Of a stretch of 64,000 bases of DNA, positions 1-64,000 are shown in pieces. The DNA comes from Archangium sp. (lineage in GTDB: Bacteria > Myxococcota > Myxococcia > Myxococcales > Myxococcaceae). The notes beneath the pieces were generated by a model. The model was not told the DNA's origin and did no database searches. It saw nothing but the letters and a program-made list of their open reading frames with translations. The stretch spans positions 1-64,000 of the forward strand of contig JALHMW010000015.1 of the NCBI GenBank assembly GCA_022843845.1. The letters run 5' to 3'. The position numbers were made by a program, and so were the translations under genes. Position 1 is the stretch's first letter. Each line of letters opens with the position of its first letter.

Positions 1-110
1 AGGGGTCCCTCGGCTTGCGAACTGACCTCAACTCTTCGAACCGCCGGATGCGGACCCGCATGTCCGGTGGTGTGGCAGGGGACTGAAAGGGAATTCCTTT
101 CAGCCCCTAT
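1..110 (+). mobile_element. 3' end of a class C group II intron (domains V and VI), partial
   Basis: Positions 38-72 fold as a group II intron domain V. The lower stem ACCGCCGG pairs with CCGGTGGT, a GT bulge follows, and the upper stem ATGCGG pairs with CCGCAT. The triad in the lower stem reads CGC, as in bacterial class C introns, instead of AGC. Positions 77-109 form a domain VI-like hairpin (AGGGGACTGAAAGG with CCTTTCAGCCCCT, one A bulged), ending in CTAT, a typical intron 3' end. The reverse-transcriptase/maturase gene and 5' domains would lie left of the window. Family knowledge: class C introns insert after terminator hairpins. A decayed fragment is possible. Confidence 0.72.
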
Positions 111-153
111 GCCGATTTCCGGTTCTTCCGACTCGACCCCCGAAAACGACGAT

Positions 154-184
154 GGGCGTCCGCTCAACCCTCGAGCGAACGCCC
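154..184 (-). terminator. Hairpin downstream of the FKBP genes
   Basis: GGGCGTCCGCTC (154-165) and GAGCGAACGCCC (173-184) pair at 11 of 12 positions around a 7-nt loop, 26 bp past the stop of the minus-strand FKBP gene. The T-rich stretch on the minus strand (GTTTT) begins about ten bases after the stem, so it is a weak candidate for an intrinsic terminator. Confidence 0.4.
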
Positions 185-210
185 ACCAGACGCGTTGAAG
201 CTGAACCGAC

Positions 211-1014
211 TTACTGGCCCGGCGCCGGAGCTGCCGCCTTCGCCTTCACTTCGATCAGCTCGACCTCGAACGAGAGGACGGAGTTCGGAGGAATGGACGG
301 AGGCGCACCGCGCTCGCCGTACGCGATGTCAGGCGGGCAGATGAGACGGGCCTTGCCGCCCGGCTTCATCATGCCGACGCCTTCGGTCCAGCACTTGATG
401 ACGCCGTTGAGCGGGAACTCGGTCGGCTCGTTGCGCTTGTACGACGAGTCGAACTCCGTGCCGTCGAGGAGCGTGCCCTTGTAGTGCACCTTCACGGTGT
501 CTTCCGGCTTCGGCAGGTTGCCCTTGCCGGCCTTCTGCTCGATGTACACCAGGCCCGAGGCGGTCTTCTTGGCGCCCTTCTCCTTGGTGAACTTGACGAG
601 CTCCTTGTCGGCCAGCTCCTTGGCCTTCGCGGCGCGCTCGAGGCCCTTGGCCTGCAGGAACGCGTCGACCTTCGGGCCGAACTCCTCGAGCTTGAACGCG
701 AGCTCTTTGCCCGCAGCGGCGTCGGTGATGCCCTTCATGACCTCGTTGAGCTCGGCCTCGGAGAGCTCGACCGACGCGATCGGCGTGCGCTGCGCCACGA
801 AGGTGCCGAGCACGTAGACGACCTTGTTCACGTCCTCCGGCGACAGGGGCGCGGGCGGCGGCGGCTTGGGCGGCTCCATCGGGTTCACCGGCGGAACGGC
901 GACCGTGTTGGCGACGGGCGCGGTACCACCCGAGCCGGCGTCCTTCTTCTCACTGGGGCAGCCGGTCAAAACGAAGCCAACAGTGACGAGCAACGACAGG
1001 ATTCGGGTCTTCAC
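211..1014 (-). CDS. FKBP-type peptidyl-prolyl isomerase, lipoprotein (Mip/FkpA-like)
   Basis: A 267-residue protein predicted to catalyse cis-trans isomerisation of prolyl bonds outside the inner membrane. The N-terminus is a lipoprotein signal with lipobox LTGC (Cys19), then a Pro/Ala-rich linker, a helical part (about 60-150) like the dimerisation domain of Mip/FkpA proteins, and a C-terminal FKBP domain (about 165-255) with [16 protein letters not shown] and [13 protein letters not shown]. The GTG start overlaps the stop of the upstream FKBP gene (GTGA), so the two are translationally coupled. The upstream gene is a clear tandem paralogue, with near-identical FKBP cores but a different N-terminus. 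Folding of envelope proteins is the likely role; the substrates are unknown. Confidence 0.9.
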
Positions 1015-1745
1015 TGCGGACCTCCGGGGAGCGGCATGGCGGGAGCGGCCTTCTTCACCTCGAGCAGCTCGACCTCGAAGGTGAGCGTCGCGTTGGGCGG
1101 AATCGACGGGCGGCCACCTTCGCCGTACGCGATCTCAGGCGGGCAGACGAGCTTCGCCTTGCCGCCGACCTTCATTTTCGCGACCCCTTCGGTCCAGCAC
1201 TTGATGACGCCGTTGAGCGGGAACTCGGCCGGCTGGTTGCGCTTGAACGAGCTGTCGAACTCGGTGCCGTCGATGAGCGTGCCCTTGTAGTGCACCTTCA
1301 CCGTGTCGGTCGCCGTGGGCTGATCGCCTGCGCCTGCGGTCTGCTCGATGAAGATGAGGCCCGAGGGCAGCTTCTGCGCGCCCTTCTCAGCGGCCATCTT
1401 CGTCGCGTACTCGGTGCCTTTGACCTTCTCCTTCGCGCCGCGCTCCTCCTGGCGCTGCTTGAGGAACTGGCCGACCTTCGCGTCGAACTCCTGCGTGTTG
1501 ACGGCGAGGGGCTTCTTGAGGGCCGCGTCGAGGAAGCCCTTCTTGAGCTCCGCCAACTCGGCCTCCGAGAGGTTGGCCATGCCAACCGGGGTGTTCTTCG
1601 CGAGGAGAACGCCGAACGTGTACAGCACCTTGTTCAGCTCTTCTCCGGTGGGGACGGCAGGGGGCTTTGGCGCTTCCGGCGCTTTGCCCGCCTGCGCGAG
1701 GGCCAGGCTCGAGGCCAGGCACAGCGACAGCACGAGGTTCTTCAC
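1011..1745 (-). CDS. FKBP-type peptidyl-prolyl isomerase, secreted
   Basis: A 244-residue paralogue of the downstream FKBP lipoprotein. I place the start at the GTG at 1745, because this gives a clean signal peptide ([19 protein letters not shown]) with GGAGAG eight bases upstream; an ATG at 1760 would add five polar residues. The signal is a signal-peptidase I type with no lipobox, so this copy should be soluble in the periplasm. A helical region precedes an FKBP domain at about 150-235 ([26 protein letters not shown]). It overlaps the next gene by 4 nt and follows the aldolase gene by 50 nt, so co-transcription is likely. Confidence 0.88.
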
Positions 1746-1795
1746 TTGGTGGCTCTCCATGAGCAGCGACTGCGTGGAACAGCGTTTCGAAAAAC

Positions 1796-2710
1796 TCAGG
1801 CCTTGAAGATCGTCATCACGTCTTTGAGCAGCTGGAGCGACTCGGCGCGCGGGCGCTGGAAGGCGTTGCGGCCCATGATCGAGCCGAAGCCGCCGCCTTC
1901 ACGAATGCCCTTGATGTCTTCGAGCAGCGACGCGGTGTCCTTCGACTCGCCGCCCGAGAAGATCACGATGCGCTTGCCGTTGAAGGCGCTCTGCACGACG
2001 TGGCGAACGCGATCGGCCATCGTCTTGGTGGGAATCGAGTACTTCTCGAACACCTTCTTGGCCTCGGCCTGCTCGATGAAGTCCTTCGGAGGCTTGACCT
2101 TGATGACGTGCGCGCCGAGCTGCGCCGAGATCTGCGCCGCGTACGCGACGACGTCGGCGGCGGTCTCGCCGTCCTTCGACATGTTGCCGCGCGGGTACGC
2201 CCACAGCACGGTCGGCAGGCCCGCGTCTTTGCCCTGGGCGATGAGATCGCGCAGATCCTGGTACTGCTGATTGCGCATGCTCGAGCCCGGATAGATCGTG
2301 TAGCCGATCGCCACGCAGCCGAGGCGCACGGCGTCCTTCACGGTGCCGGTGAGGGCCGACATCGGCTCGACCTTCGAGAGCGAGTCGGAGTTGTTGAGCT
2401 TCAAGATGAGCGGGATCTCGCCCTTGAGCTTGCCAGCGACGGCCTCGAGGAAACCCAGCGGCGCTGCGTACGCGTTGCAGCCGGAGTCGATGGCGAGCTG
2501 CGCGTGGTAGTCGGGATCGTAGCCAGCAGGGTTTGGCTGGAAGCTGCGCGCGGGGCCGTGCTCGAAGCCCTGGTCGACGGGCAGGATCACCATGTTGCCG
2601 GTGCCAGCGAGCACGCCCGTGTTCATCAGGCGCGCGAGGTTCGTCAGCACGCCGGGAGAGTCAGACGGGTACCACGAGAGGATCTGCTTGACGCGATCGG
2701 TGTAGGCCAC
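1796..2710 (-). CDS. fbaB: Fructose-bisphosphate aldolase class I (DhnA/FbaB type)
   Basis: A cytoplasmic 304-residue enzyme of the DhnA-type class I aldolase family, which cleaves fructose 1,6-bisphosphate to dihydroxyacetone phosphate and glyceraldehyde 3-phosphate through a lysine Schiff base. Diagnostic stretches are [13 protein letters not shown] (41-53), [11 protein letters not shown] and, near residue 200, [11 protein letters not shown], which carries the candidate Schiff-base lysine (Lys204 or Lys206). The length fits the family. The start is GTG at 2710 with AAGGAG seven bases upstream. The two FKBP genes follow on the same strand. A related family member acting on another sugar phosphate cannot be excluded. 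Confidence 0.9.
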
Positions 2711-2781
2711 GGGCGGTCTCCTTGGGAAACGACCGCGCTCCCATAGCCCACCGCCTGCACAGCGTCATGCGTTGTGTGAGG

Positions 2782-3378
2782 TCACGGCTTCGTGTCGGCC
2801 TTCGCCTCAATCTTGAGCGGAAACGTACCGAGCGGGTTCCCGCCGATTCGCACCAGCACCTGAAAGTCGCCCACGGTGCGAAGGCCCGTCGGATCCCAGT
2901 CGACCGTCCAGTCGGCCTCCTCGCTCTTGAACGTCAGCTGGCCCTGGGCATCCATCACGGTGTCACCGCGCGGGTCGAGCACGGCGAGTTCGATCGACGT
3001 GTTCTTCTTCTCCGGAGCCTTCACGCGAACGACGGTCGAGAACTTCTCGGTCATCAACGGCGACCCGCTCGCGATGACAGCGGGGTAGGGCGCGCTCGGC
3101 TTCGAGCCGTTCGGGGTCCTCACGAAGCCCTTGCCGTGCTGCACGCTGACCACCGTGTACGGCGCGACCCCCGGGGCGGTGGCCGCACGTTCGGTCGGAG
3201 CCTTCTCGTCGACCTTCTTGATGTCATCGCCCTTCGGGAGCGCATCGAACCTGGGGATCCCGAGATCGAGCTTCGGCGCGCTCTGCTTCATCGAGCCCTT
3301 CAACTTCGGCTCTGGCTTCGCCTGCGCGAACGCCACCATCGACAGCAACACTCCCCCGACGAGAACCGTTCGTGACAT
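2782..3378 (-). CDS. Secreted protein of unknown function
   Basis: A 198-residue protein, not recognised. The chosen ATG at 3378 gives a signal peptide (MSRTVLVGGVLLSMVAFAQA) with a plausible cleavage site; upstream in-frame codons would add a charged extension. The mature part begins with a Lys/Pro-rich segment, and the last 100 residues look beta-rich (SEEADWTVDWDPTGLRT, GDFQVLVRIGG), reminiscent of an Ig-like domain, but without a firm assignment. It is divergent from the TolC-like gene, with 68 bp between the starts, and lies 71 bp upstream of the aldolase gene on the same strand. Confidence 0.6.
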   Translation of the reverse strand: MSRTVLVGGVLLSMVAFAQAKPEPKLKGSMKQSAPKLDLGIPRFDALPKGDDIKKVDEKAPTERAATAPGVAPYTVVSVQHGKGFVRTPNGSKPSAPYPAVIASGSPLMTEKFSTVVRVKAPEKKNTSIELAVLDPRGDTVMDAQGQLTFKSEEADWTVDWDPTGLRTVGDFQVLVRIGGNPLGTFPLKIEAKADTKP

Positions 3379-3446
3379 GGCGTTCACCTTACTGCGCGGG
3401 CAGCGCTTCAATTCAAACGCTGTGTGGGGTACGTCGCGCGCCTTCC

Positions 3447-4856
3447 GTGCGCGCGTTGATCGTCAGCCTGATTCTCGGTGGTTCACTCGCGGCTCAGGCG
3501 GCGCCGCTGACGTTGAGCGAGTTGATCGAGCGCGCGCGCAAGAACGATCACCGCGTCAGGGAGAGCCAGGCGCAGCTCCAGTGGTTCCGCGCGAAGTACG
3601 AAGAGGCGCGCTGGGCGTGGTTTCCCCGCGTCGAGTCGTATGTGGCGGTGGCGGGGCCGACGCCTGAAGCGCGCAACAACGGCCTCGGTGGGCCGCCGAC
3701 GACGCCAGCGTCGCTCCAGTACGATCTCGACTTCGGCCAGGTCGGCGTTCAGTTCCGCGCGGGCGCCGAGGCGTTGCTGCCCATCTACACGTTCGGAAAG
3801 CTCGACGCGCTCGAGGCCGCTGGCGCCAAAGGCGTCGAAGCCGGTGAAGCGCTCGCCGCACGCGCGGCCGATGAGGCCGAGCTGCAGGTGTCTCAAGCGT
3901 ACTGGGGGCTCTGCCTCGCGCGCGCCGGCGTGAACGTCATCGACGAGACGACCAAGCGCCTCGACGAGGCGAAGAAGACGCTCGATCGCCTGCGCGCGAC
4001 CGAGAGCCCGCAGGTCTCGCAGATGGATCTCTACAAGCTCGAGTTCTATCGGCAGCAGGCCGAGGTGCAGAAGAACGCAGCGACTCAGGGCGAGGAGTAT
4101 GCGCTCGCGGCGATCCGCCTCCTCATCGCGGCGGCCCCCGAAGACACCATCGAAGTGACGACCGAAGGGCTGCCGGATCCGAAAGGCCAGCTCGAGGCTG
4201 CGCCGTCTCTGCTCGAGCAGGCGTTGACCCATCGCCCCGAGCTGCGCGCTGCAGAGGCCGGCGTCGCCGCGCGTGAGCAGGAAGTGCTGATTCGCGAGCG
4301 CATGTACTACCCCGACTTCGGCATCGCCGGCTTCGCGCGCTGGGTGTGGACGACCAGCGCCACGCGGCAGCGATCGGCCTTCGCGTACGATCCGTACAAC
4401 GATCTGTCGGCCGGCATCGCGCTCGTCTCTCGCTACACGTGGGACTTTCCGCAGAAGAGCGCGCTCCTCGATGCGGCGCGGGCAGAGCTCGGGAAGATGC
4501 GCGCGCAGCGGGATCTGCTGAAGGCCGCCGTCCGGCTCGAGCTCGAGAAGTCACACGGTGAGACGCGGGCCGCGATGGTGCGGGTGGAACGACAGACCCT
4601 GGCCGAGAAGTCTGCGCGCCGGTGGGCCACGGCGGCTTACGCGGCGTTCGACCTCGGCACTGGCGACACGCGCGATCTCGTCGAGTCGTTTTCGGCCCTC
4701 GCGAGCGCGTCGGCGCAGCGGGCGCAGGCGCTCCATGACGTTCAGGTAGGCCTCAAGACGTTGTCCCGGTCGGTCGGGCAGCCCGTGTTGCTCCAGATTC
4801 CGTACGACGTCGCGCCCGTCACGCCGCCGGTCTCCGAGTCGCTTCAGCCTCGTTGA
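3447..4856 (+). CDS. TolC-like outer membrane efflux protein
   Basis: A 469-residue member of the outer-membrane efflux (OEP) family, which forms trimeric channels for drug efflux or type I secretion. The start is taken as GTG at 3447 because it opens a signal peptide (MRALIVSLILGGSLAAQA) followed directly by the mature start PLTLSELIERARKND, a hallmark of the family. Two long helical OEP repeats follow (about 40-220 and 240-440), with alternating coiled-coil and beta segments such as AGIALVSRYTWDFPQKS. No adaptor or pump gene is adjacent. The next gene encodes an MlaC-like carrier, suggesting a role in envelope lipid or hydrophobic compound export. Confidence 0.88.
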   Translation: MRALIVSLILGGSLAAQAAPLTLSELIERARKNDHRVRESQAQLQWFRAKYEEARWAWFPRVESYVAVAGPTPEARNNGLGGPPTTPASLQYDLDFGQVGVQFRAGAEALLPIYTFGKLDALEAAGAKGVEAGEALAARAADEAELQVSQAYWGLCLARAGVNVIDETTKRLDEAKKTLDRLRATESPQVSQMDLYKLEFYRQQAEVQKNAATQGEEYALAAIRLLIAAAPEDTIEVTTEGLPDPKGQLEAAPSLLEQALTHRPELRAAEAGVAAREQEVLIRERMYYPDFGIAGFARWVWTTSATRQRSAFAYDPYNDLSAGIALVSRYTWDFPQKSALLDAARAELGKMRAQRDLLKAAVRLELEKSHGETRAAMVRVERQTLAEKSARRWATAAYAAFDLGTGDTRDLVESFSALASASAQRAQALHDVQVGLKTLSRSVGQPVLLQIPYDVAPVTPPVSESLQPR

Positions 4857-4921
4857 TCGTTGGGCCAGTGAATGGCATCTGGTCGCTCGAGTCGAAGGCC
4901 TGTCACCACTCCAGGAGCACC

Positions 4922-5521
4922 ATGTTCACCCTGCTCACCACCGCGCTCCTCGCCGCCTCGCCCGGGCCGCTGGCCGTCGTGAAGGCCGCTGACGTCGACG
5001 TTCAGAAAGTGCTCGCGAACGACGCCACCATCGAGAAGCTCGCCGCGACGGCCGACGGCTACATCGACTTCGGAGAGCTCGCGAAGCGCGCGCTCGGCCA
5101 GAAGGAGTGGGCGAAGCTCGACAAGAAGAAGCAGGACGACTTCAGCGCCACCATGAAGGGCCTGCTCCGGGCGAGCTACGCGCAGAAGGCGCTCGGCGAT
5201 GGGAAGAACGGCACGAAGTTCGAGTACGTGGGCGAGAAGCTCGCGGCGAATGAAGCGACCGTCGAGGCGCGGCTCGTCACGAAGGAAGACAAGTTCCCCG
5301 TCTCGTACAAGCTGTTCCGCGCCGACACGAAGGGCGCGTGGAAGATCTACGACGTGATCACCGATGACGTCTCTCTGGTGGGGACGTACTCCGATCAGTT
5401 CCGCAAGCTCATCGCCGACAAGGGCTTCGATGGCCTGCTCACCACGCTGAAGACCAAGCGCGACCAGCTCGAGAAGCCGGCGATGGACTCCGTCGGCACA
5501 GCGGGGCCGGCTGCGAAGTAG
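4922..5521 (+). CDS. MlaC/Ttg2D-like periplasmic lipid carrier
   Basis: A 199-residue secreted protein that looks like an MlaC-family (Ttg2) carrier, which moves phospholipids between membranes. The signal peptide (MFTLLTTALLAASPGPLA) is preceded by CCAGGAGC, fixing the ATG at 4922. Family-like features are YIDFGELAKRALG (about 45-57), the segment DKKKQDDFSATMKGLL, and later beta-strands in VSYKLFRADTKGAWKIYDVITDDVSLVGTY-type order, ending in a helical tail. It starts 65 bp after the TolC-like gene, so the two may form one unit. No MlaD/E/F partners are in the window. Confidence 0.8.
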   Translation: MFTLLTTALLAASPGPLAVVKAADVDVQKVLANDATIEKLAATADGYIDFGELAKRALGQKEWAKLDKKKQDDFSATMKGLLRASYAQKALGDGKNGTKFEYVGEKLAANEATVEARLVTKEDKFPVSYKLFRADTKGAWKIYDVITDDVSLVGTYSDQFRKLIADKGFDGLLTTLKTKRDQLEKPAMDSVGTAGPAAK

Positions 5522-6157
5522 GCGCCACGTCGTTGGTGAAGACCCTCCGCGACGTTCGTGAAGACCTCCAGGACCCCAGAACGTTCATGACGACCGCGAT
5601 CACGCTTCGGGAAGATCGCCTCCGCGACGAGTGTCACGACTGGGGCGGTTTTCGACCCTGCAGCGACACATGAAGCGAGCGACGGCTCCTTGAAGCGCGC
5701 GGTCTGTTGCGGGCGCTCCGAAGCCTCAAGTGTCGAGTGTCGCGAACGAAAGGCGCGCACTCCGCGGTCGTCTGGCCGCACGGGCAGAGGGCGGGGAGCG
5801 CTTCCCGGAACATGTCTCGCGCGGGACACGGGGCGGTTCGCGGTTGACGCATTTTCACGTCAACCGCGAACTCACTGGAGTCCCCGACGAGACGTGTTCC
5901 AGGCAGCGCCTGCGAGCGGTCAGGGGCATGGACCATTCCGACTGGCCCTCGCGCCTCGAGGCCTTGCGCGCACCTTCACGACCGCCTCTCTTCTGGCAGC
6001 CTTCTGCTCGACCCCTCGCGCCTCTCGGCGTTCCACGCGCCCACACGGCGGCCCCGCTCGAAGCGGTGGCGTCCGCGCAGCTCCGCCGGGCACGCGGCGG
6101 TGCTCGCCTTCAGCAACGCGCCTTTCCGGAAGGACGGGGAAACATCGACAGACGCGA
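5522..6157. other. Gene-free stretch of 636 bp
   Basis: I see no convincing gene here. Open frames exist on both strands, but they are Arg-rich and lack recognisable domains, codon bias or ribosome-binding sites. The stretch contains the 94-bp imperfect palindrome described separately, and short repeats such as CTCCGCGACG near 5546 and 5611. It lies between the end of the MlaC-like gene and the end of the minus-strand oxoamine-synthase-like gene, so it is a convergent intergenic region much longer than needed for two terminators. Confidence 0.6.
5807..5900. repeat. 94-bp imperfect palindrome
   Basis: Two 43-nt arms (5807-5849 and 5858-5900) surround an 8-nt loop (CATTTTCA). The inner 14 bp, GTTCGCGGTTGACG against CGTCAACCGCGAAC, are perfect. 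The outer parts match in blocks (GGAACA, GTCTCG, GGGAC), and some similarity continues for about ten more bases outward. It could be a structured RNA, a bidirectional terminator-like element, or a short non-autonomous mobile repeat. Only one copy is seen in the window. Confidence 0.75.
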
Positions 6158-7498
6158 CTACTTGCTCCGAGGCCTCGCGCGGTCGAGCAGCGTGCGCAAA
6201 CGTTCGGCTCCCGGAAGGCTGCGCAGCTGCCCTGACTGCCCACTCGCGATGCGCCACGTCAGCGTCTCCACCGTGTCGAAGATGCGCTCGCGCACCGATC
6301 GCCCATCGTTCACCGGAGCGGCGTTTCCCGGGGACTCGGGCATCGCCGGCAGCCACCGCGGGTGACACGGCGTCGCGATCGCGAACGAGCCGGGCCGCGC
6401 GATCGTCACCGTCCTCGGAGCATCGGCATCGAGCGGCGGCGGCGCTCCGAGCGTCTTCTCGATCTTCTCGAGCGCGTCGACGAGCTGGCTCAGCTGCGCT
6501 TCGGTCGAGGTGGCCGGCACGGACAGCAGCAGACGCGAGCGCGGCCCATCGAGCAGGCCGCGACAGAACACGCCGAGCTCAGCCAATTGGCGCAGCCAGA
6601 TGTCCGTCAGGCCTTCGTCGCCGAGCCAGATCGGGACGATCGGTGTGACGGACGGGCCGGTGTCGAACGCACGAACACGCAAGGCTTCCTGAAGTGACTG
6701 CGCGAGATCGAGGCACCGCGCACGTCGATGCGGCTCGGTGTCGATCAGCTCGAGGCGCCTGGCGATCGCCGCGGTCGAGCCCGTGCCGACGCGAGAGGGA
6801 AGAAACGGCAAGAACGATTCGACGACCGCGCGAACACCGGCGATGGCCACCGTTCCCGGGCCCAACGTGCTGACCGAGAGATCGACCTGGCCTGCGAGCT
6901 CGAAGTGCTCCAGCACGCCCATGCCCGTCGCGCCGAGCGGCCCGGGACCCATCGCGTCGAGCACGACGATCGGCACGTGGTTGCGCTGCGCGATCTCGAT
7001 CAGCCGGGGCAGGGGAGCGAGATCGCCTTCGTAGACCCGGACTCCATCGACCAGCACGACGCGCTGATCGGAGCCAGGCTGCGCGAGCTGGGAGGCGAGC
7101 TGTTCAGGAGACGCGAACACGGTGCCGGTCGTCCCGAGCCGTCGCGAGAGCCGAACGTCGACGAACCGCCGCGCGTCGGCCTGCTCCAGCGCCCGCAAGA
7201 CCGTCGCCAGTGAGTCCACCAGGGCTGCGGAGTCGGCCTTCAGCTTCGCCGCCAACCTCGACTCCAGCTGCGCGACGAGCGTCGACGATCGGCTCAGCTC
7301 GACCCCGAAGCGCTTCACGGCCGCGTTCGCGGCTTCTTTCACCCGGGCATCGGTCGCCAGACTGAGCACGTCATCGGCCGACGCGTTCAGGAGCCGCGAG
7401 CCATCGGTCTCGACCTCGCTCCCCGAAGGAATGGCGTCGACCCTGGCGTTCGCGACGAGCCGAGGTCCTCCATGGGGTAGGGCGAGGCTGAGCGACAT
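6158..7498 (-). CDS. Alpha-oxoamine synthase-like protein lacking the PLP lysine
   Basis: A 446-residue fold-type I aminotransferase relative, resembling 8-amino-7-oxononanoate synthase (BioF/KBL). The N-terminal LNASADDVLSLATDARVK (37-54) matches the usual substrate-entry region, and VVLDAMGPGPLGATGMG (178-194) matches the DEAHS-type motif. However, the position of the PLP-stacking histidine is Met183, and the Schiff-base motif reads TLGPG (211-215), with Pro where the catalytic lysine should be. Both PLP-anchoring residues are therefore absent, so it probably does not do PLP chemistry. The C-terminal 60 residues look like an added tail. The function is unknown, perhaps scaffolding or regulation. 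Confidence 0.7.
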   Translation of the reverse strand: MSLSLALPHGGPRLVANARVDAIPSGSEVETDGSRLLNASADDVLSLATDARVKEAANAAVKRFGVELSRSSTLVAQLESRLAAKLKADSAALVDSLATVLRALEQADARRFVDVRLSRRLGTTGTVFASPEQLASQLAQPGSDQRVVLVDGVRVYEGDLAPLPRLIEIAQRNHVPIVVLDAMGPGPLGATGMGVLEHFELAGQVDLSVSTLGPGTVAIAGVRAVVESFLPFLPSRVGTGSTAAIARRLELIDTEPHRRARCLDLAQSLQEALRVRAFDTGPSVTPIVPIWLGDEGLTDIWLRQLAELGVFCRGLLDGPRSRLLLSVPATSTEAQLSQLVDALEKIEKTLGAPPPLDADAPRTVTIARPGSFAIATPCHPRWLPAMPESPGNAAPVNDGRSVRERIFDTVETLTWRIASGQSGQLRSLPGAERLRTLLDRARPRSK

Positions 7499-7634
7499 GA
7501 GGGCCTTGTAGCAGCGGCAGCTTGCGTGAGCCCATGGCCCCTGCTATCCGCGCGGCCCGCTCGGAATTTTTCTGGGCTGAAGCACCGCACCTCTGGGCCT
7601 TTGACCCACGTGCGAGAGAAAGAACGGAATCATC

Positions 7635-8300
7635 ATGAAGGGTCTCATCGGTAAGAAGGTCGGCATGACGCAGGTCTTCAACGACGAAGGCAACGTCGTG
7701 CCTGTGACGGTCATCGACATCACCTCCTGCGAGGTCGTCGGGCACCGCACCATGGAGAAGGACCAGTACACGGCCGTCATCCTCGGCATCAAGGACGCCA
7801 AGCCCAAGCACCTGACCAAGGCGCAGGCGGGCAACTTCAAGAAGGCGGGCGCCAACCCCAAGCGCATCGTTCGCGAGTTCCGCGTCGACGCTGCAGATCT
7901 GGCGAACTTCACGATCGGTCAGCCGGTGAACGCGGGCGCGCTCTTCAAGAAGGGCGAGCTGGTCGACGTCACGGGCATCACCAAGGGCCGTGGCTTCCAG
8001 GGCGTCGTCAAGCGCTGGGGCTTCCGCGGCTTCGGGCAGACCCACGGTACGCACGAGTACCGCAAGCACCCGGGCGCCATCGGTCAGCGCAAGACGCCGG
8101 GCCGCGTGTACCCGAACAAGAAGCTCCCCGGTCACTACGGCGTGGAGCAGGTGACGGTGCAGAACCTGCTCGTCGCCGACGTGCTCGCCGACAAGGGCAT
8201 CATCCTCATCAAGGGCGGCGTCGCCGGCCACAATGAGGCCCTCGTCGTCGTGAAGCCTTCGATCAAGACGGCCCTGCGCGCGAAGCACGGCAAGAAGTAA
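7635..8300 (+). CDS. rplC: 50S ribosomal protein L3
   Basis: A 221-residue ribosomal protein L3, which binds 23S rRNA near the peptidyl-transferase centre and starts 50S assembly. The N-terminal MKGLIGKKVGMTQVF, the central GRGFQGVVKRWGF, and HPGAIGQRKTPGRVYP with its conserved Gln are typical. AGAGAAAG lies upstream of the ATG. No other ribosomal protein gene is adjacent, although rplC normally sits in the S10 operon after rpsJ. It may be a relocated gene or an additional copy. The next gene on the strand begins 16 bp later. Confidence 0.95.
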   Translation: MKGLIGKKVGMTQVFNDEGNVVPVTVIDITSCEVVGHRTMEKDQYTAVILGIKDAKPKHLTKAQAGNFKKAGANPKRIVREFRVDAADLANFTIGQPVNAGALFKKGELVDVTGITKGRGFQGVVKRWGFRGFGQTHGTHEYRKHPGAIGQRKTPGRVYPNKKLPGHYGVEQVTVQNLLVADVLADKGIILIKGGVAGHNEALVVVKPSIKTALRAKHGKK

Positions 8301-8316
8301 GTCGGGAGACCCTTCG

Positions 8317-10128
8317 ATGCGCGGGATGCAATCACCGGCACCGTTGATCCGCGCGCTCGCCATCGGACTCGTCTCACTGCTCGCGGGGTGCAGCCCCACC
8401 ACGCGAGTGACCCTGCTCAACCTCGGCGACGCCTGTACTCCAGGAGACACGTTCGCCGAGTGTCGTGACGGCCTGTGCATTGCGCTCGACAGCCAGTCGG
8501 GCTTTTGCACCAGCCAGTGCACCGACACCTGCCCCGACGGCTTCGTCTGCGAAGGCGCGGGTCGCTTCGGCCGCATTTGCAAGGCGCTCAAGGGCTGCAA
8601 GACGAACGTCGACTGCCCTGCCGGCCACACCTGCAACCCCGAGACGGGGAACTGCTTCATTCAGGTGTCGCGCGCGCTGTGTTCTCCCTGTCAGGACGTT
8701 TCCCAGTGCCCCACGGGCGGCACCTGCTTCAAAGCCATCGGTTCGGGAGAGCAGTTCTGCACCGGGCCCTGTGGCGCTGCGGATGCGTGCCCGTCGGGCT
8801 CGTCGTGCCGCGAGATTCCCGCCGGTCGCGACAACGCCCTCATCAAGCAGTGCGTGCCCGCGAACGAGACCTGCAACGCCGGCCGCGGCCTCTGTGATGC
8901 CTGCGCAGGCGACGACGAGTGCGGCGGCCCGTTCGACCTGTGCGTGCGCAACATCGTCTCAAACGAGACCTTCTGCGGCCGCGACTGCAACCCCGCCAAG
9001 AACGTCTGCCCGATGGCTGGCTGCGATCCCACCTCGCTCGACAACGCGCAGAACCCCGAGTGTCCGTCGGGCTTCTCGTGCGTCAACCTCAAGTCGCCGG
9101 CAGCCGAAGCAGGGAAGGGCCCGTACCAGTGCGTGCCCAACTCGAACACCTGCAGGGGCTACTGCGACCCGGCGCGCGATCTCGGCCAGCTCTCGAACCA
9201 GTGCGGTATCGGCCGGCTCTGTCAGGCCGGCACCTGCCAGCCCGCGCTCGATGGGCGCCAGTGCTCACCGTGCAGCAACAACGATGACTGCCGGCGTGGC
9301 GGGTTCACCGAGAACCGCTGCATCGTCAACGACTGCCCGAGCTGCCCCTTCAAGGGCGAGTCGTTCTGCTCGACCCCGTGCCTCGACGACAACGCCTGCG
9401 TGCGCTCGTACGGCACCGGCTTCGTCTGCAAGGACGTGACGGACCCGACCGGCCCGACGCGGAAGTACTGCATGCCGCAGCGCGGCTCCTGCAAAGGCGG
9501 GCTCAAGCGCCTCGGAGAAGACTGCAACGCGCAGGGCGCCTTCGACTGCTTGACCGGCGTGTGCGTGAAGGCGGGCGTCAACGCGTTCTGCTCGAACACC
9601 TGCACGCTCGACAGCCAGTGCGGAGATACGCGCTACCGCTGCTGCGAGTCCTCTCCCAACGGCTACGACTGCTCGCCCGAGAAGCGCACGGCGACGGGGC
9701 CTGCCAGTGGCTCCGGCGTGTGCGCTCCCATCGGCGGCCTCTTCGGAGACGACTGCACACCTGGCCGGCCTCCCTGCCAGTCGGGCACCTGCCTCGATCT
9801 CGGCACTGCCCGGGTCTGCAGCGTGACGTGCCCGACCGGCACCTGTCCCATGGGCTTCGCCTGCCGCAAGGCGCAGCGAACCAGCGCGTCGGATCAGACC
9901 GTCGACGTCTGCTTCCCCTCGGGCGGCGGCGGTGCTGGAGCCAGCTGCACCTTCGGCCCGGCCGCCTGCGAGACGGGCCTCTGCATTCGCAAGGACTCAG
10001 GCCCCATCTGCACCCAGCCCTGCACGTCGGACGCTGAATGCCCGATGCAGTGGATCTGCGACACCCTGGCGACGGTCGACGGCAAGTCGGTTCAGGCCTG
10101 TCTGCCACCCGCCCTCCAGGAAGGCTGA
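8317..10128 (+). CDS. Cysteine-rich lipoprotein (77 Cys), candidate surface component
   Basis: A 603-residue lipoprotein with lipobox LLAGC (Cys25). By direct count it has 77 cysteines, about one in eight residues, in irregular repeats of the form C-x4-6-C-P-x-G-x-x-C, such as CPDGFVC, CPAGHTC, CPSGSSC and CPMGFAC. Such spacing implies many disulfides and an extracytoplasmic, probably cell-surface location. It lies immediately upstream of the vWA lipoprotein and the Glt-type genes, the place where gltK (a lipoprotein gene) occurs in M. xanthus. I infer a link to that machinery but cannot assign it to GltK. GGGAGA precedes the ATG. Confidence 0.8.
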   Translation: MRGMQSPAPLIRALAIGLVSLLAGCSPTTRVTLLNLGDACTPGDTFAECRDGLCIALDSQSGFCTSQCTDTCPDGFVCEGAGRFGRICKALKGCKTNVDCPAGHTCNPETGNCFIQVSRALCSPCQDVSQCPTGGTCFKAIGSGEQFCTGPCGAADACPSGSSCREIPAGRDNALIKQCVPANETCNAGRGLCDACAGDDECGGPFDLCVRNIVSNETFCGRDCNPAKNVCPMAGCDPTSLDNAQNPECPSGFSCVNLKSPAAEAGKGPYQCVPNSNTCRGYCDPARDLGQLSNQCGIGRLCQAGTCQPALDGRQCSPCSNNDDCRRGGFTENRCIVNDCPSCPFKGESFCSTPCLDDNACVRSYGTGFVCKDVTDPTGPTRKYCMPQRGSCKGGLKRLGEDCNAQGAFDCLTGVCVKAGVNAFCSNTCTLDSQCGDTRYRCCESSPNGYDCSPEKRTATGPASGSGVCAPIGGLFGDDCTPGRPPCQSGTCLDLGTARVCSVTCPTGTCPMGFACRKAQRTSASDQTVDVCFPSGGGGAGASCTFGPAACETGLCIRKDSGPICTQPCTSDAECPMQWICDTLATVDGKSVQACLPPALQEG

Positions 10129-10223
10129 GCGCACGCCCTGGTTTCTCACCGGCTGAGACCTTGTTTTTCTGGCTGTTTTTTCCGTAGGTGGGTGTGCTAG
10201 CACCGCGCACCTTTCCGACCCCG

Positions 10224-11678
10224 ATGCGTGCGTCTGCTGTCAAGCTGCTGGTCCTCCTGGCTTCGCTCGGCGTGGCGGTTTCGGCGTGTCAGGATCGCCA
10301 GAGAACACGGCGCGTCCTCGAGGCTTTCGTCGTCGTTCCGGGGACTCCGAGCGTCGACGAGAAGGCGCCGCAGGTCGACACGGATCCCACGCGCGCGACC
10401 GACACCTTCTCGGTCAACGTGCCTCGCCAGTGCGACACGTTCACCCAGCTCTCCGTGCGCAAGGTCGACATCCTCTGGGTCGTCGACTCGTCGGGCTCGA
10501 TGGGGCCCAAGCAGCAGCGGCTCGCCGCCAACTTCCAGGGCTTCATCAACCAGCTCGTCGCCGCGATGCCGCCGATCGACTTCCACATCGCCGTCACCAC
10601 CACCGACTCCGACGATCCTGCGACGCGCGGCCGGCTGCGTCAGTGGAGCCTGGGCGCCCTGCGCGACGACTTCATCTCGTGTGCTCCCGACATGCAGGGC
10701 ACGGTGATTTGCAACACGGGCGGCAACACCGCGACTGCCGTCATGGCCTTCAATCAGATGGCGCAGGTCGGCACTGCTGGCAGCCCCCAGGAGCGAGGAC
10801 TCTTCGCGGCGTACCTGGCCCTCACGAACCCACTCAACCTCTCGACCGACGCGGTGGTTCGTTTCGTCCGCCCCGAGGCCGCGCTGTACGTGGTGTTCGT
10901 CTCCGATGAAGACGATGCGTCGTGCACGCCGTTGACCCGCCAGCCGGTCTGCACCGCCGACCCGGGCTGCCGTTGCGCGAACGATCAGATCCTCACCGCC
11001 GCTGGCAACTGGGGCTCGACCGAGTACTTCACGCGCTTCTTCGAGACGTACAAAGGCTATGGCAACGGCGACGCAGTGGCGGTCGCTGCGATCACCGCGA
11101 TCGACCCCGACGCTGGAGTGCCTTCGCAGTTCGGCGACCCGAGCCCTCACGTCGGCTGCTGCCGCAACCAGCGCGATCCGGACGCGGGCTGTCCGACGAG
11201 CGGCACCAACGACGGTGGGCTCGAGATCGCCTACTTCGGCAGCCGCTACGTGCAGGTCGCCGCGCAGACGGGTGGGGTGGCGGTGGACATCTGCCAGAAC
11301 GACTTCTCGGGAGCGCTGGCGTCGCTCGGCTTCTCGGCCTCAGGGCTGCGTCGCGAGTTCCGCCTCACGCGTGGCCCCGACGTGCGGCCGCTCAACGGCC
11401 TGGCGCGAGGGCTCGAGGCCTTCGTCTCGCCTCCGACTTCGATGATGTGCATGGTCGATGGGAACTGCCCCGTCGATCAGTTCTGCCGAAACGGCCGCTG
11501 TGCGCGGCGCGTCGAGGTGCGTACCGATGGTCCGACGAATGGTGCGCAGTACGTGCAGTGCGATCTCGCGGGCCTTCGCAACATGGTCCGCTTCGAGGGC
11601 ACGTCGGTGCCCGAGTCCTTGAGCACGGTCGAGGTCTGTTACGACGTGCTCGCGAATTTCCAGACGACCTGTCCTTAG
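10224..11678 (+). CDS. von Willebrand A-domain lipoprotein, CglB-like
   Basis: A 484-residue outer-membrane lipoprotein candidate. The ATG at 10224 gives a signal peptide with lipobox VSAC (Cys22). A vWA domain follows at about 80-290, with strand VDILWVVDSSGSMG, whose DSSGS (88-92) is an intact MIDAS metal-binding motif, and a later strand YVVFVSDEDDASC. The C-terminal part is Cys-containing. In M. xanthus the vWA lipoprotein CglB is the gliding adhesin held by the GltA/B/C/H/K outer-membrane complex. Here the gene ends only 12 bp before the first Glt-type beta-barrel gene, suggesting the adhesin and its platform are co-expressed. CglB identity is inference from domain and context. Confidence 0.78.
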   Translation: MRASAVKLLVLLASLGVAVSACQDRQRTRRVLEAFVVVPGTPSVDEKAPQVDTDPTRATDTFSVNVPRQCDTFTQLSVRKVDILWVVDSSGSMGPKQQRLAANFQGFINQLVAAMPPIDFHIAVTTTDSDDPATRGRLRQWSLGALRDDFISCAPDMQGTVICNTGGNTATAVMAFNQMAQVGTAGSPQERGLFAAYLALTNPLNLSTDAVVRFVRPEAALYVVFVSDEDDASCTPLTRQPVCTADPGCRCANDQILTAAGNWGSTEYFTRFFETYKGYGNGDAVAVAAITAIDPDAGVPSQFGDPSPHVGCCRNQRDPDAGCPTSGTNDGGLEIAYFGSRYVQVAAQTGGVAVDICQNDFSGALASLGFSASGLRREFRLTRGPDVRPLNGLARGLEAFVSPPTSMMCMVDGNCPVDQFCRNGRCARRVEVRTDGPTNGAQYVQCDLAGLRNMVRFEGTSVPESLSTVEVCYDVLANFQTTCP

Positions 11679-11690
11679 AGCCGAGGTGCC

Positions 11691-12476
11691 ATGAGCGTTC
11701 GAAATGTGTTCCAGGTGAGTGCGCTGTCGCTGGTGATGCTGGCCAGCAGCGCGTGGGCCCAGTCGGCAGAGGACGAGGCGGAGCTCGTCGAGAAGGTGGC
11801 GGTGCGCAACCGCCTCTTCAACGTCGCGAACCGCTGGGAGGTCGGCGGCAACGTCGGCTTCACGCTGCTCCCGCGGCTGACCGATCACTACAACTTCAAC
11901 GTGTCGGTCGGGTACAACGTCGCCGAGTGGCTCGCCGTCGAGCTCCGCGCCGGGTACGCCTTCTCACGGCAGACGTCGCTCGCCGACCAGGTGAAGCAGG
12001 CGTTCCTGACGCAGATGGGCTTGTCGCGCATCAACGACTTCACCGACCTCTGGCAGATGGGTGTCAACGGCGTCGTCGGCGTTCGGTTTCAGCCGATCTA
12101 CGGCAAGCTGAACCTGCTCGCCGAATTGCCCGTGCACTTTCAGCTCTACTTGTGGGCGGGCGGCGGCGCTGGCTTGTTCAGTCGCGAGTCGCTGCTCATC
12201 TGTCTGCAGCGCACCGGCAGTGGCTGTGGCCAGTACTACACCGAGACCAAGGTCAGCCCCATCGTCTCTCTGGCGCTCGGGTTCCGGTTCTTCATCGCCG
12301 ACAAGCACGCCGTTCGACTCGAGGCGCGCACCTGGTCGTTCCTCGACTCGTACTTCGTCAACGTCGACCGCGCGAACGTCAGCGCGGCGAACCCCACGGC
12401 TGGCGGCATGTCGTCGCCCAACGCGGGTGTCACGACCATCAGCCAGATCGATCTCGGCTACAGCTTCGTCTTCTGA
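11691..12476 (+). CDS. gltB: Outer-membrane beta-barrel protein, GltB/NfsA-like
   Basis: A 261-residue secreted protein (signal MSVRNVFQVSALSLVMLASS, cleavage after AWA). Its alternating pattern fits an eight-or-more-stranded barrel of the myxobacterial Glt/Nfs type, for example VGGNVGFTLLPRLTDHYNF and LAVELRAGYAF. It ends in YSFVF, a C-terminal aromatic beta-signal for insertion by BAM. In M. xanthus the homologous pair GltA/GltB forms the outer-membrane platform of the gliding complex, and NfsA/NfsB the equivalent for spore-coat assembly. The choice of GltB over GltA rests on gene order (gltK-gltB-gltA-gltC). It is 14 bp upstream of the second barrel gene. Confidence 0.75.
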   Translation: MSVRNVFQVSALSLVMLASSAWAQSAEDEAELVEKVAVRNRLFNVANRWEVGGNVGFTLLPRLTDHYNFNVSVGYNVAEWLAVELRAGYAFSRQTSLADQVKQAFLTQMGLSRINDFTDLWQMGVNGVVGVRFQPIYGKLNLLAELPVHFQLYLWAGGGAGLFSRESLLICLQRTGSGCGQYYTETKVSPIVSLALGFRFFIADKHAVRLEARTWSFLDSYFVNVDRANVSAANPTAGGMSSPNAGVTTISQIDLGYSFVF

Positions 12477-12490
12477 GGACGTCCAAAACC

Positions 12491-13600
12491 ATGCGCACGA
12501 CTCTCCTCCTCGCTGTTGTGATGTTCCTCGCCAGCACCGCCACTGCGGCGGTGCCCGCGGTCGCTCCTTCGCTCCTCCTGACCCAGGCGTCTGGCGCTCC
12601 GACGCCAGCGGCCGATGACGACGAAGACGACCCGGTGCCCACGCCAGACGCGAAGCCTGATGCGCCGGCCACCACGCCGACCACTCCGGCGGCTCCCACC
12701 ACGCCTGCCGCGACCACGGCTCCGGCGGCGGGCCCGGCGGCTCCCGCTCCGGCCGAGTCGATGAAGCTCGTCAACGGTGCGCCGCTCTTCAACCCCAACG
12801 TCGGCGTGCACATCGTCGAGCAGAAGCGCTTCTCTGACTCGGGTCGCTTCGAGGTGACCCTGTACCCGGTGTCGGTGCAGGTGAACGGCAAGTTCACTCA
12901 GCACTTCGGCACCATGGGTCAGCTCACGTACCACCTGCAGGAGAACTTCGGCCTGATGATCACGGGCGGCGGCAACTGGTTCAACTCCGAGTCCTCGCTC
13001 AATGGCGAGCTCGTCGAGAAGGCCCGCGTCGAAGCCCAGGCTGCCTCGTCCCTGCTGTGGACATGGGGCGTGATGGGCGGCGTCGAGGTGACGCCGTTCT
13101 ACGGCAAGTTCGCCTTCTTCGGAGACACGCTGGCCCAGTTCTCGATCGTGCTCAGCGGCGGCGCCGGCATCGGCGGCACTCGTCACCAGCTCAAGCCTGA
13201 GAGCGCGCGCCCCGACGGCTCCATCTCTCCTGCAACGTATGGCGACACCGGCTCCCGCTTCATGGCCGGCCTCGGCGCGGGCTTCCGTCTGCAGCTCGGC
13301 CAGCGCTTCGCCTTCCGGCTCGAGGTTCGCGACGTCGTCTACACGGCGCGCGTCGAGCGGGTGAATGGCTGTGGCTTCGATGACCTTCGCGCGATGGACA
13401 ACGCCCTGCGTGGTGGCCGCCCGGTCACCAGCGCGATGGTTGGTGATGGCTGCCGCGTCGGCACCTTCGACGGCAACGATCCCGAGACGGGGCTCCGGCG
13501 CTCCAACGACGTTCCGCTCGCCCTCGGCCTCGTCCGCAACCCGTCGTCGGACGTGCTCAACAACGTCGGCCTCTACGCCGGCATCTCGTTCCTGTTCTGA
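12491..13600 (+). CDS. gltA: Outer-membrane beta-barrel protein, GltA/NfsB-like
   Basis: A 369-residue protein. A signal peptide (MRTTLLLAVVMFLASTATA) is followed by a low-complexity linker rich in Asp, Pro, Thr and Ala (about 35-90), then a barrel domain with strands such as RFEVTLYPVSVQVNGKF and RFAFRLEVRDVVYTARV. It ends in ISFLF, again a BAM-type signal. The same reading frame is open far upstream, but the ATG at 12491 is the one with a signal peptide. It is tightly spaced between the other barrel and the TPR gene. The linker could span peptidoglycan or bind a periplasmic partner. The assignment rests on order and barrel type. Confidence 0.75.
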   Translation: MRTTLLLAVVMFLASTATAAVPAVAPSLLLTQASGAPTPAADDDEDDPVPTPDAKPDAPATTPTTPAAPTTPAATTAPAAGPAAPAPAESMKLVNGAPLFNPNVGVHIVEQKRFSDSGRFEVTLYPVSVQVNGKFTQHFGTMGQLTYHLQENFGLMITGGGNWFNSESSLNGELVEKARVEAQAASSLLWTWGVMGGVEVTPFYGKFAFFGDTLAQFSIVLSGGAGIGGTRHQLKPESARPDGSISPATYGDTGSRFMAGLGAGFRLQLGQRFAFRLEVRDVVYTARVERVNGCGFDDLRAMDNALRGGRPVTSAMVGDGCRVGTFDGNDPETGLRRSNDVPLALGLVRNPSSDVLNNVGLYAGISFLF

Positions 13601-13615
13601 TCGGTGACCACCACA

Positions 13616-15154
13616 ATGACTCGCGCACTCACGCTCGTTGCTCTGCTCACCGGGTTCGTCGCCTCGGCGCAGGACCTGGCCACCTACAACAAGGCGCTGT
13701 CGGCCTATAACGGTGGCTCCTTCGAGGACTCGGCGAAGCTCTTCTACGACGTCTACAACACCACCACCGACAACGACCTGAAGCTGAAGGCCGAGTACTA
13801 CCTGGCCTCGAGCTTCCAGCGGCAGAACCTGCCGTTCACGGCGTTCGTCTTCTACAGCCCGATCCTGAAGGCCGGCCCGGCGCACCCGTTCCACGGCAAG
13901 GCCGTCGAGGCGCTCGTCACGCTGCAGGAGCAGCTCAACGACGATTACCTGATCCCCTCGCAGCTCAACAACCTGTACGACAAGTTCGCCGAGGCGTGGG
14001 CGACGCTGCCGCTCGAGGTGCTCTCGCGCATCAACTACCTCATCGGCCGCATCGCGCACCGCAAGGGCAAGCTCGACGAGGCCAAGCAGTTCCTCGAGGC
14101 CGTTCCCGACACCAGCCAGGTCTACGCGAAGTCGCTCTACCTGCAGGGCATCGCGCTCTCCGACCCTCGCTATCCCGCGACCAGCGAAGACGAGAAGCGC
14201 AAGCACCAGGAAGAGGCCGTCGAGATCTTCGAGAAGGTGCTGAAGATCGACCCGCGCGCCAAGATGATGGACCTCGCCGAGATCCAGCAGCTCGCCAACC
14301 TGGGCTTGGGCCGCGTGCAGTACGGCCTGGGCAACTTCGACAAGGCCGTGCGCGCCTACGAGAAGATTCCCCGCTTCTCGAAGTACTGGGATCAGTCGCT
14401 GTTCGAGAACGGCTTCGCGCGGTTCCAGAACGACGACTACGGCGGCGGGCTCGGCTCGCTCCAGGCCCTCTACGCGCCGCAGTTCGCCGGAGCCTTCCAG
14501 CCCGAGTCGTACGTGCTGACGTCGACGATCTACTACTTCGCCTGCCTCTACGAAGAGTCGAAGGCTGCGCTCGTCGAGTACGAGAACATCTACCTGCCGC
14601 AGGCCGAGGCGCTGAAGAAGGTCGTCGAGGGCGAAGCGAAGGACAACACCTTCTACTTCCAGCTCGTCGAGGCGAACGATCCCGACAAGCTCCCCAAGCC
14701 CGTCCTCAACTGGGTGCGCTCGAACGAGCGCATGCTCGGTCTCTTCTCGATGCTCAAGGCCATCGACGCCGAGAAGGCCACCATCGACAGCATTCAGCCG
14801 TGGAAGAGCGCGAAGCTCTCGGCCGAGCTCATCTCGTACCTCGATCAAAACCGGGCGACGCTCGAGCAGGTTGCCGGTCAGACCGCCAAGAACCGCATCC
14901 AGGAGGCCTACCGCACCATCAAGGGCTTCGCAGACCAGGCCGAAATCATCCGCTTCGAGGTCGCCAAGGCCGAGAAGGAGTTCGCCGAGACCGGCAGCGA
15001 TCAGAGCTCTCTGCTCCGCAAGCAGACCCTCTACCGGCCGAAGATGCCCGCAGAGAACTGGAACTACTGGAAGTTCCAGGGCGAGTTCTGGCGCGACGAG
15101 ATCGGCTACTACCAGTACACGCTCAAGAAGGGCTGCCCGGTCGGCAAGAACTGA
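13616..15154 (+). CDS. gltC: Periplasmic TPR protein, GltC/NfsC-like
   Basis: A 512-residue secreted protein with signal MTRALTLVALLTGFVASAQ and no lipobox. The mature protein is almost entirely helical with TPR-like pairs: DLATYNKALSAYNGGSFED at the N-terminus, KLDEAKQFLEAVPDTSQVY in the middle, and LGLGRVQYGLGNFDKAV near 230. GltC in M. xanthus is a periplasmic TPR protein under the GltA/GltB barrels. I choose the ATG at 13616, since the GTG at 13604 only adds MTTT. The gene closes the first tight gene group; a terminator-like hairpin follows 58 bp after the stop. Confidence 0.78.
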   Translation: MTRALTLVALLTGFVASAQDLATYNKALSAYNGGSFEDSAKLFYDVYNTTTDNDLKLKAEYYLASSFQRQNLPFTAFVFYSPILKAGPAHPFHGKAVEALVTLQEQLNDDYLIPSQLNNLYDKFAEAWATLPLEVLSRINYLIGRIAHRKGKLDEAKQFLEAVPDTSQVYAKSLYLQGIALSDPRYPATSEDEKRKHQEEAVEIFEKVLKIDPRAKMMDLAEIQQLANLGLGRVQYGLGNFDKAVRAYEKIPRFSKYWDQSLFENGFARFQNDDYGGGLGSLQALYAPQFAGAFQPESYVLTSTIYYFACLYEESKAALVEYENIYLPQAEALKKVVEGEAKDNTFYFQLVEANDPDKLPKPVLNWVRSNERMLGLFSMLKAIDAEKATIDSIQPWKSAKLSAELISYLDQNRATLEQVAGQTAKNRIQEAYRTIKGFADQAEIIRFEVAKAEKEFAETGSDQSSLLRKQTLYRPKMPAENWNYWKFQGEFWRDEIGYYQYTLKKGCPVGKN

Positions 15155-15212
15155 CCGCAGAACCGTTCGGGCGTGGCCGGCGTCCAAGTCGGCCGAAACG
15201 CTGACGTTTCAC

Positions 15213-15244
15213 GGGTGCTGGCTCCGGCTGGCACCCTTTCTTTC
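15213..15244 (+). terminator. Terminator-like hairpin between gltC and gltD
   Basis: GGGTGC (15213-15218) and GCACCC (15231-15236) form a 6-bp GC-rich stem followed at once by TTTCTTTC. The loop is 12 nt. It sits 58 bp after gltC and 65 bp before gltD. It may end the gltB-A-C transcript or attenuate read-through into gltD. Confidence 0.5.
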
Positions 15245-15266
15245 GATCAAACGCGTGGTGTAGGTT
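15238..15266 (+). promoter_or_regulatory. Possible promoter for gltD
   Basis: TAGGTT at 15261-15266 resembles a -10 element, with TTCTTT 17 bp upstream as a poor -35. The start codon of gltD is 42 bp further on, with AAGGAG properly spaced. The weak -35 and the overlap with the terminator T-run keep confidence low. Confidence 0.25.
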
Positions 15267-15308
15267 CCGCGCGCTTTCGCCGATTTGATTCATCTGAAGG
15301 AGCCTCAC

Positions 15309-18300
15309 ATGAAGTTCCACGCCCGCCTGCTCTCCGTTTCGGTCGCTGCGCTGTTGCTGATTCCCACGACGGCTCCCGCGCAAGCGAAGAAGGGCGCCAA
15401 GCCCGCCGCGCCTGCGAAGGCCGACCCGAAGGCCACCAAGGTCGACCCCAAGGCCGCCACTGCCGCCAAGAAGCCCGAGGAGCGGAAGGGCCCTGCGAAG
15501 CTCGACGCGCGCGGCGATCAGCCCAAGCTCGAGGACGTGGAGCGTGAGGCCGTCGCCGACAAGAAGCGCGACGAGCAGATCGAGTCGGCGAAGAAGATCA
15601 TCCCCAAGATCGAAGACGGCAACCCGCAGAAGTCCGAGCTGCTCTTCCAGCTCGCCGAGCTCTACTGGGACAAGTCGCGCTACCTGTACCGCCGCGAGAT
15701 GCTGAAGTTCTTCGAGCAGCAGAAGGAGATGGACGAGAAGAAGAACCGTGGCGAGAAGGTCTCGGAGCCGAAAGAAGATCACCGCGAGTCCGAGCTCTAC
15801 CGCTCCGAGACGATGCGGTTGTACGAGACGATCCTCCGCGAGTACCCCTCCTACGAGCGCAAGGACGAGGTGCTCTTCAACCTCGCCTACAACCTCTACG
15901 AGACGGGCAAGCGTGACGGCGCCGTGAAGCGCTACGAGGAACTGCTCAAGTCGTACCCGGGCTCGAAGTTCGTGCCCGACACGTACGTGCAGCTCGGCAA
16001 CCACTACTTCGACGTCGCCAACGTGCTCGAGAAGGCGCGCAGCTACTTCGAGAAGGCGTTCGCCACCACCAACCCGCGCATCCGGTCGTACTCGCTCTAC
16101 AAGCTGGCCTGGTGTGACTTCAACGCGGGCGAGCATGAGAAGGCGCTCAAGAAGCTGCAGGACACGGTCGCGCTGGCCGAGAAGAGCGGGGCAGGGAAGG
16201 AGCGCGTCTTCACCGATCTGAAGAACGAAGCGCTCCAGGACTCGGTGCGCATGTTCGTGCAGCTCAACCGCGCCGACGACGCCATCGCCTACTACAAGGC
16301 CAAGGCCGGCAAGAAGAAGCAGACCAGCCTCATCGGCAAGCTCGCCTACTCGCTCGCCGAGGCCGGTCACCACGACAACGCCATCAAGTCGTTCCGGTAC
16401 CTGCTCAACGACAACCCGAACTCCGAGGCGGCGCCCGAGTTCCAGCAGTCGGTCATCCGCTCGTACGAAGGCCTTCGCCAGCGCGACAACGTGAAGGCTG
16501 AAGTCAAGAAGCTCGCCGAGCTCTACCGGCCGGGGTCGAGCTGGTGGGAGGCCAACAAGTCGAAGAAGGACGTGCTCCGTGCCGGCTTCAACGTCGCCGA
16601 AGAGGCGATGCGCACGACCGTCACCGATTATCACAACGAGGCGCAGAAGACGAAGCAGGTCGTCACCTACCGCCTTGCCCGAGACATCTACAAGCAGTAC
16701 GTCGACGGCTTCGCCGCGTCAGAGGACGAGCAGTTCGTCTCGGACCACGCCTTCAACCTGAAGTTCTATTACGCCGAGATCCTCTGGGCCCTCGAGGAGT
16801 GGGAGAACGCCGCCACCCAGTACGATCAGGTGACCGCGTTCAAGGTTCCCGGCCGCCCCGACGCGAAGGAGATCGCCCAGGAGAAGTACCGCCAGACCGC
16901 CGCGTACAACGCGATGCTCTCGTACGACAAGCTGGTGAAGATCGAGCGCGGCGTGCTCCAGAAGACCGACCTCAAGGACGACAAGCTCGTCGAAGAGAAC
17001 AAGAAGAAGGACAAGGTCGAGAAGTCGAAGAAGGTCACCAAGCGCAGCATCAAGGAGCTCGAAGAGAAGCCGATCACCAAGTTCGAGCAGGCGCTGATCT
17101 CTGCGTGCGACAAGTACAACCAGCTGTACCCGAAGACGGCTGAAGAGGTCGACATCGCCTACCAGGCGGCCGTCATCTATTACGACAAGAACCACTTCGT
17201 CGAAGCCGCCCGCCGCTTCGGTGACATCATCAACCGCTACCCCGAAGAGGCCCGCTCGGCCGATGCCGCCGACCTCTCGATGGGCGTGCTCGAGGAGAAG
17301 GAAGAGTGGCTCGAGCTCAACAAGCTCGCCCGCATCTTCAAGGCCAACGAGAAGCTGATGAAGAAGGCCAAGCCCGACTTCGTGAGCCGCGTCGGCACCG
17401 TCGTCGAGGGCTCGCAGTACAAGTACATCGACGAGATCGTCTACAAGAAGGAGAAGGACACCAGGAAGGCGCGCGACCTCTTCCTCGAGTTCGTGAAGGA
17501 GTTCCCGAAGTCGAAGAACGCCTCACGCGCCATGGTCTACGCGATGGAGGTCTCTCGCGAAGCCAACGAGCAGGACAAGTCGATCGAGATCGGCGAGCGC
17601 ATCTTGAAGGAGTACCCGGACTCGATGTTCGACCTGCGTGTGAAGAACGGCCTCGCGTTCTTCTACGAGAAGGTCGCCAACTTCGAGAAGTCGGCCGCGA
17701 TGTACGAGAACTTCGTCGCCACCTACGACAAGGCCGCCGGTGACAAGGCGGTGGGGTTCGAGAACATCAAGGACCTGATCAAGAAGGAGAAGGAGGCGAA
17801 GGAGAAGGCCGACAAGGCGGCCAAGGCCGCGAAGAAGCCGCTCCCTGCCGAGGTCGCCGTCACCACCTATGCGATTCCGCCGAAGGATCCCGACGCGGCG
17901 GCGCTCAAGACCGAGCGTGAAGCGCAGATCAAGGCCGCGAACGACTGGGTCGCAGACGCCCAGTACAACGCCGGCTTCTGGCACGAAGGCACCGGCAAGT
18001 TCGACAAGGCGCTCGTCGCGTACAACCGCTACGTCACGCGCTTCAAGGACAAGAAGGACGCTCCGGACATCGCGTACAACATCGGCCTCGTGCTGGAGAA
18101 GACCAACCAGCTCGCCGAGGCGACGAAGCACTACGACACGTACCTGACGACGTACGCGAAGGATCCGCGCGTCACGGACACGCGCAAGATCGACCTCAAG
18201 TACCGCCAGTTCCTCATCGCGCAGAAGCTGAAGGACTCGGCCGGCATGGACCGCCTCGCGAAGGACATCACCGCGTCGTTCCCGAAGCTCAAAGACGAAG

Positions 18301-18950
18301 AGAAGAAGAACGACCGCGCCATGCTTGCAGCCGCACACACGCGCTTCTTCCAGCTCGAGCCGACGTGGAACGCCTACCTCGCGCTCAAGCTGAAGAACTT
18401 TGCGACGTTCAAGAAGGACCTCGCCGACAAGCAGAAGAAGCTCACCGAGATGGCGAGCAGCTATACGCAGGTGCTTGAGACGGGGAACCCCGACTTCGGC
18501 ATCGCGGCGCTCACGCGCATCGGCCTGCTGTACTCCGATCTCGCCGTGAACCTCACCGACCTGCCCGATCCGAAGGGCTTCGACGAAGACCAGGTCGCGC
18601 TCTTCCGCGGCCAGCTCGAGGAGCAGTACATCTTCCCCCTCGAAGAGAAGGCCGTCGAGGCGCTCGAGAAGGCGCTCGGCAAGTCGAGCGAGCTGACGCT
18701 GTACACGGAGTGGACGCTGCTCGCGCAGGACAAGCTCAACAAGTACAAGCCCGGCAGCTACGGCAAGACGCGCGACGTCTCGTACCGTGGCAGCGAGTTC
18801 TTCGTGACGTCTGGCTTCGAGAAGCAGCCGCCCGCGAACGACGCGCCGCTTCCCACCGAGGCCGATGCGCCGAAGCCGGCGGTTGCGCCGACGCCTGCTC
18901 CCACCCAGCCCAGCGCCGCCGCCACGGGCGCCGGCGCCGGTAGCCGCTGA
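15309..18950 (+). CDS. gltD: Large periplasmic TPR protein, GltD (AgmU)/NfsD-like
   Basis: A 1213-residue secreted protein, about the size of AgmU/GltD of M. xanthus. AAGGAG seven bases before the ATG at 15309 fixes the start. A signal peptide ending TAPAQA is followed by a Lys/Ala/Pro-rich segment and then many TPR or TPR-like helix pairs along the chain. Examples are DEVLFNLAYNLYETGKRDG (about 195-215), EKALKKLQDTVALAEKSG, AYNAGFWHEGT-type units, and DIAYNIGLVLEKTNQLAEA (about 920-938). The C-terminus is Pro/Ala-rich. In M. xanthus this protein spans the periplasm and moves with the gliding complexes. It is the first gene of the second group (D-E-F-G). Confidence 0.85.
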   Translation: MKFHARLLSVSVAALLLIPTTAPAQAKKGAKPAAPAKADPKATKVDPKAATAAKKPEERKGPAKLDARGDQPKLEDVEREAVADKKRDEQIESAKKIIPKIEDGNPQKSELLFQLAELYWDKSRYLYRREMLKFFEQQKEMDEKKNRGEKVSEPKEDHRESELYRSETMRLYETILREYPSYERKDEVLFNLAYNLYETGKRDGAVKRYEELLKSYPGSKFVPDTYVQLGNHYFDVANVLEKARSYFEKAFATTNPRIRSYSLYKLAWCDFNAGEHEKALKKLQDTVALAEKSGAGKERVFTDLKNEALQDSVRMFVQLNRADDAIAYYKAKAGKKKQTSLIGKLAYSLAEAGHHDNAIKSFRYLLNDNPNSEAAPEFQQSVIRSYEGLRQRDNVKAEVKKLAELYRPGSSWWEANKSKKDVLRAGFNVAEEAMRTTVTDYHNEAQKTKQVVTYRLARDIYKQYVDGFAASEDEQFVSDHAFNLKFYYAEILWALEEWENAATQYDQVTAFKVPGRPDAKEIAQEKYRQTAAYNAMLSYDKLVKIERGVLQKTDLKDDKLVEENKKKDKVEKSKKVTKRSIKELEEKPITKFEQALISACDKYNQLYPKTAEEVDIAYQAAVIYYDKNHFVEAARRFGDIINRYPEEARSADAADLSMGVLEEKEEWLELNKLARIFKANEKLMKKAKPDFVSRVGTVVEGSQYKYIDEIVYKKEKDTRKARDLFLEFVKEFPKSKNASRAMVYAMEVSREANEQDKSIEIGERILKEYPDSMFDLRVKNGLAFFYEKVANFEKSAAMYENFVATYDKAAGDKAVGFENIKDLIKKEKEAKEKADKAAKAAKKPLPAEVAVTTYAIPPKDPDAAALKTEREAQIKAANDWVADAQYNAGFWHEGTGKFDKALVAYNRYVTRFKDKKDAPDIAYNIGLVLEKTNQLAEATKHYDTYLTTYAKDPRVTDTRKIDLKYRQFLIAQKLKDSAGMDRLAKDITASFPKLKDEEKKNDRAMLAAAHTRFFQLEPTWNAYLALKLKNFATFKKDLADKQKKLTEMASSYTQVLETGNPDFGIAALTRIGLLYSDLAVNLTDLPDPKGFDEDQVALFRGQLEEQYIFPLEEKAVEALEKALGKSSELTLYTEWTLLAQDKLNKYKPGSYGKTRDVSYRGSEFFVTSGFEKQPPANDAPLPTEADAPKPAVAPTPAPTQPSAAATGAGAGSR

Positions 18951-18977
18951 AATAGACGAGAGACCAAGGACCCGATC

Positions 18978-20369
18978 ATGAAGCTCCGAATCGCAGCCCT
19001 CAGCATCGTCGCCTCAGCCGCCTCGTTCACTGCGTGCGTCACTCCTGAAGTCGCCGAGAAGAAGGACGTCGTCGTCGCGCCGCCTCCGCCCCCGAAGGAG
19101 CCCAGCCCGAAGGAGAACTTCGACAAGGGCGTTGCCGCATTCGACGCCAACAACCTCGACGAGGCCAACGCACTCTTTACGAAGGTCGCGGAGAAGGTGC
19201 CGGCCAGCCTGGTGACTCAGTACAACCTCGCCGTCATCGCCGAGCGTCAGGGCCGCCTCACCGACGCGCAGGTCCGTTACGAGGCCGCGCACAAGATCGA
19301 CGGCAAGCACAAGCCGACGCTCCTCAACCTCGGCCGCGTCTACCGCCTGCAGGACAAGTTCGCCGAGGCGATCACCCTCTACGAAGAGGCGCTCAAGGAC
19401 AACGAGTTCGACGTCGAGCTCAACAACAACCTCACCGTCGCCTATCGCCTCGCGAAGAACTACGCGAAGGCCGAAGAGACCGCGCGCCGCGTGCTCTCAC
19501 GCACCAAGGACAACCCGGACGCGTACAAGAACCTCGCGCTCATCTACTTCGATCAGGGCAACTACCGCCTCGCGGAGTTCATCTCGGCCAACGCCAAGAA
19601 GCTCGATGACAAGGATCCCGGCGTCTACAACAACCTCGGCCTCATCTACCTGAAGCTCGACGAGAAGCGCCTCGCGCTCGCGCAGTTCCAGAAGGCCGTC
19701 ACGCTGAACAAGGACTTCGCGCCGAGCCTCTTCAACATCGGGGCGATGGCGCTGAGCTACCGCGACTACGTGACGGCCGAGAAGTCGCTCAGCCGCACCA
19801 CCGAGCTCGACCCGACCCGCTACGAGAACTTCCTCGCCTACGCCTGGTCGCTCGATGGCCAGAAGGGCAAGGACGCCAAGAAGGGCATCAAGGCCGGCGA
19901 GATCTTCGAGAAGGTGCTCTCGCTCAAGACCGATCAGAACGACGCGGTCTGCGGCGCTGCGTGGGCCTACGCGGCCGACAAGACGGGCTGGGACAAGGCG
20001 CTCGGCTTCTTCGAGAAGTGCAAGGGCCTGACGACGACGTCGGCCCAGGATCAGACCCTCATCGACAACAAGGTGAAGGGCATTCTCGCGATGCAGAAGT
20101 CGGGGCAGAAGGTCGAGCAGCCCGCGCCTGAGAAGCCCAAGGCGGCTCCGACCGGTGGCCCGTCGATGCTCGACAAGGCTGAGAAGGAAGCGGAGAAGGA
20201 CGCGCCTCCGCCGGCTGAAGGTGCTCCGGCGCCGGCTCCAGGTGCCACGCCGCCGCCTGCCGAAGCCCCCAAGACCGAGGCGCCCAAGGAAGAGGCCCCC
20301 AAGGCTGCCGCTCCGGCCGCCCCTGCAACTGCAGTTGACGCCGCGAAGCCCGAAGAGAAGAAGCCCTGA
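18978..20369 (+). CDS. gltE: TPR outer-membrane lipoprotein, GltE (AglT)/NfsE-like
   Basis: A 463-residue lipoprotein with lipobox FTAC (Cys20) and a Pro-rich spacer (APPPPPKEPSP). It carries a run of TPRs from about 45 to 340, for example TQYNLAVIAERQGRLTDAQ, PTLLNLGRVYRLQDKFAEA, PDAYKNLALIYFDQGNYRL and PGVYNNLGLIYLKLDEKRL. The last 100 residues are Pro/Ala/Glu-rich and probably disordered. AglT/GltE of M. xanthus is a TPR lipoprotein required for gliding, and NfsE is its sporulation counterpart. It starts 27 bp after gltD on the same strand. No Asp at +2 of the lipobox, consistent with outer-membrane sorting. Confidence 0.85.
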   Translation: MKLRIAALSIVASAASFTACVTPEVAEKKDVVVAPPPPPKEPSPKENFDKGVAAFDANNLDEANALFTKVAEKVPASLVTQYNLAVIAERQGRLTDAQVRYEAAHKIDGKHKPTLLNLGRVYRLQDKFAEAITLYEEALKDNEFDVELNNNLTVAYRLAKNYAKAEETARRVLSRTKDNPDAYKNLALIYFDQGNYRLAEFISANAKKLDDKDPGVYNNLGLIYLKLDEKRLALAQFQKAVTLNKDFAPSLFNIGAMALSYRDYVTAEKSLSRTTELDPTRYENFLAYAWSLDGQKGKDAKKGIKAGEIFEKVLSLKTDQNDAVCGAAWAYAADKTGWDKALGFFEKCKGLTTTSAQDQTLIDNKVKGILAMQKSGQKVEQPAPEKPKAAPTGGPSMLDKAEKEAEKDAPPPAEGAPAPAPGATPPPAEAPKTEAPKEEAPKAAAPAAPATAVDAAKPEEKKP

Positions 20370-20433
20370 TTCTCAGGTCTTGAGACGAATTCCGGGTGGC
20401 GCCGAACGTGGACACATCGGCGTCAAGGTGGGC

Positions 20434-20462
20434 TTCACAACGACTCACCAATCCCCTAGGGT
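20434..20462 (+). promoter_or_regulatory. Candidate sigma-70-type promoter upstream of gltF
   Basis: TTCACA (20434-20439) and TAGGGT (20457-20462) are separated by exactly 17 bp, within the 155-bp gap between gltE and gltF. It would allow gltF-gltG expression separate from gltD-gltE. Confidence 0.4.
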
Positions 20463-20484
20463 CCGCCAACTTTTCAGGAACCTG

Positions 20485-20511
20485 GCCCCTGCGACAGCTG
20501 TCCACAGGGGC
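20485..20511 (+). promoter_or_regulatory. Nested hairpin in the gltF leader
   Basis: GCCCCTG (20485-20491) pairs with CAGGGGC (20505-20511), and the 13-nt loop itself contains the palindrome GACAGCTGTC. The GGAGG ribosome-binding site of gltF begins only a few bases after the stem, so the structure could influence translation of gltF. No known riboswitch class is recognised. Confidence 0.4.
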
Positions 20512-20524
20512 ACACGGAGGCAGC

Positions 20525-20788
20525 ATGCAGCGTTTTCTCGTGGTGATTGCAGTGGTGATGGCCGTGGCGGCGCCCTCGTTCGCTGAGGACAAGGTGATTC
20601 GCGAGGCCGACCGCGTCGTGACGCGGAAGAAGACCGTCATCGACTTCACCGACGTCGCCGTCGAAGGCGAGCTCACCAAGCCCGAAGGCAGCTACTCGGT
20701 CAGCAAGAAGAAGACGACATTCCGCACGCTGATCAAGGTGCGCGACAACTTCAACCCTGAGCTGCAGAAGTCCGTCGACAACCTCTGA
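20525..20788 (+). CDS. gltF: Small periplasmic protein, GltF-like
   Basis: An 87-residue protein with a clear signal peptide (MQRFLVVIAVVMAVAAPSFA) and GGAGG six bases before the ATG. The 67-residue mature part, beginning EDKVIREADRVVTRKKTVI, is charged and has no recognised domain. Position and size are the basis of the GltF call: in M. xanthus gltF lies between gltE and gltG, and the Nfs locus has a gene at the same place. A hairpin and candidate promoter precede it. Uncertainty concerns the name, not whether it is coding. Confidence 0.65.
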   Translation: MQRFLVVIAVVMAVAAPSFAEDKVIREADRVVTRKKTVIDFTDVAVEGELTKPEGSYSVSKKKTTFRTLIKVRDNFNPELQKSVDNL

Positions 20789-20793
20789 AACAA

Positions 20794-20819
20794 GCCGTCA
20801 GGCCGGACGGCGTCTCTTT
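20794..20819 (+). terminator. Weak terminator/attenuator between gltF and gltG
   Basis: GCCGTC (20794-20799) pairs with GACGGC (20806-20811), followed by GTCTCTTT. It begins five bases after the gltF stop codon. The T-rich tract is interrupted, so partial termination or RNA processing is more likely than a full stop. Confidence 0.35.
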
Positions 20820-20859
20820 CACTTCAACTTCACCCAGCAGTCGCGTCACCGAGGTCCCC

Positions 20860-22716
20860 ATGGCGAACAAGGTCACCTTCGAGATCACGAGCCCTGACGG
20901 TAAGGTCTCCGAGTCCACCTCCGAGCTCGAGAGCATCATCGTCGGCTCCGGCGATTCCGCGAACGTGAAGGTCGCGGATCCGAAGGTCTCGAACCTCCAC
21001 TGCATGATCAAGGTCAGCAACGACGGCAACGTCGTCGTGATGGATCTTGGCTCTGCTGAGGGCACGAAGATCTCGAACGAGACCGTCAAGGAGAAGCCAA
21101 TCACCTCGGGCGACGTCCTCGAGATCGGCGGCACGAAGGTGAAGATCGTCTTCACCGGCGCCACGGCGGAAGCAAAGGCCGAAGCCCCCACGAAGGTGGA
21201 AGCCAGGGTCGAAGCCCCGGCGAAGGTGGAAGCCAAGGCCGACAAGAAGGACAAGAAGAAGAAGGACAAGAAGGACGCTCCTCGCGCCCTCGCTGGCACT
21301 GGCAAGAACGCCGCGGGCCTCTTCACCGAGCCCCTGCCGGCTGAAGCCATTCCCACCGAGACCGAGAAGGTCCTCCAGGTCGCGCTGCTCTGGGGCGACA
21401 CCCTCATCAACGTTCAGCACTTCGGCGAAGGCATGCCCGTCACCGTCGGCGAGAACGCCTCGGCCCGCTTCAACGTCTTCTCGCCCGGCCTCGGCGACCT
21501 CTTCACCCTCGCTCAGAGCAAGGGCAGCGGCGCGATCGTCAACGTCCCCAGCGAAGCGGGCGTCGTCGTTTCGACCAAGGGCGACAGCCACAAGTCCAAG
21601 GAGCAGCTCAAGGGAGAAGGCAAGCTCAAGGCCGCTGACGGTGGCGTTCGTGCCGATGCGGTCGAGATCGGCCTCCACGACCGAGCGCAGGTCTCGTTCG
21701 AGCAGGTCGCCTTCATCGTGCGCTACGTGCGCCCGAGCTCGGCCATCACCCTCAACACGCTCGATGAGCACGACTTCACGTTTTTCAAGATCACGAGCAT
21801 CTGCGTCATGGCCTTCATCGCGCTCGTCGCGGCCATGGTGATCACGCCGCTGGGTGAGGGCGGGCAGGGTGACGACATCTTCGGCAACCCGTCGAAGTAC
21901 GTGAAGATGGTCGTGAAGCCCGAGAAGAAGCAGGAAGTGAAGAAATTCCAGGACAAGTCGGGCGTGCAGGAAGGCGAGAAGGCCAAGGAGAAGGAAGGCA
22001 AGTTCGGTAAGCAGGACGCGAAGAAGGCCGAAGCCGACCCTTCGAAGAAGGGCGCTCCTGTCGTCGACGTCAACAAGCGCGAAGAAGACCGCAAGAAGGT
22101 CAGCTCGCTGATGGCCGGCATGTTCGCCGGTGGCGCGTCGTCGAACGTCTTCGGGCCCGGCGGTCTCGGCACCGGCATCAACAACGCGCTCGGCGGCCTC
22201 CAGGGCGGCGCAGGCGTCGGTGATGCGCAGGGCGTCGGCGGTCTCGGCTCGCGCGGCGCTGGCTCCGGTGGTGGTGGCAACGGCCTTGGTCTCGGCGGTC
22301 TCGGCACCAAGGGCGGCGGTCGCGGCGCTGGTGGGTACGGCTCGATCGACCTCGGCGGCAAGGGCAAGTCGGGCACGCGCATCGTCCCCGGCAAGACGAC
22401 CGTCGTCGGCGGCCTCGACAAGGACGTCATCATGAAGGTCATCAAGCGCCACCAGAACGAGATCAAGTTCTGCTACGAGCAGGAGCTCCAGAAGAACCCG
22501 GCGCTCGCCGGCAAGGTCGCGGTCGCGTGGACGATCGATCCCGCTGGCGCCGTCTCTGAAGCGACTGTTTCGGAGAGCTCGATCAGCAACGCCAACGTCG
22601 AGAGCTGCATCGTGCAGCGCATTCGCCGCTGGAAGTTCCCCGAGCCTGACGGCGGCGGCATCGTGAACGTCACCTTCCCGTGGATCTTCAAGGCCGCAGG
22701 CGACGAGAGCGAGTAA
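20860..22716 (+). CDS. gltG: FHA-TM-TonB-like tail inner-membrane protein, GltG (PglI)/NfsG-like
   Basis: A 618-residue inner-membrane protein. Residues 1-100 form an FHA phosphopeptide-binding domain (SIIVGSGDSANVKVADPKVS, DLGSAEGTKIS), which is cytoplasmic. A Lys-rich linker and a second beta-rich part lead to one transmembrane helix at about 309-331 (ICVMAFIALVAAMVI). The periplasmic part has a Lys/Glu-rich helix, a Gly-rich stretch at about 440-510, and a C-terminal TonB-like AgmX/PglI tail (about 520-615) with its two conserved cysteines (IKFCYEQEL and VESCIVQRI). PglI/GltG is proposed to connect the motor to outer-membrane parts. It is the last gene before a strong terminator. Confidence 0.87.
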   Translation: MANKVTFEITSPDGKVSESTSELESIIVGSGDSANVKVADPKVSNLHCMIKVSNDGNVVVMDLGSAEGTKISNETVKEKPITSGDVLEIGGTKVKIVFTGATAEAKAEAPTKVEARVEAPAKVEAKADKKDKKKKDKKDAPRALAGTGKNAAGLFTEPLPAEAIPTETEKVLQVALLWGDTLINVQHFGEGMPVTVGENASARFNVFSPGLGDLFTLAQSKGSGAIVNVPSEAGVVVSTKGDSHKSKEQLKGEGKLKAADGGVRADAVEIGLHDRAQVSFEQVAFIVRYVRPSSAITLNTLDEHDFTFFKITSICVMAFIALVAAMVITPLGEGGQGDDIFGNPSKYVKMVVKPEKKQEVKKFQDKSGVQEGEKAKEKEGKFGKQDAKKAEADPSKKGAPVVDVNKREEDRKKVSSLMAGMFAGGASSNVFGPGGLGTGINNALGGLQGGAGVGDAQGVGGLGSRGAGSGGGGNGLGLGGLGTKGGGRGAGGYGSIDLGGKGKSGTRIVPGKTTVVGGLDKDVIMKVIKRHQNEIKFCYEQELQKNPALAGKVAVAWTIDPAGAVSEATVSESSISNANVESCIVQRIRRWKFPEPDGGGIVNVTFPWIFKAAGDESE

Positions 22717-22737
22717 CGCCCGTCGTATGACGGAGTG

Positions 22738-22772
22738 AACGGCGTGTCTCCGCGAGGGGGCACGCCGTTTTC
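22738..22772 (+). terminator. Rho-independent terminator after gltG
   Basis: AACGGCGTG (22738-22746) and CACGCCGTT (22761-22769) form a perfect 9-bp stem, and the right arm runs into GTTTTC. It lies 21 bp after the gltG stop codon and separates the Glt-type locus from the acyl-CoA dehydrogenase gene. Confidence 0.85.
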
Positions 22773-22977
22773 AATTCTGCGAGTCCGGGCAGCGAGCGCT
22801 CTCTGCTTTGCGTCGGTGACCGCGGGACCGAGGCCGTTTCCTCCGAAATGGAATGGCAGCGCGCGTCATGGGTGGGTGCAGTTTTTCGGGGGCTCGCTGG
22901 ATCGGCCGTGTGGTCGGACTCGCTGAAAGCCGCTAGAGACCGCCGTCACCGTTCGTACTCGTCGAGGCTTTCCCCGC

Positions 22978-24120
22978 ATGGACTTCGAGCTCCCTGAAGA
23001 CGTCAAGGCGCTGCAGGCAACGATTCGCGACTTCTGCGAGAGGCGGGTGAAGGACAAAGCCCGCGAGTGGGATGCCTCAGAGAAGTTCCCGCTCGAGATC
23101 GTCCGCGAGCTCGGCCAGCTCGGTGCCATGGGCATTCGCATCGGGGAGCAGTACGGCGGCGCGGCGATGGGCTCCCTCGCGGTCGCCGTGGCGGTGGAAG
23201 AGGTCGCGAAGTACGACGGCTCCCTCGCGCTCACCGTGGCCTCGCACAACGGCCTCGGGACCAGCCACATTCGCGTCTTCGGGAACGAGGCTCAGAAGCA
23301 GAAGTACCTTCCGAAGCTCGCCACCGCCGAGTCGCTCGGCGCCTGGGGGCTCACCGAGCCCGGCTCCGGCAGCGACGCCGCGGGTATGAAGACGACCGCC
23401 GTGAAGCACGGTGACACCTGGCTCCTCAACGGCGCCAAGATGTTCATCACGCAGGGCACCGTCGGTGACGTCTTCGTCGTGCTCGCCGTCACCGACGCGG
23501 CCAAGAAGCAGAAAGGCATCACTGCCTTCATTCTCGAGAAGGGCTACCGCGGCTTCAGCCAGCGCTCCATTCACGGGAAGCTCGGCATGCGCTCGTCGGA
23601 CACGGCCGAGCTGCACCTCGAGAACGTCGAGGTCCCCGACAGCCAGCGGCTGGGCGAGATCGATCACGGCTTCATCGACACCATGAAGATCCTCGACGGT
23701 GGCCGCATCACCATCGGCGCGCTCTCGGTCGGGCTCGGGGCGGCCGCGATTCGCGAGTCGGTGAAGTACTCCCGCGATCGCTCCGCGTTTGGTCAGCCCA
23801 TCGGCGACTTCCAGGCGATTCGATGGATGCTGGCTGACATGCAGACCGAGATCGACGCGTCGCGCATGCTCGTCTACCGCTCGGCCTCGCTGGCAGACGC
23901 GGGCAAGCCGTACACCCGCGAGGCGTCGATCGCGAAGCTGTTCGCCTCGGAGGCCGCGACCCGCGCCTGCAACAAGGCGGTGCAGATTCACGGCGGCTAC
24001 GGCTACACCCGAGAGTTCCCGGTCGAGCGGTACCTTCGCGACGCCAAGCTCTGCGAGATCGGCGAAGGCACCAGCGAGATTCAGCGCAACATCATCGCGC
24101 GCGAACTCCTGAAGGGCTAG
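22978..24120 (+). CDS. Acyl-CoA dehydrogenase
   Basis: A 380-residue FAD enzyme that introduces a double bond into acyl-CoA. The three-domain family pattern is complete: an N-terminal helical domain, the FAD-contacting segments [15 protein letters not shown] (about 122-136) and [10 protein letters not shown], and the C-terminal [20 protein letters not shown] with EGTSEIQRN, where the Glu of EGT is the usual catalytic base. The 260 bp upstream holds the gltG terminator and nothing else I recognise. The gene is followed by an unknown gene and meaB, which suggests branched-chain or propionyl-CoA related metabolism. Chain-length specificity cannot be read from the sequence. Confidence 0.93.
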
Positions 24121-24129
24121 ACCGCGTCA

Positions 24130-24993
24130 ATGGACCGCGCCTTCCTCGAGGGTCTCGGGCTCAAGGTCACCGAGACCGATGGGGTGGTCGAGGCCGAGCT
24201 CGAGCTGAACTCTGGCCTGGCCCTCAACCCGCTGACCCGGCACGTCATCTCGACGGTCGACTTCACCGTCATGGGCGACCGGCTGCTCTACGTCGGTCCC
24301 CCGGAGTTCGTCGGCGCGCAGCCGATCAACCTCGCGTTCCTCACCGACACGTCGCGGCTCGAGGATCTGGTCATTCAAACCCTCAACGATCACCTCTACC
24401 AACTCGAGCGCCGCACCAACGAGCTCTCGGCCCTCGGCATCGGCGCGAAGGTCGACCCGTCGTCGCTCCAGCTGTCGGTGGAGCTCGAGCGCGGCCCGTT
24501 TCGGTTCACGCTGGGCGCCAGTCGCATCGGCCAGTTTCGCGTCATGCGGTGCCTGAACGAGGGTCTCGAGCTCACCATCGGAGCGCCAGCCGTCTTCGAG
24601 CTGAGCGAGTTCCGCGATCGCGCCGCGCTCGAGGACTTCCTGTACGCGATGTTCGGAGACGTCGCCGGTTCACCGACGCCGCCGCCGCGCGAGCGCGAAA
24701 CGCCGCCGCCGGTCGACGTCAGCATCAGCATGAAGGCGCTGTTCGAGGCCTTCGGCGATGCGACGGTGCCTCCGCGGAGCACGATGGAGTTCTTCGCCGA
24801 GTTGCGGGTTGGCGGAGAAACGTTGCGCTTCGCTGCCGCGCGGCTCCAGGGCCGGACCTTCCGCGGGCTGCTGGCTGGGCCGACCGGGAAGATCTGGGCC
24901 GATCGGTTCGAGCTCGACGAGTTTCCAGGCGTGCGCGCCCTCGTCTCGGAGTTGGTTGGCGTGCCCATCGAGGACATCGAGGTGGTGGAGTGA
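24130..24993 (+). CDS. Conserved-looking protein of unknown function
   Basis: A 287-residue soluble protein, not recognised. It starts 9 bp after the acyl-CoA dehydrogenase stop, and its own stop overlaps the GTG start of meaB (GTGA), so all three genes are probably one operon. Two similar halves are suggested by alternating beta-strand patterns (about 1-170 and 195-285) joined by a Pro-rich linker (SPTPPPRERETPPP). There is no signal peptide, membrane segment or metal motif. The context hints at a role beside acyl-CoA or cobalamin-dependent metabolism, but nothing in the sequence proves it. Confidence 0.65.
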   Translation: MDRAFLEGLGLKVTETDGVVEAELELNSGLALNPLTRHVISTVDFTVMGDRLLYVGPPEFVGAQPINLAFLTDTSRLEDLVIQTLNDHLYQLERRTNELSALGIGAKVDPSSLQLSVELERGPFRFTLGASRIGQFRVMRCLNEGLELTIGAPAVFELSEFRDRAALEDFLYAMFGDVAGSPTPPPRERETPPPVDVSISMKALFEAFGDATVPPRSTMEFFAELRVGGETLRFAAARLQGRTFRGLLAGPTGKIWADRFELDEFPGVRALVSELVGVPIEDIEVVE

Positions 24994-26030
24994 TTTCGAC
25001 GGCGCAGGCCCTCGCCGATGGCGTGTTGGCTGGAGACGTTCGCAAGGCCTCTCGACTGATGCGGCTGATCGACGACCTGGCGCCAGTCGCGACCGAGGCC
25101 CTGAAGCTGATCTTCCCGAAGACCGGGCGGGCGTGGATCATCGGCATCACCGGATCTCCAGGGGCAGGGAAGTCGACACTGACCGACCGGTTGATCACCG
25201 CCTACCGGGCGCAGGGCAAGACGGTCGGCGTGATCGCGGTCGACCCGACGAGCCCCTTCACCGGCGGGGCGATCCTCGGCGACCGCATTCGCATGCAGGG
25301 GCACGCCACCGACCCGGGCGTCTTCATTCGATCACTGGCCACGCGAGGGAACCTGGGCGGACTGTCGCGCGCCACCGGCGACTGCCTGCGCGTGATGGAC
25401 GCGATGGGGCGGGACGTGATCATCGTCGAGACCGTCGGCGTCGGGCAGGACGAGATCGACATCGCGCAGCTGGCACACACGACCGTGGTGGTGCTCGTGC
25501 CGGGCATGGGCGACGACATTCAGGCCATCAAGGCGGGCATTCTCGAGGTCGCCGACGTCTTCGTCGTCAACAAGGCCGATCTCGATGGCGCTGACCGGGT
25601 CGTTCGCGAGCTGCGCGCCAACCTGGAGCTTCGACACGCCATCAAGGCGCCGGCGATGGATCACGACACCTACCACCGAATGGTGAGGGCGAAGGCCGAA
25701 GGAACGGCGCCAGTCGCGCCAGAAGGGCCCATCGAGTGGGAGCCGCCGATTCAGAAGGTGATCTCGGCAAAGGGCACCGGAATCGACGAGCTGGTCGCGG
25801 CGGTGGCGAGCCACCAGAAGCACCTGGTCGACACTGGCGAGAAGGCGAAGCGGGAACAGACCCGCGCGATGACGCAGTTCCTCACGCTCCTGCGGGATCG
25901 CCTGCTGCGGGCCGGGCTGGAGCGGCTGGAACGGGAACGCGGCAACCTGACGGACGTGGCGCAACGCATCGCAGAGCGCAAAGCGGACCCGTATGTGCTG
26001 GCTGACGAGATCGCGCTGACCGTCCGCTGA
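24990..26030 (+). CDS. meaB: MeaB/ArgK-family GTPase, methylmalonyl-CoA mutase chaperone
   Basis: A 346-residue G3E GTPase that loads and protects the cobalamin cofactor of methylmalonyl-CoA mutase. Walker A is GITGSPGAGKST (about 52-63), followed by VDPTSPFTGGAILGDR, a MeaB signature, then VETVGVGQ and VNKADL for guanine recognition. The C-terminal helices form the dimerisation arm. The GTG at 24990 overlaps the preceding stop by 4 nt. The mutase genes are not in the window. The family also contains IcmF-type fusions, but no mutase domain is present here. Confidence 0.93.
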   Translation: MISTAQALADGVLAGDVRKASRLMRLIDDLAPVATEALKLIFPKTGRAWIIGITGSPGAGKSTLTDRLITAYRAQGKTVGVIAVDPTSPFTGGAILGDRIRMQGHATDPGVFIRSLATRGNLGGLSRATGDCLRVMDAMGRDVIIVETVGVGQDEIDIAQLAHTTVVVLVPGMGDDIQAIKAGILEVADVFVVNKADLDGADRVVRELRANLELRHAIKAPAMDHDTYHRMVRAKAEGTAPVAPEGPIEWEPPIQKVISAKGTGIDELVAAVASHQKHLVDTGEKAKREQTRAMTQFLTLLRDRLLRAGLERLERERGNLTDVAQRIAERKADPYVLADEIALTVR

Positions 26031-26040
26031 CCCCCAGCAG

Positions 26041-26120
26041 GGCGGCCCGTCCGCTCGCCAACACAGACAAGGCCAGCGAGCGGTGACTTCGTCGGCTCGC
26101 TGGTCGAAGGACGGACCGCC
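26041..26120. other. 80-nt two-stem structured element after meaB
   Basis: An outer stem pairs GGCGGCCCGTCC (26041-26052) with GGACGGACCGCC (26109-26120) at 11 of 12 positions. Inside, CCAGCGAGC (26073-26081) pairs perfectly with GCTCGCTGG (26095-26103); an alternative inner pairing uses GCTCGC at 26053. It begins 11 bp after the meaB stop codon and has no T-run, so a terminator is uncertain; an RNA element or an inverted-repeat remnant is possible. Confidence 0.5.
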
Positions 26121-26137
26121 AGCGGCCGACGAAAACG

Positions 26138-26296
26138 TCACGCCTTCGGCAGGTTCGGCTGCGCGGGCATGTCGACGGTCACCTGACTGACGATTCCGAT
26201 GATGTTGGTGAAGAGCTTGGAGGCGACGTGTGCGGCGACCTCGATGACCTGAGCGTCCGTCACGCCAGCCACGCGGGCGCGTTCGGAGCGGCGGGC
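26138..26296 (-). pseudogene. C-terminal remnant of a carboxymuconolactone-decarboxylase-like gene
   Basis: On the minus strand this short frame, ending with TGA at 26138, reads GVTDAQVIEVAAHVASKLF followed by TNIIGIVSQVTVDMP. That is the typical end of AhpD/carboxymuconolactone-decarboxylase-like proteins, with the usual helix and the terminal (D/E)xP. Upstream the same frame soon meets a stop, and I see no start codon or the catalytic CxxC/His part. The reading frame is too short for the family (normally 140-190 residues). It is therefore a decayed or truncated gene next to two other odd elements in the same 607-bp gap between meaB and the PilZ gene. Confidence 0.55.
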
Positions 26297-26526
26297 TGTT
26301 CTGCGTACGCTGCGCTACGACCTTCGAGCGCTGCCAGTCGAGCCGATGCACCCTGCGCGACGCGGGAACGGTCGACGCCGGGCCATGACGCTCACCACCG
26401 CACCGAAGTGTCGCTGGCGCTCGGCGAATGCCGTCGGCCGCAGAACTGAACCCGGAGCCGCAGATGAGGGATGTCACTGACGGATCGTCGTGGTGGGCGA
26501 CGGTGTTCGGAGAGGTCACGCCTTAG

Positions 26527-26550
26527 TTTACATAACGCTCATTATACGAA
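26527..26550. other. AT-rich dyad resembling a tyrosine-recombinase core site
   Basis: TTTACATAACG and CATTATACGAA are inverted half-sites (7 of 11 matching) around a 2-bp centre, forming an isolated AT-rich block in GC-rich surroundings. The arrangement resembles a dif/att-type recombination core, although the centre is shorter than the usual 6-8 bp if the arms are taken at full length. No integrase gene is nearby. Confidence 0.35.
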
Positions 26551-26637
26551 CTTCCGACGGTGGTGGCCGGGTGTCGACGCCGTGTTTGCTTCGGCGCTGG
26601 CTGGTGCGTTGGCTCTCTCTGGCCGGTGCGATGAATC

Positions 26638-27102
26638 TCAGCGGACGTAGCGGCTCAGGACGCAGTCAAAGAGCGCATTCTCGAACCGCTCCATGTCGGC
26701 CTTCGGCATCGACGCGATCGTGAACGACACCCGCGAATTCCCCAGTTGCTTGATCGCCGCGACGACTGACGCCGAACCCGTGACCGGAGCCCCGCCGCCA
26801 ATCCGCAGCGAGAACCGAACCTCTTCGCCGACGTTGAGCGTGGCCGGAACCAGCGCGCTGAAGCCGCCTCCCGAAACGTCGCGCGTCAGACAGCGGTACG
26901 TGTCGTTGAGCTCCAGCTGCCAGGCCTGCGCGATCCGAAACGCCTTGCGATGCATCTGGCCATCAGGAACCGTGAGGCCCTGCGCATGAACCAGCGAGCG
27001 CGCGAGCTCTTCTTTCATCGCGCGGTGTTTGTCGTCAGAGCCGTTCTTCTTCGCGGCTTCGTGAACTTGCTTGAACTGAACCATCCACTGTTCGGCGTCC
27101 AT
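26638..27102 (-). CDS. PilZ-domain c-di-GMP-binding protein
   Basis: A 154-residue cytoplasmic protein. An N-terminal helical part (1-45) precedes a PilZ domain with both c-di-GMP-binding motifs: RKAFR (52-56, RxxxR) and DVSGGG (75-80, DxSxxG). Further strands include EEVRFSLRIGGG and RVSFTIASM. It probably acts as a second-messenger receptor controlling motility, polysaccharide or development. The ATG at 27102 was chosen because the open frame further upstream overlaps nadD; this leaves a 32-bp gap after nadD. It is the last gene of a minus-strand string starting with the TPR genes. Confidence 0.85.
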   Translation of the reverse strand: MDAEQWMVQFKQVHEAAKKNGSDDKHRAMKEELARSLVHAQGLTVPDGQMHRKAFRIAQAWQLELNDTYRCLTRDVSGGGFSALVPATLNVGEEVRFSLRIGGGAPVTGSASVVAAIKQLGNSRVSFTIASMPKADMERFENALFDCVLSRYVR

Positions 27103-27134
27103 GGGGTCAATCTGCCACGAACCTCGGGCGGCGG

Positions 27135-27698
27135 TCAGCCAGGGGTTGTCGTCCAGCGCAGGCCCCGCGCTTCGATGAAGTCCAGCACCCGCCAAGACAT
27201 CAGGGCCTCAGGCCGCTGGCCGGCCGCCAGACGCTCGCGGATTTCTGTCGATGACACCTCCGCCACCGGTGGACCAACGGCTTCGCTTGCTGGGTACCCG
27301 GCGCGCTGCAACACGACGACATCGACCATGCTCACGATCCGGTCCCAGGCCTTCCATTTGGGCAGGTCGGCGAGAATGTCACTGCCGATCACGAACTCGA
27401 ATCGGGTGTCCGGGTGCCTGGGCAGCAGCCATTCCAGCAGCTCGATCGTCCGGCCCTCGCCCTGCACCTGCGACTCGGCGCGGCTGACCTGGAGCCATGG
27501 CCCACAGTCCTGCGCCATCAGCTCACACATCGTGACCCGATCGTCGAACGACGCCAGGTCCTTCCCGAACGGATGATTGAACGCCGGCACCAGCCACACC
27601 GCGTCGACCGCACGGGTCGCCCGAACGTACAGCGCAGCCATCAGGTGACCGACGTGTGGCGGGTTGAACGAGCCTCCGAGGAGCGCGACGCGGGTCAT
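27135..27698 (-). CDS. nadD: Nicotinate-nucleotide adenylyltransferase
   Basis: A 187-residue nucleotidyltransferase that joins nicotinate mononucleotide and ATP to give deamido-NAD. The N-terminal GGSFNPPHVGHL (8-19) is the GxFxPxHxGH motif. AVDAVWLVPAFNHPFGK and later VIGSDILADLPKWK, together with SSTEIRERL (an ISST-type motif), are characteristic of NadD. The length is slightly short of the 200-215 residues common in the family but complete in motifs. The ATG lies next to the stop codon of the preceding gene on the strand. An essential NAD biosynthesis enzyme. Confidence 0.95.
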   Translation of the reverse strand: MTRVALLGGSFNPPHVGHLMAALYVRATRAVDAVWLVPAFNHPFGKDLASFDDRVTMCELMAQDCGPWLQVSRAESQVQGEGRTIELLEWLLPRHPDTRFEFVIGSDILADLPKWKAWDRIVSMVDVVVLQRAGYPASEAVGPPVAEVSSTEIRERLAAGQRPEALMSWRVLDFIEARGLRWTTTPG

Positions 27699-27699
27699 C

Positions 27700-28383
27700 T
27701 CATTTCACCGAGAGCTTCGTCTTGCTGCTCGAGATCACGATCGGCTGCCGATCGATCACCGTCTTGCCATCGAGCAGCGTGAATGCCGAGAACACGAGCT
27801 GCCTGTCGATGAGCTCGAGCAGGCCGACGGTCGACTTCGGAGCACCCTTCACCCGGCCTGGCGTGATGAAGAACCTGGGGCCGATCTGCACGACCTTCGG
27901 CTCCGCAGCGTTCCCATGCACGAGCACGGCCGCGTTCACCATGTCCTCTTTGTCGAGATCGTTCTTGTCGTGCACGACGCAGCACAAGACGTCGCCGACG
28001 ATGTCGACGGCCTTCTTCGGCACGGACGAGTCCTGGTACTGCAGGCTGCCCTTCTCGGGCGTGCGCATCACGCGGTCCTTCATGCGCATCACCTCTTCGA
28101 TCGCGCGGGCGAACTCCCAGGCCGTGCCGAAGGCCGCGGGCCGATCCTTCTGCTCGAGGCCGATGAGGAACCGGGACACGTCCTCGAGGAAGTCGGCGTT
28201 CGAGTAGTCGGTCTGCGCCTTCATCTCGTCGCGCTTGGTGCGAAGCCAGTCGTCGAGATCTCCGTACCGGCCGCCCGCGAAGAGGAACCGCTTGGCCCCT
28301 CGATCGGACAAGAACCGGAGCGCGGACTCGAAGAGCCCCACGTCACCATCAGTGTCTCCGAAGATGCCGATCGCGGTCGCCAT
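27700..28383 (-). CDS. Unknown protein, possibly a degenerate metallophosphoesterase
   Basis: A 227-residue soluble protein. The start GIFGDTDGDVGLFESALRF resembles the first strand and loop of calcineurin-like phosphoesterases (GDxHGN), but the expected His is Asp and the Asn is Asp or Gly. A later GPRFFITPGRVKGAP resembles the YfcE-type NPGS region, with the metal histidines again absent. If the fold is right, metal binding is likely lost or changed. It is directly between namZ and nadD in the minus-strand string, with a 1-bp gap to each. Not otherwise recognised; the fold assignment is tentative. Confidence 0.55.
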   Translation of the reverse strand: MATAIGIFGDTDGDVGLFESALRFLSDRGAKRFLFAGGRYGDLDDWLRTKRDEMKAQTDYSNADFLEDVSRFLIGLEQKDRPAAFGTAWEFARAIEEVMRMKDRVMRTPEKGSLQYQDSSVPKKAVDIVGDVLCCVVHDKNDLDKEDMVNAAVLVHGNAAEPKVVQIGPRFFITPGRVKGAPKSTVGLLELIDRQLVFSAFTLLDGKTVIDRQPIVISSSKTKLSVK

Positions 28384-29565
28384 TTAGCCGTACAGCAGGT
28401 GCTGCTTCCGAAGGGCCAGGAATGGCCGGAGTTCATCTTGAAAGCCCGCGACGATTCTCGCCAGAGACCAGCCACCTTCGATGCCCTGACGCACCTTGGC
28501 CGTCCCGCAGAGCAGATCGAACGCGGGGATGTCGTCGACGAACTCGTACGCGTCGGCGCGCCACGCAAAGTCTCGCCCGCCGAGCGCCCTGCACGTCTGG
28601 AACACCGCGATGCCGGTGACGAACGGATCGAACGTGCGGGGGTCGGTCACGTGCAGAAAAGCGCCCTCGCACGACTCGCCTTTGAACTTGTCGAAGGTCG
28701 GCGTGAAGGAGCACGGCCGGAAGGTCACGCCGCGCAGGTCGAGGGCGTTGAGCTGCTCCGCGACGTCGTGTGACGAGAGCCATGGCGCGCCGAACTGCTC
28801 GAAGGGCCTGCAGGTGCCGCGGCCTTCGCTGACGTTGGTGCCCTCCCCCAGGCACATGCCTGGATACACGAGCGCGGTCGCGGGCGTCGGCATGTTGGGC
28901 GAGGGAGAGATGAAGTCCCGGCCCACCTGCCCCCACGACATCGAGCGTTTCAGGCCCTCGCACGGCACCACGGTGAGCTCACAGCCGAACCGCTCCCGGG
29001 TGTTGAGCAGCTGAGCGATCTCTCCGGCGCTCATGCCGTGGCGGGTCGGCAGCTCGTACAGGCCGACGAACGAACGGTAGCGCTTGCCGACGAGGTTCCC
29101 CTGCACGAGGTCGAGGCCGATCGGGTTCGGCCGATCGAGCACGAAGAACGGCACCTTCGCCTTCGCGGCCGCCTTCATCGAGAGGGCCATCGTGTAGATG
29201 TACGTGTAGTAGCGCGCCCCGACGTCCTGAATGTCGAAGACGAGCGCGTCGAGCCCCTTCAGCCACTCCGCCTTCGGTGACAGCGATTCGAAGGTGCTGC
29301 CGTAGAGCGAGTACACGGGCACGCCGGTGCGCCGATCGCGGGCGACGTCGCCGACGGCCACCATGTACTGGGCCTCACCCCGAATGCCGTGCTCCGGCCC
29401 GAACAACGCGCCGAGCGTCACGCCGTCGGCTTCATGGATCAGGTCGACGAGGTGGCGAAAGGACGCATCGACGCTCGTCGGGTTGACGATCGCTCCAACG
29501 CGCAGGCCCTTCAGCGCCCGGAACCGCTCCTTCACCCAGACGTCGATGCCGAACCGAACGGCCAT
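28384..29565 (-). CDS. namZ: DUF1343 / NamZ-like exo-beta-N-acetylmuramidase
   Basis: A 393-residue member of the DUF1343 (YbbC) family. Characterised members (NamZ) remove terminal N-acetylmuramic acid from peptidoglycan fragments. Signatures are FGPEHGIRGEA (55-65), VFDIQDVGARYYTYIYTM, FVLDRPNPIG, and EGTNVSEGRGT with its conserved Glu residues. The protein begins directly with the domain (MAVRFGIDVW) and has no signal peptide, suggesting cytoplasmic recycling of muropeptides instead of an exported role. It starts 4 bp after the TPR/TonB-tail gene and runs almost directly into the next gene, so it is part of an operon. Confidence 0.9.
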   Translation of the reverse strand: MAVRFGIDVWVKERFRALKGLRVGAIVNPTSVDASFRHLVDLIHEADGVTLGALFGPEHGIRGEAQYMVAVGDVARDRRTGVPVYSLYGSTFESLSPKAEWLKGLDALVFDIQDVGARYYTYIYTMALSMKAAAKAKVPFFVLDRPNPIGLDLVQGNLVGKRYRSFVGLYELPTRHGMSAGEIAQLLNTRERFGCELTVVPCEGLKRSMSWGQVGRDFISPSPNMPTPATALVYPGMCLGEGTNVSEGRGTCRPFEQFGAPWLSSHDVAEQLNALDLRGVTFRPCSFTPTFDKFKGESCEGAFLHVTDPRTFDPFVTGIAVFQTCRALGGRDFAWRADAYEFVDDIPAFDLLCGTAKVRQGIEGGWSLARIVAGFQDELRPFLALRKQHLLYG

Positions 29566-29569
29566 CAGC

Positions 29570-31018
29570 TCACTTGCCCTTCTTCACCGGCGTGCCCAGC
29601 TCGAACTCGAACACGGGCTCGCGTCGCTTCTGCTCGAACTCGGCGTCACGGAGCGCGAAGACCGCGTGGCCTGCGAGCACGACGTCGTTGAGCGTGTCTT
29701 CGACCACCTCGGACGTCTCGACGATGCCCTCGGCGGTCACCTTCACGCGCACTTTGAGCGAGCCCTTCAGCTTCGGGTTGGCGCGGCGGCGCGCGGCGTA
29801 CACGTCGTCGAGCGTCTTCGCGACCTGCCCATAGATCCGATCGACCGAGCCCTTCGCCGGCTTCGCGGGCAGCTTGAAGAGCTCCTCGAGCTTCTTCGCT
29901 TCGGCCTTGCAGTCCTCGGCGCGCGGGGTCGACTTGCCGCCGCCACGACGAAACCGCTCGAGCGCGAAGACCGGCTGCTCCTTCGTCAGGCTCACCTTCC
30001 CGAGGCGGTACCAGGTGTCGGCGAGGTCCCGGTTGCGCTCGAGCGCCTCGAGCAGCGTCTTCTCGGCGCCCTCGAGATCCTTCTTTGCTTCACGGAGCTC
30101 CGCGACGCGCAGCAGCGGCGGCACGGCGGTCTTGTCGAGGCTGGCGATGAGGTTGGCGGCGCGCTCCTCGCCCTCGACGTCTCTGAGCTCGGCGTACATG
30201 CCCAGCATGCGGGTCGCCGTCTCGAGATCGGGGTTGCCCAGCTTCAGGGCCTTCTCGTACTCGGCGAGCGCGCCCTTCTTGTCGCCCGCGTCGTACTTCA
30301 TGGTCGCGACGAGCCGGCGAACGTCACGATCCTTCGGCTGCAGATCGGCGAGCGCCGAGAGGTTCTTCGTCAGCTCGGGGTCCTTCGACGCCTGCTGCAG
30401 CTTCACGAGCTCACGCAGCGCCGCTGGCTGATCGGGCCACCCGGCGATGCCCTTCACGAGCTCGGACTTTGCAGCGTCGACCTGCCCCTTCTTGATCAAC
30501 ACCAGCCCCAGGCCCGCATGCGCCTCAGGATCGTCGGCGATGGCCAGCGCGGCGCGGTACTGGGTCTCTGCGCCGTCGAGGTCGTCCTTGAGGCGCGCCA
30601 TGTCTCCGAGCGCGATCATCGCCGGGTAGAACGACGGGTCCTTCTTCATCGCGAGGTCGAGTGAGGTCTTCGCGAGGTCGCGCATCTTCCAGCCGATGTA
30701 GATGCGGCCCATGCCGTAGTGCGCCCACGCGAGGTCTGGGTAGATCTGCGAGACGTTCTTGAGCTGGTTCCACGCGTCGTCGGTGGGCATGGAGCACCAC
30801 GCGACGTAGACCCTCAGCAGCGGCTCGGTGGGGCGCGCCTTCGACAGGTTCTGGAGCTCGATACGAACTTGATCGATCGTGCCGTGCCACGCGGCGCTCT
30901 CGATTCGGCGCAGCTCGGTGAGGACGTCGGAGACTGGCGCGTTGAGCCCCGGGGGCTCAGCAGCCCACGCAGCACCTGCGACCAACAGCAGCCCCCCAGC
31001 AGCCAGTCGGACATTCAT
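29570..31018 (-). CDS. Periplasmic TPR protein with a TonB-like C-terminal domain
   Basis: A 482-residue secreted protein (signal MNVRLAAGGLLLVAGAAWA). Residues 60-360 hold TPR units such as LAWAHYGMGRIYIGWKMRD, AHAGLGLVLIKKGQVDAAK and DTWYRLGKVSLTKEQPVFA. The final 70 residues (GSLKVRVKVTAEGIVETSE and the LNDVVLAGHAVFALRDAEF region) resemble the TonB/AgmX-PglI tail found at the end of GltG. The two cysteines of that tail are absent. The domain pair suggests an envelope-spanning role, but no partner is evident. It heads the namZ-nadD-PilZ gene string. Confidence 0.75.
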   Translation of the reverse strand: MNVRLAAGGLLLVAGAAWAAEPPGLNAPVSDVLTELRRIESAAWHGTIDQVRIELQNLSKARPTEPLLRVYVAWCSMPTDDAWNQLKNVSQIYPDLAWAHYGMGRIYIGWKMRDLAKTSLDLAMKKDPSFYPAMIALGDMARLKDDLDGAETQYRAALAIADDPEAHAGLGLVLIKKGQVDAAKSELVKGIAGWPDQPAALRELVKLQQASKDPELTKNLSALADLQPKDRDVRRLVATMKYDAGDKKGALAEYEKALKLGNPDLETATRMLGMYAELRDVEGEERAANLIASLDKTAVPPLLRVAELREAKKDLEGAEKTLLEALERNRDLADTWYRLGKVSLTKEQPVFALERFRRGGGKSTPRAEDCKAEAKKLEELFKLPAKPAKGSVDRIYGQVAKTLDDVYAARRRANPKLKGSLKVRVKVTAEGIVETSEVVEDTLNDVVLAGHAVFALRDAEFEQKRREPVFEFELGTPVKKGK

Positions 31019-31072
31019 GACCCCTGTATAGCCGAGCGTCAGAAGCCCGAAAGACCGAAGGGCCGAGTCATG

Positions 31073-31753
31073 TCAGCGAGCCGAGGGTTTCAGGGGCCGC
31101 AAAGCTCGGCTGGGCGCCTCGAGCGCACGGCGGATCGTGACCGCTTCACCGTGCCGCCGGGAGTTCTCGAGGAGGTCGATGAGGCGTCGCGCGGCGGGCA
31201 CCCGAACAGCCTCGATGGAGAGGAGCGCGCGCAGCTCCCGCTCGGCGGCCTTCAGCTCCCCCGACTTCTCGAGGGCCTGGGCGAGCTGAAGCCTGGCGCC
31301 AGTCGCGGTCGGCGTGGCACGCAGGACTTCGCGCCATTGGGCGACGGCCTCGGTCCAGCGCGCCTGTGACGAGAGCAGGCTGCCCAGGCGAAACCGGGCG
31401 TCGGTGAAGTCGGCCCGAAGCGTCAGGGCGACCTCGAGCGCGCGAATCGCCGCCTCCCGGTGCCCGGCTTCATCTTGCGCCAGGGCGAAGAGGTAGTGCG
31501 CCCGTGGATTCTCGGGGCTGAGCGAGCGGGCGACGTCGGCGTGCCACCCTGCCCGCTCGGCGTCAGCGCCCAGCTTCAAGCGAAGGCGCGCCAGCTCGAG
31601 TCGACAGAGCTCCCACGTGGGGTCGACCGACGTCAGGGCCTCGAGCTGCTGGAGCGCCTGTGCGTCGGCGCCCTGCTTCTCCAGCTCGAGCGCAGCCGTC
31701 AGGAGCGCCTGGTGCGGAGCAGCCACGAGGACCAACGCGAGGAGAGAGCCCAC
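31073..31753 (-). CDS. Secreted TPR protein
   Basis: A 226-residue protein with a short hydrophobic N-terminus (MGSLLALVLVAAPHQALL) that may be a signal peptide, followed by TPRs across the rest: PRAHYLFALAQDEAGHREA, TDARFRLGSLLSSQARWTE and ARLQLAQALEKSGELKAAE. It ends in an Arg/Pro-rich tail. It lies 54 bp before the TPR/TonB-tail gene and is divergent from mutS2, with 126 bp between the starts, which must contain both promoters. The specific function is unknown; a partner of the following TPR protein is a reasonable guess. Confidence 0.7.
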   Translation of the reverse strand: MGSLLALVLVAAPHQALLTAALELEKQGADAQALQQLEALTSVDPTWELCRLELARLRLKLGADAERAGWHADVARSLSPENPRAHYLFALAQDEAGHREAAIRALEVALTLRADFTDARFRLGSLLSSQARWTEAVAQWREVLRATPTATGARLQLAQALEKSGELKAAERELRALLSIEAVRVPAARRLIDLLENSRRHGEAVTIRRALEAPSRALRPLKPSAR

Positions 31754-31879
31754 GGCGCCCGCCTACCACGCGAGGGGCCGCTGCGGCGCGACGCTCGGTC
31801 AGGTCGAGCCGGTGGAACACGTCGCGGTCTGGGTCGTGGGCGGCTATGCACCGCAGCCGCCTCTCTCCTGGAGCACCTC

Positions 31880-34291
31880 GTGGACGTCACCGACCGCACC
31901 CTCACTGCACTTGGCTTCGACGACGTTCGTGCGGCCATCGGCTCGCGCTGCCGCACCGAGGTCGGCAAGGTGCGCGGCCTCAAGCGCCCCTTCCTCGACG
32001 GCATTCCCGAGGTGCTCGCGAGCCTCGAGCTGATCGAAGAGGCGCGAGGCCTGAAGCAGGAGCCGCTCTCCCTTCCGCTCGGGGGCCTGGTCGATCTGCG
32101 GCCCTCGCTCGATCGTTCGACCAAAGGCGGTCTGCTCGAGCCGCGTGAGCTGATGTCGATCTGCGCGGCGCTGTTTGCGTTCGAGCGGACCTACGAGGTG
32201 CTGCAGGATCGGCGTGAGCGGTTCCCCGGCCTGGCGGCCCTGGGTCGGCGTATGCCGTTGCTGGGCCGGCTCGCGTCGCGGCTCGACAAGAGCTTCGAGG
32301 CCAGCGGAGAGATCTCGGATCGTGCCAGCGACGAGCTCCGTGACGCACGTGATCGTGCGCGAGGGCTGCACCGGAGAATTCGTTCGCGGCTCGACGAATT
32401 GCTCCGTGACGAGAAGTTCGCGAGCAATCTGCAGGAGGGCTACTACTCGGTACGCAACGAGCGGTACGTCGTGCCGGTCCTGTCGAGCCATCAGCGCGAG
32501 ATCGACGGCATCGTCCACAACGCGAGCCAGTCGGGTCAGACGCTCTTCGTCGAGCCGCAAGAGATGATCGGCGTCGGCAACGAGCTGGCGATCGCGCAGT
32601 CGGTGGTGGTCGAAGAAGAGCGAAAGGTGCTGCTCGAACTCTCCGGGCTCGTCGCTCGGGAAGCCGCGAAGATTGAGGACGGCCTGCTCGCCGCTTCGGA
32701 GCTGGATGAGCTCGAGGCGATCGCCCTGCTCTCGGCCGACCTGATCGCCACTTCTCCGTCCGTGCACCCCGCTCACGGGCCGCTGAACGTGAAGGGCCTG
32801 CGACACCCGAGGCTGGTGCTCAAGGGCGATCAGGTGATCGCGAACGACGTCGATCTCTCGGAAGGTGCGCGGGCGCTGGTCGTCTCGGGGCCCAACGCGG
32901 GCGGCAAGACGGTGACGCTCACCGGCATCGGGCTGTGCGCGCTGATGGTGCGGGCGGGCCTGCCGATTCCCGTCGATCCGGGCTCGTCGATTCCGCTCTT
33001 CAACCAGGTGCATTCGGCGATCGGAGACCTGCAGGATCTCGAGCAGGGCCTCTCGACGTTCTCGGCGCATGTCACGGTGCTCAAGCACGTGGTGTCGACG
33101 GCGAAGAAGGGCGCGCTGGTGTTGATCGACGAGATCGCGGCCGACACCGACCCTCGAGAAGGCGCGGCGATCGCCACGGCGGTGCTCGAAGATCTGCTCG
33201 AGAAGGGCGCGCTGGTGCTGGTCACCACGCACCTCGAGGAGCTCAAGGCCCTCGCGCACCTCGACCCGCGCTTCGTGAACGGCCGGGTGGGCTTCGACTC
33301 GAAGAAGATGGCGCCGACGTACCGGCTCCAGCTCGGCGCCTCGGGAGCTTCGTCGGCGATCGACATCGCCCGGCGCGTCGGGCTGCCCGAGGCGATCTGT
33401 GTTCGCGCGACGCATCTGTCGAAGAACTCCGGCGGCGCGTTGTCCAAGGCGCTCCAGGCGGCAGAAGACGAGCGGCGCACGATGCTCGACCAACGCGATC
33501 AGGCGGAGCGTGATGCGAAAGAAGCGCGCGAGCTGAAGACCATCGCAGAGCGACAACTCGCCGAGGTGGAGCGGAAGAAGAAGGAAGAGGAGCTCAAGTT
33601 CCGTGAGTCGTTGAGGGCAGAGCTCGAGTACGCGCGCACGCAGATTCGGGCGCTCGTCGATCGCCTCGAGACCGATCGCAGCGACAAGGCGCTCTCGGTC
33701 GCGAAGCAGTCAGCCGCCGAGATCTCCTCGCGCATCAACGAGCAGACCGTCGCTGAGCGGTCGGTGCGGGCCGAGCTCAAGACGGGCCCGGAGGAGCTGG
33801 CGCCGCTGGAGCTCAAGGTTGGCGCGCGGGCCCGGCATCGCTCCCTGGACGCCGAGGTCGAGATCGTCGACGTGTCGCAAGACGCGGTCGTCGTCACCAT
33901 GGGCGCGCTGCGAATGCGAGTGCCCGCGTCGGAGCTGTTGCCCGCCCGCAAGAGCTCGAGCCCGGCCAGCAAGTTCCCCTCCCCTGCCACGAAGAAAGAC
34001 GAGCAGCTCAAGCGTGCGGATGCGACGGCCGCCAAGCCGCTCACCCTCGCCAGCCCGAAGCTCGATCTCCGAGGGCAGCGTGGTGAAGACGCCGTCCGTG
34101 AGGTCGAGCGGTTCCTCGATCGCGTCTCTCGCGACGGCGAGGCCGCGGCGATTCTGCTCCACGGGCATGGCACGGGCGCACTGAAGACGATGGTGAGGGA
34201 GTACCTGCGCGCCTCTCCGTACGCGAAGGCTTTCCGATCGGGCGATGGTCCCGAAGGCGGCGACGGCGTCACCGTGGTGGAGCTGGCGTGA
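31880..34291 (+). CDS. mutS2: Endonuclease MutS2 / ribosome-rescue ATPase
   Basis: An 803-residue MutS2. The start is taken as GTG at 31880, with GGAG seven bases upstream; the open frame continues far further left but without MutS2-like sequence. The N-terminal clamp and lever regions lead to the ATPase with Walker A SGPNAGGKT (about 336-344) and Walker B VLIDEIAADTDP. A long coiled coil follows (about 520-640). The C-terminal Smr domain (about 725-803) has LDLRG and HGHGTGAL, the nuclease motifs. MutS2 proteins suppress recombination or split collided ribosomes. The dus gene overlaps its stop by 4 nt. Confidence 0.93.
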   Translation: MDVTDRTLTALGFDDVRAAIGSRCRTEVGKVRGLKRPFLDGIPEVLASLELIEEARGLKQEPLSLPLGGLVDLRPSLDRSTKGGLLEPRELMSICAALFAFERTYEVLQDRRERFPGLAALGRRMPLLGRLASRLDKSFEASGEISDRASDELRDARDRARGLHRRIRSRLDELLRDEKFASNLQEGYYSVRNERYVVPVLSSHQREIDGIVHNASQSGQTLFVEPQEMIGVGNELAIAQSVVVEEERKVLLELSGLVAREAAKIEDGLLAASELDELEAIALLSADLIATSPSVHPAHGPLNVKGLRHPRLVLKGDQVIANDVDLSEGARALVVSGPNAGGKTVTLTGIGLCALMVRAGLPIPVDPGSSIPLFNQVHSAIGDLQDLEQGLSTFSAHVTVLKHVVSTAKKGALVLIDEIAADTDPREGAAIATAVLEDLLEKGALVLVTTHLEELKALAHLDPRFVNGRVGFDSKKMAPTYRLQLGASGASSAIDIARRVGLPEAICVRATHLSKNSGGALSKALQAAEDERRTMLDQRDQAERDAKEARELKTIAERQLAEVERKKKEEELKFRESLRAELEYARTQIRALVDRLETDRSDKALSVAKQSAAEISSRINEQTVAERSVRAELKTGPEELAPLELKVGARARHRSLDAEVEIVDVSQDAVVVTMGALRMRVPASELLPARKSSSPASKFPSPATKKDEQLKRADATAAKPLTLASPKLDLRGQRGEDAVREVERFLDRVSRDGEAAAILLHGHGTGALKTMVREYLRASPYAKAFRSGDGPEGGDGVTVVELA

Positions 34292-35247
34292 AGCTCGGTA
34301 GCCTCGAGCTCGCGTCTCCCTTCATCCTCTCGCCGCTCGAGTCGGTCAGCGACGCCGCCTTTCGTCGGCTCTGCTGGTCGCTCGGCGCCGGCTTCACGTG
34401 GACGGAGATGATTCGCGCCCGGGGGCTGGTGCGGAACAACAAGAGCACGATCGATCTCATCGACAGCTTCGATGCTGACGTTCCCACCGGCGTGCAGTTG
34501 ATGGTCGCGAACGAGAAGGAGCTCGAGGAAGCGCTGGCGAAGCTCGACGCGCTCGCAGCCACCACGCACCCGCACTTCAAGAACCTTCGGGCCGTCGACT
34601 TGAACTTCGGCTGTCCGTCACCCGAGGTGATCAAGGTCGGCGCCGGCCCTGCCCTGCTCAAGCGGCATCACAAGCTGAAGGCGATCTTCCAGGTCCTGCG
34701 AGCGTGGAAGCAGCGAACGGCGCTCCCGATCGGCGCGGTGACGGCGAAGGTCCGGCTGGGGCTCAACCGCGCGGAGATGGATCAGAAGGTGATCCTGCCG
34801 ATCGTCGATCTGGCGAACGAGCTGCTCGATGGGCTGACGGTGCATGCGCGGCACGCGCGTGAAGAATCGACGACGCCGGCCCACTGGGAGGCGATCGCCG
34901 AGGCGAAACAGCGGGCGACGGTGCCCGTCATCGGCAACGGCGACGTGGTCTCGGCCGATTCCGCTCGCAAGCTGATGCAGGAGACCGGCTGCGACGCGGT
35001 GATGATCGCCCGCGGCGCGATTCGTTCGCCGTGGCTCTTCCGCGAACTCACGGGCCGCGGCCCAGGCCAACCGACCCTCGCCGAGCTCGAGGCCGCAGAA
35101 GCCGAATGGACCCGCCGCGCGACCGAGCTTCAGAGCAAACCGAAGTACTTCGAGTGGCACCGTGAGGGCTTCCGGCGCATCCGTGCCCGCTTGAGCGGCC
35201 AAGCCGTCAGTGGCACCGGGCTGCCAGCGAACGAGCACATGCGCTGA
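34288..35247 (+). CDS. dus: tRNA-dihydrouridine synthase
   Basis: A 319-residue flavoenzyme reducing specific uridines in tRNA to dihydrouridine. An FMN-binding TIM barrel is indicated by ILSPLESVSDAAFRRLC at the start, DLNFGCPSPEVIKVGAG with the catalytic Cys (about 108-124), TAKVRLGLN, LTVHARHAREES and PVIGNGDVVS with MIARGAI. The GPALLKRHHKLKAIF segment is also typical. The GTG start overlaps the mutS2 stop (GTGA). The subfamily (DusA, B or C) is not clear, and it is more divergent than usual around the Cys. It converges on rnr, with 119 bp between. Confidence 0.88.
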   Translation: MKLGSLELASPFILSPLESVSDAAFRRLCWSLGAGFTWTEMIRARGLVRNNKSTIDLIDSFDADVPTGVQLMVANEKELEEALAKLDALAATTHPHFKNLRAVDLNFGCPSPEVIKVGAGPALLKRHHKLKAIFQVLRAWKQRTALPIGAVTAKVRLGLNRAEMDQKVILPIVDLANELLDGLTVHARHAREESTTPAHWEAIAEAKQRATVPVIGNGDVVSADSARKLMQETGCDAVMIARGAIRSPWLFRELTGRGPGQPTLAELEAAEAEWTRRATELQSKPKYFEWHREGFRRIRARLSGQAVSGTGLPANEHMR

Positions 35248-35366
35248 GGCGGAACGACTCGCTCCGTCACGCGTTGATCGACCGGCCGGCCAGAAGGCGA
35301 CGACCTCCATCGCAGTTCTGGCTGCCGGCGTTCGCCGCGAATCGCTGATGAGCCCGTGAGCAGCGG

Positions 35367-38216
35367 CTAGCGCCTGCGGCCGCCGCGGTCGTTCTTCCCA
35401 CCGCGATCGGATCGTCCGCCGCGGTCGTTTCGGTCGCTTCGGCTCGAGCCGGTTCGTTCGTTGTCCCGATCGCGGGGAGGCGAGGCAACCGCCGCCGGCT
35501 TCCCACCACGCTCCGACCACAACCTGTCGAGCACCTTGCGGGGATCGAAACCTCCGGGCGAGCCCTCGTTGGAGACCGGCGCAGCCACGGGCGCGGGTTC
35601 GGCGAACCGCTGCTTCACATGAGCCCGCGGAGCCTCTGCCTCGTGATGGAACGACTTCTTCGGCCGCTCCTCGGTGCGTTCGCGCGAAGGCGTCCGCTCG
35701 GTCTGCCCACGCCCGGGGCGACGTTCTCCGCCACGATCGTCACTGCGGAAGCTGCCGCGAGTCTCGGTTCGGGCGCCTCCGCGAGACGCGCCACGGGCAG
35801 ACTCACCGCGCGAACCTCCTGACTTCTTCTTCGCGCGCGCTGCGTACGGCGTGAGCACCCCCGCTTCGTCCGCGAAGCCCTCGACCGCGAAGTCCATCTG
35901 CTTCCTGGTCAGGTTCACCGACGCCAGCGTCACGGTGCACTTCAGGCCGACCTTCACGACCCGGCCATCGCCGTAGTTGATCCGGTACGTCGCCTGGTCG
36001 AACTCGAAGTCCGGGTAGACCGTCTCGCCTTTGACGAGCCCCTCGACGTAGAGATCGTCGAGCTCGACGAAGAAGCCGTGCTCGGCAAGCGACGATACGG
36101 TCGCCGCGAACGACTCTCCGACGCGGTCCTTCATCAGCAGGCAGCTGTAGAGCGCGTTCACTTCACGCTCGACGAGCATCGCCGCGCGCTCGCGCTCACT
36201 GGAGTGCTGCGCCATCGACTCGAGCTCTTCGAGATCGCGCTCTGCGAGCTCGTGCTTCGTCTTCCACCAGTGCTTGAGCAGCCGGTGCACGAGCAGGTCG
36301 GGGTAGCGGCGAATCGGTGAGGTGAAGTGCAGGTAGTCGAGCGCGCCGAGGCCGTAGTGGCCGGTCGTCTCGGACGAGTACACGGCCTGCATCATCGAGC
36401 GGAGCGCGAGCTGGTGCAGCGCCTTCTGCTCCGGGTGGCCGTCGAGCTCCTTGAGGATCTGGTTGAGCTGCTTCGAGTCGACCTTCCCCTTCGTCGGCAC
36501 CTTGATGCCATAGGCGCCCAGGAGCGTGAGGAATGCGTCGAGGCGATCGGCGTCGGGCTCGCCATGGAAGCGGTTCACCGTCACCCGCCCGGCTTTCCTG
36601 AACTCCCGCGCGACGGCTTCGTTCGCCGCCAGCATGCACTCCTCGACGAGGCGGTGGCTCTCCCACCGTTCGCGACGCACGAGCTTCACCGGCAGGCCCT
36701 GCTCGTCGAGTTCCGGCCTCGTCTCGGGCAGATCGAAGTCGATGGCGCCGCGGGCGTTGCGCATCTGGTTGAGCGCCTTCATCAGCCGGTGCGTGTCCTG
36801 CAGCATGGGCTTGAGGAACTCTCGGTGCGGCACCGACTCGCCGTTCAGGATCTGGTGGACCTCGGTGTACGTGCAGCGTGCTTTGCTGCACATCACCGCG
36901 GCGTACACCTCGGTCTTCTGCGTCACGCCGGACCGATCGATGATCATGTCCGCGACCATGCAGAGGCGATCTTCGTCGGGCTTGAGCGAGCACAGGCCGT
37001 TCGACAGGCGCTCCGGCAACATCGGCAGCACCCGGCCTGGCAGGTACACGCTCGTCGCGCGGTTGAGGCCCTCGGTGTTCAGCGCGCTGCCCGGCGTCAC
37101 GTAGTGCGAGACGTCGGCGATGGCGACCACCAGCCGCCAGCCTGAGTCGGTCGTCTCGACGAAGATCGCGTCGTCGAAGTCGCGCGCGTCTTCTCCGTCG
37201 ATCGTCACCAGCTGCATCTCGCGCAGATCGCGGCGGCCCTTCAGATCGGCCTCGACGAGCTCGAGCGGGAACGCGTCGGCCTCGTCCATCACCTCGTCGG
37301 GGAACTCGTCGTGAAAGCCGCGTGAGAACGCGACCGAGAGCACCTCGACCGAGTGGTCGGCCTCTGCCCCGAGCGAGCCAGAGACTTCACCGACGAGCCG
37401 GTGCTGGTGGCTGCGCAGCACCTTCTCGGCCACGCCCAGGCGAACCTTCACGACGTCGCCAGGTCGCGCGAGCTGCGTCCTGGGAACGTCGATGAGCCCG
37501 AGCTCCGACTCCTTCGGCTCGACCCACGCGAGCCCGCGCTCTTCGCAGTAGACGCCGATCACGTGTTGGCGCGTCCGGCGCTTCACCTCGACGATTCGGC
37601 CGAGCGTGCGACCGCTCCTTTGCGGAATGACCTCGACGATCACGCGATCGTGATCGAGCGCTTTGCTCGCCTGGTCGGGCGGAATGAAGATGTCTTCGGA
37701 CTTCCCGGTGAGGGCCCGCACGAAGGCAAAGCCATCGGGGTGGTGGTTGATGATGCCCTCCATCAACACCTGCTTCGGACCTGCGGGAGCGTGCGTCTTC
37801 GGCGCCTTCGCGAGCACGCGCTCGACGGCCTGCTCGACGGGCAACACCCGCTTGCCGCCGCGCACCTTCTGGAGGCCGTACGGCGCCTCCTTTGCCCTGT
37901 CCTTACGCGCCGCAGCCGCGGACCCGCCGCCTGCTTCCTTCTTGAACCCGGGCGACACGCCGGCCTTCGCGCGTACGGCGCTGGGCTGCTTCACGTCCCA
38001 CGCAGGGCCTGACTTGCGCGCGTGCTCCTGGCCGGGCACGCCGAACCGTTTTCCATCGCGCTCGAGGCGCCCGTTCTTCACGAGGTCGCGCAAGATGCGC
38101 TTGAGGACCGTCTGCTCGCCGGGGTTCAACCCACCTGCGCGCAACAGTTCCTTGATTCCCACCAGACGCCCTGCGCTCTGCACGAGGGCCATCACCTGTT
38201 CTGCATCAATCGCCAA
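35367..38216 (-). CDS. rnr: Ribonuclease R
   Basis: A 949-residue 3'-5' exoribonuclease of the RNase II family that degrades structured RNA. The TTG at 38216 with GGAGAG upstream gives a winged-helix start (IKELLRAGGLNPGEQTVLKR). Cold-shock domains follow, then the RNB domain with DGEDARDFDDAIFVE (Asp cluster for the metals) and SVYLPGRVLPMLPERLSNG, and an S1 domain near 750-820. The last 130 residues are Arg/Gly/Ser/Asp-rich and disordered, longer than in most RNase R proteins, and could aid RNA binding. No smpB or tmRNA is adjacent. Confidence 0.93.
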   Translation of the reverse strand: MAIDAEQVMALVQSAGRLVGIKELLRAGGLNPGEQTVLKRILRDLVKNGRLERDGKRFGVPGQEHARKSGPAWDVKQPSAVRAKAGVSPGFKKEAGGGSAAAARKDRAKEAPYGLQKVRGGKRVLPVEQAVERVLAKAPKTHAPAGPKQVLMEGIINHHPDGFAFVRALTGKSEDIFIPPDQASKALDHDRVIVEVIPQRSGRTLGRIVEVKRRTRQHVIGVYCEERGLAWVEPKESELGLIDVPRTQLARPGDVVKVRLGVAEKVLRSHQHRLVGEVSGSLGAEADHSVEVLSVAFSRGFHDEFPDEVMDEADAFPLELVEADLKGRRDLREMQLVTIDGEDARDFDDAIFVETTDSGWRLVVAIADVSHYVTPGSALNTEGLNRATSVYLPGRVLPMLPERLSNGLCSLKPDEDRLCMVADMIIDRSGVTQKTEVYAAVMCSKARCTYTEVHQILNGESVPHREFLKPMLQDTHRLMKALNQMRNARGAIDFDLPETRPELDEQGLPVKLVRRERWESHRLVEECMLAANEAVAREFRKAGRVTVNRFHGEPDADRLDAFLTLLGAYGIKVPTKGKVDSKQLNQILKELDGHPEQKALHQLALRSMMQAVYSSETTGHYGLGALDYLHFTSPIRRYPDLLVHRLLKHWWKTKHELAERDLEELESMAQHSSERERAAMLVEREVNALYSCLLMKDRVGESFAATVSSLAEHGFFVELDDLYVEGLVKGETVYPDFEFDQATYRINYGDGRVVKVGLKCTVTLASVNLTRKQMDFAVEGFADEAGVLTPYAARAKKKSGGSRGESARGASRGGARTETRGSFRSDDRGGERRPGRGQTERTPSRERTEERPKKSFHHEAEAPRAHVKQRFAEPAPVAAPVSNEGSPGGFDPRKVLDRLWSERGGKPAAVASPPRDRDNERTGSSRSDRNDRGGRSDRGGKNDRGGRRR

Positions 38217-38550
38217 AAAGACTCTCCACGTCGCGGCAGCGAGCAGCGGTGAAACCGCCGGTCAGCCCTGCCACCTGTTGTTGACTCGTCGGATGTTCGC
38301 CGAGGGCCCAACCCGGGCACCTCGATCCCACAGCCGTGAAAAGCAGAAGAGCCAGGGACTGCAACGCTGTCGAGCGTCACGGTCGCTGGCCCTCGGTGCT
38401 TCACGTGCTGCGTCGTCCCCGTGCGAGTCAGTACCGGGAACGCTTGCTTGAAAATAACTTCGGAGAGGCAGCCGCGCTCGTGCATCTCGCGGCCACCGCT
38501 GAGGACGCCGACGCCAGAGCATCGATCGCCCTGACGCCGAGGCGCTGGGT
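38217..38550. other. Gene-free stretch of 334 bp upstream of rnr
   Basis: Both flanking genes are on the minus strand, so this region holds the promoter of rnr and whatever ends the upstream outer-membrane gene. Open frames here are Arg/Ser-rich shadows without domains. I see no clear terminator, tRNA or repeat. Confidence 0.5.
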
Positions 38551-39234
38551 TCAGAAGTACCAGGCCGCTCCCACTGCGGGAGTGAAGGTCGTCAGCGTCA
38601 CGAGGCCCGATGCGAACGGAATCCGCAGGCCGAGCGAGATGCGCCCCGTCAGCGAGAAGTGCGGGCTGAAGAAGTACGCCGCACCGCCGCCGAACTGGCC
38701 GGAGAGCTGAAGCGCGTTGCCGATGTCATTCGCGATCGCGCTGGCGATGGCGACCTGTACATTGATCAACGGGCGGAGCGCGTCCGCGGTGGTGCGGAAG
38801 TGGTAGTCGATGCCAACGCCAGCCGCGAAGCCAACGCGTGCGCCGCCGCCGGAGATTCCGAGGCCGAAACCAAGATCGAAGAGCACCGCCAGGTTGTCGC
38901 TGCCCCAGTAGGCAAGCCCAACGGAGCCTGTCTCGGGCGGAGTCGTATTGGGGCCGATGGTGAAGACCGGGATTGGCTGGCCGGCGAACGTTGCGCGAAT
39001 GCCGAACGCGCCCTTCCCTGCCGAGCGCGCGCCACCTGCATCGACGGCGGCCACCGGAGCGCCCGCCTTCGGGTTCTCCGGGTTCGCCGGCTGCGTGGCG
39101 TACGGGTTGTCGTTCGGCTGGTTGACCGGGTTGGGTTTGTTCTCGGGCGTCACGGGAGTGATCTCCGTGCCGATCTCCTGGGCCATCACCATCGAGCTCA
39201 ACGTCACCAGCAGCACCACGAACAGTCGCTTCAC
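38551..39234 (-). CDS. Outer-membrane beta-barrel-like protein
   Basis: A 227-residue secreted protein. GTG at 39234 is chosen because GGAGGG lies just upstream and a signal peptide follows (MKRLFVVLLVTLSSMVMAQ). A Pro/Asn-rich segment (about 20-60) precedes a region of amphipathic strands, for example SVGLAYWGSDNLAVLFDLG, ARVGFAAGVGIDYHF and HFSLTGRISLGLRIPF. It ends in GAAWYF, with the C-terminal Phe expected for BAM substrates. The pattern fits a small eight-stranded barrel. No specific family is recognised. Its neighbours (rnr, the Lys-rich protein) do not suggest a function. Confidence 0.7.
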   Translation of the reverse strand: MKRLFVVLLVTLSSMVMAQEIGTEITPVTPENKPNPVNQPNDNPYATQPANPENPKAGAPVAAVDAGGARSAGKGAFGIRATFAGQPIPVFTIGPNTTPPETGSVGLAYWGSDNLAVLFDLGFGLGISGGGARVGFAAGVGIDYHFRTTADALRPLINVQVAIASAIANDIGNALQLSGQFGGGAAYFFSPHFSLTGRISLGLRIPFASGLVTLTTFTPAVGAAWYF

Positions 39235-39301
39235 GGCATCCCTCCAGAGTTCAAAACGTTCGCGCCCTTCACCCGGCACCAGGCCGGGGTGAGCAAATTC
39301 G

Positions 39302-40669
39302 TTACGGCAGCACGACCTCGAGTGGCTTGACGTCGACCGTCAGCCGGAACTGCTTCGAGACCTGCATCGGGTTGTGCGTCTTCGCGAGGAAGAAGTCGAT
39401 GTCGAGCAGGCCGGGGTTGCGGGGTGTGAAGAAGAACTCACGCACGGGCCCCTGCGGCTCGAGGTTCACCTCTCGCAGCGAGAGGCGCTTGGCCGTGCCG
39501 GGCTCGATGCTCCACACGTACCCCTGCTTCTCGGGCAGCCGAACGACGAGGCCGTTGTTCACCTTCACGGTGGCGTTCTTCGGGTTGCTCGACGCGCCCT
39601 CGATGGTGGTGACCTCGATGAGATCTCTCGAGACCGGCGGGTACTCGGGAGCGCGGGGCTCGCAGACCTCGGCAGCGATGGTGCCACCCCACCCGGTCGC
39701 CTTCTCGATGACGCCCGTGGCGACCATGATCTCACCGACGTACTTCTTGAGACCCTTCTGCGCCTTGCCTTCGATGGTGAAGGCGACCTGCTGGCGGGTG
39801 CCGTGGTTGGTGACGACGAGATAGAACTCCTCGCCGCTCATCTCGAGGCGGCCACGCAGCGTCGCGTAGCCCCTCTGGCCGACCGACATGCCGGGCTGGC
39901 TGATGGTCTCGATCTCGCCGGGCGAGAACAAGCGCAGCTTCTCTTCGGGCACCACGACCGGAGCGGGCGCGTCGGTCTCGACCTTCTTGGCCGAGTACTT
40001 CCGCACGTCGACGGTTCCGCCGTAGTTGTGGTTCTTCTTGATCAGGCCGGACACCGAGACGCGGTGATCGACGTACGCGGGGAGCACTTCCTGATCGGGT
40101 CCCTGCAGGAGGAACCACAGCTCGCGCTTGTCGCGGCCGATGACCTCCAGGTACGGGAAGCCCTGGTAGACGATCAACCGGCCCTTCAGCGGGCCTTCGC
40201 CGAACACGCCACGCGCGCCGACGGTGTAGACCTGCTCCATCTCGCGCTTGGTGAGGGCCTCGAGCTCCGACGGCAGCTTGGTGGCGCGCGGGAGCGGCTT
40301 GTCGGGCAGCGGGCCGACCCAGCCATCGGGCCGACGCGTCGGGGCGCTGAGCGAAGGCGGCGGAATCGGAGCGCTGGGCTTTGGCCCAGCGCCCTTCTTG
40401 CCATCCTTCTTCTTGGCCTCGACCGGAGCCGGAGCGACCTTCGCGGGCGCTGGTGTCGGCTTCTCAGCCTTCACCGGTTTCTCAGCCTTCACCGGCTTCG
40501 CAGCCTTCGATGGCTTCGCGGCCTTCAAAGGCTTTGCAGCCTTCAAAGGCTTTGCAGCCTTCACGGCCTTCGGTGGAGCAGTCTTCTTGGCAGGCTTCGC
40601 CTTCGCGGGTTTTGCAGCCTTCTTCGCGGGCTTCGGCTTGCGGGCAGCGGACGCCTTCTTTTTTGCCAA
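39302..40669 (-). CDS. Lys/Ala/Pro-rich N-terminus fused to beta domains, chagasin-like end
   Basis: A 455-residue protein with TTG start (GGAGA upstream). Residues 1-95 are a histone-H1-like stretch of AAKP/LKAAKP repeats. The middle has two similar beta-rich units (LKGRLIVYQGFPYLEVIG near 155, TLRGRLEMSGEEFYLVV near 265) of OB-like appearance. The last 100 residues (NNGLVVRLPEKQGYVWSIE, then REFFFTPRNPGLLDIDFF) resemble the chagasin/I42 protease-inhibitor fold. There is no signal peptide, so it is either cytoplasmic or exported by an unusual route. A DNA- or RNA-binding tail is possible. No homologue named. Confidence 0.65.
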   Translation of the reverse strand: MAKKKASAARKPKPAKKAAKPAKAKPAKKTAPPKAVKAAKPLKAAKPLKAAKPSKAAKPVKAEKPVKAEKPTPAPAKVAPAPVEAKKKDGKKGAGPKPSAPIPPPSLSAPTRRPDGWVGPLPDKPLPRATKLPSELEALTKREMEQVYTVGARGVFGEGPLKGRLIVYQGFPYLEVIGRDKRELWFLLQGPDQEVLPAYVDHRVSVSGLIKKNHNYGGTVDVRKYSAKKVETDAPAPVVVPEEKLRLFSPGEIETISQPGMSVGQRGYATLRGRLEMSGEEFYLVVTNHGTRQQVAFTIEGKAQKGLKKYVGEIMVATGVIEKATGWGGTIAAEVCEPRAPEYPPVSRDLIEVTTIEGASSNPKNATVKVNNGLVVRLPEKQGYVWSIEPGTAKRLSLREVNLEPQGPVREFFFTPRNPGLLDIDFFLAKTHNPMQVSKQFRLTVDVKPLEVVLP

Positions 40670-40849
40670 CGCTGTCTCCTCGGCACGCTCCTCGTTGGTG
40701 GAGCGAAGGCGTGCGCACTACTCCACACCGGCGGTTTGAGTCAATCCAAACCCTGCAATTTCCACAGTTTTTTCAGTTTCGAAAGACGATGCGCCCACGT
40801 TCCGAGGGGTTGCTGGTTTCGCAAGGGGGCGAAACTGGTACGAGAGGGC

Positions 40850-42055
40850 ATGGCCTTGATGTCTGTTGAAGCGGCACTGGAACGCGTCCTTGGGCTGTGT
40901 GGGAAGCTCCCGGCTGAAGAGGTCGAGGTGGGTGAGGCGCTCGGTCGGGCGCTCGCGGAGCCCATGGTCGCGACCCGAACGTTACCTCCGTGGGACAACT
41001 CGGCGATGGATGGGTACGCGGTGCGCCATGCTGACGTGGCCTCCACGCCGACCCGTCTGAAGATCTCCATGACGATTCACGCTGGAGAGCTCCCCACTCA
41101 GCCGCTGCTGGCGGGAGAGGCCGCGAGGATCATGACCGGCGCTCCCCTGCCCGAGGGGGCCGACGCGGTCGTGATGCAGGAGCGGACCTCGACGCCCGAG
41201 CCTGGCTTCGTGGTGATCGAGGAGGCCCCGAAGCACGGCCAGAACGTGCGCCTGCGCGGAGAAGATGTTCGCGAAGGCGCGCTCCTGCTCCCGGCTAGGC
41301 GGTCGCTCGGCGCTGGCGAGGCCGGCGCGATCTGGGCTCAGGGGCTGGCTCGCGTTCGCGTCTCTCGGCGCCCGACCGTCGCCATCGCCTCGAGTGGAGA
41401 CGAGCTCTGCGAGGTGCTCGAAGCGCCGCGTGGACGCATCGTCGACACGAACACGCCCGTCATCGCCCAGCTGTGCCGCCTCGCTGGCGGGGTGCCCACC
41501 ATTCTCGGCCGCGCCCCCGATCGCCTCGACGCGGTCACCGCGCTCTTCGCGAAGGGCCTGACGTCCGACGTGTTGATCACCGTCTCGGGCGCCTCGGTCG
41601 GCGACAAGGACTTCACGCGCGACGCCTTCAAGGCGCTCGGGGTCGAGATGGACTTCTGGAAGGTCGCGATGAAGCCCGGCAAGCCGCTGGCGGTGGGCAT
41701 CAAGGGAAAGACCCTGGTGTTTGGGCTGCCAGGAAACCCCGTCTCGGCGATGGTGACGTTCGAGCTCTTCGTGCGACCGGCGCTCCGCGCGCTCCAGGGC
41801 CTTGCGCCCACGACGCCTCTCATTCCGGGCAGGCTGGCTGAGCCCATCACCAAGCCCGCCGGGCTGCGCCACCTCGTTCGCGCGAGCGTCGAACGCAAAG
41901 AAGATTCGTTGTGGGCGACTCCTCTTTCGTCACAGTCATCTGGGGCACTTGGGAGCGCAGTCGGCGCCACGCACTTGATTTCGATCGCTCCGGATGCGAC
42001 GCATGTGGCTCAAGGCGCCGTCGTCGACTTGATCCCGCTGTCCTGGGGAGCGTGA
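40850..42055 (+). CDS. moeA: Molybdopterin molybdenumtransferase
   Basis: A 401-residue enzyme that inserts molybdate into molybdopterin to form the Mo cofactor. Family stretches are PPWDNSAMDGYAVRHAD (about 42-58), ITGAPLPEGADAVV-like sequence near 100, the GDELCEV motif near 183, TVSGASVGDKDF and KVAMKPGKPLAVG with FGLPGNPVSAMV. It has all four MoeA domains at the normal length. The start is ATG at 40850 preceded by GAGAGG; a second ATG lies nine bases later. It is 98 bp upstream of ribA on the same strand. Confidence 0.94.
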   Translation: MALMSVEAALERVLGLCGKLPAEEVEVGEALGRALAEPMVATRTLPPWDNSAMDGYAVRHADVASTPTRLKISMTIHAGELPTQPLLAGEAARIMTGAPLPEGADAVVMQERTSTPEPGFVVIEEAPKHGQNVRLRGEDVREGALLLPARRSLGAGEAGAIWAQGLARVRVSRRPTVAIASSGDELCEVLEAPRGRIVDTNTPVIAQLCRLAGGVPTILGRAPDRLDAVTALFAKGLTSDVLITVSGASVGDKDFTRDAFKALGVEMDFWKVAMKPGKPLAVGIKGKTLVFGLPGNPVSAMVTFELFVRPALRALQGLAPTTPLIPGRLAEPITKPAGLRHLVRASVERKEDSLWATPLSSQSSGALGSAVGATHLISIAPDATHVAQGAVVDLIPLSWGA

Positions 42056-42153
42056 AGAGCTGTGCAACCTTTGTTCAAGGCGAGCATCAGACTGTCGTAG
42101 CCAGCAACGCGCCCGGAGCAGAACCGCCGGGGCCACTCTGTACGAGGGACTTG

Positions 42154-42822
42154 ATGACCACCGAGACCAGTCTTCTTCCCACCCGCAAGCACACCGCCTT
42201 CCTCGAGCTGTACTCGGAGTCTCCGCTCCCGACGGAGCGTGGGCTCTTCCGCATCGTCGTCTTCCGTGACCGCCGGAATGGCCGTGAGCATGTGGCGATG
42301 GTGAAGGGTGACGTCGCTGGCAGAGAGGGCGTGCCAGTTCGCGCCCACAGCGAGTGCCTGACGAGCGAAGTGTTCGGCAGCCTGCGCTGTGACTGCCGCG
42401 CCCAGCTCGATCGTGCGCTCGACTTCATCAACCAGCAGGGCTGCGGCGTGCTGCTCTACCTTCGCCAGGAGGGGCGTGGCATCGGGCTGGGCAACAAGAT
42501 CCGGGCGTACAAGCTCCAGCAGGAGGAGGGGCTCGACACGGTCGAGGCCAACCTGAAGCTCGGCTTCGCGGACGATCTGCGTCGCTACGACATGGCCGGA
42601 GAGATGCTGCGCCTGCTCGGCGTGAAGTCGATCGATCTCATCACCAACAACCCGCTCAAGATTGCGGGGCTGGTCGACGAGGGTATTCCGGTGCGTCGGC
42701 GAATTCCGTCGCGGACCATGACGAATCCGCTTAACGTCGAGTACCTCAAGACCAAGCGGGACAGGTCAGGTCACCTCATTGAGTTCCTCGGCGAAGACGG
42801 CGCGAAAGCCCAGGCGAGCTGA
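42154..42822 (+). CDS. ribA: GTP cyclohydrolase II
   Basis: A 222-residue zinc enzyme performing the first step of riboflavin synthesis, from GTP. HSECLTSEVFGSLRCDC carries the zinc ligands Cys68, Cys79 and Cys81, and LRQEGRGIGLGNKIRAYKLQ is the substrate-binding and catalytic segment. DLITNNPLKIAGL is a second conserved block. No RibB domain is fused. The ATG at 42154 is preceded by GAGGGA; the frame is open further left without homology. Its 3' end overlaps the proposed start of the next gene. Confidence 0.94.
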   Translation: MTTETSLLPTRKHTAFLELYSESPLPTERGLFRIVVFRDRRNGREHVAMVKGDVAGREGVPVRAHSECLTSEVFGSLRCDCRAQLDRALDFINQQGCGVLLYLRQEGRGIGLGNKIRAYKLQQEEGLDTVEANLKLGFADDLRRYDMAGEMLRLLGVKSIDLITNNPLKIAGLVDEGIPVRRRIPSRTMTNPLNVEYLKTKRDRSGHLIEFLGEDGAKAQAS

Positions 42823-43684
42823 TTCGAAGAGGTCGGCCCGAGCTCCGGCGAAGTCCTCCCCTGCCCTGACGGTGAAGTTCTGGGGCGTTCGCGGCTCCAT
42901 TCCATCGCCTGGCCCCGAGACCGCGCGGTACGGCGGCAACACCCCGTGCGTCGAGATTCGAATCGGCGAGGAGCTGGCGCTCTTCGATCTCGGGACCGGC
43001 GCTCGTGGCCTTGGTGACGCGGTCGCGCGGCCCGTCGAGGGTCACATCTTCATCTCGCATTACCACTACGATCACCTGCAGGGCCTGCCCTTCTTCGCGC
43101 CCATCTTCGACTCGCGGAGCAGGTTCATCGTGCGTGGGCCGACGCGCGATGGCCGCACGGTGAAGGACGTCATCTCGAGCCAGATGCAGCAGCCGTTCTT
43201 CCCGGTGACAGCCGAGATGGTCTTCCGCGCACAGCTCGACTACCAGCCGTTCGCCGCGGGCGATATCGCGCGCATCGGTGAGGGAGTCGTCACGGCGATC
43301 GAGACCAACCACCCCGGTGGCAACCTCGCCTACCGCATCGAGAACCGCGGCAAGTCGATCGTCTACGCGACCGACACCGAGCACGGAACACAGCGCGACT
43401 CGCAGCTGCTCGACTTCGCCCGCGACGCCGACCTCTTCATCTACGACGCGATGTACACCGAGGACGAGTACCTCGGTCGCGCGGGCTCATCGAAGATCGG
43501 CTGGGGGCACTCCACCTTCGAGACCGCGGTGAAGGTCGCCGACGAGGCGCGCGTCGGCACGCTGGTGCTCTTCCATCACGATCCCACCCGCAACGACGAC
43601 GCGATGGACGAGCTGGTGCGGAAGGTGAAGAAGCTGCGCAAAGAGACGGTGGCCGCGAAAGAGGGCCTCGTCATCAAGCTCTAG
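42779..43684 (+). CDS. MBL-fold metal-dependent hydrolase
   Basis: A protein of up to 301 residues with a metallo-beta-lactamase fold. FWGVRGSIPSPGPETARYGG (34-53) is a typical start for this PhnP/RNase Z-like subgroup. SHYHYDHLQG (93-102) is the HxHxDH metal motif with His94, His96, Asp98 and His99; further ligands are in TNHPGGNLAY, YATDTEHG and LFHHDP. Phosphodiesterase activity is likely but the substrate is unknown. The start is unsure: TTG at 42779 overlaps ribA by 44 bp, and GTG at 42872 would remove 31 Lys/Arg/Ser-rich residues. It converges on the dedA gene with a 7-bp gap. Confidence 0.85.
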   Translation: MSSSAKTARKPRRADSKRSARAPAKSSPALTVKFWGVRGSIPSPGPETARYGGNTPCVEIRIGEELALFDLGTGARGLGDAVARPVEGHIFISHYHYDHLQGLPFFAPIFDSRSRFIVRGPTRDGRTVKDVISSQMQQPFFPVTAEMVFRAQLDYQPFAAGDIARIGEGVVTAIETNHPGGNLAYRIENRGKSIVYATDTEHGTQRDSQLLDFARDADLFIYDAMYTEDEYLGRAGSSKIGWGHSTFETAVKVADEARVGTLVLFHHDPTRNDDAMDELVRKVKKLRKETVAAKEGLVIKL

Positions 43685-43691
43685 CCCATCG

Positions 43692-44390
43692 CTACGGCGC
43701 CTGAGGCTCTTTGGGGAGCACCACTGGCGCGCCACCGTTCACGAGCTGGGCCTTCAGGGCCTCTTCGTTCAGCTGCTGCTCGCGACGCGCACGCCACCGG
43801 CTGATCAGGAACGCGACCAGGCCAATCAGCACCATCGCGATGAGCACGTTTCGCTGGCCGCGCTTGATGGCCCCGATCAGCGCGTCGAGCTCGCCTCCGA
43901 ACTTGTAGCCCAGAAAGACGAAGATCGGCGCCGAGCCGAGGGCAGCGATCGAATCGTAGAAGGCGAAGCGGGTCCACTTCATGCCGACGGAGCCAGCCGT
44001 GAAGTACGTCACCGCCCGCACGCCGGGGAGGAACCGCGCCAGCATGATGATCTTCTCGCCGTGCTTCTTGAACAGCTGCTCCACCCGCGCGCGCTTCTCG
44101 GGCGTGACGATGCGGGCGAAGAAGCCGCTGGGCTTCTGACCGACCTTCGAGCCGAGCCGGCGCCCGAAGGTGAAGATCATCGAGTCGCCGATGATGATGC
44201 CGAGGTACCCCGTCAGCATCATGGGCACCAGCTCGGCCTTGCCGGCGTGCACGAGATAGCCGCCGAGGATGAGTGACACGTCTTCGGGCAGCGGCAGGCC
44301 GAGCCCGCACACGAGCAGAATGCCGAAGACCACCAGGTAGGCGAAGACGCCGCTGGTGCTGCCGACGAGACTGAAGAGGAAGCTCTCCAC
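43692..44390 (-). CDS. DedA-family (VTT-domain) membrane protein
   Basis: A 232-residue inner-membrane protein. DedA proteins move undecaprenyl phosphate or phospholipids across the membrane and help membrane homeostasis. Signatures are GLPLPEDVSLILGGYLVHAG (29-48), GDSMIFTFGRRLG, and FLPGVRAVTYFTAGSVGM with the conserved Arg residues, then a re-entrant and a final membrane helix (VLIAMVLIGLVAFLI, about 190-204). The GTG start at 44390 has AGGGAG upstream and lies 13 bp after the stop of the preceding gene on the strand. Confidence 0.9.
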   Translation of the reverse strand: MESFLFSLVGSTSGVFAYLVVFGILLVCGLGLPLPEDVSLILGGYLVHAGKAELVPMMLTGYLGIIIGDSMIFTFGRRLGSKVGQKPSGFFARIVTPEKRARVEQLFKKHGEKIIMLARFLPGVRAVTYFTAGSVGMKWTRFAFYDSIAALGSAPIFVFLGYKFGGELDALIGAIKRGQRNVLIAMVLIGLVAFLISRWRARREQQLNEEALKAQLVNGGAPVVLPKEPQAP

Positions 44391-44403
44391 TTCGGGCGAC
44401 TCC

Positions 44404-45408
44404 CTACTTCTTGGGACCGGGACGGCTGGTCTCGACCTTCTGCATGGCGTCGAGGACCCACCCTTCGACGGGCTTTCCGTCTTCGAACATCTTCGCGACG
44501 CTCTTGAGGCCGAAGTAGCCGCGGCTCTGCGCAGCGTCGAAGGCTGCATCGGTGGCGTCCATCGAGCGCATCGCGAGGGCCAGCGTGAGGAGCGAGGTGG
44601 CGTACTCCTGCACCGACTGCTCATTCGCGCCGGCCAGCTGCGCCTCGCGAAGCACCTGCGCGCCACCAGCCCAGCCCGCGATCTTCCTCGCGACCTGCGG
44701 CTCGATGGTGAGGCGCGCGTACTCCCGCACCAGGCCTTCGACGTTGGGCTTGTCTGATGGGCCGACGATCAGAAACGCCTCACCGTTCTCACCCGAGACG
44801 GCGCGAACGGTGTCCTGCGCGTCGAGGAGGTTGACGATCAGCAGCGCCTCTTCCTTGTCTGACGCCTTGAGCGACTTGCGCGCCCTGGTGAGGGGGCCGT
44901 CGAGCACCGGGAGATAGGCCTTGAGCGACTTGCGGTACTCGGCCTGAACCTGGCCCATCAGCTCGTCGAGCTTCCAGCCGGTCCACGCCTTCTGGAGCAC
45001 CGCCTCGAGCCCCTTGAGATCCTGCAGGTCCTTCGACTTCGCGCCGGCGGCGAACGGAGGCTGCGCGGTGCCGACGACGTACGAGAGGTAGCGGCGCAGC
45101 GGCACCTGGTGCGCCTCGAAGAACGCGTCGGCGGCCTTGCGAACTTCCGGGTCGCCACCGATCACGCGGCCACGAACGGCCTGGCGCACGGGGTGGTAGA
45201 CGACCTTGGGGATCGGCTCCTTGCGGGTGACGGGGCCCTGGTCGAAGCCCATGGCGTTGAAGATCGCGAACAGGGCGAAGATGCGCTCGTCGTTGCGCAG
45301 CTCGACGCCTTCACCGGTATAGAGGCTGGCGAACCAATCGCCCTGTGAGGCGGCGAAGGCTGGGGTCGAGATCAGGGCCGCGACCAGAGCGGGAACGAGA
45401 GCGCGCAT
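44404..45408 (-). CDS. Secreted protein of unknown function
   Basis: A 334-residue protein with signal peptide MRALVPALVAALISTPAFA. The mature protein is mostly helical (FFEAHQVPLRRYLSYVVG, LQKAWTGWKLDELMGQV) with a central part containing LLIVNLLDAQD and ENGEAFLIVGPSDK that looks like a domain of alpha/beta type. No catalytic motif is recognised. It is followed by the dedA gene with a 13-bp gap, so the two are probably co-transcribed. The proposed ATG at 45408 gives the only plausible signal peptide; the frame is open for another 90 codons upstream. Confidence 0.65.
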   Translation of the reverse strand: MRALVPALVAALISTPAFAASQGDWFASLYTGEGVELRNDERIFALFAIFNAMGFDQGPVTRKEPIPKVVYHPVRQAVRGRVIGGDPEVRKAADAFFEAHQVPLRRYLSYVVGTAQPPFAAGAKSKDLQDLKGLEAVLQKAWTGWKLDELMGQVQAEYRKSLKAYLPVLDGPLTRARKSLKASDKEEALLIVNLLDAQDTVRAVSGENGEAFLIVGPSDKPNVEGLVREYARLTIEPQVARKIAGWAGGAQVLREAQLAGANEQSVQEYATSLLTLALAMRSMDATDAAFDAAQSRGYFGLKSVAKMFEDGKPVEGWVLDAMQKVETSRPGPKK

Positions 45409-45500
45409 GAGTGGTGGGTAACCCAGCGCTCCGCAACGTTCAAGGAGCGACATCGAACGGCCAGTGCCCGGGGAATCGAGGCGTCGCGCCGGTGTTGCCC

Positions 45501-45953
45501 TCAGACCTTGACGAGGGTCTTCAGCGCATCTTTCGTGGTGATGATCTTCTGACCGAACGTGGTGCAGATGGCCATCAGGAGCTTGATGCAGGCCTGGGGC
45601 TTCACGGCCATCAGCTTCTGGAAGTCGGCCTGGCGGATCTCCCAGGCGGTGACGGCGGTGACGGCCGTCGCAGTGCACTGACGCTGGCCGGTCGTAATGA
45701 GCGAGAGCTCCCCCAGCCAGTCCCCCGGCCCCAGCTCGCCCATGCCGAGCTCGGCGCCCTTGTCGTTCTTCGTGCTGAGCGACACCCGGCCTTCGCCGAC
45801 GACGATCAGCGTGTCGCTCACCATGTTCTCGACGAAGAGCGGAGTGCCCGCCGGGTAGCTCCGGAGAGAGGCAATGCCAGCAAGAATGCCGATGCCCGTG
45901 TCGGTGAAACCAGAGAGCAGCGGGCTCGCACGGAGTGCGGCGGCAGCGTCCAT
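45501..45953 (-). CDS. Cyclic-nucleotide-binding domain protein
   Basis: A 150-residue single-domain protein of the CRP/cNMP-binding fold (LRSYPAGTPLFVENMVSDT, IVVGEGRVSLSTKNDKG, ELGPGDWLGELSLITTG). The GELSLITTGQR segment aligns with the phosphate-binding cassette (GELALxxxxxR), but the Arg is shifted, so binding of cAMP or cGMP is uncertain. There is no helix-turn-helix, kinase or channel part. It follows the caspase-like gene by 54 bp on the same strand and may be its sensory partner. A similar stand-alone domain is common in myxobacteria. Confidence 0.85.
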   Translation of the reverse strand: MDAAAALRASPLLSGFTDTGIGILAGIASLRSYPAGTPLFVENMVSDTLIVVGEGRVSLSTKNDKGAELGMGELGPGDWLGELSLITTGQRQCTATAVTAVTAWEIRQADFQKLMAVKPQACIKLLMAICTTFGQKIITTKDALKTLVKV

Positions 45954-46007
45954 TGGCTCACCTGAGTATCACGACTCTGGCGTGCGTTCGCGAAATCAGA
46001 CGCGAGT

Positions 46008-47276
46008 TCAGTGCGGCTTCAATGAGAGCTCGGCGAGGTCGGCGGCCAGGCGGTGCTGTTCGGCGGTCGAGCGACTCAGGACGAGCGGACGGTCGTCGAG
46101 GGTGATCGTCAGCAGCACCTGCTGCGCCTCGCGCGAAAGGGTCGCCGACGACACGGCCCGGCTGCTGCACAACCGCTCGAGCGCCGGCTGGAGCGTCTGC
46201 CCGAGTGAGACGAGCACCGGCAGGGGCGTGGCCACGTCGATCGACGGGCACCCGCCTCCGCTCTCGAGGCGAATCACCTGCGCCGACGAGGCTCGCGCGG
46301 TCAGCTGATCTTCGTCGACGAGCCCGAAGCCCCGCGCCGGCACCTCGAGGCGCCCCTCTTTGCGTCGGCCTTCACGCTCGAGCTCGACCTGCCACGTGCC
46401 GCTGGGCACCAGGAGTTTCTGCGCCGCCGGCCGCGCCGCCGACAGGAGGACGTCACGCGTCACGGGATCACGAATGACGAGCCGCTCGATGCCCGGAGGC
46501 ACGACGACCCCGGGACCGTCTTCGCGCACGCGCGTCACCACGATCTCCCCGTAGCCAGACAGCCGCACCGCGAGTCCCGGGTGCTGGCCGCTCTCTCCGC
46601 TGGCGGTGCGCTCGTAGGCGAAGCGGTAGGCCTCATCGAGTGACACTGCGCCATCCTGGCTCAGGTCGGCCGCGCCCCGGAGCGCCGCGACGAGGTGCTG
46701 GGTGAAGACGCTGCCGCGGAGCTGGCCGGCTTCGAGTGACGGCTCGTGCGAGGCGCTCGAGGTGATGAACGCGTCGCCCTGCACGGTGAGCTTGTCTTCC
46801 GCCTCGATGGTGAAGGTCGGCGCTTCTCGCGCGGCGGTCTCGATGAGGCCTGAGGACTGGCAGGCGTCGATGATCGTCACCCGCGCCTTTGCCCCGGTCG
46901 CGGTGACGCGGCGCTTGAGCTCCTTCCAGCGCACCTGCTCGGCGCCAGGGAGCAGCCCATGCTCGGCGGTGGCGTGCGTCGAGACATAGAGAAAGAGCAG
47001 CGTCTGTGGATCGGTCTTCGCCTGCGCCTTCGCCCACTCGAGCGCGGCGAAGAGCTCGGCCACCGGGCGGCCCTGGAGGAGCTTGAGGTTGGTAGGCGCG
47101 ACGCTCCCTGCCTCGACGAACAGCTTCGCGACGCGCGCGGCGTCAGCTTCCGCGTAACGCAACGCTGGCCGAGGGCCCTGACCGCCGTTGTGGCCGAAGA
47201 CGATGGCCAGCCGCTTCGTGCCAGCGAGCGCCGGCACGGCGGTGAGGATCAGGGCGAGCCAGAGAGCTTTGCGCAT
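46008..47276 (-). CDS. Secreted caspase-like (C14) peptidase, set A
   Basis: A 422-residue protein. A signal peptide (MRKALWLALILTAVPALA) is followed by a caspase/metacaspase-type domain (20-245). The first strand is KRLAIVFGHN; the catalytic His is His101 in YVSTHATAEHG, and the catalytic Cys is Cys139 in IIDACQSSG. SGYGEIVVTR near 250 starts a C-terminal beta-rich region without assignment. Exported caspase-like enzymes are unusual, since most prokaryotic caspases are cytoplasmic. The gene overlaps the TPR membrane protein gene by 28 bp, so they are coupled. The target is unknown; basic or acidic P1 preference cannot be read. Confidence 0.85.
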   Translation of the reverse strand: MRKALWLALILTAVPALAGTKRLAIVFGHNGGQGPRPALRYAEADAARVAKLFVEAGSVAPTNLKLLQGRPVAELFAALEWAKAQAKTDPQTLLFLYVSTHATAEHGLLPGAEQVRWKELKRRVTATGAKARVTIIDACQSSGLIETAAREAPTFTIEAEDKLTVQGDAFITSSASHEPSLEAGQLRGSVFTQHLVAALRGAADLSQDGAVSLDEAYRFAYERTASGESGQHPGLAVRLSGYGEIVVTRVREDGPGVVVPPGIERLVIRDPVTRDVLLSAARPAAQKLLVPSGTWQVELEREGRRKEGRLEVPARGFGLVDEDQLTARASSAQVIRLESGGGCPSIDVATPLPVLVSLGQTLQPALERLCSSRAVSSATLSREAQQVLLTITLDDRPLVLSRSTAEQHRLAADLAELSLKPH

Positions 47277-48505
47277 TCAGCCTTCGCTTTTTCGACGCCG
47301 AGCTTCGCGGCCATGCAGGCGTCCTTCTTTGCCGACTCGGCGTCGCCTTTGAGCTGAACGAGGGCGGCGCGCAGCAGGTAGGCCTCTCCGAACTCAGGGG
47401 TCTCGGCGATCAGGTTGTCGAGCTTGTCCTTCGCGGACTCGTAGTCCCTCGACTGGATGTACATGAGCGCGAGGTTGTACCGGGCGTTCAGGAATGACGG
47501 CGACGCGGCGATGGCTGCGAGGAAGAACTTGCGGGCCTGATCGAAGTCCTGCGCGCCGAGCGCGGCCCTGCCCGCGAGGTTCTCAGCAGCCGCGAAGTTC
47601 GGGCAGGCCAGCGCCTTGTCGAGGGCGGGGCTGCGCACGCGCTCACGCTCGAACGTCGCCCGCGCGAGCAGGTACGAGGACTCGGGGTTCGGGTCGACGA
47701 CGCCCAGCGCCGTGATGTCGGTGGCGATGGCGGCGAGGCGAGGCGCGTCTTCGACCCTGCGGCACGAGGCGGGCGGCACCGGCTCCTTCCACGAGGCGTA
47801 CAGCGCATCGAGGCCCGAGAACGGGGTGACGTCGACCGTCGGTGTCTTCGGGTCCTTCGGCGTCGGCGTCGAGCTGCCTCGGGTCGCTACGAAGCCGATA
47901 CCCAGCAGCGCGACCAACGCGACGGCGCCGAGGATGATCGGGAGCGGGCTCGAGCCACGGGCCGGCGCAGGTGCAACACCGAGCTGCTGCGGCGCGGTCT
48001 GGTTCACGGGCGGGAGCGACGTGCCCGGCTGCGTCGTCGGCACTGGCGGCGTGCGCATCGCAGGGTCGAGCACGATGCCGCGTTTGGTCGCGAACCAGCC
48101 GAGCACGGCGACGATCGAGTTCAGCGACGCGACGACCTCGTCGAGCCCGACCTCGACTTTGGCGTCCTGCAGACTGCCTGCGTGATCGTGTGACGACAGG
48201 TTGCCCCACGCCTGGACGGTGCCCATGTGCGCAAGGATGGTGGTGGGCACCACGCCCTGGTTGGCCTGCTGGCGGAACTTGGTGATCAGCTCGTCGAGCA
48301 TCGCCTTGCCGGGCGTCTGCTTGAGCTCCTCGGTGACGAGCGAGCGCATCAACGCCTCGAGCACGAGCCGCGCGTTCTGCATCACGCCCTTGAAGTCCTG
48401 GGCGCGGCCACGGCTCACCATCGCGTCGATGTCACCCTGCAGCCGGCCGAAGTGCGGCGCGAATGCAGCGAGACGGTTCAAGAGAGGGTCGAGCTCGGCA
48501 GCCAT
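47249..48505 (-). CDS. Membrane protein with N-terminal helical domain and periplasmic TPRs, set A
   Basis: A 418-residue protein. The N-terminal 150 residues are helical (ARLVLEALMRSLVTEELKQ, TVQAWGNLSSHDHAGSLQD) and resemble DUF4145-like domains. A Pro/Gln-rich linker and one transmembrane helix at about 190-207 (LPIILGAVALVALLGIGF) follow. The outside part has TPRs (ARYNLALMYIQSRDYESAK, AYLLRAALVQLKGDAESAK). The positive-inside rule suggests the N-terminus is cytoplasmic. It could relay a cytoplasmic signal to the exported caspase encoded by the overlapping next gene. It starts 4 bp after the CsgG-like gene. Confidence 0.75.
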   Translation of the reverse strand: MAAELDPLLNRLAAFAPHFGRLQGDIDAMVSRGRAQDFKGVMQNARLVLEALMRSLVTEELKQTPGKAMLDELITKFRQQANQGVVPTTILAHMGTVQAWGNLSSHDHAGSLQDAKVEVGLDEVVASLNSIVAVLGWFATKRGIVLDPAMRTPPVPTTQPGTSLPPVNQTAPQQLGVAPAPARGSSPLPIILGAVALVALLGIGFVATRGSSTPTPKDPKTPTVDVTPFSGLDALYASWKEPVPPASCRRVEDAPRLAAIATDITALGVVDPNPESSYLLARATFERERVRSPALDKALACPNFAAAENLAGRAALGAQDFDQARKFFLAAIAASPSFLNARYNLALMYIQSRDYESAKDKLDNLIAETPEFGEAYLLRAALVQLKGDAESAKKDACMAAKLGVEKAKAECAKLSGSP

Positions 48506-48509
48506 GGGC

Positions 48510-49190
48510 TCACTTTGCCAGCGCTGCGAGATCCAGGCGCGCCAGAATGAAGTCGGGCTGCTCCTTCACGACCTGGTCGAGCAGGGTCTTCGCCTTCGCC
48601 GGGTCCTTCGCGTCGCGGGCCTCGAGCGACTCGCCGTACTTCGCGGCGGTGTCGAGCTTGAGCTTGACAGGCTTCTTCGCGGGCACGGCGAGCGCGAGCT
48701 TCGCGGTGTCGGCGAGCCCTGCCACCAGCTTTGCGACCAGCTGCTGCTCGCCCTCGAAGATGTCGTCGGAGGTGATCTTCGCGCGGGCCGTCACCACCAC
48801 CTTCATGTCGAGCAGCCGGTAGATCTTCGACTCGAGCAGCAACGTGTTCTTCGAGGGCCTCAAGATGGTGCCGGCGACCTGGTAGTGCGCACCGACCATG
48901 CCGCCGACCTGCACCGCGGTCTTCTGGTCGAAGTTCTTCGTCGACTGCAGCTTGAGCTCCTTCATGGCGTCTTCGATGCGGGCCCGCTCGACGACGTCGA
49001 TGCCGCCGGCGCTGACGAGATCGGTGATGAGCATCTCGGCCAGCCCTTTACGGAACATGGTGAGGTCGCCGAGCTTGTCGTCGACGTCGAAGTAGAGCAC
49101 CGCGATCACGGGCTTGCCGACGCCGGCATCTGGCTGCGCCGCGACCGACGTGGCGAGCGCGAGTCCTGCGAGGAACGCAAGTCGTGTCAT
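48510..49190 (-). CDS. CsgG/GNA1162-like secreted protein, set A
   Basis: A 226-residue exported protein with signal MTRLAFLAGLALATSVAAQ and no lipobox Cys. Residues 30-165 match the CsgG-type fold: IAVLYFDVDD, FRKGLAEMLITDLVSAGG, DVVERARIEDAMKELKL, and a domain that normally forms part of a secretion channel or sensor. Without lipid anchor or barrel strands it is more like the soluble periplasmic members. It is a close paralogue of the N-terminus of the 720-residue protein in set B. It is the first gene of set A, divergent from the CorA-like gene with 35 bp between starts. Confidence 0.8.
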   Translation of the reverse strand: MTRLAFLAGLALATSVAAQPDAGVGKPVIAVLYFDVDDKLGDLTMFRKGLAEMLITDLVSAGGIDVVERARIEDAMKELKLQSTKNFDQKTAVQVGGMVGAHYQVAGTILRPSKNTLLLESKIYRLLDMKVVVTARAKITSDDIFEGEQQLVAKLVAGLADTAKLALAVPAKKPVKLKLDTAAKYGESLEARDAKDPAKAKTLLDQVVKEQPDFILARLDLAALAK

Positions 49191-49225
49191 GGCTCTGCTT
49201 CTACCCCTATGCTCGCGCGCCACCA

Positions 49226-51508
49226 ATGGACGCAGCCCTGAGGAAAACCGTCGAAGCCCTCTTCGACCCGGCCTGTGTGACCTGGGGCTTCGTCAGGCCC
49301 AACCCCGGAGACGAGCCGCAGGCGCAGGAATTCTTCGTCGGCACCGGCACCCGCGACGCGACGCTGCCTGCGCACCCGCGAATGCTGAACTGGAAGCTGC
49401 CGCAATGGAGAGGCACCAACCTGCGCGCGTCGACCGAGGCGGTGGTCGCCAGCGCCGAGGCATTGGACGCCGCGAGCCTGCCGATCACGCTTCGATCACA
49501 CGAGCCCACCTTCGACGTCACGGTGGCGGCGTTCCTGGCGACGTACCGGGTGCTGCACAAGGCCTGGCCAGCGGGCATGAGCGCGCTCGTCGAGTACGTG
49601 AGCGAGTGGGAGCAGGGGCGCACCGAGTCGGCCGGCGCGTACGATCGGGCGCTCGCGTCGGTCTTCTACGGCTCGATGCACGTCTTCCGGGCGACGGGCA
49701 GCGCGCGGCCGCTGGTCGAGCTGATCGCGGCGGTGCTGGCGCTCCAACCGACGGGGCCGGAGCTCACCACCCTGCCCTCGCAGCTGATCTCGGCGCGCGT
49801 GTCGCGGCGGCTGAAGGCCGACGCCGATCTCTATCGAACCGAGCTGTCCCGTGCGTGGAAGGTGCAGCTCGATCTGCCGCTCGATCACGGCGCCGACGCG
49901 GGCTACCGGCGCATCGACGCGCTGTTCCTCTCGTCACCGCAAGACGTGACGGTGCTGAAGCTCATCGCGCGGCCCGACGCGGAGTCCTCGAGCTACGGCC
50001 GCGGCTTCGAGCTGATGGCGGTGCACGCGCCGAACGAGCCGCAGGCGTGGGGCAAACACACCATCTCGATTCCGCCCGAGAGCGCCGGCTCGCTCGCCGA
50101 TCTCGCGCAGACGCTCGATCGCCGCGAAGGCCCGAACAAGCCAGACGGCACCCCGAGACCCATCGGCAAGCCGCGCTTCACGAACCAGCCCGCGGAGCTC
50201 GAGGGCCTCTCCGACCCCTGGTACTCCGATGGCTACGCGTGGCCAAAGGGGCGCTCGACGATCGTCGCGCCACCGTTCGTCGGCACGCGGATGTCTCGGG
50301 AAGAGGTGTGGGAGACGATCTGGCAGCGCTTTCACGTCGGCCGGAACATTCACGTCTCATCAGCGCGGACCATCTTCGCGAAGCCGGTTCGAACGCACCC
50401 GTCCGTCGACGAGCACCTGCTCGAGGCCCGGGGCTTCACCCGCACCGCGTGGACACGTGCCCAATCGGGGCTACTGCCGTCGGTGGTGCGCTCGTTCCTC
50501 GGTGACGCGTCGTCTGGCGACGTGACGCACTTCGAGAAGCAGGCTGGCGAACGCACGGTGCGCGTGTCGCTCTACCCGAGCCGGCTCGCGATCCTCTGGG
50601 TGGAGCAGACGACCGCATCAACGACGTTGCTCGAGCTCGCGCGAGCGCAGGCGTCACTGGCGACCGCTCGCACACTCGACGAGCTCAAGCCCGTTCGAGA
50701 GCTCGCAGACCTCACCCGCACCGTCGGCCAGGAGCGCTGGTTGGTGTTCGGCGCCTACCGCATCAACCGCGCGCGCTCGTCGATGCTCGATGGTTCACGC
50801 AGCGTGCAGGGCCTGTTTCATGCGCTCGCGAGCGGAGAAGCGCCGAGCCTCGCGAACCTGCCGAGCGAGTCCGAGTCCAAGGCGCGCACCGTGCAGGTGC
50901 ACCGTGACGTCGAGCACTGGATGACGGCGACGGGCGGCGCGCGCATCGAGCTGGAGCTGGAGGATCGCCCCGAGCTGCCGGTGCTCGATGGTGACTTCGC
51001 GTTGTTTCTGCTGACGACGGGCCAGCGGTACTCGGCGTTCGAGATCACCCGACGCATGGGCGAGCTGGAGCGCCGCTCCCGTCGGAGCCGATGGGCCTCG
51101 CTCGCGCCGACGACGACGCTGCGCGGTGACGTGATGTTCTTCACCAACTCGCTCTGGTACGCGCGCGTGTCCGACGAGCCCGACATCAACGCTCGCTACG
51201 ACGCCTGGCGCGAGCTGCACGGCATGCACGAAACGGTGGAGTCGCTCCGCAGCCAGACCTCGGAGCTCGACGAGTACCGCAAGGAACGCTTCGAGAAGAT
51301 GACCGGCATTCTGCTGCTCCTCTTTCTGCCGATCACGATGGCGACGGGGTTCTTCTCGGGCGCGCAGTTCAATGAGATGGAGCTCCGCGTCGGGTTGCCG
51401 TGGACCACGGGCGGCTGGAGGGTCTTCCTGATCTACACGGCGGTCTTCACGGTGCTGGTGTTCGGGGCCCTGCTGGTCGCGCGCCTGCTCTCGTGGCGAA
51501 AGCGCTGA
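49226..51508 (+). CDS. Large protein with a CorA-like C-terminal membrane domain
   Basis: A 760-residue protein; the first 600 residues are not recognised (mixed alpha/beta, no signal peptide). The last 100 residues look like the end of CorA metal channels: a long helix (LRSQTSELDEYRKERFEKM), transmembrane helix 1 (ILLLLFLPITMATGFF, about 695-710), a short loop, and transmembrane helix 2 (FLIYTAVFTVLVFGALLV, about 733-750). The selectivity motif GMN is replaced by SGAQF, so Mg transport is doubtful. It stands between the two caspase/CsgG sets on the opposite strand and may be the membrane sensor or pore of the system. Confidence 0.7.
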   Translation: MDAALRKTVEALFDPACVTWGFVRPNPGDEPQAQEFFVGTGTRDATLPAHPRMLNWKLPQWRGTNLRASTEAVVASAEALDAASLPITLRSHEPTFDVTVAAFLATYRVLHKAWPAGMSALVEYVSEWEQGRTESAGAYDRALASVFYGSMHVFRATGSARPLVELIAAVLALQPTGPELTTLPSQLISARVSRRLKADADLYRTELSRAWKVQLDLPLDHGADAGYRRIDALFLSSPQDVTVLKLIARPDAESSSYGRGFELMAVHAPNEPQAWGKHTISIPPESAGSLADLAQTLDRREGPNKPDGTPRPIGKPRFTNQPAELEGLSDPWYSDGYAWPKGRSTIVAPPFVGTRMSREEVWETIWQRFHVGRNIHVSSARTIFAKPVRTHPSVDEHLLEARGFTRTAWTRAQSGLLPSVVRSFLGDASSGDVTHFEKQAGERTVRVSLYPSRLAILWVEQTTASTTLLELARAQASLATARTLDELKPVRELADLTRTVGQERWLVFGAYRINRARSSMLDGSRSVQGLFHALASGEAPSLANLPSESESKARTVQVHRDVEHWMTATGGARIELELEDRPELPVLDGDFALFLLTTGQRYSAFEITRRMGELERRSRRSRWASLAPTTTLRGDVMFFTNSLWYARVSDEPDINARYDAWRELHGMHETVESLRSQTSELDEYRKERFEKMTGILLLLFLPITMATGFFSGAQFNEMELRVGLPWTTGGWRVFLIYTAVFTVLVFGALLVARLLSWRKR

Positions 51509-51585
51509 GACCTGACTCCGTTCGGTGAGGTGCCGAAGTGGGGGCGACGCCTTGTGGCGATTGCCGGCCGGTGTACCCATGAAGC

Positions 51586-51801
51586 ATGGAAGCCACCGAA
51601 CTGAACGTGATCGACGAGACCATCTCCGAGGCAAGCCTTCCGGAGGCGTGCCCGAGCTGCCACGGCAAGCTGTCGGTGAGGCTGTCACCCGACGGCATCT
51701 CGACGGTGTGCCTGGGCTGCCACTTCATGGGCCGCGCGCAGCTCGAGACCGATGAATACGGCTCCACGTCCCTGGAGTTGCTGCCCACGGCCCAGGCGTG
51801 A
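51586..51801 (+). CDS. Small zinc-ribbon protein
   Basis: A 71-residue protein with two Cys pairs, CPSCHGK (22-28) and CLGCHFMG (42-49), forming a likely zinc ribbon, flanked by acidic segments. There is no helix-turn-helix or membrane part. The ATG at 51586 has no good ribosome-binding site, but the Cys spacing and codon use favour a real gene. It is 77 bp after the CorA-like gene and its stop codon touches the stop of the converging CsgG-TPR gene. Function unknown; perhaps a regulator of its neighbours. Confidence 0.65.
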   Translation: MEATELNVIDETISEASLPEACPSCHGKLSVRLSPDGISTVCLGCHFMGRAQLETDEYGSTSLELLPTAQA

Positions 51802-53964
51802 TCACTGACGTCGAACGCGGAACTCGCCCTTCGTCAGCTCGGTCTTCAAGCCATGGCCGTCTTGCTGGAAGGTAAAGGTCGCCTCGAACGTTCCTTCATC
51901 GAAGTCGCCTTTGTCCTTCGCTTCCCTGGAGATCTTCGTCGTGCAGGTACCCGTCACCTGATCGCCGTCGCGCGTGCGCCAGGTCGCGTCGCGGCACTTC
52001 CAGCCCGTGCCCTCAGGCACGAGGTAGAGCGAGAGATCGATCGAACTCGTCTTGTTGTGGCCTGAGATCGCGAGTTGCTTGCCGTCGTACGACTTCACCG
52101 ACACCAGGTTCTGGTCGACCTCCGGAGTCCAGCCGCGATCCATCACGAACTTCATCCACAGCACGTTGGCGGTGACGTCGCCGTACTCGCACCAGGGCGT
52201 GTAGTTCTTGTGGTACCCGAGCATGTCGCTGATCGAGCCGTTGAGTTCGACGTAGCGGCGCCAGTACGTCCTCGCGCGCTCGCAGTCGTCGTACCGGGCC
52301 GAGTCCATCGCGAGATCCTTGGCGACATAGGCGAGCACGCTGCGGGTCTTTGCGGTGGCTGGGCAGGTCTTGACGAGGTTGTCCCAGAACCGGTCCATGC
52401 CCTCGAGGCCCTCGTGGCGGACCTGATCGTCGCAGACGCGGCTGGCGCCGACGCGAAGATCCATGTCCTCACAGCTCTTGAGGCCCTTCGCGTACCGCTC
52501 GCGCACGTCACGCTCGAAGTCGTGCGCGCCCCCGATCAGCTTCTTGATCTGCCCTTCTCGCCACGAGTTGCGGCTGTCGGTCGGGTACGTGTCGAGGATG
52601 AGCTGAAACGCGGCGACAGCGTCGTCGTCCCGATGGAGCCGCTGGAGGATCTCGGCCTTGTCTTCGATGAGGCTCGCAGCGGCGCGGGCCGTGGCGTCGC
52701 GCTGGGCCGCGCTGGCCTCGGCCGCGGTCTTCATGGCGGCAGCGATGCGATCGTCGAAGGTCTTCCACAGCGCCTTCGCGTCGGCCGGTGACAGGTCGGC
52801 CCAGGTCGGCGCCACGGTGTAGTCAGACCGGTCGCCCTTCGCGTCGACGCCCGAGCTGATTCGGCCGCCGAAGACAAACTGAGACAGCTCGTTGAGGGCC
52901 TGATCGGCGCTCACGATGTTCGCGGGCCCGAGGCCCGAGTCGGTGATGTCGTTGAGCAGCTCGGGCGCGATCGTCGCGTCGGACGGACTGAAGTTCGCCG
53001 AGCCCTTCGAGTGCAGGCGCAGCTCGTCGAGATAGCGCAGCTGGTTGGAGTGCCACGCGCGCATCGCCTCGATCGCCTGCTGGCGCTTCGACGTCAGCAC
53101 GACCCGCAACGAGCTCTCGCGGCTCGAGACGTACTGGCGCAGCACGCGCGCGAGGAAGTGCGCCTTCACGCGGCGCATCGCGAGGAATCGGGCCTGCTCT
53201 GGCGTGGGGAGCTGATCGAACTTCGCCTCGTTCTTGAGCGTGTCGTCGGCGGCCTTCGCGACGCGCAGCGCCGACTCGGTGATGATCTCCTTCTTGCGCT
53301 TGTTGTATTCCTCGAGCGCTTTGACGGCCTGCTCCTTGCGCTCGCGCGCCATCAGGAACGTCGGCGACTTCGACACCAGGGCCGCGAACGCCTTCTGGGC
53401 TTCTTCGACCTTTCCGTTGTCCGACAGATCCATCGCCTTCGAGTACGCGAGCAGCGCCTCGAGTGAGGGCACCTTCGCGCGACGGCGGCCGGCCTCGTTC
53501 TTCACCTTGATGTCGATGCCGACGGTGACGCGCTCGACCAGCTGCTGTTCGATCTCGAAGATGTCGTCCTTCGGGCCATCGGCGCGGGCCGTCACCACGA
53601 TCGAGTTCTTCGTCGCGTCGAGCAGCTTCGCGTCGAGGATCAGCTTGTCGCCGCTGATCGCCATGCTGCCGGTGAGCAGGTAGCGGGCCTCGAGGAACTT
53701 GCCGATCTTCACCGCCGTCGCCTGATCGAAGTACTTCGTGCGCTGGAGCTTGAGCTCGGCGACCACGGCCTCGAACTTGTCGCGCTCGACGACCGTGACG
53801 CCGTCCCACGAGACGAGGTCGGTCACCATCATGTCGGCGAGCCCCTTTCGCATGACGTCGAGGTCGGCGTTCTTCGTGTTGTTGTCGAAGTAGAGGACGG
53901 CGAGCGTCGGCTTGGCGTCCGAAGCGCCGAGGGCGAGGGCAAGAGTCAACAGGGCCGCGTGCAT
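51802..53964 (-). CDS. CsgG-like domain plus helical repeats, secreted, set B
   Basis: A 720-residue protein with a short signal (MHAALLTLALALGASDA). The CsgG-type domain (18-160) has LAVLYFDNNTKNADLDVMR, LADMMVTDLVSWDGVTVVE and RYLLTGSMAISGDKLILDAK and is clearly paralogous to the set A CsgG protein. A TPR unit follows (LLAYSKAMDLSDNGKVEEA). A long helical part of about 400 residues with coiled coils is next, and the end is beta-rich (SIDLSLYLVPEGTGWKC, TFEATFTFQQDG). It is 3 bp after the caspase gene, so it is probably the last gene of set B. Confidence 0.78.
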   Translation of the reverse strand: MHAALLTLALALGASDAKPTLAVLYFDNNTKNADLDVMRKGLADMMVTDLVSWDGVTVVERDKFEAVVAELKLQRTKYFDQATAVKIGKFLEARYLLTGSMAISGDKLILDAKLLDATKNSIVVTARADGPKDDIFEIEQQLVERVTVGIDIKVKNEAGRRRAKVPSLEALLAYSKAMDLSDNGKVEEAQKAFAALVSKSPTFLMARERKEQAVKALEEYNKRKKEIITESALRVAKAADDTLKNEAKFDQLPTPEQARFLAMRRVKAHFLARVLRQYVSSRESSLRVVLTSKRQQAIEAMRAWHSNQLRYLDELRLHSKGSANFSPSDATIAPELLNDITDSGLGPANIVSADQALNELSQFVFGGRISSGVDAKGDRSDYTVAPTWADLSPADAKALWKTFDDRIAAAMKTAAEASAAQRDATARAAASLIEDKAEILQRLHRDDDAVAAFQLILDTYPTDSRNSWREGQIKKLIGGAHDFERDVRERYAKGLKSCEDMDLRVGASRVCDDQVRHEGLEGMDRFWDNLVKTCPATAKTRSVLAYVAKDLAMDSARYDDCERARTYWRRYVELNGSISDMLGYHKNYTPWCEYGDVTANVLWMKFVMDRGWTPEVDQNLVSVKSYDGKQLAISGHNKTSSIDLSLYLVPEGTGWKCRDATWRTRDGDQVTGTCTTKISREAKDKGDFDEGTFEATFTFQQDGHGLKTELTKGEFRVRRQ

Positions 53965-53967
53965 GGG

Positions 53968-55746
53968 TCAGGGCTCCGTGGGCAGGAAGAGAAACTGGCC
54001 CGAGCGAGGCAGGTGTTCGTCGAACCGGAAGAACTGCGGAGACTGCTCCGCCTGCCGCGACTGTCGCACGGCCAGCGGCACCTTCGAGACGAGAAACGCG
54101 GCGAGCTCTTCATCGGTGATCACCCGATCGCCGTTCGAGTCAGCCAGCGCGCGGCCGAGCCCTTCGAGCAGGAAGGCGGTGAGCGCGGAGTGCCCATTCC
54201 ACTGCCAGGCGCCCTGCTCTGCTTCGTCTTCCCAGGCGCGCTGGCCCTTCGTCGCCGCCGTCAGCACGACCTCGGCGCGTTCATTCCAGAGCGTGCGCAG
54301 CTCACCCGACAGCCGCGCGTCACCCTTCGCGCCCACGGCCCAGCCCGAGTAGCAGGCATCGAGGATCACCATCACGTGCTTCGACGGCACGCCCTTGCGC
54401 AGATCGTCGATGAGCTCCTGCATGTCCCAGCCGCGCTCCGAGATCGGTCGCTCGGGGTGCTCGAAGTAGCCCGAGGGCTGGAGCACGCCGAAGTCCTTGC
54501 GGGCTCCGGCTTCGAAGCCGCCGTGCCCCGAGTAGTAGAAGAGGAAGCTCGAGGAGTCGTCGACGGTGAAGCGTTGCCGAAAGCGCTCGACAGCGAGCTT
54601 CAGGTTCGCGGCGGTGGGCACGCCGTCGGTCTCTTCACCAGCCTCGGGGCGATCGACGAAGAAGAGGACGTTCTCTTTCCGGTAGCCGAGCTTCGAGATC
54701 AGCAGCTCCCGCATCGCGCGCGCATCGCGACACGGAGCGTGGAGCGTTCGATCTCCGGAGTAGCCACAGACTCCTGCGACCAGCGCGTAGGGCTCAAACG
54801 AGCGAGGGCCGTCTTGCGCCGCGAGCAGGTTGACGACCTTCGCAGGCGGCAGCGGGTCTCCCTTCGCGCCGCTCGGGCCAGCGACGACGGAGCTGGCGGA
54901 GTTCGTGATCGCGAGACCCGCACCAAAGGTCAGCAGCAGAAAGCCCGCCGCGATCGGCACGTGCCAACGCCGCTTCGCCGTGGACGCACCGAGCAGCTTC
55001 ACCACGCGGTCGAGCGTCAGCCGCGTGCCGTCTCTCGACGACGCAATCAGCGTTCCTCCATGTCGCTCGCCCGCGTACCAGGGGTTCGAGTCTTCTGCCG
55101 AGAGCCGCGACGCCAGCCACTCGAGCCGAAGCTTGCGCGATGGATCTGCCGAGACCACGAGCGTGCCATCGCGCTGCTGCACGAGCAGGAGCCCCGCGCC
55201 TTGATGACGCCGCGCCCAGAACTTGAACTGCGTCGACACCGGCCGGTCGAGGACGAGGAGCAGGACGCCGCGACTGGAGCCGGAGATCGAGGCCTCGGCC
55301 GGAAGATCGACCGTGAGCTCTCGGCCGCGCTTCAGATCTTCTTCGAACAGGCGCTGGTCGTCCGACAACTGGGCGACGTACTTCTGCAGCGCTGGGACGT
55401 TCTTGAGGAAGGGTTCGTCGAGCAGCGGGCGGCCAGTCTCGACGTGCGCGCGCACGGCGTTGAACAGCACGTTCGCCTCATGCTCGAACGCGGTCCGGTC
55501 GTCGTGGTTGAGCAAGGTCTCTTGCGCGAGCGCGAGGAAGACGCCCTGCACCGTGAACTCGGGCGACACGCGATCAGGCCAACGACCCTGGCGCACGTCC
55601 TCCGCGTACAGACAGACCGCCTCGAGCGCCGCCGACACCTCAGCCAGGCCCATCAGGTACCAGCACCACGCCTCATCCAGCGTGGGGAATTCGGGGAGCG
55701 TTCGCGCGCCTGGAGTTCTCGTGCGGAACCACTCCAGCGAGGTCAT
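53968..55746 (-). CDS. Membrane-anchored caspase-like peptidase, set B
   Basis: A 592-residue protein. The N-terminal 255 residues are not recognised (helical, then beta strands such as GVLLLVLDRPVSTQFKF). One transmembrane helix at about 262-280 (VPIAAGFLLLTFGAGLAI) follows KRR, so the N-terminus should be inside. The C-terminal caspase domain (318-560) would then be outside; its His408 is in FYYSGHGG and Cys465 in ILDACYSGWA. DSNGDRVITDEEL near 545 looks like an EF-hand-type Ca loop. The ATG overlaps the trypsin-like gene stop (ATGA). A cytoplasmic sensing domain with an external protease is the likely reading. Confidence 0.82.
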   Translation of the reverse strand: MTSLEWFRTRTPGARTLPEFPTLDEAWCWYLMGLAEVSAALEAVCLYAEDVRQGRWPDRVSPEFTVQGVFLALAQETLLNHDDRTAFEHEANVLFNAVRAHVETGRPLLDEPFLKNVPALQKYVAQLSDDQRLFEEDLKRGRELTVDLPAEASISGSSRGVLLLVLDRPVSTQFKFWARRHQGAGLLLVQQRDGTLVVSADPSRKLRLEWLASRLSAEDSNPWYAGERHGGTLIASSRDGTRLTLDRVVKLLGASTAKRRWHVPIAAGFLLLTFGAGLAITNSASSVVAGPSGAKGDPLPPAKVVNLLAAQDGPRSFEPYALVAGVCGYSGDRTLHAPCRDARAMRELLISKLGYRKENVLFFVDRPEAGEETDGVPTAANLKLAVERFRQRFTVDDSSSFLFYYSGHGGFEAGARKDFGVLQPSGYFEHPERPISERGWDMQELIDDLRKGVPSKHVMVILDACYSGWAVGAKGDARLSGELRTLWNERAEVVLTAATKGQRAWEDEAEQGAWQWNGHSALTAFLLEGLGRALADSNGDRVITDEELAAFLVSKVPLAVRQSRQAEQSPQFFRFDEHLPRSGQFLFLPTEP

Positions 55747-57950
55747 GGCTCGATCAACTCCGGAGCGAACGCCTCGAGGGCGAGCGCACGAAGTCGGGCT
55801 GAACGCGCGGGATCACGAAGCAGCGACGGCCGGAGCGGAACCCCGACTGCAAGCTCAGCGGCATCGACGATCGCGCCGTCCTTCGTGATGCGTCGGCCTT
55901 CGAGCATGTCGCCTCTCTTCACGACGACCGCATCGATCAGCCCATCGCCGTCAGTGTCGTACTGAAACCACTCCACACCTTCGAACGACGACCAGAGAAA
56001 GCCAGCGCCGGGAAACCCACGCTGCGCCCAGTCGGTTCGGGTCGCGAGCGTCTGTCCCTGCGTTCCTTCGAGCGCGAAGCCCATGGTGGTGGCCTGAAAT
56101 TCAGTCGCGGTGACGATGGCGAGCGGCAGGCCCGGCCCCGAGAGCGCGGTGATCTTCCCCTTCGTCGCACCGAAGATCGGGAACGTCGCGGGTGGGCGAT
56201 CGGGGCGGTAGAGCGCGAAGGTGGCGAGCGTCTGTCCTGCCCGCTCCCGCGCGAGACCGGTGAAGGACGAGAGCGCGACGGCCCGCCAGTCGGCGCCACG
56301 CAGCATCGGCTCATTGACGAGTGCCCCGGTGCTGGTTCGGAGGAACGCCCGCTCGACGGTGACGAAGTTGGTCGACTCGAAGACGCGCGTCGCGCCGATG
56401 AAGATCCACCAGCGCCCGGGCTGGCGAACGACCCGCAGCGCGGGTGTCGCGGCCCGGAGCGCGGCCTCGACGTCGGCGCCCTTGTTCAGGACCTCGGCCG
56501 TCGCGTCGATGAACACGGCAGAGCCGCTGCCACGTCGCGCGAAGACCGCATCCGGCCGTCCATCGGCGTCGAGATCTCGGGGCTTGAAGTCCTTCGCGCC
56601 GGCGAGCGGCTCCGGAGGCTCCGGAAGCGCGGAAGGATCGAGCATCGGCGCGAGCTCCTTCACCAGCGCGGCCCAGCGCGGCGACGGAAGGAGCTCGGGA
56701 TCGGTGAGTGTCGCCGCTCCGAGGAACGCGCCCGGCGTTCGACCATCGAACGCGAGGGCCTTGCCGACCCCTCCATTCGTCGCCGCGATCACCACGCGAT
56801 CGAACGTGCCGTCGGCGTCGCGATCGAACCAGCCAAGCCACTGACCTGCTACCTGCCCGAGCACCGCATCGGGCTTCATGCGCGTCGGGAACCCAGGCGG
56901 CACCGGTTGCTGCGAAGTGTTGACGATGAACGCCGCACGCGCGCCGCTGCCCGATTGGTACACGTCGTTCTTCCCGTCACCGTCGGAGTCGCTCCAGCTG
57001 CCCCCGCTCGCGACGAGCTCCCACGGAGACGGCAGGCGCGGCTCGGGCTGCGAGGGAACGGCCTCGAGGAACCGCCGCACCTCGGCGACGTGAACGTGGA
57101 AGTTGGTCGCGACGCCTGCACGCGCGTCGGTCTTCAAGAACGCGTTCACGCCGACGAGCTCCGCGGCGAGGTTCACCAGCGGGCCGCCCGAGTCACCGGG
57201 AGAGATCTGACAGCTCGACTGCACGACCAGCCCGGGCACCTTTTCTTCCAGGCGCTGACGCTCGAGCTCGACCGACGCGCCGACCGAGCGGCACGCAGCT
57301 GAGGCGGCAGCATCAGACTCCACGACACAGTCGGTGCCGACCAACGACGCGAGGTGCGTGGCGAGCTTCCCGATGCTGGCGACCTCTCCGTCCTTGATCG
57401 CCCACAGCAGGCCGATACCACCGTGCCCGAGCGCCGCGACGGGCTCGCCCGGCGTCGGGTCGCGCTTCGAGAGCTTGATGGCCACGAGATCAGCGGGAGG
57501 GTCGGCGATCTTCAACACCGCGAGATCGAGCAGCGGGTCGCTCTTGAGCACCCACGCAGTCATTGGCCGCTCGTCGAGCACCATCACGCCCTGCGGCGAG
57601 ATCGTTCCTCGCTGCAGCTGCACCTTCGCCTTCAGGTCGACGAGCTCCGCCCGGGCGATGACGTGGTGGTTGGTGAGGACGAAGCCGCGTGGATCGAACA
57701 CCACGCCGCTGCCGTAGCTGGTGCCAGCCCGCACGATCACCGTCGCCGGAGCTGCCTTTCGGTACACCTCGCGCAGGTCACCCTTCGCGCCTCCCGTCTG
57801 GACGACGCGGCTCGCGCCGATCGAGGTGCCTGACTCACGCAGCGCCGAGAGCAGCCGTTCAGGATCGTCGACGGACTCGGACGCGCGCGGCGTCGCTCGG
57901 GACGTCACGCACGCACAGAGGAGGAGCAACGGAGCCGAGAGCCGGCGCAC
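55743..57950 (-). CDS. Trypsin-like lipoprotein with Ca-type DxDxDG repeats, set B
   Basis: A 735-residue predicted lipoprotein (LCAC, Cys14). The protease domain (65-280) has all three trypsin/HtrA residues: His96 in TNHHVI, Asp142 in LDLAVLK and Ser254 in PGDSGGPL. The remaining 450 residues contain FG-GAP/VCBS-like Ca-binding loops DSDGDGKND, DRDADGTFD, DLDADGRPD and DTDGDGLID, spaced along what may be a beta-propeller. No PDZ domain is seen. GTG is the start. It is coupled to the caspase gene by a 4-bp overlap, so a proteolytic cascade between the two is an attractive guess. Confidence 0.82.
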   Translation of the reverse strand: MRRLSAPLLLLCACVTSRATPRASESVDDPERLLSALRESGTSIGASRVVQTGGAKGDLREVYRKAAPATVIVRAGTSYGSGVVFDPRGFVLTNHHVIARAELVDLKAKVQLQRGTISPQGVMVLDERPMTAWVLKSDPLLDLAVLKIADPPADLVAIKLSKRDPTPGEPVAALGHGGIGLLWAIKDGEVASIGKLATHLASLVGTDCVVESDAAASAACRSVGASVELERQRLEEKVPGLVVQSSCQISPGDSGGPLVNLAAELVGVNAFLKTDARAGVATNFHVHVAEVRRFLEAVPSQPEPRLPSPWELVASGGSWSDSDGDGKNDVYQSGSGARAAFIVNTSQQPVPPGFPTRMKPDAVLGQVAGQWLGWFDRDADGTFDRVVIAATNGGVGKALAFDGRTPGAFLGAATLTDPELLPSPRWAALVKELAPMLDPSALPEPPEPLAGAKDFKPRDLDADGRPDAVFARRGSGSAVFIDATAEVLNKGADVEAALRAATPALRVVRQPGRWWIFIGATRVFESTNFVTVERAFLRTSTGALVNEPMLRGADWRAVALSSFTGLARERAGQTLATFALYRPDRPPATFPIFGATKGKITALSGPGLPLAIVTATEFQATTMGFALEGTQGQTLATRTDWAQRGFPGAGFLWSSFEGVEWFQYDTDGDGLIDAVVVKRGDMLEGRRITKDGAIVDAAELAVGVPLRPSLLRDPARSARLRALALEAFAPELIEP

Positions 57951-57956
57951 GGGTGA

Positions 57957-58298
57957 TCAGTTCGCGCCGGGGAACGACGTCACGTACTTGATCTTCACGT
58001 CCGGGAACGAGGTGACGAACTGCACCTTCGTGTCCGGGAACGACGTGACGAACTGCCACTTCCCGCACGAGTCGGGGAACGAGGTGACCTTCTGGACCTT
58101 CACGTCCGGGAAGCTCGAGACCTCCTGCACCTTCACGTCGGGGAAGCTCGTGACGACCTGGATCTTCCCGTACAGCTTCTTGCCGTTGAACGTGCAGCCG
58201 CCCTTGTTGAACGAGCCACCGGCGTCAGCGCGCAGCGAGGTGACGACTCCGGCGACTGCGATGACGGCGAGCAACGACGAGACGGTCAGGCGGTTCAT
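57957..58298 (-). CDS. Small secreted protein with SFPD repeats, set B
   Basis: A 113-residue protein with signal peptide (MNRLTVSSLLAVIAVAGVV). After a short Cys-containing segment come six copies of an 11-residue unit, V(T/S)SFPDxKVQx, beginning at residues 49, 60, 71, 84, 95 and 106. One unit is lengthened by SCGKWQ. The two Cys (35 and 78) may form a disulfide. The regular V-x-S-F-P-D pattern with 11-residue period suggests a beta-solenoid or stacked strands. It lies 6 bp upstream of the trypsin-like gene and may be its first operon gene, perhaps its inhibitor or ligand. No function is known to me. Confidence 0.75.
   Translation of the reverse strand: MNRLTVSSLLAVIAVAGVVTSLRADAGGSFNKGGCTFNGKKLYGKIQVVTSFPDVKVQEVSSFPDVKVQKVTSFPDSCGKWQFVTSFPDTKVQFVTSFPDVKIKYVTSFPGAN
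57960..58154 (-). repeat. Six tandem 33-bp units encoding the SFPD repeats
   Basis: The repeat-coding part of the small secreted protein. Units at residues 49, 60, 95 and 106 follow a strict 33-bp period, and the third unit carries 6 extra bp. The last unit stops after GAN. DNA similarity between units is high enough for slippage or unequal recombination. Confidence 0.75.
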
Positions 58299-58366
58299 GC
58301 AGGCTCCGGGCGTGGGTTGAGGCGAACTTGAGCATGACCCCCGACCGCGCACCGAAGTGAAAAGCG

Positions 58367-59743
58367 TCACGCGACGCAGACTTCGGGGGCCACCTCGGCT
58401 TCGGGGACCATGATGGCGGGCATCGACTCGACGCTCACCTGCTTCCCGCCGAGGGCCGAGGCGCTCGCGTGGCCGATCTGCACCTTCGCCAGGGCGCCGA
58501 TCGGCGCGTCTCCGTCGAAGTTCACCGTGGTGTTCTGTCCGGTTCGTCCGAACCGGCGGCTCGCGTCGGTCTTCGACGAGCCCTCGACCAGCACCTCGAC
58601 GGTCTGACCGACGAAGGCCGCGTTCAGCTCGATGCTGATGCGCTTCTGCAGTGCATTCAGCCGCTCGAGCCGGGCGATCTTCACGTCGTGCGGCACCGAG
58701 CCCCACTCCGCTTCCCGCATCGCAGCGCCCGTCTTCGGCCGCGGCGAGTACACGAACGAGAACTGCCCGGCGTAGCGGACCTGCTCGGTGAGCTGGAAGG
58801 TCTTCTCGAAGTCCTCATCCGACTCACCGGGGAAGCCGACGATGATGTCGGTCGTCACCGCGATGTCGGGCCGGGCCACCCGCAGCTTCGCGAGCCGCTC
58901 GAGGTACTCGACCACCGTGTAGTCGCGCCGCATGCGCTTGAGCACGTCGTTCGAGCCGGCCTGCACCGGCAGGTGGAAGTGGCTCATGATCTTCGGCTCG
59001 ATGCGGAAGGCCTCGATGAGCTCGTCCGAGAGGTCGTGCGGGTGGCTGGTCGTGAAACGTACGCGCTCGATGCCGGGCACCTGCGCGGTCCGCAGGAGCA
59101 ACTGCGCGAACGAGATGCCACCAAGGTACGAGTTCACGTTCTGCCCGACCAGCGTCACCTCGCGCACGCCGACGGTGGTGAGCGACGCGGCCTCTTTCAG
59201 CACCTCAGTGAACGGCCGGCTCACCTCACGTCCACGCGTGTGCGGGACGACACAGAAGCTGCACACGTTGTCGCAGCCCTTCATCACGGTGATGAACTCT
59301 GTCGCCTTACCGCGCGAGGTGTTGGGGTTGGCGGTCGGGAAGACGTAGCTCTCGCTGTCGACCCAGGCGGTCTCGACGACACGCACGCGGTCGGCTTCGA
59401 CGCGCTGGATGATCTCCGGCAGCTTCTGAATCGCGTCAGGCCCGAAGACGAAGTCGACGTAGGGCACGCGCTCGAGAATCCGGTTCTTCTCCTGCTGCGC
59501 GACACAACCACCGACGCCGATCAGCGCGCCACGCTGCAGCTTCACCTGTCGGTAGCGACCCAGCGCCGACAACATCTTGTCTTCGGCCTTCTCGCGAATG
59601 GAGCAGGTGTTGAGGATGATCAGGTCGGCGTTGTCGGCCGTGGGCGTCGGCGAGTAGGCCATCGACGACAGCGCTTCGGACATGCGCATGGTGTCGTTGA
59701 CGTTCATCTGGCAGCCGAAGGTGTGAATGAAAACGCGCTTCAT
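58367..59743 (-). CDS. miaB: tRNA-2-methylthio-N6-dimethylallyladenosine synthase
   Basis: A 458-residue radical-SAM methylthiotransferase modifying A37 of tRNAs. The N-terminal domain binds one FeS cluster through Cys11 (HTFGCQMN), Cys47 and Cys80 (GVGGC). The radical-SAM cluster uses Cys157, Cys161 and Cys164 in GCDNVCSFCVVPHTRGRE. A C-terminal TRAM domain (EVLVEGSSKTDASRRFGRT) is present at about 385-445. Length and motifs are normal for MiaB. It starts on the minus strand, divergent from the Spo0M-like gene, with 125 bp between starts. Confidence 0.95.
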   Translation of the reverse strand: MKRVFIHTFGCQMNVNDTMRMSEALSSMAYSPTPTADNADLIILNTCSIREKAEDKMLSALGRYRQVKLQRGALIGVGGCVAQQEKNRILERVPYVDFVFGPDAIQKLPEIIQRVEADRVRVVETAWVDSESYVFPTANPNTSRGKATEFITVMKGCDNVCSFCVVPHTRGREVSRPFTEVLKEAASLTTVGVREVTLVGQNVNSYLGGISFAQLLLRTAQVPGIERVRFTTSHPHDLSDELIEAFRIEPKIMSHFHLPVQAGSNDVLKRMRRDYTVVEYLERLAKLRVARPDIAVTTDIIVGFPGESDEDFEKTFQLTEQVRYAGQFSFVYSPRPKTGAAMREAEWGSVPHDVKIARLERLNALQKRISIELNAAFVGQTVEVLVEGSSKTDASRRFGRTGQNTTVNFDGDAPIGALAKVQIGHASASALGGKQVSVESMPAIMVPEAEVAPEVCVA

Positions 59744-59868
59744 GCGGGGGCTTCTCGCGTCAGTGGCCCCCTCAAGTCAACCCGCCGCCGGGCAGGAGCG
59801 ATTTCATGCACACCGGGCCGACCGACCGGGTCTCACCGGCACACCCCGCAGCTCCCGGAGCGACGACA

Positions 59869-60351
59869 ATGGGCTTCTTCGACAAGGCGAAACACTTCAT
59901 GGGCGGCCACGGCGTGAAGGTGCAGCACACGGTCATCGAGCGGCAGGACCCGCTCCAGGTGACGCTGCCGATCGGCGACACCGTGGTGAAGGGCAAGTTC
60001 AACGTCACCGCCGACAAGGCCTGCGAAGTGCTGTCGATGAAGGCCGCGTTCCTCGCCGAGTTCGTTCACCCCGACGGCCGCGTCGAAGAGGTGACCCTGG
60101 GCGCAGACGTCTTCCCGGAGCCCAACACGTCGCGCTCCGACGACATGCTGAAGTACCCCTACTCGCTCTCCGGCGGCGCCACGCAGGAGGACTTCTTCAT
60201 CATCCACATGGAGAAGGACATCCCCACCCTGCTCTCGGACAAGTCGTGGCCGAAGGAGAAGGTGCGGTTCTTCGTGAAGACGATGGTCGACGTGAAGGGC
60301 TCTCCGTTCGACCCCGACACGAAGAACGAGATCACTGTCTCGGCGGTCTGA
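59869..60351 (+). CDS. Possible Spo0M/arrestin-like protein
   Basis: A 160-residue soluble protein. FFDKAKHFMGGHGVKVQH followed by alternating strands (PLQVTLPIGDTVVKGKFNV, EVLSMKAAFLAEFVHP) resembles the start of Spo0M (an arrestin-like fold), which begins with a similar amphipathic helix. The C-terminal strands include KVRFFVKTMVDVKGSPFDP. The ATG at 59869 is used; the frame opens 63 bp earlier without similarity. Its 3' end overlaps the converging der gene by 20 bp. A membrane-trafficking or sporulation role is inferred only from the fold. Confidence 0.5.
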   Translation: MGFFDKAKHFMGGHGVKVQHTVIERQDPLQVTLPIGDTVVKGKFNVTADKACEVLSMKAAFLAEFVHPDGRVEEVTLGADVFPEPNTSRSDDMLKYPYSLSGGATQEDFFIIHMEKDIPTLLSDKSWPKEKVRFFVKTMVDVKGSPFDPDTKNEITVSAV

Positions 60352-61786
60352 CCGGCTTTCGACCCTTGCGGGCCTCTGCGCGCGTCTTGAACGTCTGGGC
60401 GGCCAGCGCGCGCTTCGCCTTGCCCGGGCGCTCTCGCCAGAACAGCCGCATCGGCACCCGCAGGCTGAACGTCTTGCGCAGGTAGTTCGAGACGTACCGC
60501 TCGTAGCGATCGGGCACGGCCTTCGGGTTCGAGGTGATGAAGGCGAACGACGGCGGCGCCGTGCCGACCTGCATCGCGTAGTAGATCTTCAGCGCGCGCC
60601 CGCCCGAGAACGGCAGCGGGTGCTCGGTGGTGATGTGCTCGACGACGCGGTTGAGCATCGGCGTGCCGGCGCGGAAGTACTGCTGCTCGAAGAGCTCCAG
60701 CGCGAGATCGAGCACCTTCGTCACGCCCGAGCCTTCGGTCGCCGAGACGAACACCATCGGCGCCCAGTCGACGTGCTTGAGGTACCACTTGAGCTCTTCG
60801 CGCCACTGGGCCTGCGTGCCTGACTTGCCTCGCACCAGGTCCCACTTGTTGACGCAGATGATGAGCGCGCGGCCTTTGGTCTCGGCGATCGCGGCGATCT
60901 TCAGGTCCTGATCGACGCCCGCCTCGTTGGCGTCGAGCACCAGCACCACCACGTCGGCGTCTTCGGCGGCGCGCAGCGCGCCCATGACCGAGAAGCCTTC
61001 GACCTTCTGGGTGATGACGGCCTTGCGTCGAATGCCGGCGGTGTCGGTGAGGATGAGATCGCGGCCCTTGTACTGAAACGGAGAGTCGATGGGATCGCGC
61101 GTGGTGCCCGCGATGGGGCTGGCGACGACGCGATCTTCACCGAGGATCGCGTTGATGAGCGACGACTTGCCGACGTTGGGGCGGCCGACGATCGCGACGC
61201 GAATCGGCGCGTCTTCGTCCTTCTCGGCGAGCTTCTCTTCACCCTCTTCCTCTTCGGCCTGGACCGACGGCGGCGGCAACATCGGCTCGAGGCGATCGGC
61301 GAGCGTGTGAAACCCGTCACCATGTTCGGCCGCGACCGGAATCGGCTCACCGAGTCCCAGGCGATGGAACTCGGCGACCATCGTGTCCGCGTTCTTCAGC
61401 CCGTCGCACTTGTTCACCAGCAACACGATCGGCCGGTCCTGCTTGCGCAGGTAGCGGGCGACCTCTTCATCGGCGCTGGTGACGCCGACACGCCCGTCGA
61501 CGATGAACAACACGATGTTGCATTCCTCGACGGCGGCCTGCGCCTGCTGACGCACCGACTTGTCGATCTGGTTCTCCTGCCCCACGGGCACGAACCCCCC
61601 AGTGTCGACGAAGGTGACGGGCCGGTTCAGGTAGTCGACGTCGGCGAAGTGGCGATCGCGCGTCACGCCAGGGGTGTCTTCGACGATCGCGCGGCGGCGG
61701 CGGATGATGCGGTTGAACAGCGTCGACTTGCCGACGTTCGGCCGGCCGACGATGGCGATGAGCGGGCGAGTCTTCGGGCGGGGCAT
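60332..61786 (-). CDS. der: GTPase Der (EngA)
   Basis: A 484-residue protein with two consecutive G domains and a C-terminal KH-like domain, needed for 50S ribosome assembly. Walker A motifs are GRPNVGKST (14-22) and GRPNVGKSS (near 203), with DTPGVTRDR and DTAGIRRKAVI, and NKCD/NKWDL for guanine. Between them is an acidic linker (EEEEGEEKLAEKDEDA). The C-terminal domain has NPKAVPDRYERYVSNYLR. It lies 4 bp after era on the same strand, so both GTPases are co-transcribed. Length and motifs are standard. Confidence 0.95.
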   Translation of the reverse strand: MPRPKTRPLIAIVGRPNVGKSTLFNRIIRRRRAIVEDTPGVTRDRHFADVDYLNRPVTFVDTGGFVPVGQENQIDKSVRQQAQAAVEECNIVLFIVDGRVGVTSADEEVARYLRKQDRPIVLLVNKCDGLKNADTMVAEFHRLGLGEPIPVAAEHGDGFHTLADRLEPMLPPPSVQAEEEEGEEKLAEKDEDAPIRVAIVGRPNVGKSSLINAILGEDRVVASPIAGTTRDPIDSPFQYKGRDLILTDTAGIRRKAVITQKVEGFSVMGALRAAEDADVVVLVLDANEAGVDQDLKIAAIAETKGRALIICVNKWDLVRGKSGTQAQWREELKWYLKHVDWAPMVFVSATEGSGVTKVLDLALELFEQQYFRAGTPMLNRVVEHITTEHPLPFSGGRALKIYYAMQVGTAPPSFAFITSNPKAVPDRYERYVSNYLRKTFSLRVPMRLFWRERPGKAKRALAAQTFKTRAEARKGRKPVRPPRQ

Positions 61787-61790
61787 CAGG

Positions 61791-62792
61791 TCACTCCCTG
61801 ACCATCGAGTAGCCCATGCGGCGCAGCGTGTCGTGGCGTTCGCTCCACCGCTCTTCCACCTTCACCTGGAGCGAGAGGAACACGTTGGTGGCGAGCAACC
61901 GCTCGATGGACTTGCGGGCATCGGTGCCGATCGTCTTCAGCATCTGGCCACGCTTGCCGATGATGATCGCCTTCTGGCTGTCGCGCTCGACGTAGATGTT
62001 GGCGTGAATGCGCACCAGGCCGGAGTGCCGCTTCGGCGGCCGCTGCTCCTGCTGCTTGCCCTTCTTCTGCGGCTTCTTCTGCGGGCGCTCGGGCGGCGGC
62101 GTGAACCGGTCGCTCTCGTCGAAGAGTTCGACGATCACCGCGGCGGAGTACGGGATCTCCTGCCGCGTGTGGCGCAACACCTGCTCGCGCACGTACTCGG
62201 CCACCAGCACCCGCTCGGCCTGATCGGTGAGCATGTCCTCGGGGAACATGTTCGGCGCTTCCGGCATCGTGGCGAGCGCACGCTCGAAGACCAGGCTCAG
62301 CCCCTCACGCGCTCGCGCCGAGACCGGCAGCACCTCGGCGAACGAGAAGTGCTTCTGGTAGAGATCGATCAGCGGCAGCAGCAGGTGCTTCTTCACGAGA
62401 TCGATCTTCGTGATGACGAGAATGGTCGGCTTGTTGAACGCCTTGAGGCGCTCCATCACGAAGCGGTTGCCAGGGCCGATCTCGGGCGCCTTGCCCTCCT
62501 CGAGACCCTCGGCTTCGACGAGGAACAGCACGACGTCGCACTCCGAGGCGGCGTTGAGCGCGACGTCGACCATGTGCGTGTTGAGCGCGCCCTTGGCCTG
62601 GTGCACGCCAGGCGTGTCGACGAAGGCGATCTGCCCTTCGGGCTTCGTCACCACCCCCAGAATGCGGGTGCGGGTCGTCTGGGGCTTGGGCGAGATGATC
62701 GCCAGCTTCTCGCCGGCCAGCGCGTTGAGCAGGGTCGACTTGCCCACGTTGGGCCTGCCAATCAGCGCGGCAAATCCACTGCGGGTGGGCAC
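61791..62792 (-). CDS. era: GTPase Era
   Basis: A 333-residue Era, required for 16S rRNA maturation. GTG at 62792 gives MPTRSGFAALIGRPNVGKST; upstream frame is open but overlaps the cyclophilin gene. G motifs: GRPNVGKST (12-20), DTPGVHQAKG, and ITKIDLVKK. The C-terminal KH domain includes IVIGKRGQ-like IIIGKRGQMLKTIGTDAR. Between them a basic insert (KKPQKKGKQQEQRPPKR) makes it about 30 residues longer than usual. It precedes der by 4 bp. Confidence 0.94.
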   Translation of the reverse strand: MPTRSGFAALIGRPNVGKSTLLNALAGEKLAIISPKPQTTRTRILGVVTKPEGQIAFVDTPGVHQAKGALNTHMVDVALNAASECDVVLFLVEAEGLEEGKAPEIGPGNRFVMERLKAFNKPTILVITKIDLVKKHLLLPLIDLYQKHFSFAEVLPVSARAREGLSLVFERALATMPEAPNMFPEDMLTDQAERVLVAEYVREQVLRHTRQEIPYSAAVIVELFDESDRFTPPPERPQKKPQKKGKQQEQRPPKRHSGLVRIHANIYVERDSQKAIIIGKRGQMLKTIGTDARKSIERLLATNVFLSLQVKVEERWSERHDTLRRMGYSMVRE

Positions 62793-62821
62793 GGCGGCGT
62801 CCTTCTGGTGCTCGAACGACG

Positions 62822-63373
62822 TCAGGGCGTCTTCGAGATGGTGAGCTTCTTGACGACGATGTCGGTCTTCGGACGGTCGCCCGGGCCCTTGGGTACCACG
62901 TTCGCGACCCGATCGATGATGTCCTGACCGGAAACGACCTCGCCGAAGATGGTGTGCTTGTTGTTCAGCCAGGCCGTGCTGCCGACCGTGATGAAGAACT
63001 GGCAGCTGTTCGAGTTCGGGCCTGAGTTGGCCATCGCGAGCAGGCCGGGCTTGTCGAAGCGCCGCCCCGACTGGAACTCGTCTTCGAACTTGTAGCCGGC
63101 GTTGCCGCGGCCGGTGCCGGTCGGGTCTCCGCCCTGGATCATGAAGTTCGGAATGCAGCGGTGAAAGAGCGTGCCGTCGTACAGCGGCGTGCCCTTCATC
63201 GCCTCGCCCGAGCCAGGGTGCGTCCACGGCTTCTCGCCAGTGGCCAGGCCGACGAAGTTCTCGACGGTCTTCGGCGCGTCCTTGGGGAACAGCCTCACGA
63301 TGATGATGCCCTGCGTGGTGTCGAACTGCGCGTACAGATCATGGCCAGCGCGGGCCTCGTCCATCATTCCCAT
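62822..63373 (-). CDS. Cyclophilin-type peptidyl-prolyl isomerase, cytoplasmic
   Basis: A 183-residue cyclophilin without signal peptide, so probably cytoplasmic. The family segments FHRCIPNFMIQGGDPTGTG (near 72-90) with the active-site Arg, MANSGPNSNSCQFFIT, and LNNKHTIFGEVVSGQDII are complete. It is 27 bp from the partial exported cyclophilin gene at the window edge, which is its paralogue (about half identical by eye), and 29 bp upstream of era. Confidence 0.93.
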   Translation of the reverse strand: MGMMDEARAGHDLYAQFDTTQGIIIVRLFPKDAPKTVENFVGLATGEKPWTHPGSGEAMKGTPLYDGTLFHRCIPNFMIQGGDPTGTGRGNAGYKFEDEFQSGRRFDKPGLLAMANSGPNSNSCQFFITVGSTAWLNNKHTIFGEVVSGQDIIDRVANVVPKGPGDRPKTDIVVKKLTISKTP

Positions 63374-63400
63374 GTGTGCTCCCTCTCCCGACGATCGACG

Positions 63401-64000
63401 TTACGGCTGTGACTCTGAAAGCGTGATGCTGACGATGGTGATCGGCTCGATGGGCTTGTCCGACGGGCCCTTCGGCGCCTTCGAGATGGCCTCGACCACC
63501 TCGTACCCCTTCACGACCTCACCGAAGATCGTGTGCTTGTTGTTCAAGTAACTCGGCATCGAGGTGGTGATGAAGAACTGGGAGCCGTTGGTGCCCGGCC
63601 CCGCGTTCGCCATCGCGAGCAGGCCCTTCTTCTCGAAGCTGGAGCCGCTCGCGCACTCGTCGTCGAAGGAGTAGCCGGGATCGCCGGTGCCGGTGCCGAG
63701 CGGGCAGCCGCCCTGGATCATGAAGCCGTCGATGACTCGGTGGAACGTGAGGCCGTTGTAGAACGCGACACCCTTTTTCCGCTCGCCGGTCGCCGGGCTC
63801 TTCCAGTCCTTCTCGCCCGAGGCGAGGCCCACGAAGTTCGAGACCGTCTTCGGCGTCTTCTTCGAATACAGCTTGAGGGTGATCTCTCCGAGGTTGGTCT
63901 TCATGACCGCGAAGAGCTCGGTGCCAGCCTCGGCCTTGCCCATCCAACCGGTTGCGGCGCTTCCCAGAGCCGCGGCTTCGTCCTTCTTGCAGGCGCCGAG
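63401..64000 (-). CDS. Cyclophilin-type peptidyl-prolyl isomerase lipoprotein, cut by window end
   Basis: The 3' part (200 codons to the edge) of a larger gene. The frame continues past the internal ATG at 63943 to the window end, and the first visible residues read LGACKKDEAAALGSAATGW. LGAC is a lipobox, so the true start, about 20-25 codons further right, is outside the window. The cyclophilin domain is intact: FHRVIDGFMIQGGCP, GPGTNGSQFFITT and LNNKHTIFGEVVKGYE. Lipid anchoring distinguishes it from the cytoplasmic paralogue next door. The two genes are on the same strand and likely co-expressed. Confidence 0.9.
   Translation of the reverse strand, partial: LGACKKDEAAALGSAATGWMGKAEAGTELFAVMKTNLGEITLKLYSKKTPKTVSNFVGLASGEKDWKSPATGERKKGVAFYNGLTFHRVIDGFMIQGGCPLGTGTGDPGYSFDDECASGSSFEKKGLLAMANAGPGTNGSQFFITTSMPSYLNNKHTIFGEVVKGYEVVEAISKAPKGPSDKPIEPITIVSITLSESQP

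Follow-up and report, generated by a model that had tools for sequence, protein, structure and literature searches.

Positions 8317–22716 of the DNA analysed here, a 64,000-nt window from an Archangium sp. genome (assembly GCA_022843845.1, contig JALHMW010000015.1, positions 1–64,000, forward strand), almost certainly hold an Nfs locus, nfsA-B-C-D-E-F-G, that sequence comparison makes orthologous to nfs of M. xanthus. Its head consists of two genes, one for a Cys-rich lipoprotein and one for a vWA/MIDAS lipoprotein. This head is new, and, judged from the sequences, its linkage to Nfs is ancient. Nfs is the usual textbook case of sporulation reusing a gliding machine, and is recognized by contiguous nfsA-H genes, an AglRQS drive encoded elsewhere and a sporulation-induced role in spore-coat assembly. 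Our analyses suggest that the Nfs machine once moved, and in uncultivated relatives may still move, an adhesin instead of spore coat.

Gene content and family of the locus

An initial annotation had recognized genes of the Glt/Nfs kind with adhesin-like lipoproteins at their head. These genes are present where it placed them, and HMM searches back the families; several details needed correction. The Cys-rich gene precedes the vWA gene rather than following it, the barrel genes are by orthology nfsA and then nfsB rather than B-A, giving the order A-B-C-D-E-F-G, and the last gene stops short of the proposed end at 22772 (Table 1). The gene order is conserved across named loci, which rules out a chance arrangement.

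Table 1. Features of the nfs locus and its head in the window.
Feature	Position	Strand	Evidence and remarks
rplC (ribosomal protein L3)	7635..8300	+	PF00297, 2e-19; 16 bp upstream of head
Cys-rich lipoprotein, head gene 1	8317..10128	+	603 aa, 77 Cys, lipobox LAGC25
vWA/MIDAS lipoprotein, head gene 2, putative surface adhesin	10224..11678	+	484 aa, lipobox VSAC22
nfsA, outer-membrane barrel	11691..12476	+	TIGR04565 127 bits, cut-off 60; syntenic with M. xanthus nfsA (locus L133)
nfsB, outer-membrane barrel	12491..13600	+	TIGR04565 73.5 bits, cut-off 60
nfsC, periplasmic TPR protein	13604..15154	+	GltC model 218 bits, below cut-off 450; start 13604 or 13616
Terminator-like hairpin, nfsC–nfsD gap	15213..15236	+	10 bp stem, T-rich tail
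nfsD, long periplasmic TPR protein	15309..18950	+	NfsD tree, clade with M. xanthus NfsD, SH-aLRT 100
nfsE, TPR lipoprotein	18978..20369	+	Lipobox FTAC20; GltE model 110 bits, below cut-off 225
nfsF, small secreted protein	20525..20788	+	CglF model 65 bits, below cut-off 90
nfsG, FHA / TM / TonB-like tail, predicted motor contact	20860..22716	+	GltG model 334 bits, below cut-off 650; myxo_SS_tail 122 bits, cut-off 40

In a quick tree of a single protein, NfsD (40 rows), the window's protein and the named M. xanthus row share clades (SH-aLRT 100) that are separate from the Glt clade. Gene order and protein sizes agree with M. xanthus nfs, and with loci L078 and L133, the latter being the named M. 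xanthus locus; the M. xanthus products A to H measure 294, 442, 512, 1202, 499, 94, 682 and 200 aa (PMC2875238), and a contiguous nfs locus has already been published (PMC2875238, PMC3858216). The genes nfsA-G are contiguous in the window, whereas nfsH is encoded on the opposite strand at a distance of 64 kb.

The window's proteins match the GltC, GltE, CglF and GltG models (HMM search E-values of 2e-64, 1e-31, 4e-18 and 1.7e-99, respectively) and miss the NCBIfam equivalog cut-offs of all four, which proteins from contigs C36 and C5 of the same genome pass with 919, 564, 132 and 920 bits. The genome thus carries a separate Glt set, in split clusters on C36 and C5 as in M. xanthus. Above their cut-offs are also cglC on C36 and cglE on C5, which we take to be gltK and gltH; a 621-aa protein at the gltJ position on C5 had no NCBIfam match. 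Neither gltH-I-J nor gltK (cglC) was found within the window's nfs locus.

Could the locus instead encode Glt gliding machinery in unsplit form, or belong to a third machine family, as had first been supposed? Its genes resemble Glt, and its head lipoproteins do not occur at nfs of cultured fruiters. Both versions are nevertheless extremely improbable, since they are contradicted by the NfsD tree, the missed Glt cut-offs and the separate Glt clusters, which together rule out Glt membership. The claim of a separate family falls with the Nfs orthology, and that of a separate function merges into the adhesin-moving explanation proposed below.

The expectation that no AglRQS genes lie nearby was borne out: the genome has four MotA/ExbB matches, none of them on the window's contig. 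An ExbB-ExbD-ExbD operon on contig C14 is, by its gene content, a candidate AglRQS-type motor operon. Hairpins like the one between nfsC and nfsD recur in this gap at 11 of 18 other head-bearing loci and at 2 of 38 loci without a head; terminator-like sites of that kind in the region number 16, with 12.4 expected.

The head lipoproteins and their linkage to Nfs

The vWA lipoprotein combines a vWA/integrin I-domain fold (Z 15.5, 186 aligned, rmsd 3.1) with the DxSxS...T...D motif, and its MIDAS residues (D88-x-S90-x-S92, T127, D228) are invariant in 16 of 16 vWA proteins. Fold, invariant MIDAS and lipobox mark it as a putative surface adhesin. Pfam VWA did not match the protein, and a PDB sequence search returned nothing for it; the same search with a CglB-size protein gave one weak row, taken as chance. 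Its match to NF052240 is partial (61.5 bits, 7e-17) and far under the equivalog cut-off of 700 bits. The Cys-rich lipoprotein had no Pfam or NCBIfam match and gave a poor AF2 model (pTM 0.28); its orthologues adjoin the vWA gene in related loci. The nfs-linked vWA proteins are monophyletic (support 99/98), forming a clade apart from a vWA lipoprotein family that we label CglB-size by its size, no tool having named it CglB, in a tree that left out L185 and L193, where the searched motif is missing.

Gene calls outside the window were made by a simple codon-usage script, with starts there approximate; of 77 named loci, 15 were set aside as undetermined for the head. Among the 62 judgeable loci, the head is present at 18 and the L3 gene (rplC) at 53; the head lipoproteins are absent at nfs in every judgeable cultured fruiter. 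The initial annotation's idea of an ancestral arrangement fits the head, which several families share and the fruiting clade lacks. In an NfsD tree of 57 rows including the window (five judgeable loci have no full-length NfsD gene call), 14 head rows are sister to 26 no-head rows. The vWA and NfsD trees have 12 of 15 splits in common (Mantel r 0.94, with 0 of 2000 permutations as high), and since the two trees mostly agree, we rejected a late, near-tip acquisition of the head by horizontal transfer. Their main conflict is the placement of L170, which has a very long branch.

Within the window's own family (f1), the vWA gene lies at rplC and/or nfs genes in all 20 vWA-positive genomes checked for linkage; the twenty-first, G107, was scored positive on a short contig-end match. 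Outside f1, the vWA match of G020 is at no nfs locus. The head genes might also be neighbours of rplC that ride on its transcript without any functional connection to Nfs, given that the head is as near to rplC as to nfsA and that many nfs loci lack it. We regard this as improbable: the nfs-linked vWA proteins form one clade that coevolves with NfsD, the order of head and nfsA is kept both in L154, where an extra gene separates rplC from the head, and in L171, where rplC is not in view, and rplC and nfs stay linked where the head is gone.

Expression and a proposed mechanism

The head begins 16 bp past rplC, which makes expression with growth, and not solely during sporulation, probable; from this spacing, we infer that the head is probably co-transcribed with rplC. 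In the judgeable cultured fruiters, 257–400 bp lie downstream of rplC, and seven loci without a head also have fairly short rplC–nfsA gaps, of 90–177 bp.

The distribution of the spore-coat exporter WzaS bears on the same question. By hand count, 19 of 21 vWA-bearing f1 genomes have no WzaS orthologue, including genomes rated 95–100% complete, whereas 68 of 75 vWA-free genomes of the family have one, although very few evolutionary events lie behind these counts. Seven f1 genomes have neither protein, among them G022, which is known to be without a close NfsD. A strict exclusion between head and WzaS, drawn from six genomes, was weakened by the order-wide tally to a tendency inside one family. 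Both occur in two f1 genomes (G104 and G105), and the vWA protein accompanies a WzaS-like protein in G001, G002, G006, G008, G025, G030 and G045 outside f1; the head does not exclude the exporter. In family f5, WzaS-like proteins occur and the vWA protein is found in 0 of 24 genomes, which makes WzaS an imperfect marker of sporulation.

The locus could serve the spore coat, as nfs does in M. xanthus, with its two lipoproteins helping to bind coat polymer to the spore surface. The Nfs orthology is consistent with such a role, as are G104, G105 and the several outgroup genomes that pair the head with WzaS or a WzaS-like exporter. We consider it unlikely, though deserving some weight, given the vWA genomes of f1 that lack WzaS and an rplC–head gap with scarcely space for a promoter of its own. 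That gap, along with the WzaS orthologue not found in the window's own genome (85.8% complete), argues indirectly against a sporulation-induced spore-coat role.

We lean, by a small measure, towards an Nfs machine that moves an adhesin and that fruiters later dedicated to the spore coat; whether the adhesin is the cargo or load of Nfs we rate as evenly balanced. The initial annotation had already suggested a machine that may drag a surface protein, and for the head this is the explanation we prefer. In the model we propose, a proton-driven, AglRQS-type motor would engage NfsG at the inner membrane, and force would be relayed across the periplasm by NfsD, NfsE and NfsC. The NfsA/NfsB barrels may keep the MIDAS lipoprotein at the surface, by analogy with Glt holding CglB, with the Cys-rich lipoprotein as its stalk or partner. 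The metal-dependent adhesin could then travel across the outside of the cell, letting it glide or take hold of prey or particles. The fruiting clade would have lost the head; its gap past rplC is wide, and its Nfs transports spore-coat polymer. More tentatively, and with somewhat less than even confidence in the whole, Nfs in much of the uncultivated Myxococcaceae may be a growth-phase MIDAS-adhesin conveyor, a second machine of the Glt–CglB kind and no sporulation apparatus; M. xanthus sporulation would have co-opted this older machine after loss of the adhesin genes, and the Nfs/Glt split would predate the order's diversification rather than reflect a recent duplication.

What is the relevance of such a pairing? 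If an older Nfs with its own adhesin was tied to growth, the familiar story is reversed, and the spore-coat role becomes the late one. What Nfs moves would become testable through one gene pair. Beside Glt–CglB, this would be a second natural case in which an integrin-like protein accompanies a Glt-like machine, and could help to identify the features of outer-membrane barrels that select cargo.

Comparison with known systems

The window's locus shares with M. xanthus nfsA-H (MXAN_3371-3378) the order A-G, protein sizes, orthology in the tree, contiguity and a lack of motor genes in the locus. It differs in having a pair of lipoprotein genes inserted ahead of nfsA, on the rplC side, a gap after rplC of 16 bp rather than 386 bp, a distant nfsH and the terminator-like hairpin after nfsC. 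Grouped G1+G2 glt homologues have been reported for Anaeromyxobacter (PMC3169522), whose single contiguous glt/nfs-like locus (L219, L220) is alike in arrangement but belongs to the Glt clade and has no vWA, Cys-rich or L3 match in the 20 kb examined. The Bdellovibrio MIDAS-family adhesin Bd0875 (NF052240) is, according to the available part of its published description, likewise a lipoprotein, one whose small beta domain carries an inserted vWA/MIDAS domain; that part gives no tie to an Nfs locus, and the window's protein scores far below the family's cut-off. Compared with Glt (GltA-K) and CglB, the window's locus forms a separate clade, misses the Glt cut-offs and has no gltI/J/K, and its vWA protein falls outside the CglB-size family. 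The two are nevertheless alike as envelope-spanning machines, and at the surface end of Glt there is also a vWA lipoprotein (PMC4488436; available part of PMC13104615), CglB, which the latter source, in that part, describes as recruited and retained by Glt.

Identity of the locus and its copies in the genome

Gene calls and NCBIfam models agree on a nine-gene Glt/Nfs-type locus where the initial annotation had placed it, transcribed from the + strand throughout. Four of its proteins are matched by the GltC, GltE, CglF and GltG models, each under the equivalog cut-off, and both barrels by TIGR04565. The annotation had put a vWA lipoprotein first and a Cys-rich one second, followed by the order B-A-C-D-E-F-G. 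The Cys-rich gene instead stands upstream of the vWA gene, and sizes and orthology recast the remainder as nfsA-B-C-D-E-F-G, since the proteins of the nfs locus L078 (273, 441, 512, 1203, 499, 87, 680 and 200 aa) fit the published sizes of NfsA-H (294, 442, 512, 1202, 499, 94, 682 and 200 aa; PMC2875238). The gene for NfsH lies on contig C15, its product sharing 65% identity with the one from a relative with nfsH in place; the nearest relatives (loci L095, L096 and L104) have no adjacent nfsH either, each genome holding one match, apparently on another contig.

Coordinates of the locus and of other features discussed
Feature	Contig or locus	Position	Strand
nfs locus with head	window	8317-22716	+
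Cys-rich lipoprotein gene	window	8317-10128	+
vWA lipoprotein gene	window	10224-11678	+
nfs-linked rplC	window	7635-8300	
rplC and S10 operon comparison	L287	14714-15989	
nfsH	C15	86897-87493	opposite
gltF-like gene pair	L035 (G000:C5)	11146-11788	
NfsG-like gene	L036 (G000:C21)	11849-13024	
NfsB-like gene	L044 (G000:C44)	4647-5510	
glt-like cluster with export gene	L041 (G000:C4)	8000-26000	
Flagellar cluster	L037 (G000:C2)	213000-231000	

The published nfs genes are contiguous, paralogous to glt and driven by AglRQS encoded elsewhere (PMC3858216; PMC3169522). Here too, as first noted, motor genes lie away from the locus, with four MotA/ExbB matches in the genome (4.95 Mb, 85.8% complete, family f1) and none on the window contig. 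The search for further copies that the annotation had called for yielded, from gene calls around matches, four more glt-like clusters, on C36 (gltB-A-C beside a divergent cglC), C5 (gltD-E-F-F-G together with cglE and one large TPR protein), C46 and C4. Proteins of the C36 and C5 clusters score above the Glt equivalog cut-offs for GltC (919; cut-off 450), GltE (564; 225), CglF (132; 90), GltG (920; 650), CglC (111; 60) and CglE (132; 70), whereas the window proteins stay below them (GltC 218, GltE 110, CglF 65, GltG 334); the proposed HMM search thus recovered these four families at sub-equivalog scores. Of the trees proposed, that of NfsD/GltD was built, a quick search on a single protein (40 sequences, some branches long). 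It places the window and the M. xanthus AM003 locus (L133) in one clade, separate from M. xanthus GltD and the C5 protein, which group together; the C4 and C46 proteins each group with another M. xanthus copy. Membership of Glt is ruled out by this clade and the missed cut-offs, and the locus is an already-known machine.

Other relatives are scattered through the genome. The G1-type Glt cluster on C5 contains an adjoining pair of gltF-like genes. Directly behind the C4 cluster (C-D-E-F-G) comes a gene for OPX/polysaccharide export; it groups with one of the M. xanthus exporters, and exclusion and position make WzaB (BPS pathway) its probable identity. A solitary NfsB-like protein on C44 (phmmer 1e-60 to window NfsB; no Pfam match) lies outside the clusters, and a solitary GltG/NfsG-like one on C21 (7e-75 to window NfsG) has no other glt genes in the stretch examined. 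The genome, whose family code is shared with Myxococcus, also encodes a flagellar cluster by Pfam (FlhA, FlhB, FliM, FlgE, MotA); the familiar members of that family are not known to bear flagella.

The two lipoproteins and their linkage to rplC

The vWA protein carries a lipobox, and D88, S90, S92, T127 and D228 are invariant in all 16 aligned proteins. Its AlphaFold2 model (mean pLDDT 72.5, pTM 0.72) aligns with integrin I domains (Z 15.5, 186 residues, rmsd 3.1), and integrin beta headpieces hold the top Foldseek ranks, with low TM-scores. MIDAS and lipobox fit a putative adhesin; fold alone is no proof of function. Contig C25 encodes a separate 404-aa vWA lipoprotein, presumably of CglB size, which groups with a vWA lipoprotein from M. 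xanthus and is named CglB by no tool. The Cys-rich lipoprotein has 77 cysteines among 603 residues, the majority conserved.

Of the 62 judgeable named loci, 53 have a neighbouring rplC. In the window, 16 bp separate rplC from the head; by automatic calls the gap to the next gene is 11-480 bp at head loci, apart from 3445 bp at L124, where the head genes are uncalled, and at L095, L102 and L146 the called start is late, with candidate starts 15-43 bp past rplC. In cultured fruiters the rplC-nfsA gap is 257-400 bp (386 bp at L133; L110 has no rplC in view), and in M. xanthus a promoter upstream of nfsA is described, with expression late in development (PMC2875238). A terminator-like hairpin occupies the nfsC-nfsD gap in the window and 11 of 18 other head loci versus 2 of 38 no-head loci, a contrast inflated by relatedness; across the region such sites show little excess (16 versus 12.4 expected). 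In one genome, G034, the S10 operon has no L3 gene between S10 and a gene read as L4, so the nfs-linked rplC is probably the genome's L3.

Distribution and descent of the head

The vWA protein is found at 18 of 77 named nfs loci and absent at 44, while 15 could not be judged; at the ORF level the Cys-rich gene lies beside it in 18 of 18 (at L157 as a contig-end fragment only). On a 57-row NfsD tree, window included, the head pattern takes five changes, a count that by itself does not discriminate gain from loss. The window and 13 MAGs make up a set of 14 head rows, whose sister group of 26 no-head rows contains some MAGs and all cultured isolates of the tree (Myxococcus, Corallococcus, Pyxidicoccus, Archangium, Hyalangium, Citreicoccus); further head loci (L146, L154, L157, L170 and L171) fall outside this grouping. 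At the L170 nfs locus, two ORFs resemble nfsF. The nfs-linked vWA proteins form a single clade (support 99/98), and for the 18 rows concerned 12 of 15 splits are common to the vWA and NfsD trees, as expected under common descent with losses. The record L129, titled Comamonas sp. KCTC 72670, is probably mislabelled or mixed, because its nfs locus is typically Myxococcus-type.

How does the head relate to sporulation? In M. xanthus, a 190-aa protein adjoining a 381-aa one was identified as WzaS, the spore-coat OPX protein (MXAN_3225; PMC9603273). The vWA query matches 31 of 145 genomes of the order at E 1e-25. In f1 (96 genomes, counted by hand from search rows), 19 of the 21 genomes with the vWA protein have no WzaS orthologue and two do (G104, G105), whereas 68 of the 75 without it have WzaS and seven do not, a contrast that reflects few independent events given the ancestry shared among f1 genomes. 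The WzaS call there is clear-cut, best matches being about 1e-57 or better (at least 59% identity) versus 4e-29 or worse. Since vWA and WzaS-like proteins occur together in other families (G001, G002, G006, G008, G025, G030, G045), the simplest story is an ancestor with both, with later loss of the adhesin in fruiters and of WzaS within the head clade.

Age of the machine and a proposed function

An ancestral core with later recruitment was argued in PMC3169522, which describes G1 and G2 homologues as grouped in Anaeromyxobacter; that arrangement is present in two f5 genomes (L219, L220). The glt/nfs duplication is called recent in PMC3858216. Among 60 sampled genomes of the order, NfsD of the window type (E 1e-119 or better) occurs in f1, f2, f3, f4, f6, f7, f8 and f9 and was not found in f5, and rplC-linked nfs-type loci also occur in L145 (a MAG labelled Bdellovibrio), L148 and L167. 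Together these are a strong hint, though not proof, that the Nfs/Glt split is older than a recent duplication.

Titles and abstract openings in open-licence PMC yielded no description of an nfs locus with a vWA or Cys-rich lipoprotein, and the head and its loss pattern are new as far as could be seen. With them, the origin of the spore-coat machine becomes testable. Gene content, orthology, linkage and predicted fold are established here for the window locus, and we propose the following model. The motor encoded on C14 may drive the window Nfs machine, and NfsA/B may hold the vWA protein, which would be surface exposed; the function would be transport of this putative adhesin. In M. xanthus, AglR contacts both NfsG and GltG and Nfs moves round the spore (PMC3858216), and the vWA protein CglB is retained at the surface by Glt (PMC13104615).

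Follow-up and report, generated by a model that had tools for sequence, protein, structure and literature searches.

What would two caspases and a trypsin-like protease do outside the inner membrane of a bacterium, encoded side by side with CsgG/LpoB-like and TPR proteins? Bacterial effectors of the caspase and trypsin kinds are mostly treated as components of immunity or cell death that work in the cytoplasm. The locus that raises this question lies in a 64,000-nucleotide stretch of DNA (hereafter the window) from Archangium sp., a member of the Myxococcales whose genome assembly is incomplete (85.8% complete). Domains of the locus proteins were called with Pfam, NCBIfam and PADLOC, and the genes, together with the two portions of them that are compared below, are the following.

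57957..58298, minus strand: B1, secreted SFPD-repeat protein of 113 aa, homologue of the 7_1-knot protein UU089.1 (PDB 8IWA)
55743..57950, minus strand: B2, trypsin-like lipoprotein without PDZ
53968..55746, minus strand: B3, membrane caspase with a cytosolic domain (residues 1-257), a TM helix (263-281) and a predicted periplasmic metacaspase domain (about 318-570)
54976..55686, minus strand: residues 21-257 of the B3 cytosolic domain, homologous to X1 residues 93-374
51802..53964, minus strand: B4, exported CsgG/LpoB-like domain followed by a long TPR-type region
49226..51508, plus strand: X1, CorA-like membrane protein with a cytosolic part of ~690 aa and two C-terminal TM helices
49502..50347, plus strand: the portion of X1 common to B3, residues 93-374
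48510..49190, minus strand: A1, exported CsgG/LpoB-like protein with a short TPR-like tail, paralogue of the B4 N-terminus
47249..48505, minus strand: A2, DUF4145-like cytosolic domain, TM helix 188-206 and TPR
46008..47276, minus strand: A3, secreted caspase with signal peptide
45501..45953, minus strand: A4, cNMP-binding protein, ancestral neighbour outside the module
44404..45408, minus strand: A5, signal-peptide protein, ancestral neighbour, function not assigned

Profile matches underlying these names were obtained for CsgG/LpoB (E 8e-7 and 4e-10), caspase (6e-13 and 5e-12) and Trypsin_2 (2e-22), and also for TPR, DUF4145 and cNMP. Two sets of genes run on the minus strand: set B from 58298 down to 51802 (SFPD protein, trypsin, caspase, CsgG-TPR) and set A from 49190 down to 46008 (CsgG, DUF4145/TPR, caspase). 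X1 lies between them on the plus strand, convergent to B4, and its start is 35 bp from that of A1. Within set B, SFPD and trypsin genes were separated by 6 bp, trypsin and caspase B overlapped by 4 bp, and caspase B was 3 bp from CsgG-TPR; within set A, CsgG was 4 bp from DUF4145/TPR, which overlapped caspase A by 28 bp. The tight coupling described in a first-pass annotation of this DNA was confirmed, coordinates included (overlaps of 4-28 bp, gaps of 3-6 bp), and the intergenic spacing at orthologous loci of congeneric genomes was nearly equal to that in the window. The same annotation had spoken of two paralogous sets. This held for the CsgG parts: A1 aligned with the first 207 residues of B4 (39% over 198 aa, BLASTP E 7e-37), and, judged by this alignment, A1 and the N-terminus of B4 are true paralogues. 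It did not hold for the caspases A3 and B3, which had no BLASTP similarity (E 0.94) and are unrelated beyond the superfamily; they were rejected as members of paralogous sets. The flanking genes, read by eye from the sequence, we take to be those of MiaB, Der, RibA and MoeA. A promoter scan of the locus gave nothing exceeding shuffles, and terminator-like sites were in mild excess (11 vs 6.2). A small zinc-ribbon-like ORF behind X1 (window 51586-51801, plus strand) was present only in the window genome and in G003.

Most of the relatives compared were MAGs, with G008 and G056 as incomplete cases. Full-length orthologues of B3 were found in 10 of 60 related genomes. A sample of 195 genomes from across the phylum contained 10 with such an orthologue, nine from the same family and one from a different family of the order. 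The order SFPD–trypsin–caspase–CsgG-TPR–X1–CsgG–DUF4145/TPR–caspase was identical on a single contig in six genomes, and two further genomes, with loci split over contigs, were compatible with it. G015 had a shortened locus that lacks SFPD, X1 and CsgG-TPR and in which A2 is inverted; trypsin, caspase and CsgG were present in G056, and CsgG-TPR occurred in two tandem copies in G023. Gene-neighbourhood analysis, proposed earlier as a check on whether the neighbours stay together, showed that they were conserved jointly in related Myxococcaceae genomes. In several of the relatives that lack the module, the genes immediately after miaB were those of the cNMP protein, A5 and a DedA/VTT protein, indicating that the module sits between miaB and an older block. 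Since the cNMP gene keeps these old neighbours where the module is missing, it is a neighbour and not a module member, and its earlier assignment to set A was rejected.

All three proteases retained their catalytic residues. A3 and B3 matched the C14 profile (E 6.4e-13 and 5e-12, respectively), and their dyads (H101/C139 in A3, H408/C465 in B3) were invariant in all 10 aligned orthologues, as was the triad of B2 (H96, D142 and S254; 10/10). In the AF2 model of B3, pLDDT was about 90 at residues 1-257 and low to moderate in the caspase part, which matched metacaspases (Foldseek E 8e-8; VIA Z 16.8 over 227 residues at 3.3 A). The cytosolic domain of B3 had no match in the fold search, which does not establish a new fold. 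Three to four conserved DxDxDGxxD (Ca-type) motifs were found in the C-terminal half of B2, and EF-hand-like or DxDxDGxxD loops were carried by A3, B2 and B3 in most or all orthologues. B2 had no PDZ in Pfam and reached 65.8 bits with degP_htrA_DO against a cut-off of 416, and its identification as Deg/HtrA was rejected.

Topology was called heuristically, from hydropathy and charge only. A3 and B1 start with signal peptides. A lipobox-like motif was found in nine of ten B2 orthologues; in the tenth, the start was probably wrongly chosen. B3 had no signal peptide and a single TM helix near residues 260-320 in 10/10 orthologues, and positive charge was on average higher before this helix than after it, which together would place the caspase domain outside the inner membrane. 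The proteases are predicted to sit on that side, toward the periplasm, in agreement with the earlier suggestion that the catalytic domains are periplasmic. Most genomes of the order carried several caspases of the A3 lineage, which was expanded in Myxococcaceae. None of 20 paralogous A3-family loci had a CsgG neighbour, and a CsgG–caspase module recurring elsewhere was rejected on this ground. A related sigma-type gene lay near the caspase in ~14 of these 20 loci (five were tested, and all were Sigma70_r2 by Pfam), and one neighbour gene had a weak zf-HC2 match.

The presence and absence of the proteases across genomes bore on whether they act together. The B2 search found the same 10 of 60 genomes as B3, plus a partial B2 in G008. 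A clear A2 gene was present in 15 genomes, and caspase A adjoined it in 10 of them. Nine of these ten also had trypsin and caspase B; the tenth was G008, in whose assembly (78% complete) caspase B was not found. The five A2-bearing genomes without caspase A (G004, G021, G024, G107 and G110) were all without caspase B as well, and A2 directly abutted the cNMP gene in each of them. Searches found no trypsin or caspase B orthologue in G004, G021 and G024, the trypsin search not having covered G107 and G110. On a tree built from miaB, A4, A5 and VTT, which is small and has some weak nodes, the losses fell separately in G004 with G002, in a clade of G021, G107 and G110, in G024 and perhaps in G007, giving about three apparent independent losses of the proteases. 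Because trypsin and caspase B are adjacent and overlapping, their joint loss counts as one event, and only caspase A, a separate transcription unit 6-8 kb from caspase B, gives independent evidence. That the absence of caspase A matched the five caspase-B losses among 15 A2 genomes is 1 of 3003 arrangements if the genomes are assumed independent, which they are not. The loss of the three proteases together supports one functional unit. B1, A1, A2 and B4 were kept in genomes where the proteases had been lost, indicating that these four have another role too. The trypsin orthologue of G008 (L137:2298-3554) contains an in-frame TAG and reaches the contig end, and is either a pseudogene or an assembly error.

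X1, on the opposite strand and omitted by the first-pass annotation, probably belongs in the unit, to which a domain common to X1 and B3 connects it. With hhalign, B3 residues 21-263 aligned with X1 residues 93-374 (probability 96.1, E 3.5e-9, 235 columns), and an HMM of the B3 domain gave 25-38 bits for all eight X1 orthologues vs at most 6 for 400 shuffled sequences. Single-sequence BLASTP detected no similarity between the two domains, showing that the relation is remote. One input domain would thus serve two membrane outputs. A phylum search with the joint B3/X1 profile gave matches in 37 of 193 genomes, nearly all of them X1 or B3. X1 was also found by itself in large genomes of the family that have no protease module (L085-L089), and as this was so in many Myxococcaceae, X1 may be a neighbour only. 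The CorA likeness of X1 was weak (PADLOC CorA E 7e-6), and at the end of TM1 the CorA GMN motif was absent, the sequence there being GFFSGAQFNEM.

Two divergent matches of the joint profile (L176 and L177) and L181, which was found from L177, carried D-[VT]-G...-[VI]-L-D-H-H-[GQ] and then H-x-x-P-D-x-D, spelled DVGG/DTGN..LDHH[G/Q] and H.xPDxDxxxA. These look like the motifs of a DHH-type phosphoesterase with the motif order swapped. A CorA-like end was found in L177 (PADLOC CorA E 1.4e-11) and in the second reading frame of L176, whose two parts are separated by an apparent frameshift. The DHH letters were lost from the degenerate motif of X1, and the corresponding half was missing in B3. Pfam DHH reached only E 0.22 in L177, with no match in X1 or B3, and no DHH protein was matched in a PDB profile search, so that a DHH origin is a lead only. 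A scan of viral contigs with L177 yielded none.

A1 and B4 matched the CsgG/LpoB profile partially, in the LpoB-like part only (CsgG positions 35-99 of 210 for A1), and the signal peptide of A1 was without a lipobox Cys. No curli gene was present among the locus proteins, and a curli secretion channel was rejected. In G037 (L093:6786-8714), a gene next to those of CsgG-TPR and CsgG encodes a Ser/Thr kinase joined through a TM helix to an A2-like TPR half. With its kinase in place of the DUF4145 half, this protein supports the view that A2 is a membrane transducer whose N-terminus lies inside the cell. Two tandem CsgG-like genes occupied another site conserved within the genus (L129, L130 and L131), and no caspase was found near them.

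We tentatively favor the view that the locus encodes a trans-envelope caspase/trypsin relay gated from the cytoplasm, with self-directed envelope damage or remodelling as its output. B3 would span the inner membrane as a type II protein. An intracellular signal would reach its cytosolic domain, the one it has in common with X1, and so activate the periplasmic metacaspase. The B3 caspase and the B2 trypsin may then activate each other or A3 by cleavage, and calcium may assist the cleavage, the proteases carrying EF-hand-like or DxDxDGxxD loops. The LpoB/CsgG-like TPR proteins and the DUF4145–TM–TPR protein would form a scaffold and a second transmembrane input, and B1 would be a secreted accessory. 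The most likely output would be controlled damage or remodelling of the cell's own envelope, as in developmental autolysis or stress-triggered death; the sigma-70-type genes near most of the 20 related exported-caspase loci fit such an envelope-response role. The intact proteases, export signals, co-loss and shared domain of this relay are read from sequence, and we infer the order of activation, the calcium dependence and the self-damage. If true, the relay would extend caspase control across a membrane in bacteria noted for their multicellular development.

The families of the components were already known. Four of five metacaspases of Myxococcus xanthus lie in sigma-factor operons (Asplund-Samuelsson 2012, PMC3501461), and A3 belongs to the same broad exported-caspase group; here, however, no sigma or anti-sigma gene was found among the locus genes, which instead include CsgG, DUF4145/TPR, trypsin and membrane caspase. 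As the paralogue loci are without CsgG and mostly sigma-linked, a known type of caspase here stands in a different context. The EAD/EACC conflict systems (PMC8195603) are alike in having caspase and trypsin effectors and in placing one non-catalytic domain on different effectors, and the domain sharing seen here resembles this EAD principle; the catalytic domains of our locus, by contrast, appear extracytoplasmic. No STAND/AAA or other sensor NTPase was present among the ten locus proteins scanned, and the two caspases scored 55.9 and 51.1 bits with the NCBIfam EACC1-caspase model NF047832, below its cut-off of 140. In type III CRISPR, CorA adjacent to NrN, a DHH phosphodiesterase, or fused with it is a known arrangement of SAM-AMP effectors (PMC10600005). 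Divergent X1-family members share DHH-like motifs and a CorA-like C-terminus with it, whereas the motifs of X1 are degenerate and B3 has only the second half of the domain, joined to a predicted periplasmic caspase. Curli CsgG and LpoB resemble A1 and B4 by partial profile match only. PADLOC profiles were matched only weakly (cNMP, trypsin, caspase and CorA), and a defence assignment was rejected. The first-pass annotation knew of no published system of this layout, and our literature search, which left most subscription journals outside, likewise found no publication on it or on a caspase with CsgG. The envelope location, the gene combination and the caspase/CorA domain link are undescribed in the literature searched.

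A possible, if doubtful, alternative is an anti-phage or conflict system, in which the DHH-derived cytosolic domain would bind a nucleotide messenger of infection and switch on the CorA-like channel and the periplasmic caspase, leading to abortive infection. The DHH-like motifs of L176, L177 and L181, two of which have the CorA-like C-terminus, point in this direction, as does the spread of one domain over several effectors (PMC8195603). The NrN–CorA precedent (PMC10600005) makes a second-messenger version attractive, but that version rests on degenerate motifs, with Pfam DHH at E 0.22 at best and part of the motif missing in B3. Moreover, no cyclase, sensor NTPase or cas gene was seen among the ten locus proteins scanned, and the locus occupies a fixed chromosomal place and not a mobile island. 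We think it rather doubtful that the proteases serve housekeeping or developmental envelope maturation, processing exported proteins with LpoB/CsgG-like TPR adaptors and causing no cell death. The LpoB-like domains, vertical inheritance at one site and adaptor genes that outlast the proteases all agree with such a role; however, the repeated joint loss shows that cells can do without the proteases, and it would be unusual for quality control to employ two caspases together with a trypsin, the latter without the PDZ of Deg/HtrA. A fuller combination seems unlikely: a death or damage system spread over two compartments, with a DHH-derived nucleotide-sensing domain on both the CorA-like channel and the membrane caspase, so that one cytosolic signal would open the inner membrane and unleash a calcium-dependent periplasmic caspase/trypsin cascade, with a 7_1-knotted secreted component.

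Myxococcaceae include predators. Together with the signal peptides of A3 and B1 and the lipobox of B2, this is consistent with a weapon that the cell secretes or displays on its surface and delivers to the outside, for use in predation or competition. We consider such a weapon very unlikely, since the membrane anchor and conserved cytosolic domain of B3 in 10/10 orthologues fit control from inside the producer, and no immunity protein or secretion machinery was seen in the locus. It is more improbable still that the genes are co-inherited neighbours without a common function. The fixed location would allow it, and the distribution of X1, A1, A2, B1 and B4 is independent of that of the proteases; against it, caspase A is missing, as a separate transcription unit, in exactly the five A2 genomes that lost caspase B. 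The relay gated from the cytoplasm is the reading that we tentatively retain.

The SFPD-repeat protein links the locus to a structural family described elsewhere. B1 matched UU089.1 (PDB 8IWA) over about 65 residues (phmmer E 3.3e-13; profile E 3.4e-15). The 7_1 knot of UU089.1 was predicted from AlphaFold (PMC9278004) and confirmed by crystallography (PMC13352647). The repeats of B1 are homologous to UU089.1/Q9PR55, a likeness at the sequence level, and B1 differs by its signal peptide and its protease neighbours. The AF2 model of B1 had a pLDDT of 34, too low to judge a backbone knot. B1 also matched phrog_6462 (E 4.9e-31) and plasmid proteins of Leptospira and Burkholderia, and a search of a phage collection with B1 gave no match. 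For the 7_1-knot protein family, the locus would offer a genomic context that makes its role open to experiment. In the SFPD genes of G024 (L090) and G007 (L099), the repeats had changed together from SFPD to AFPD, and this joint change suggests concerted evolution of the repeats.
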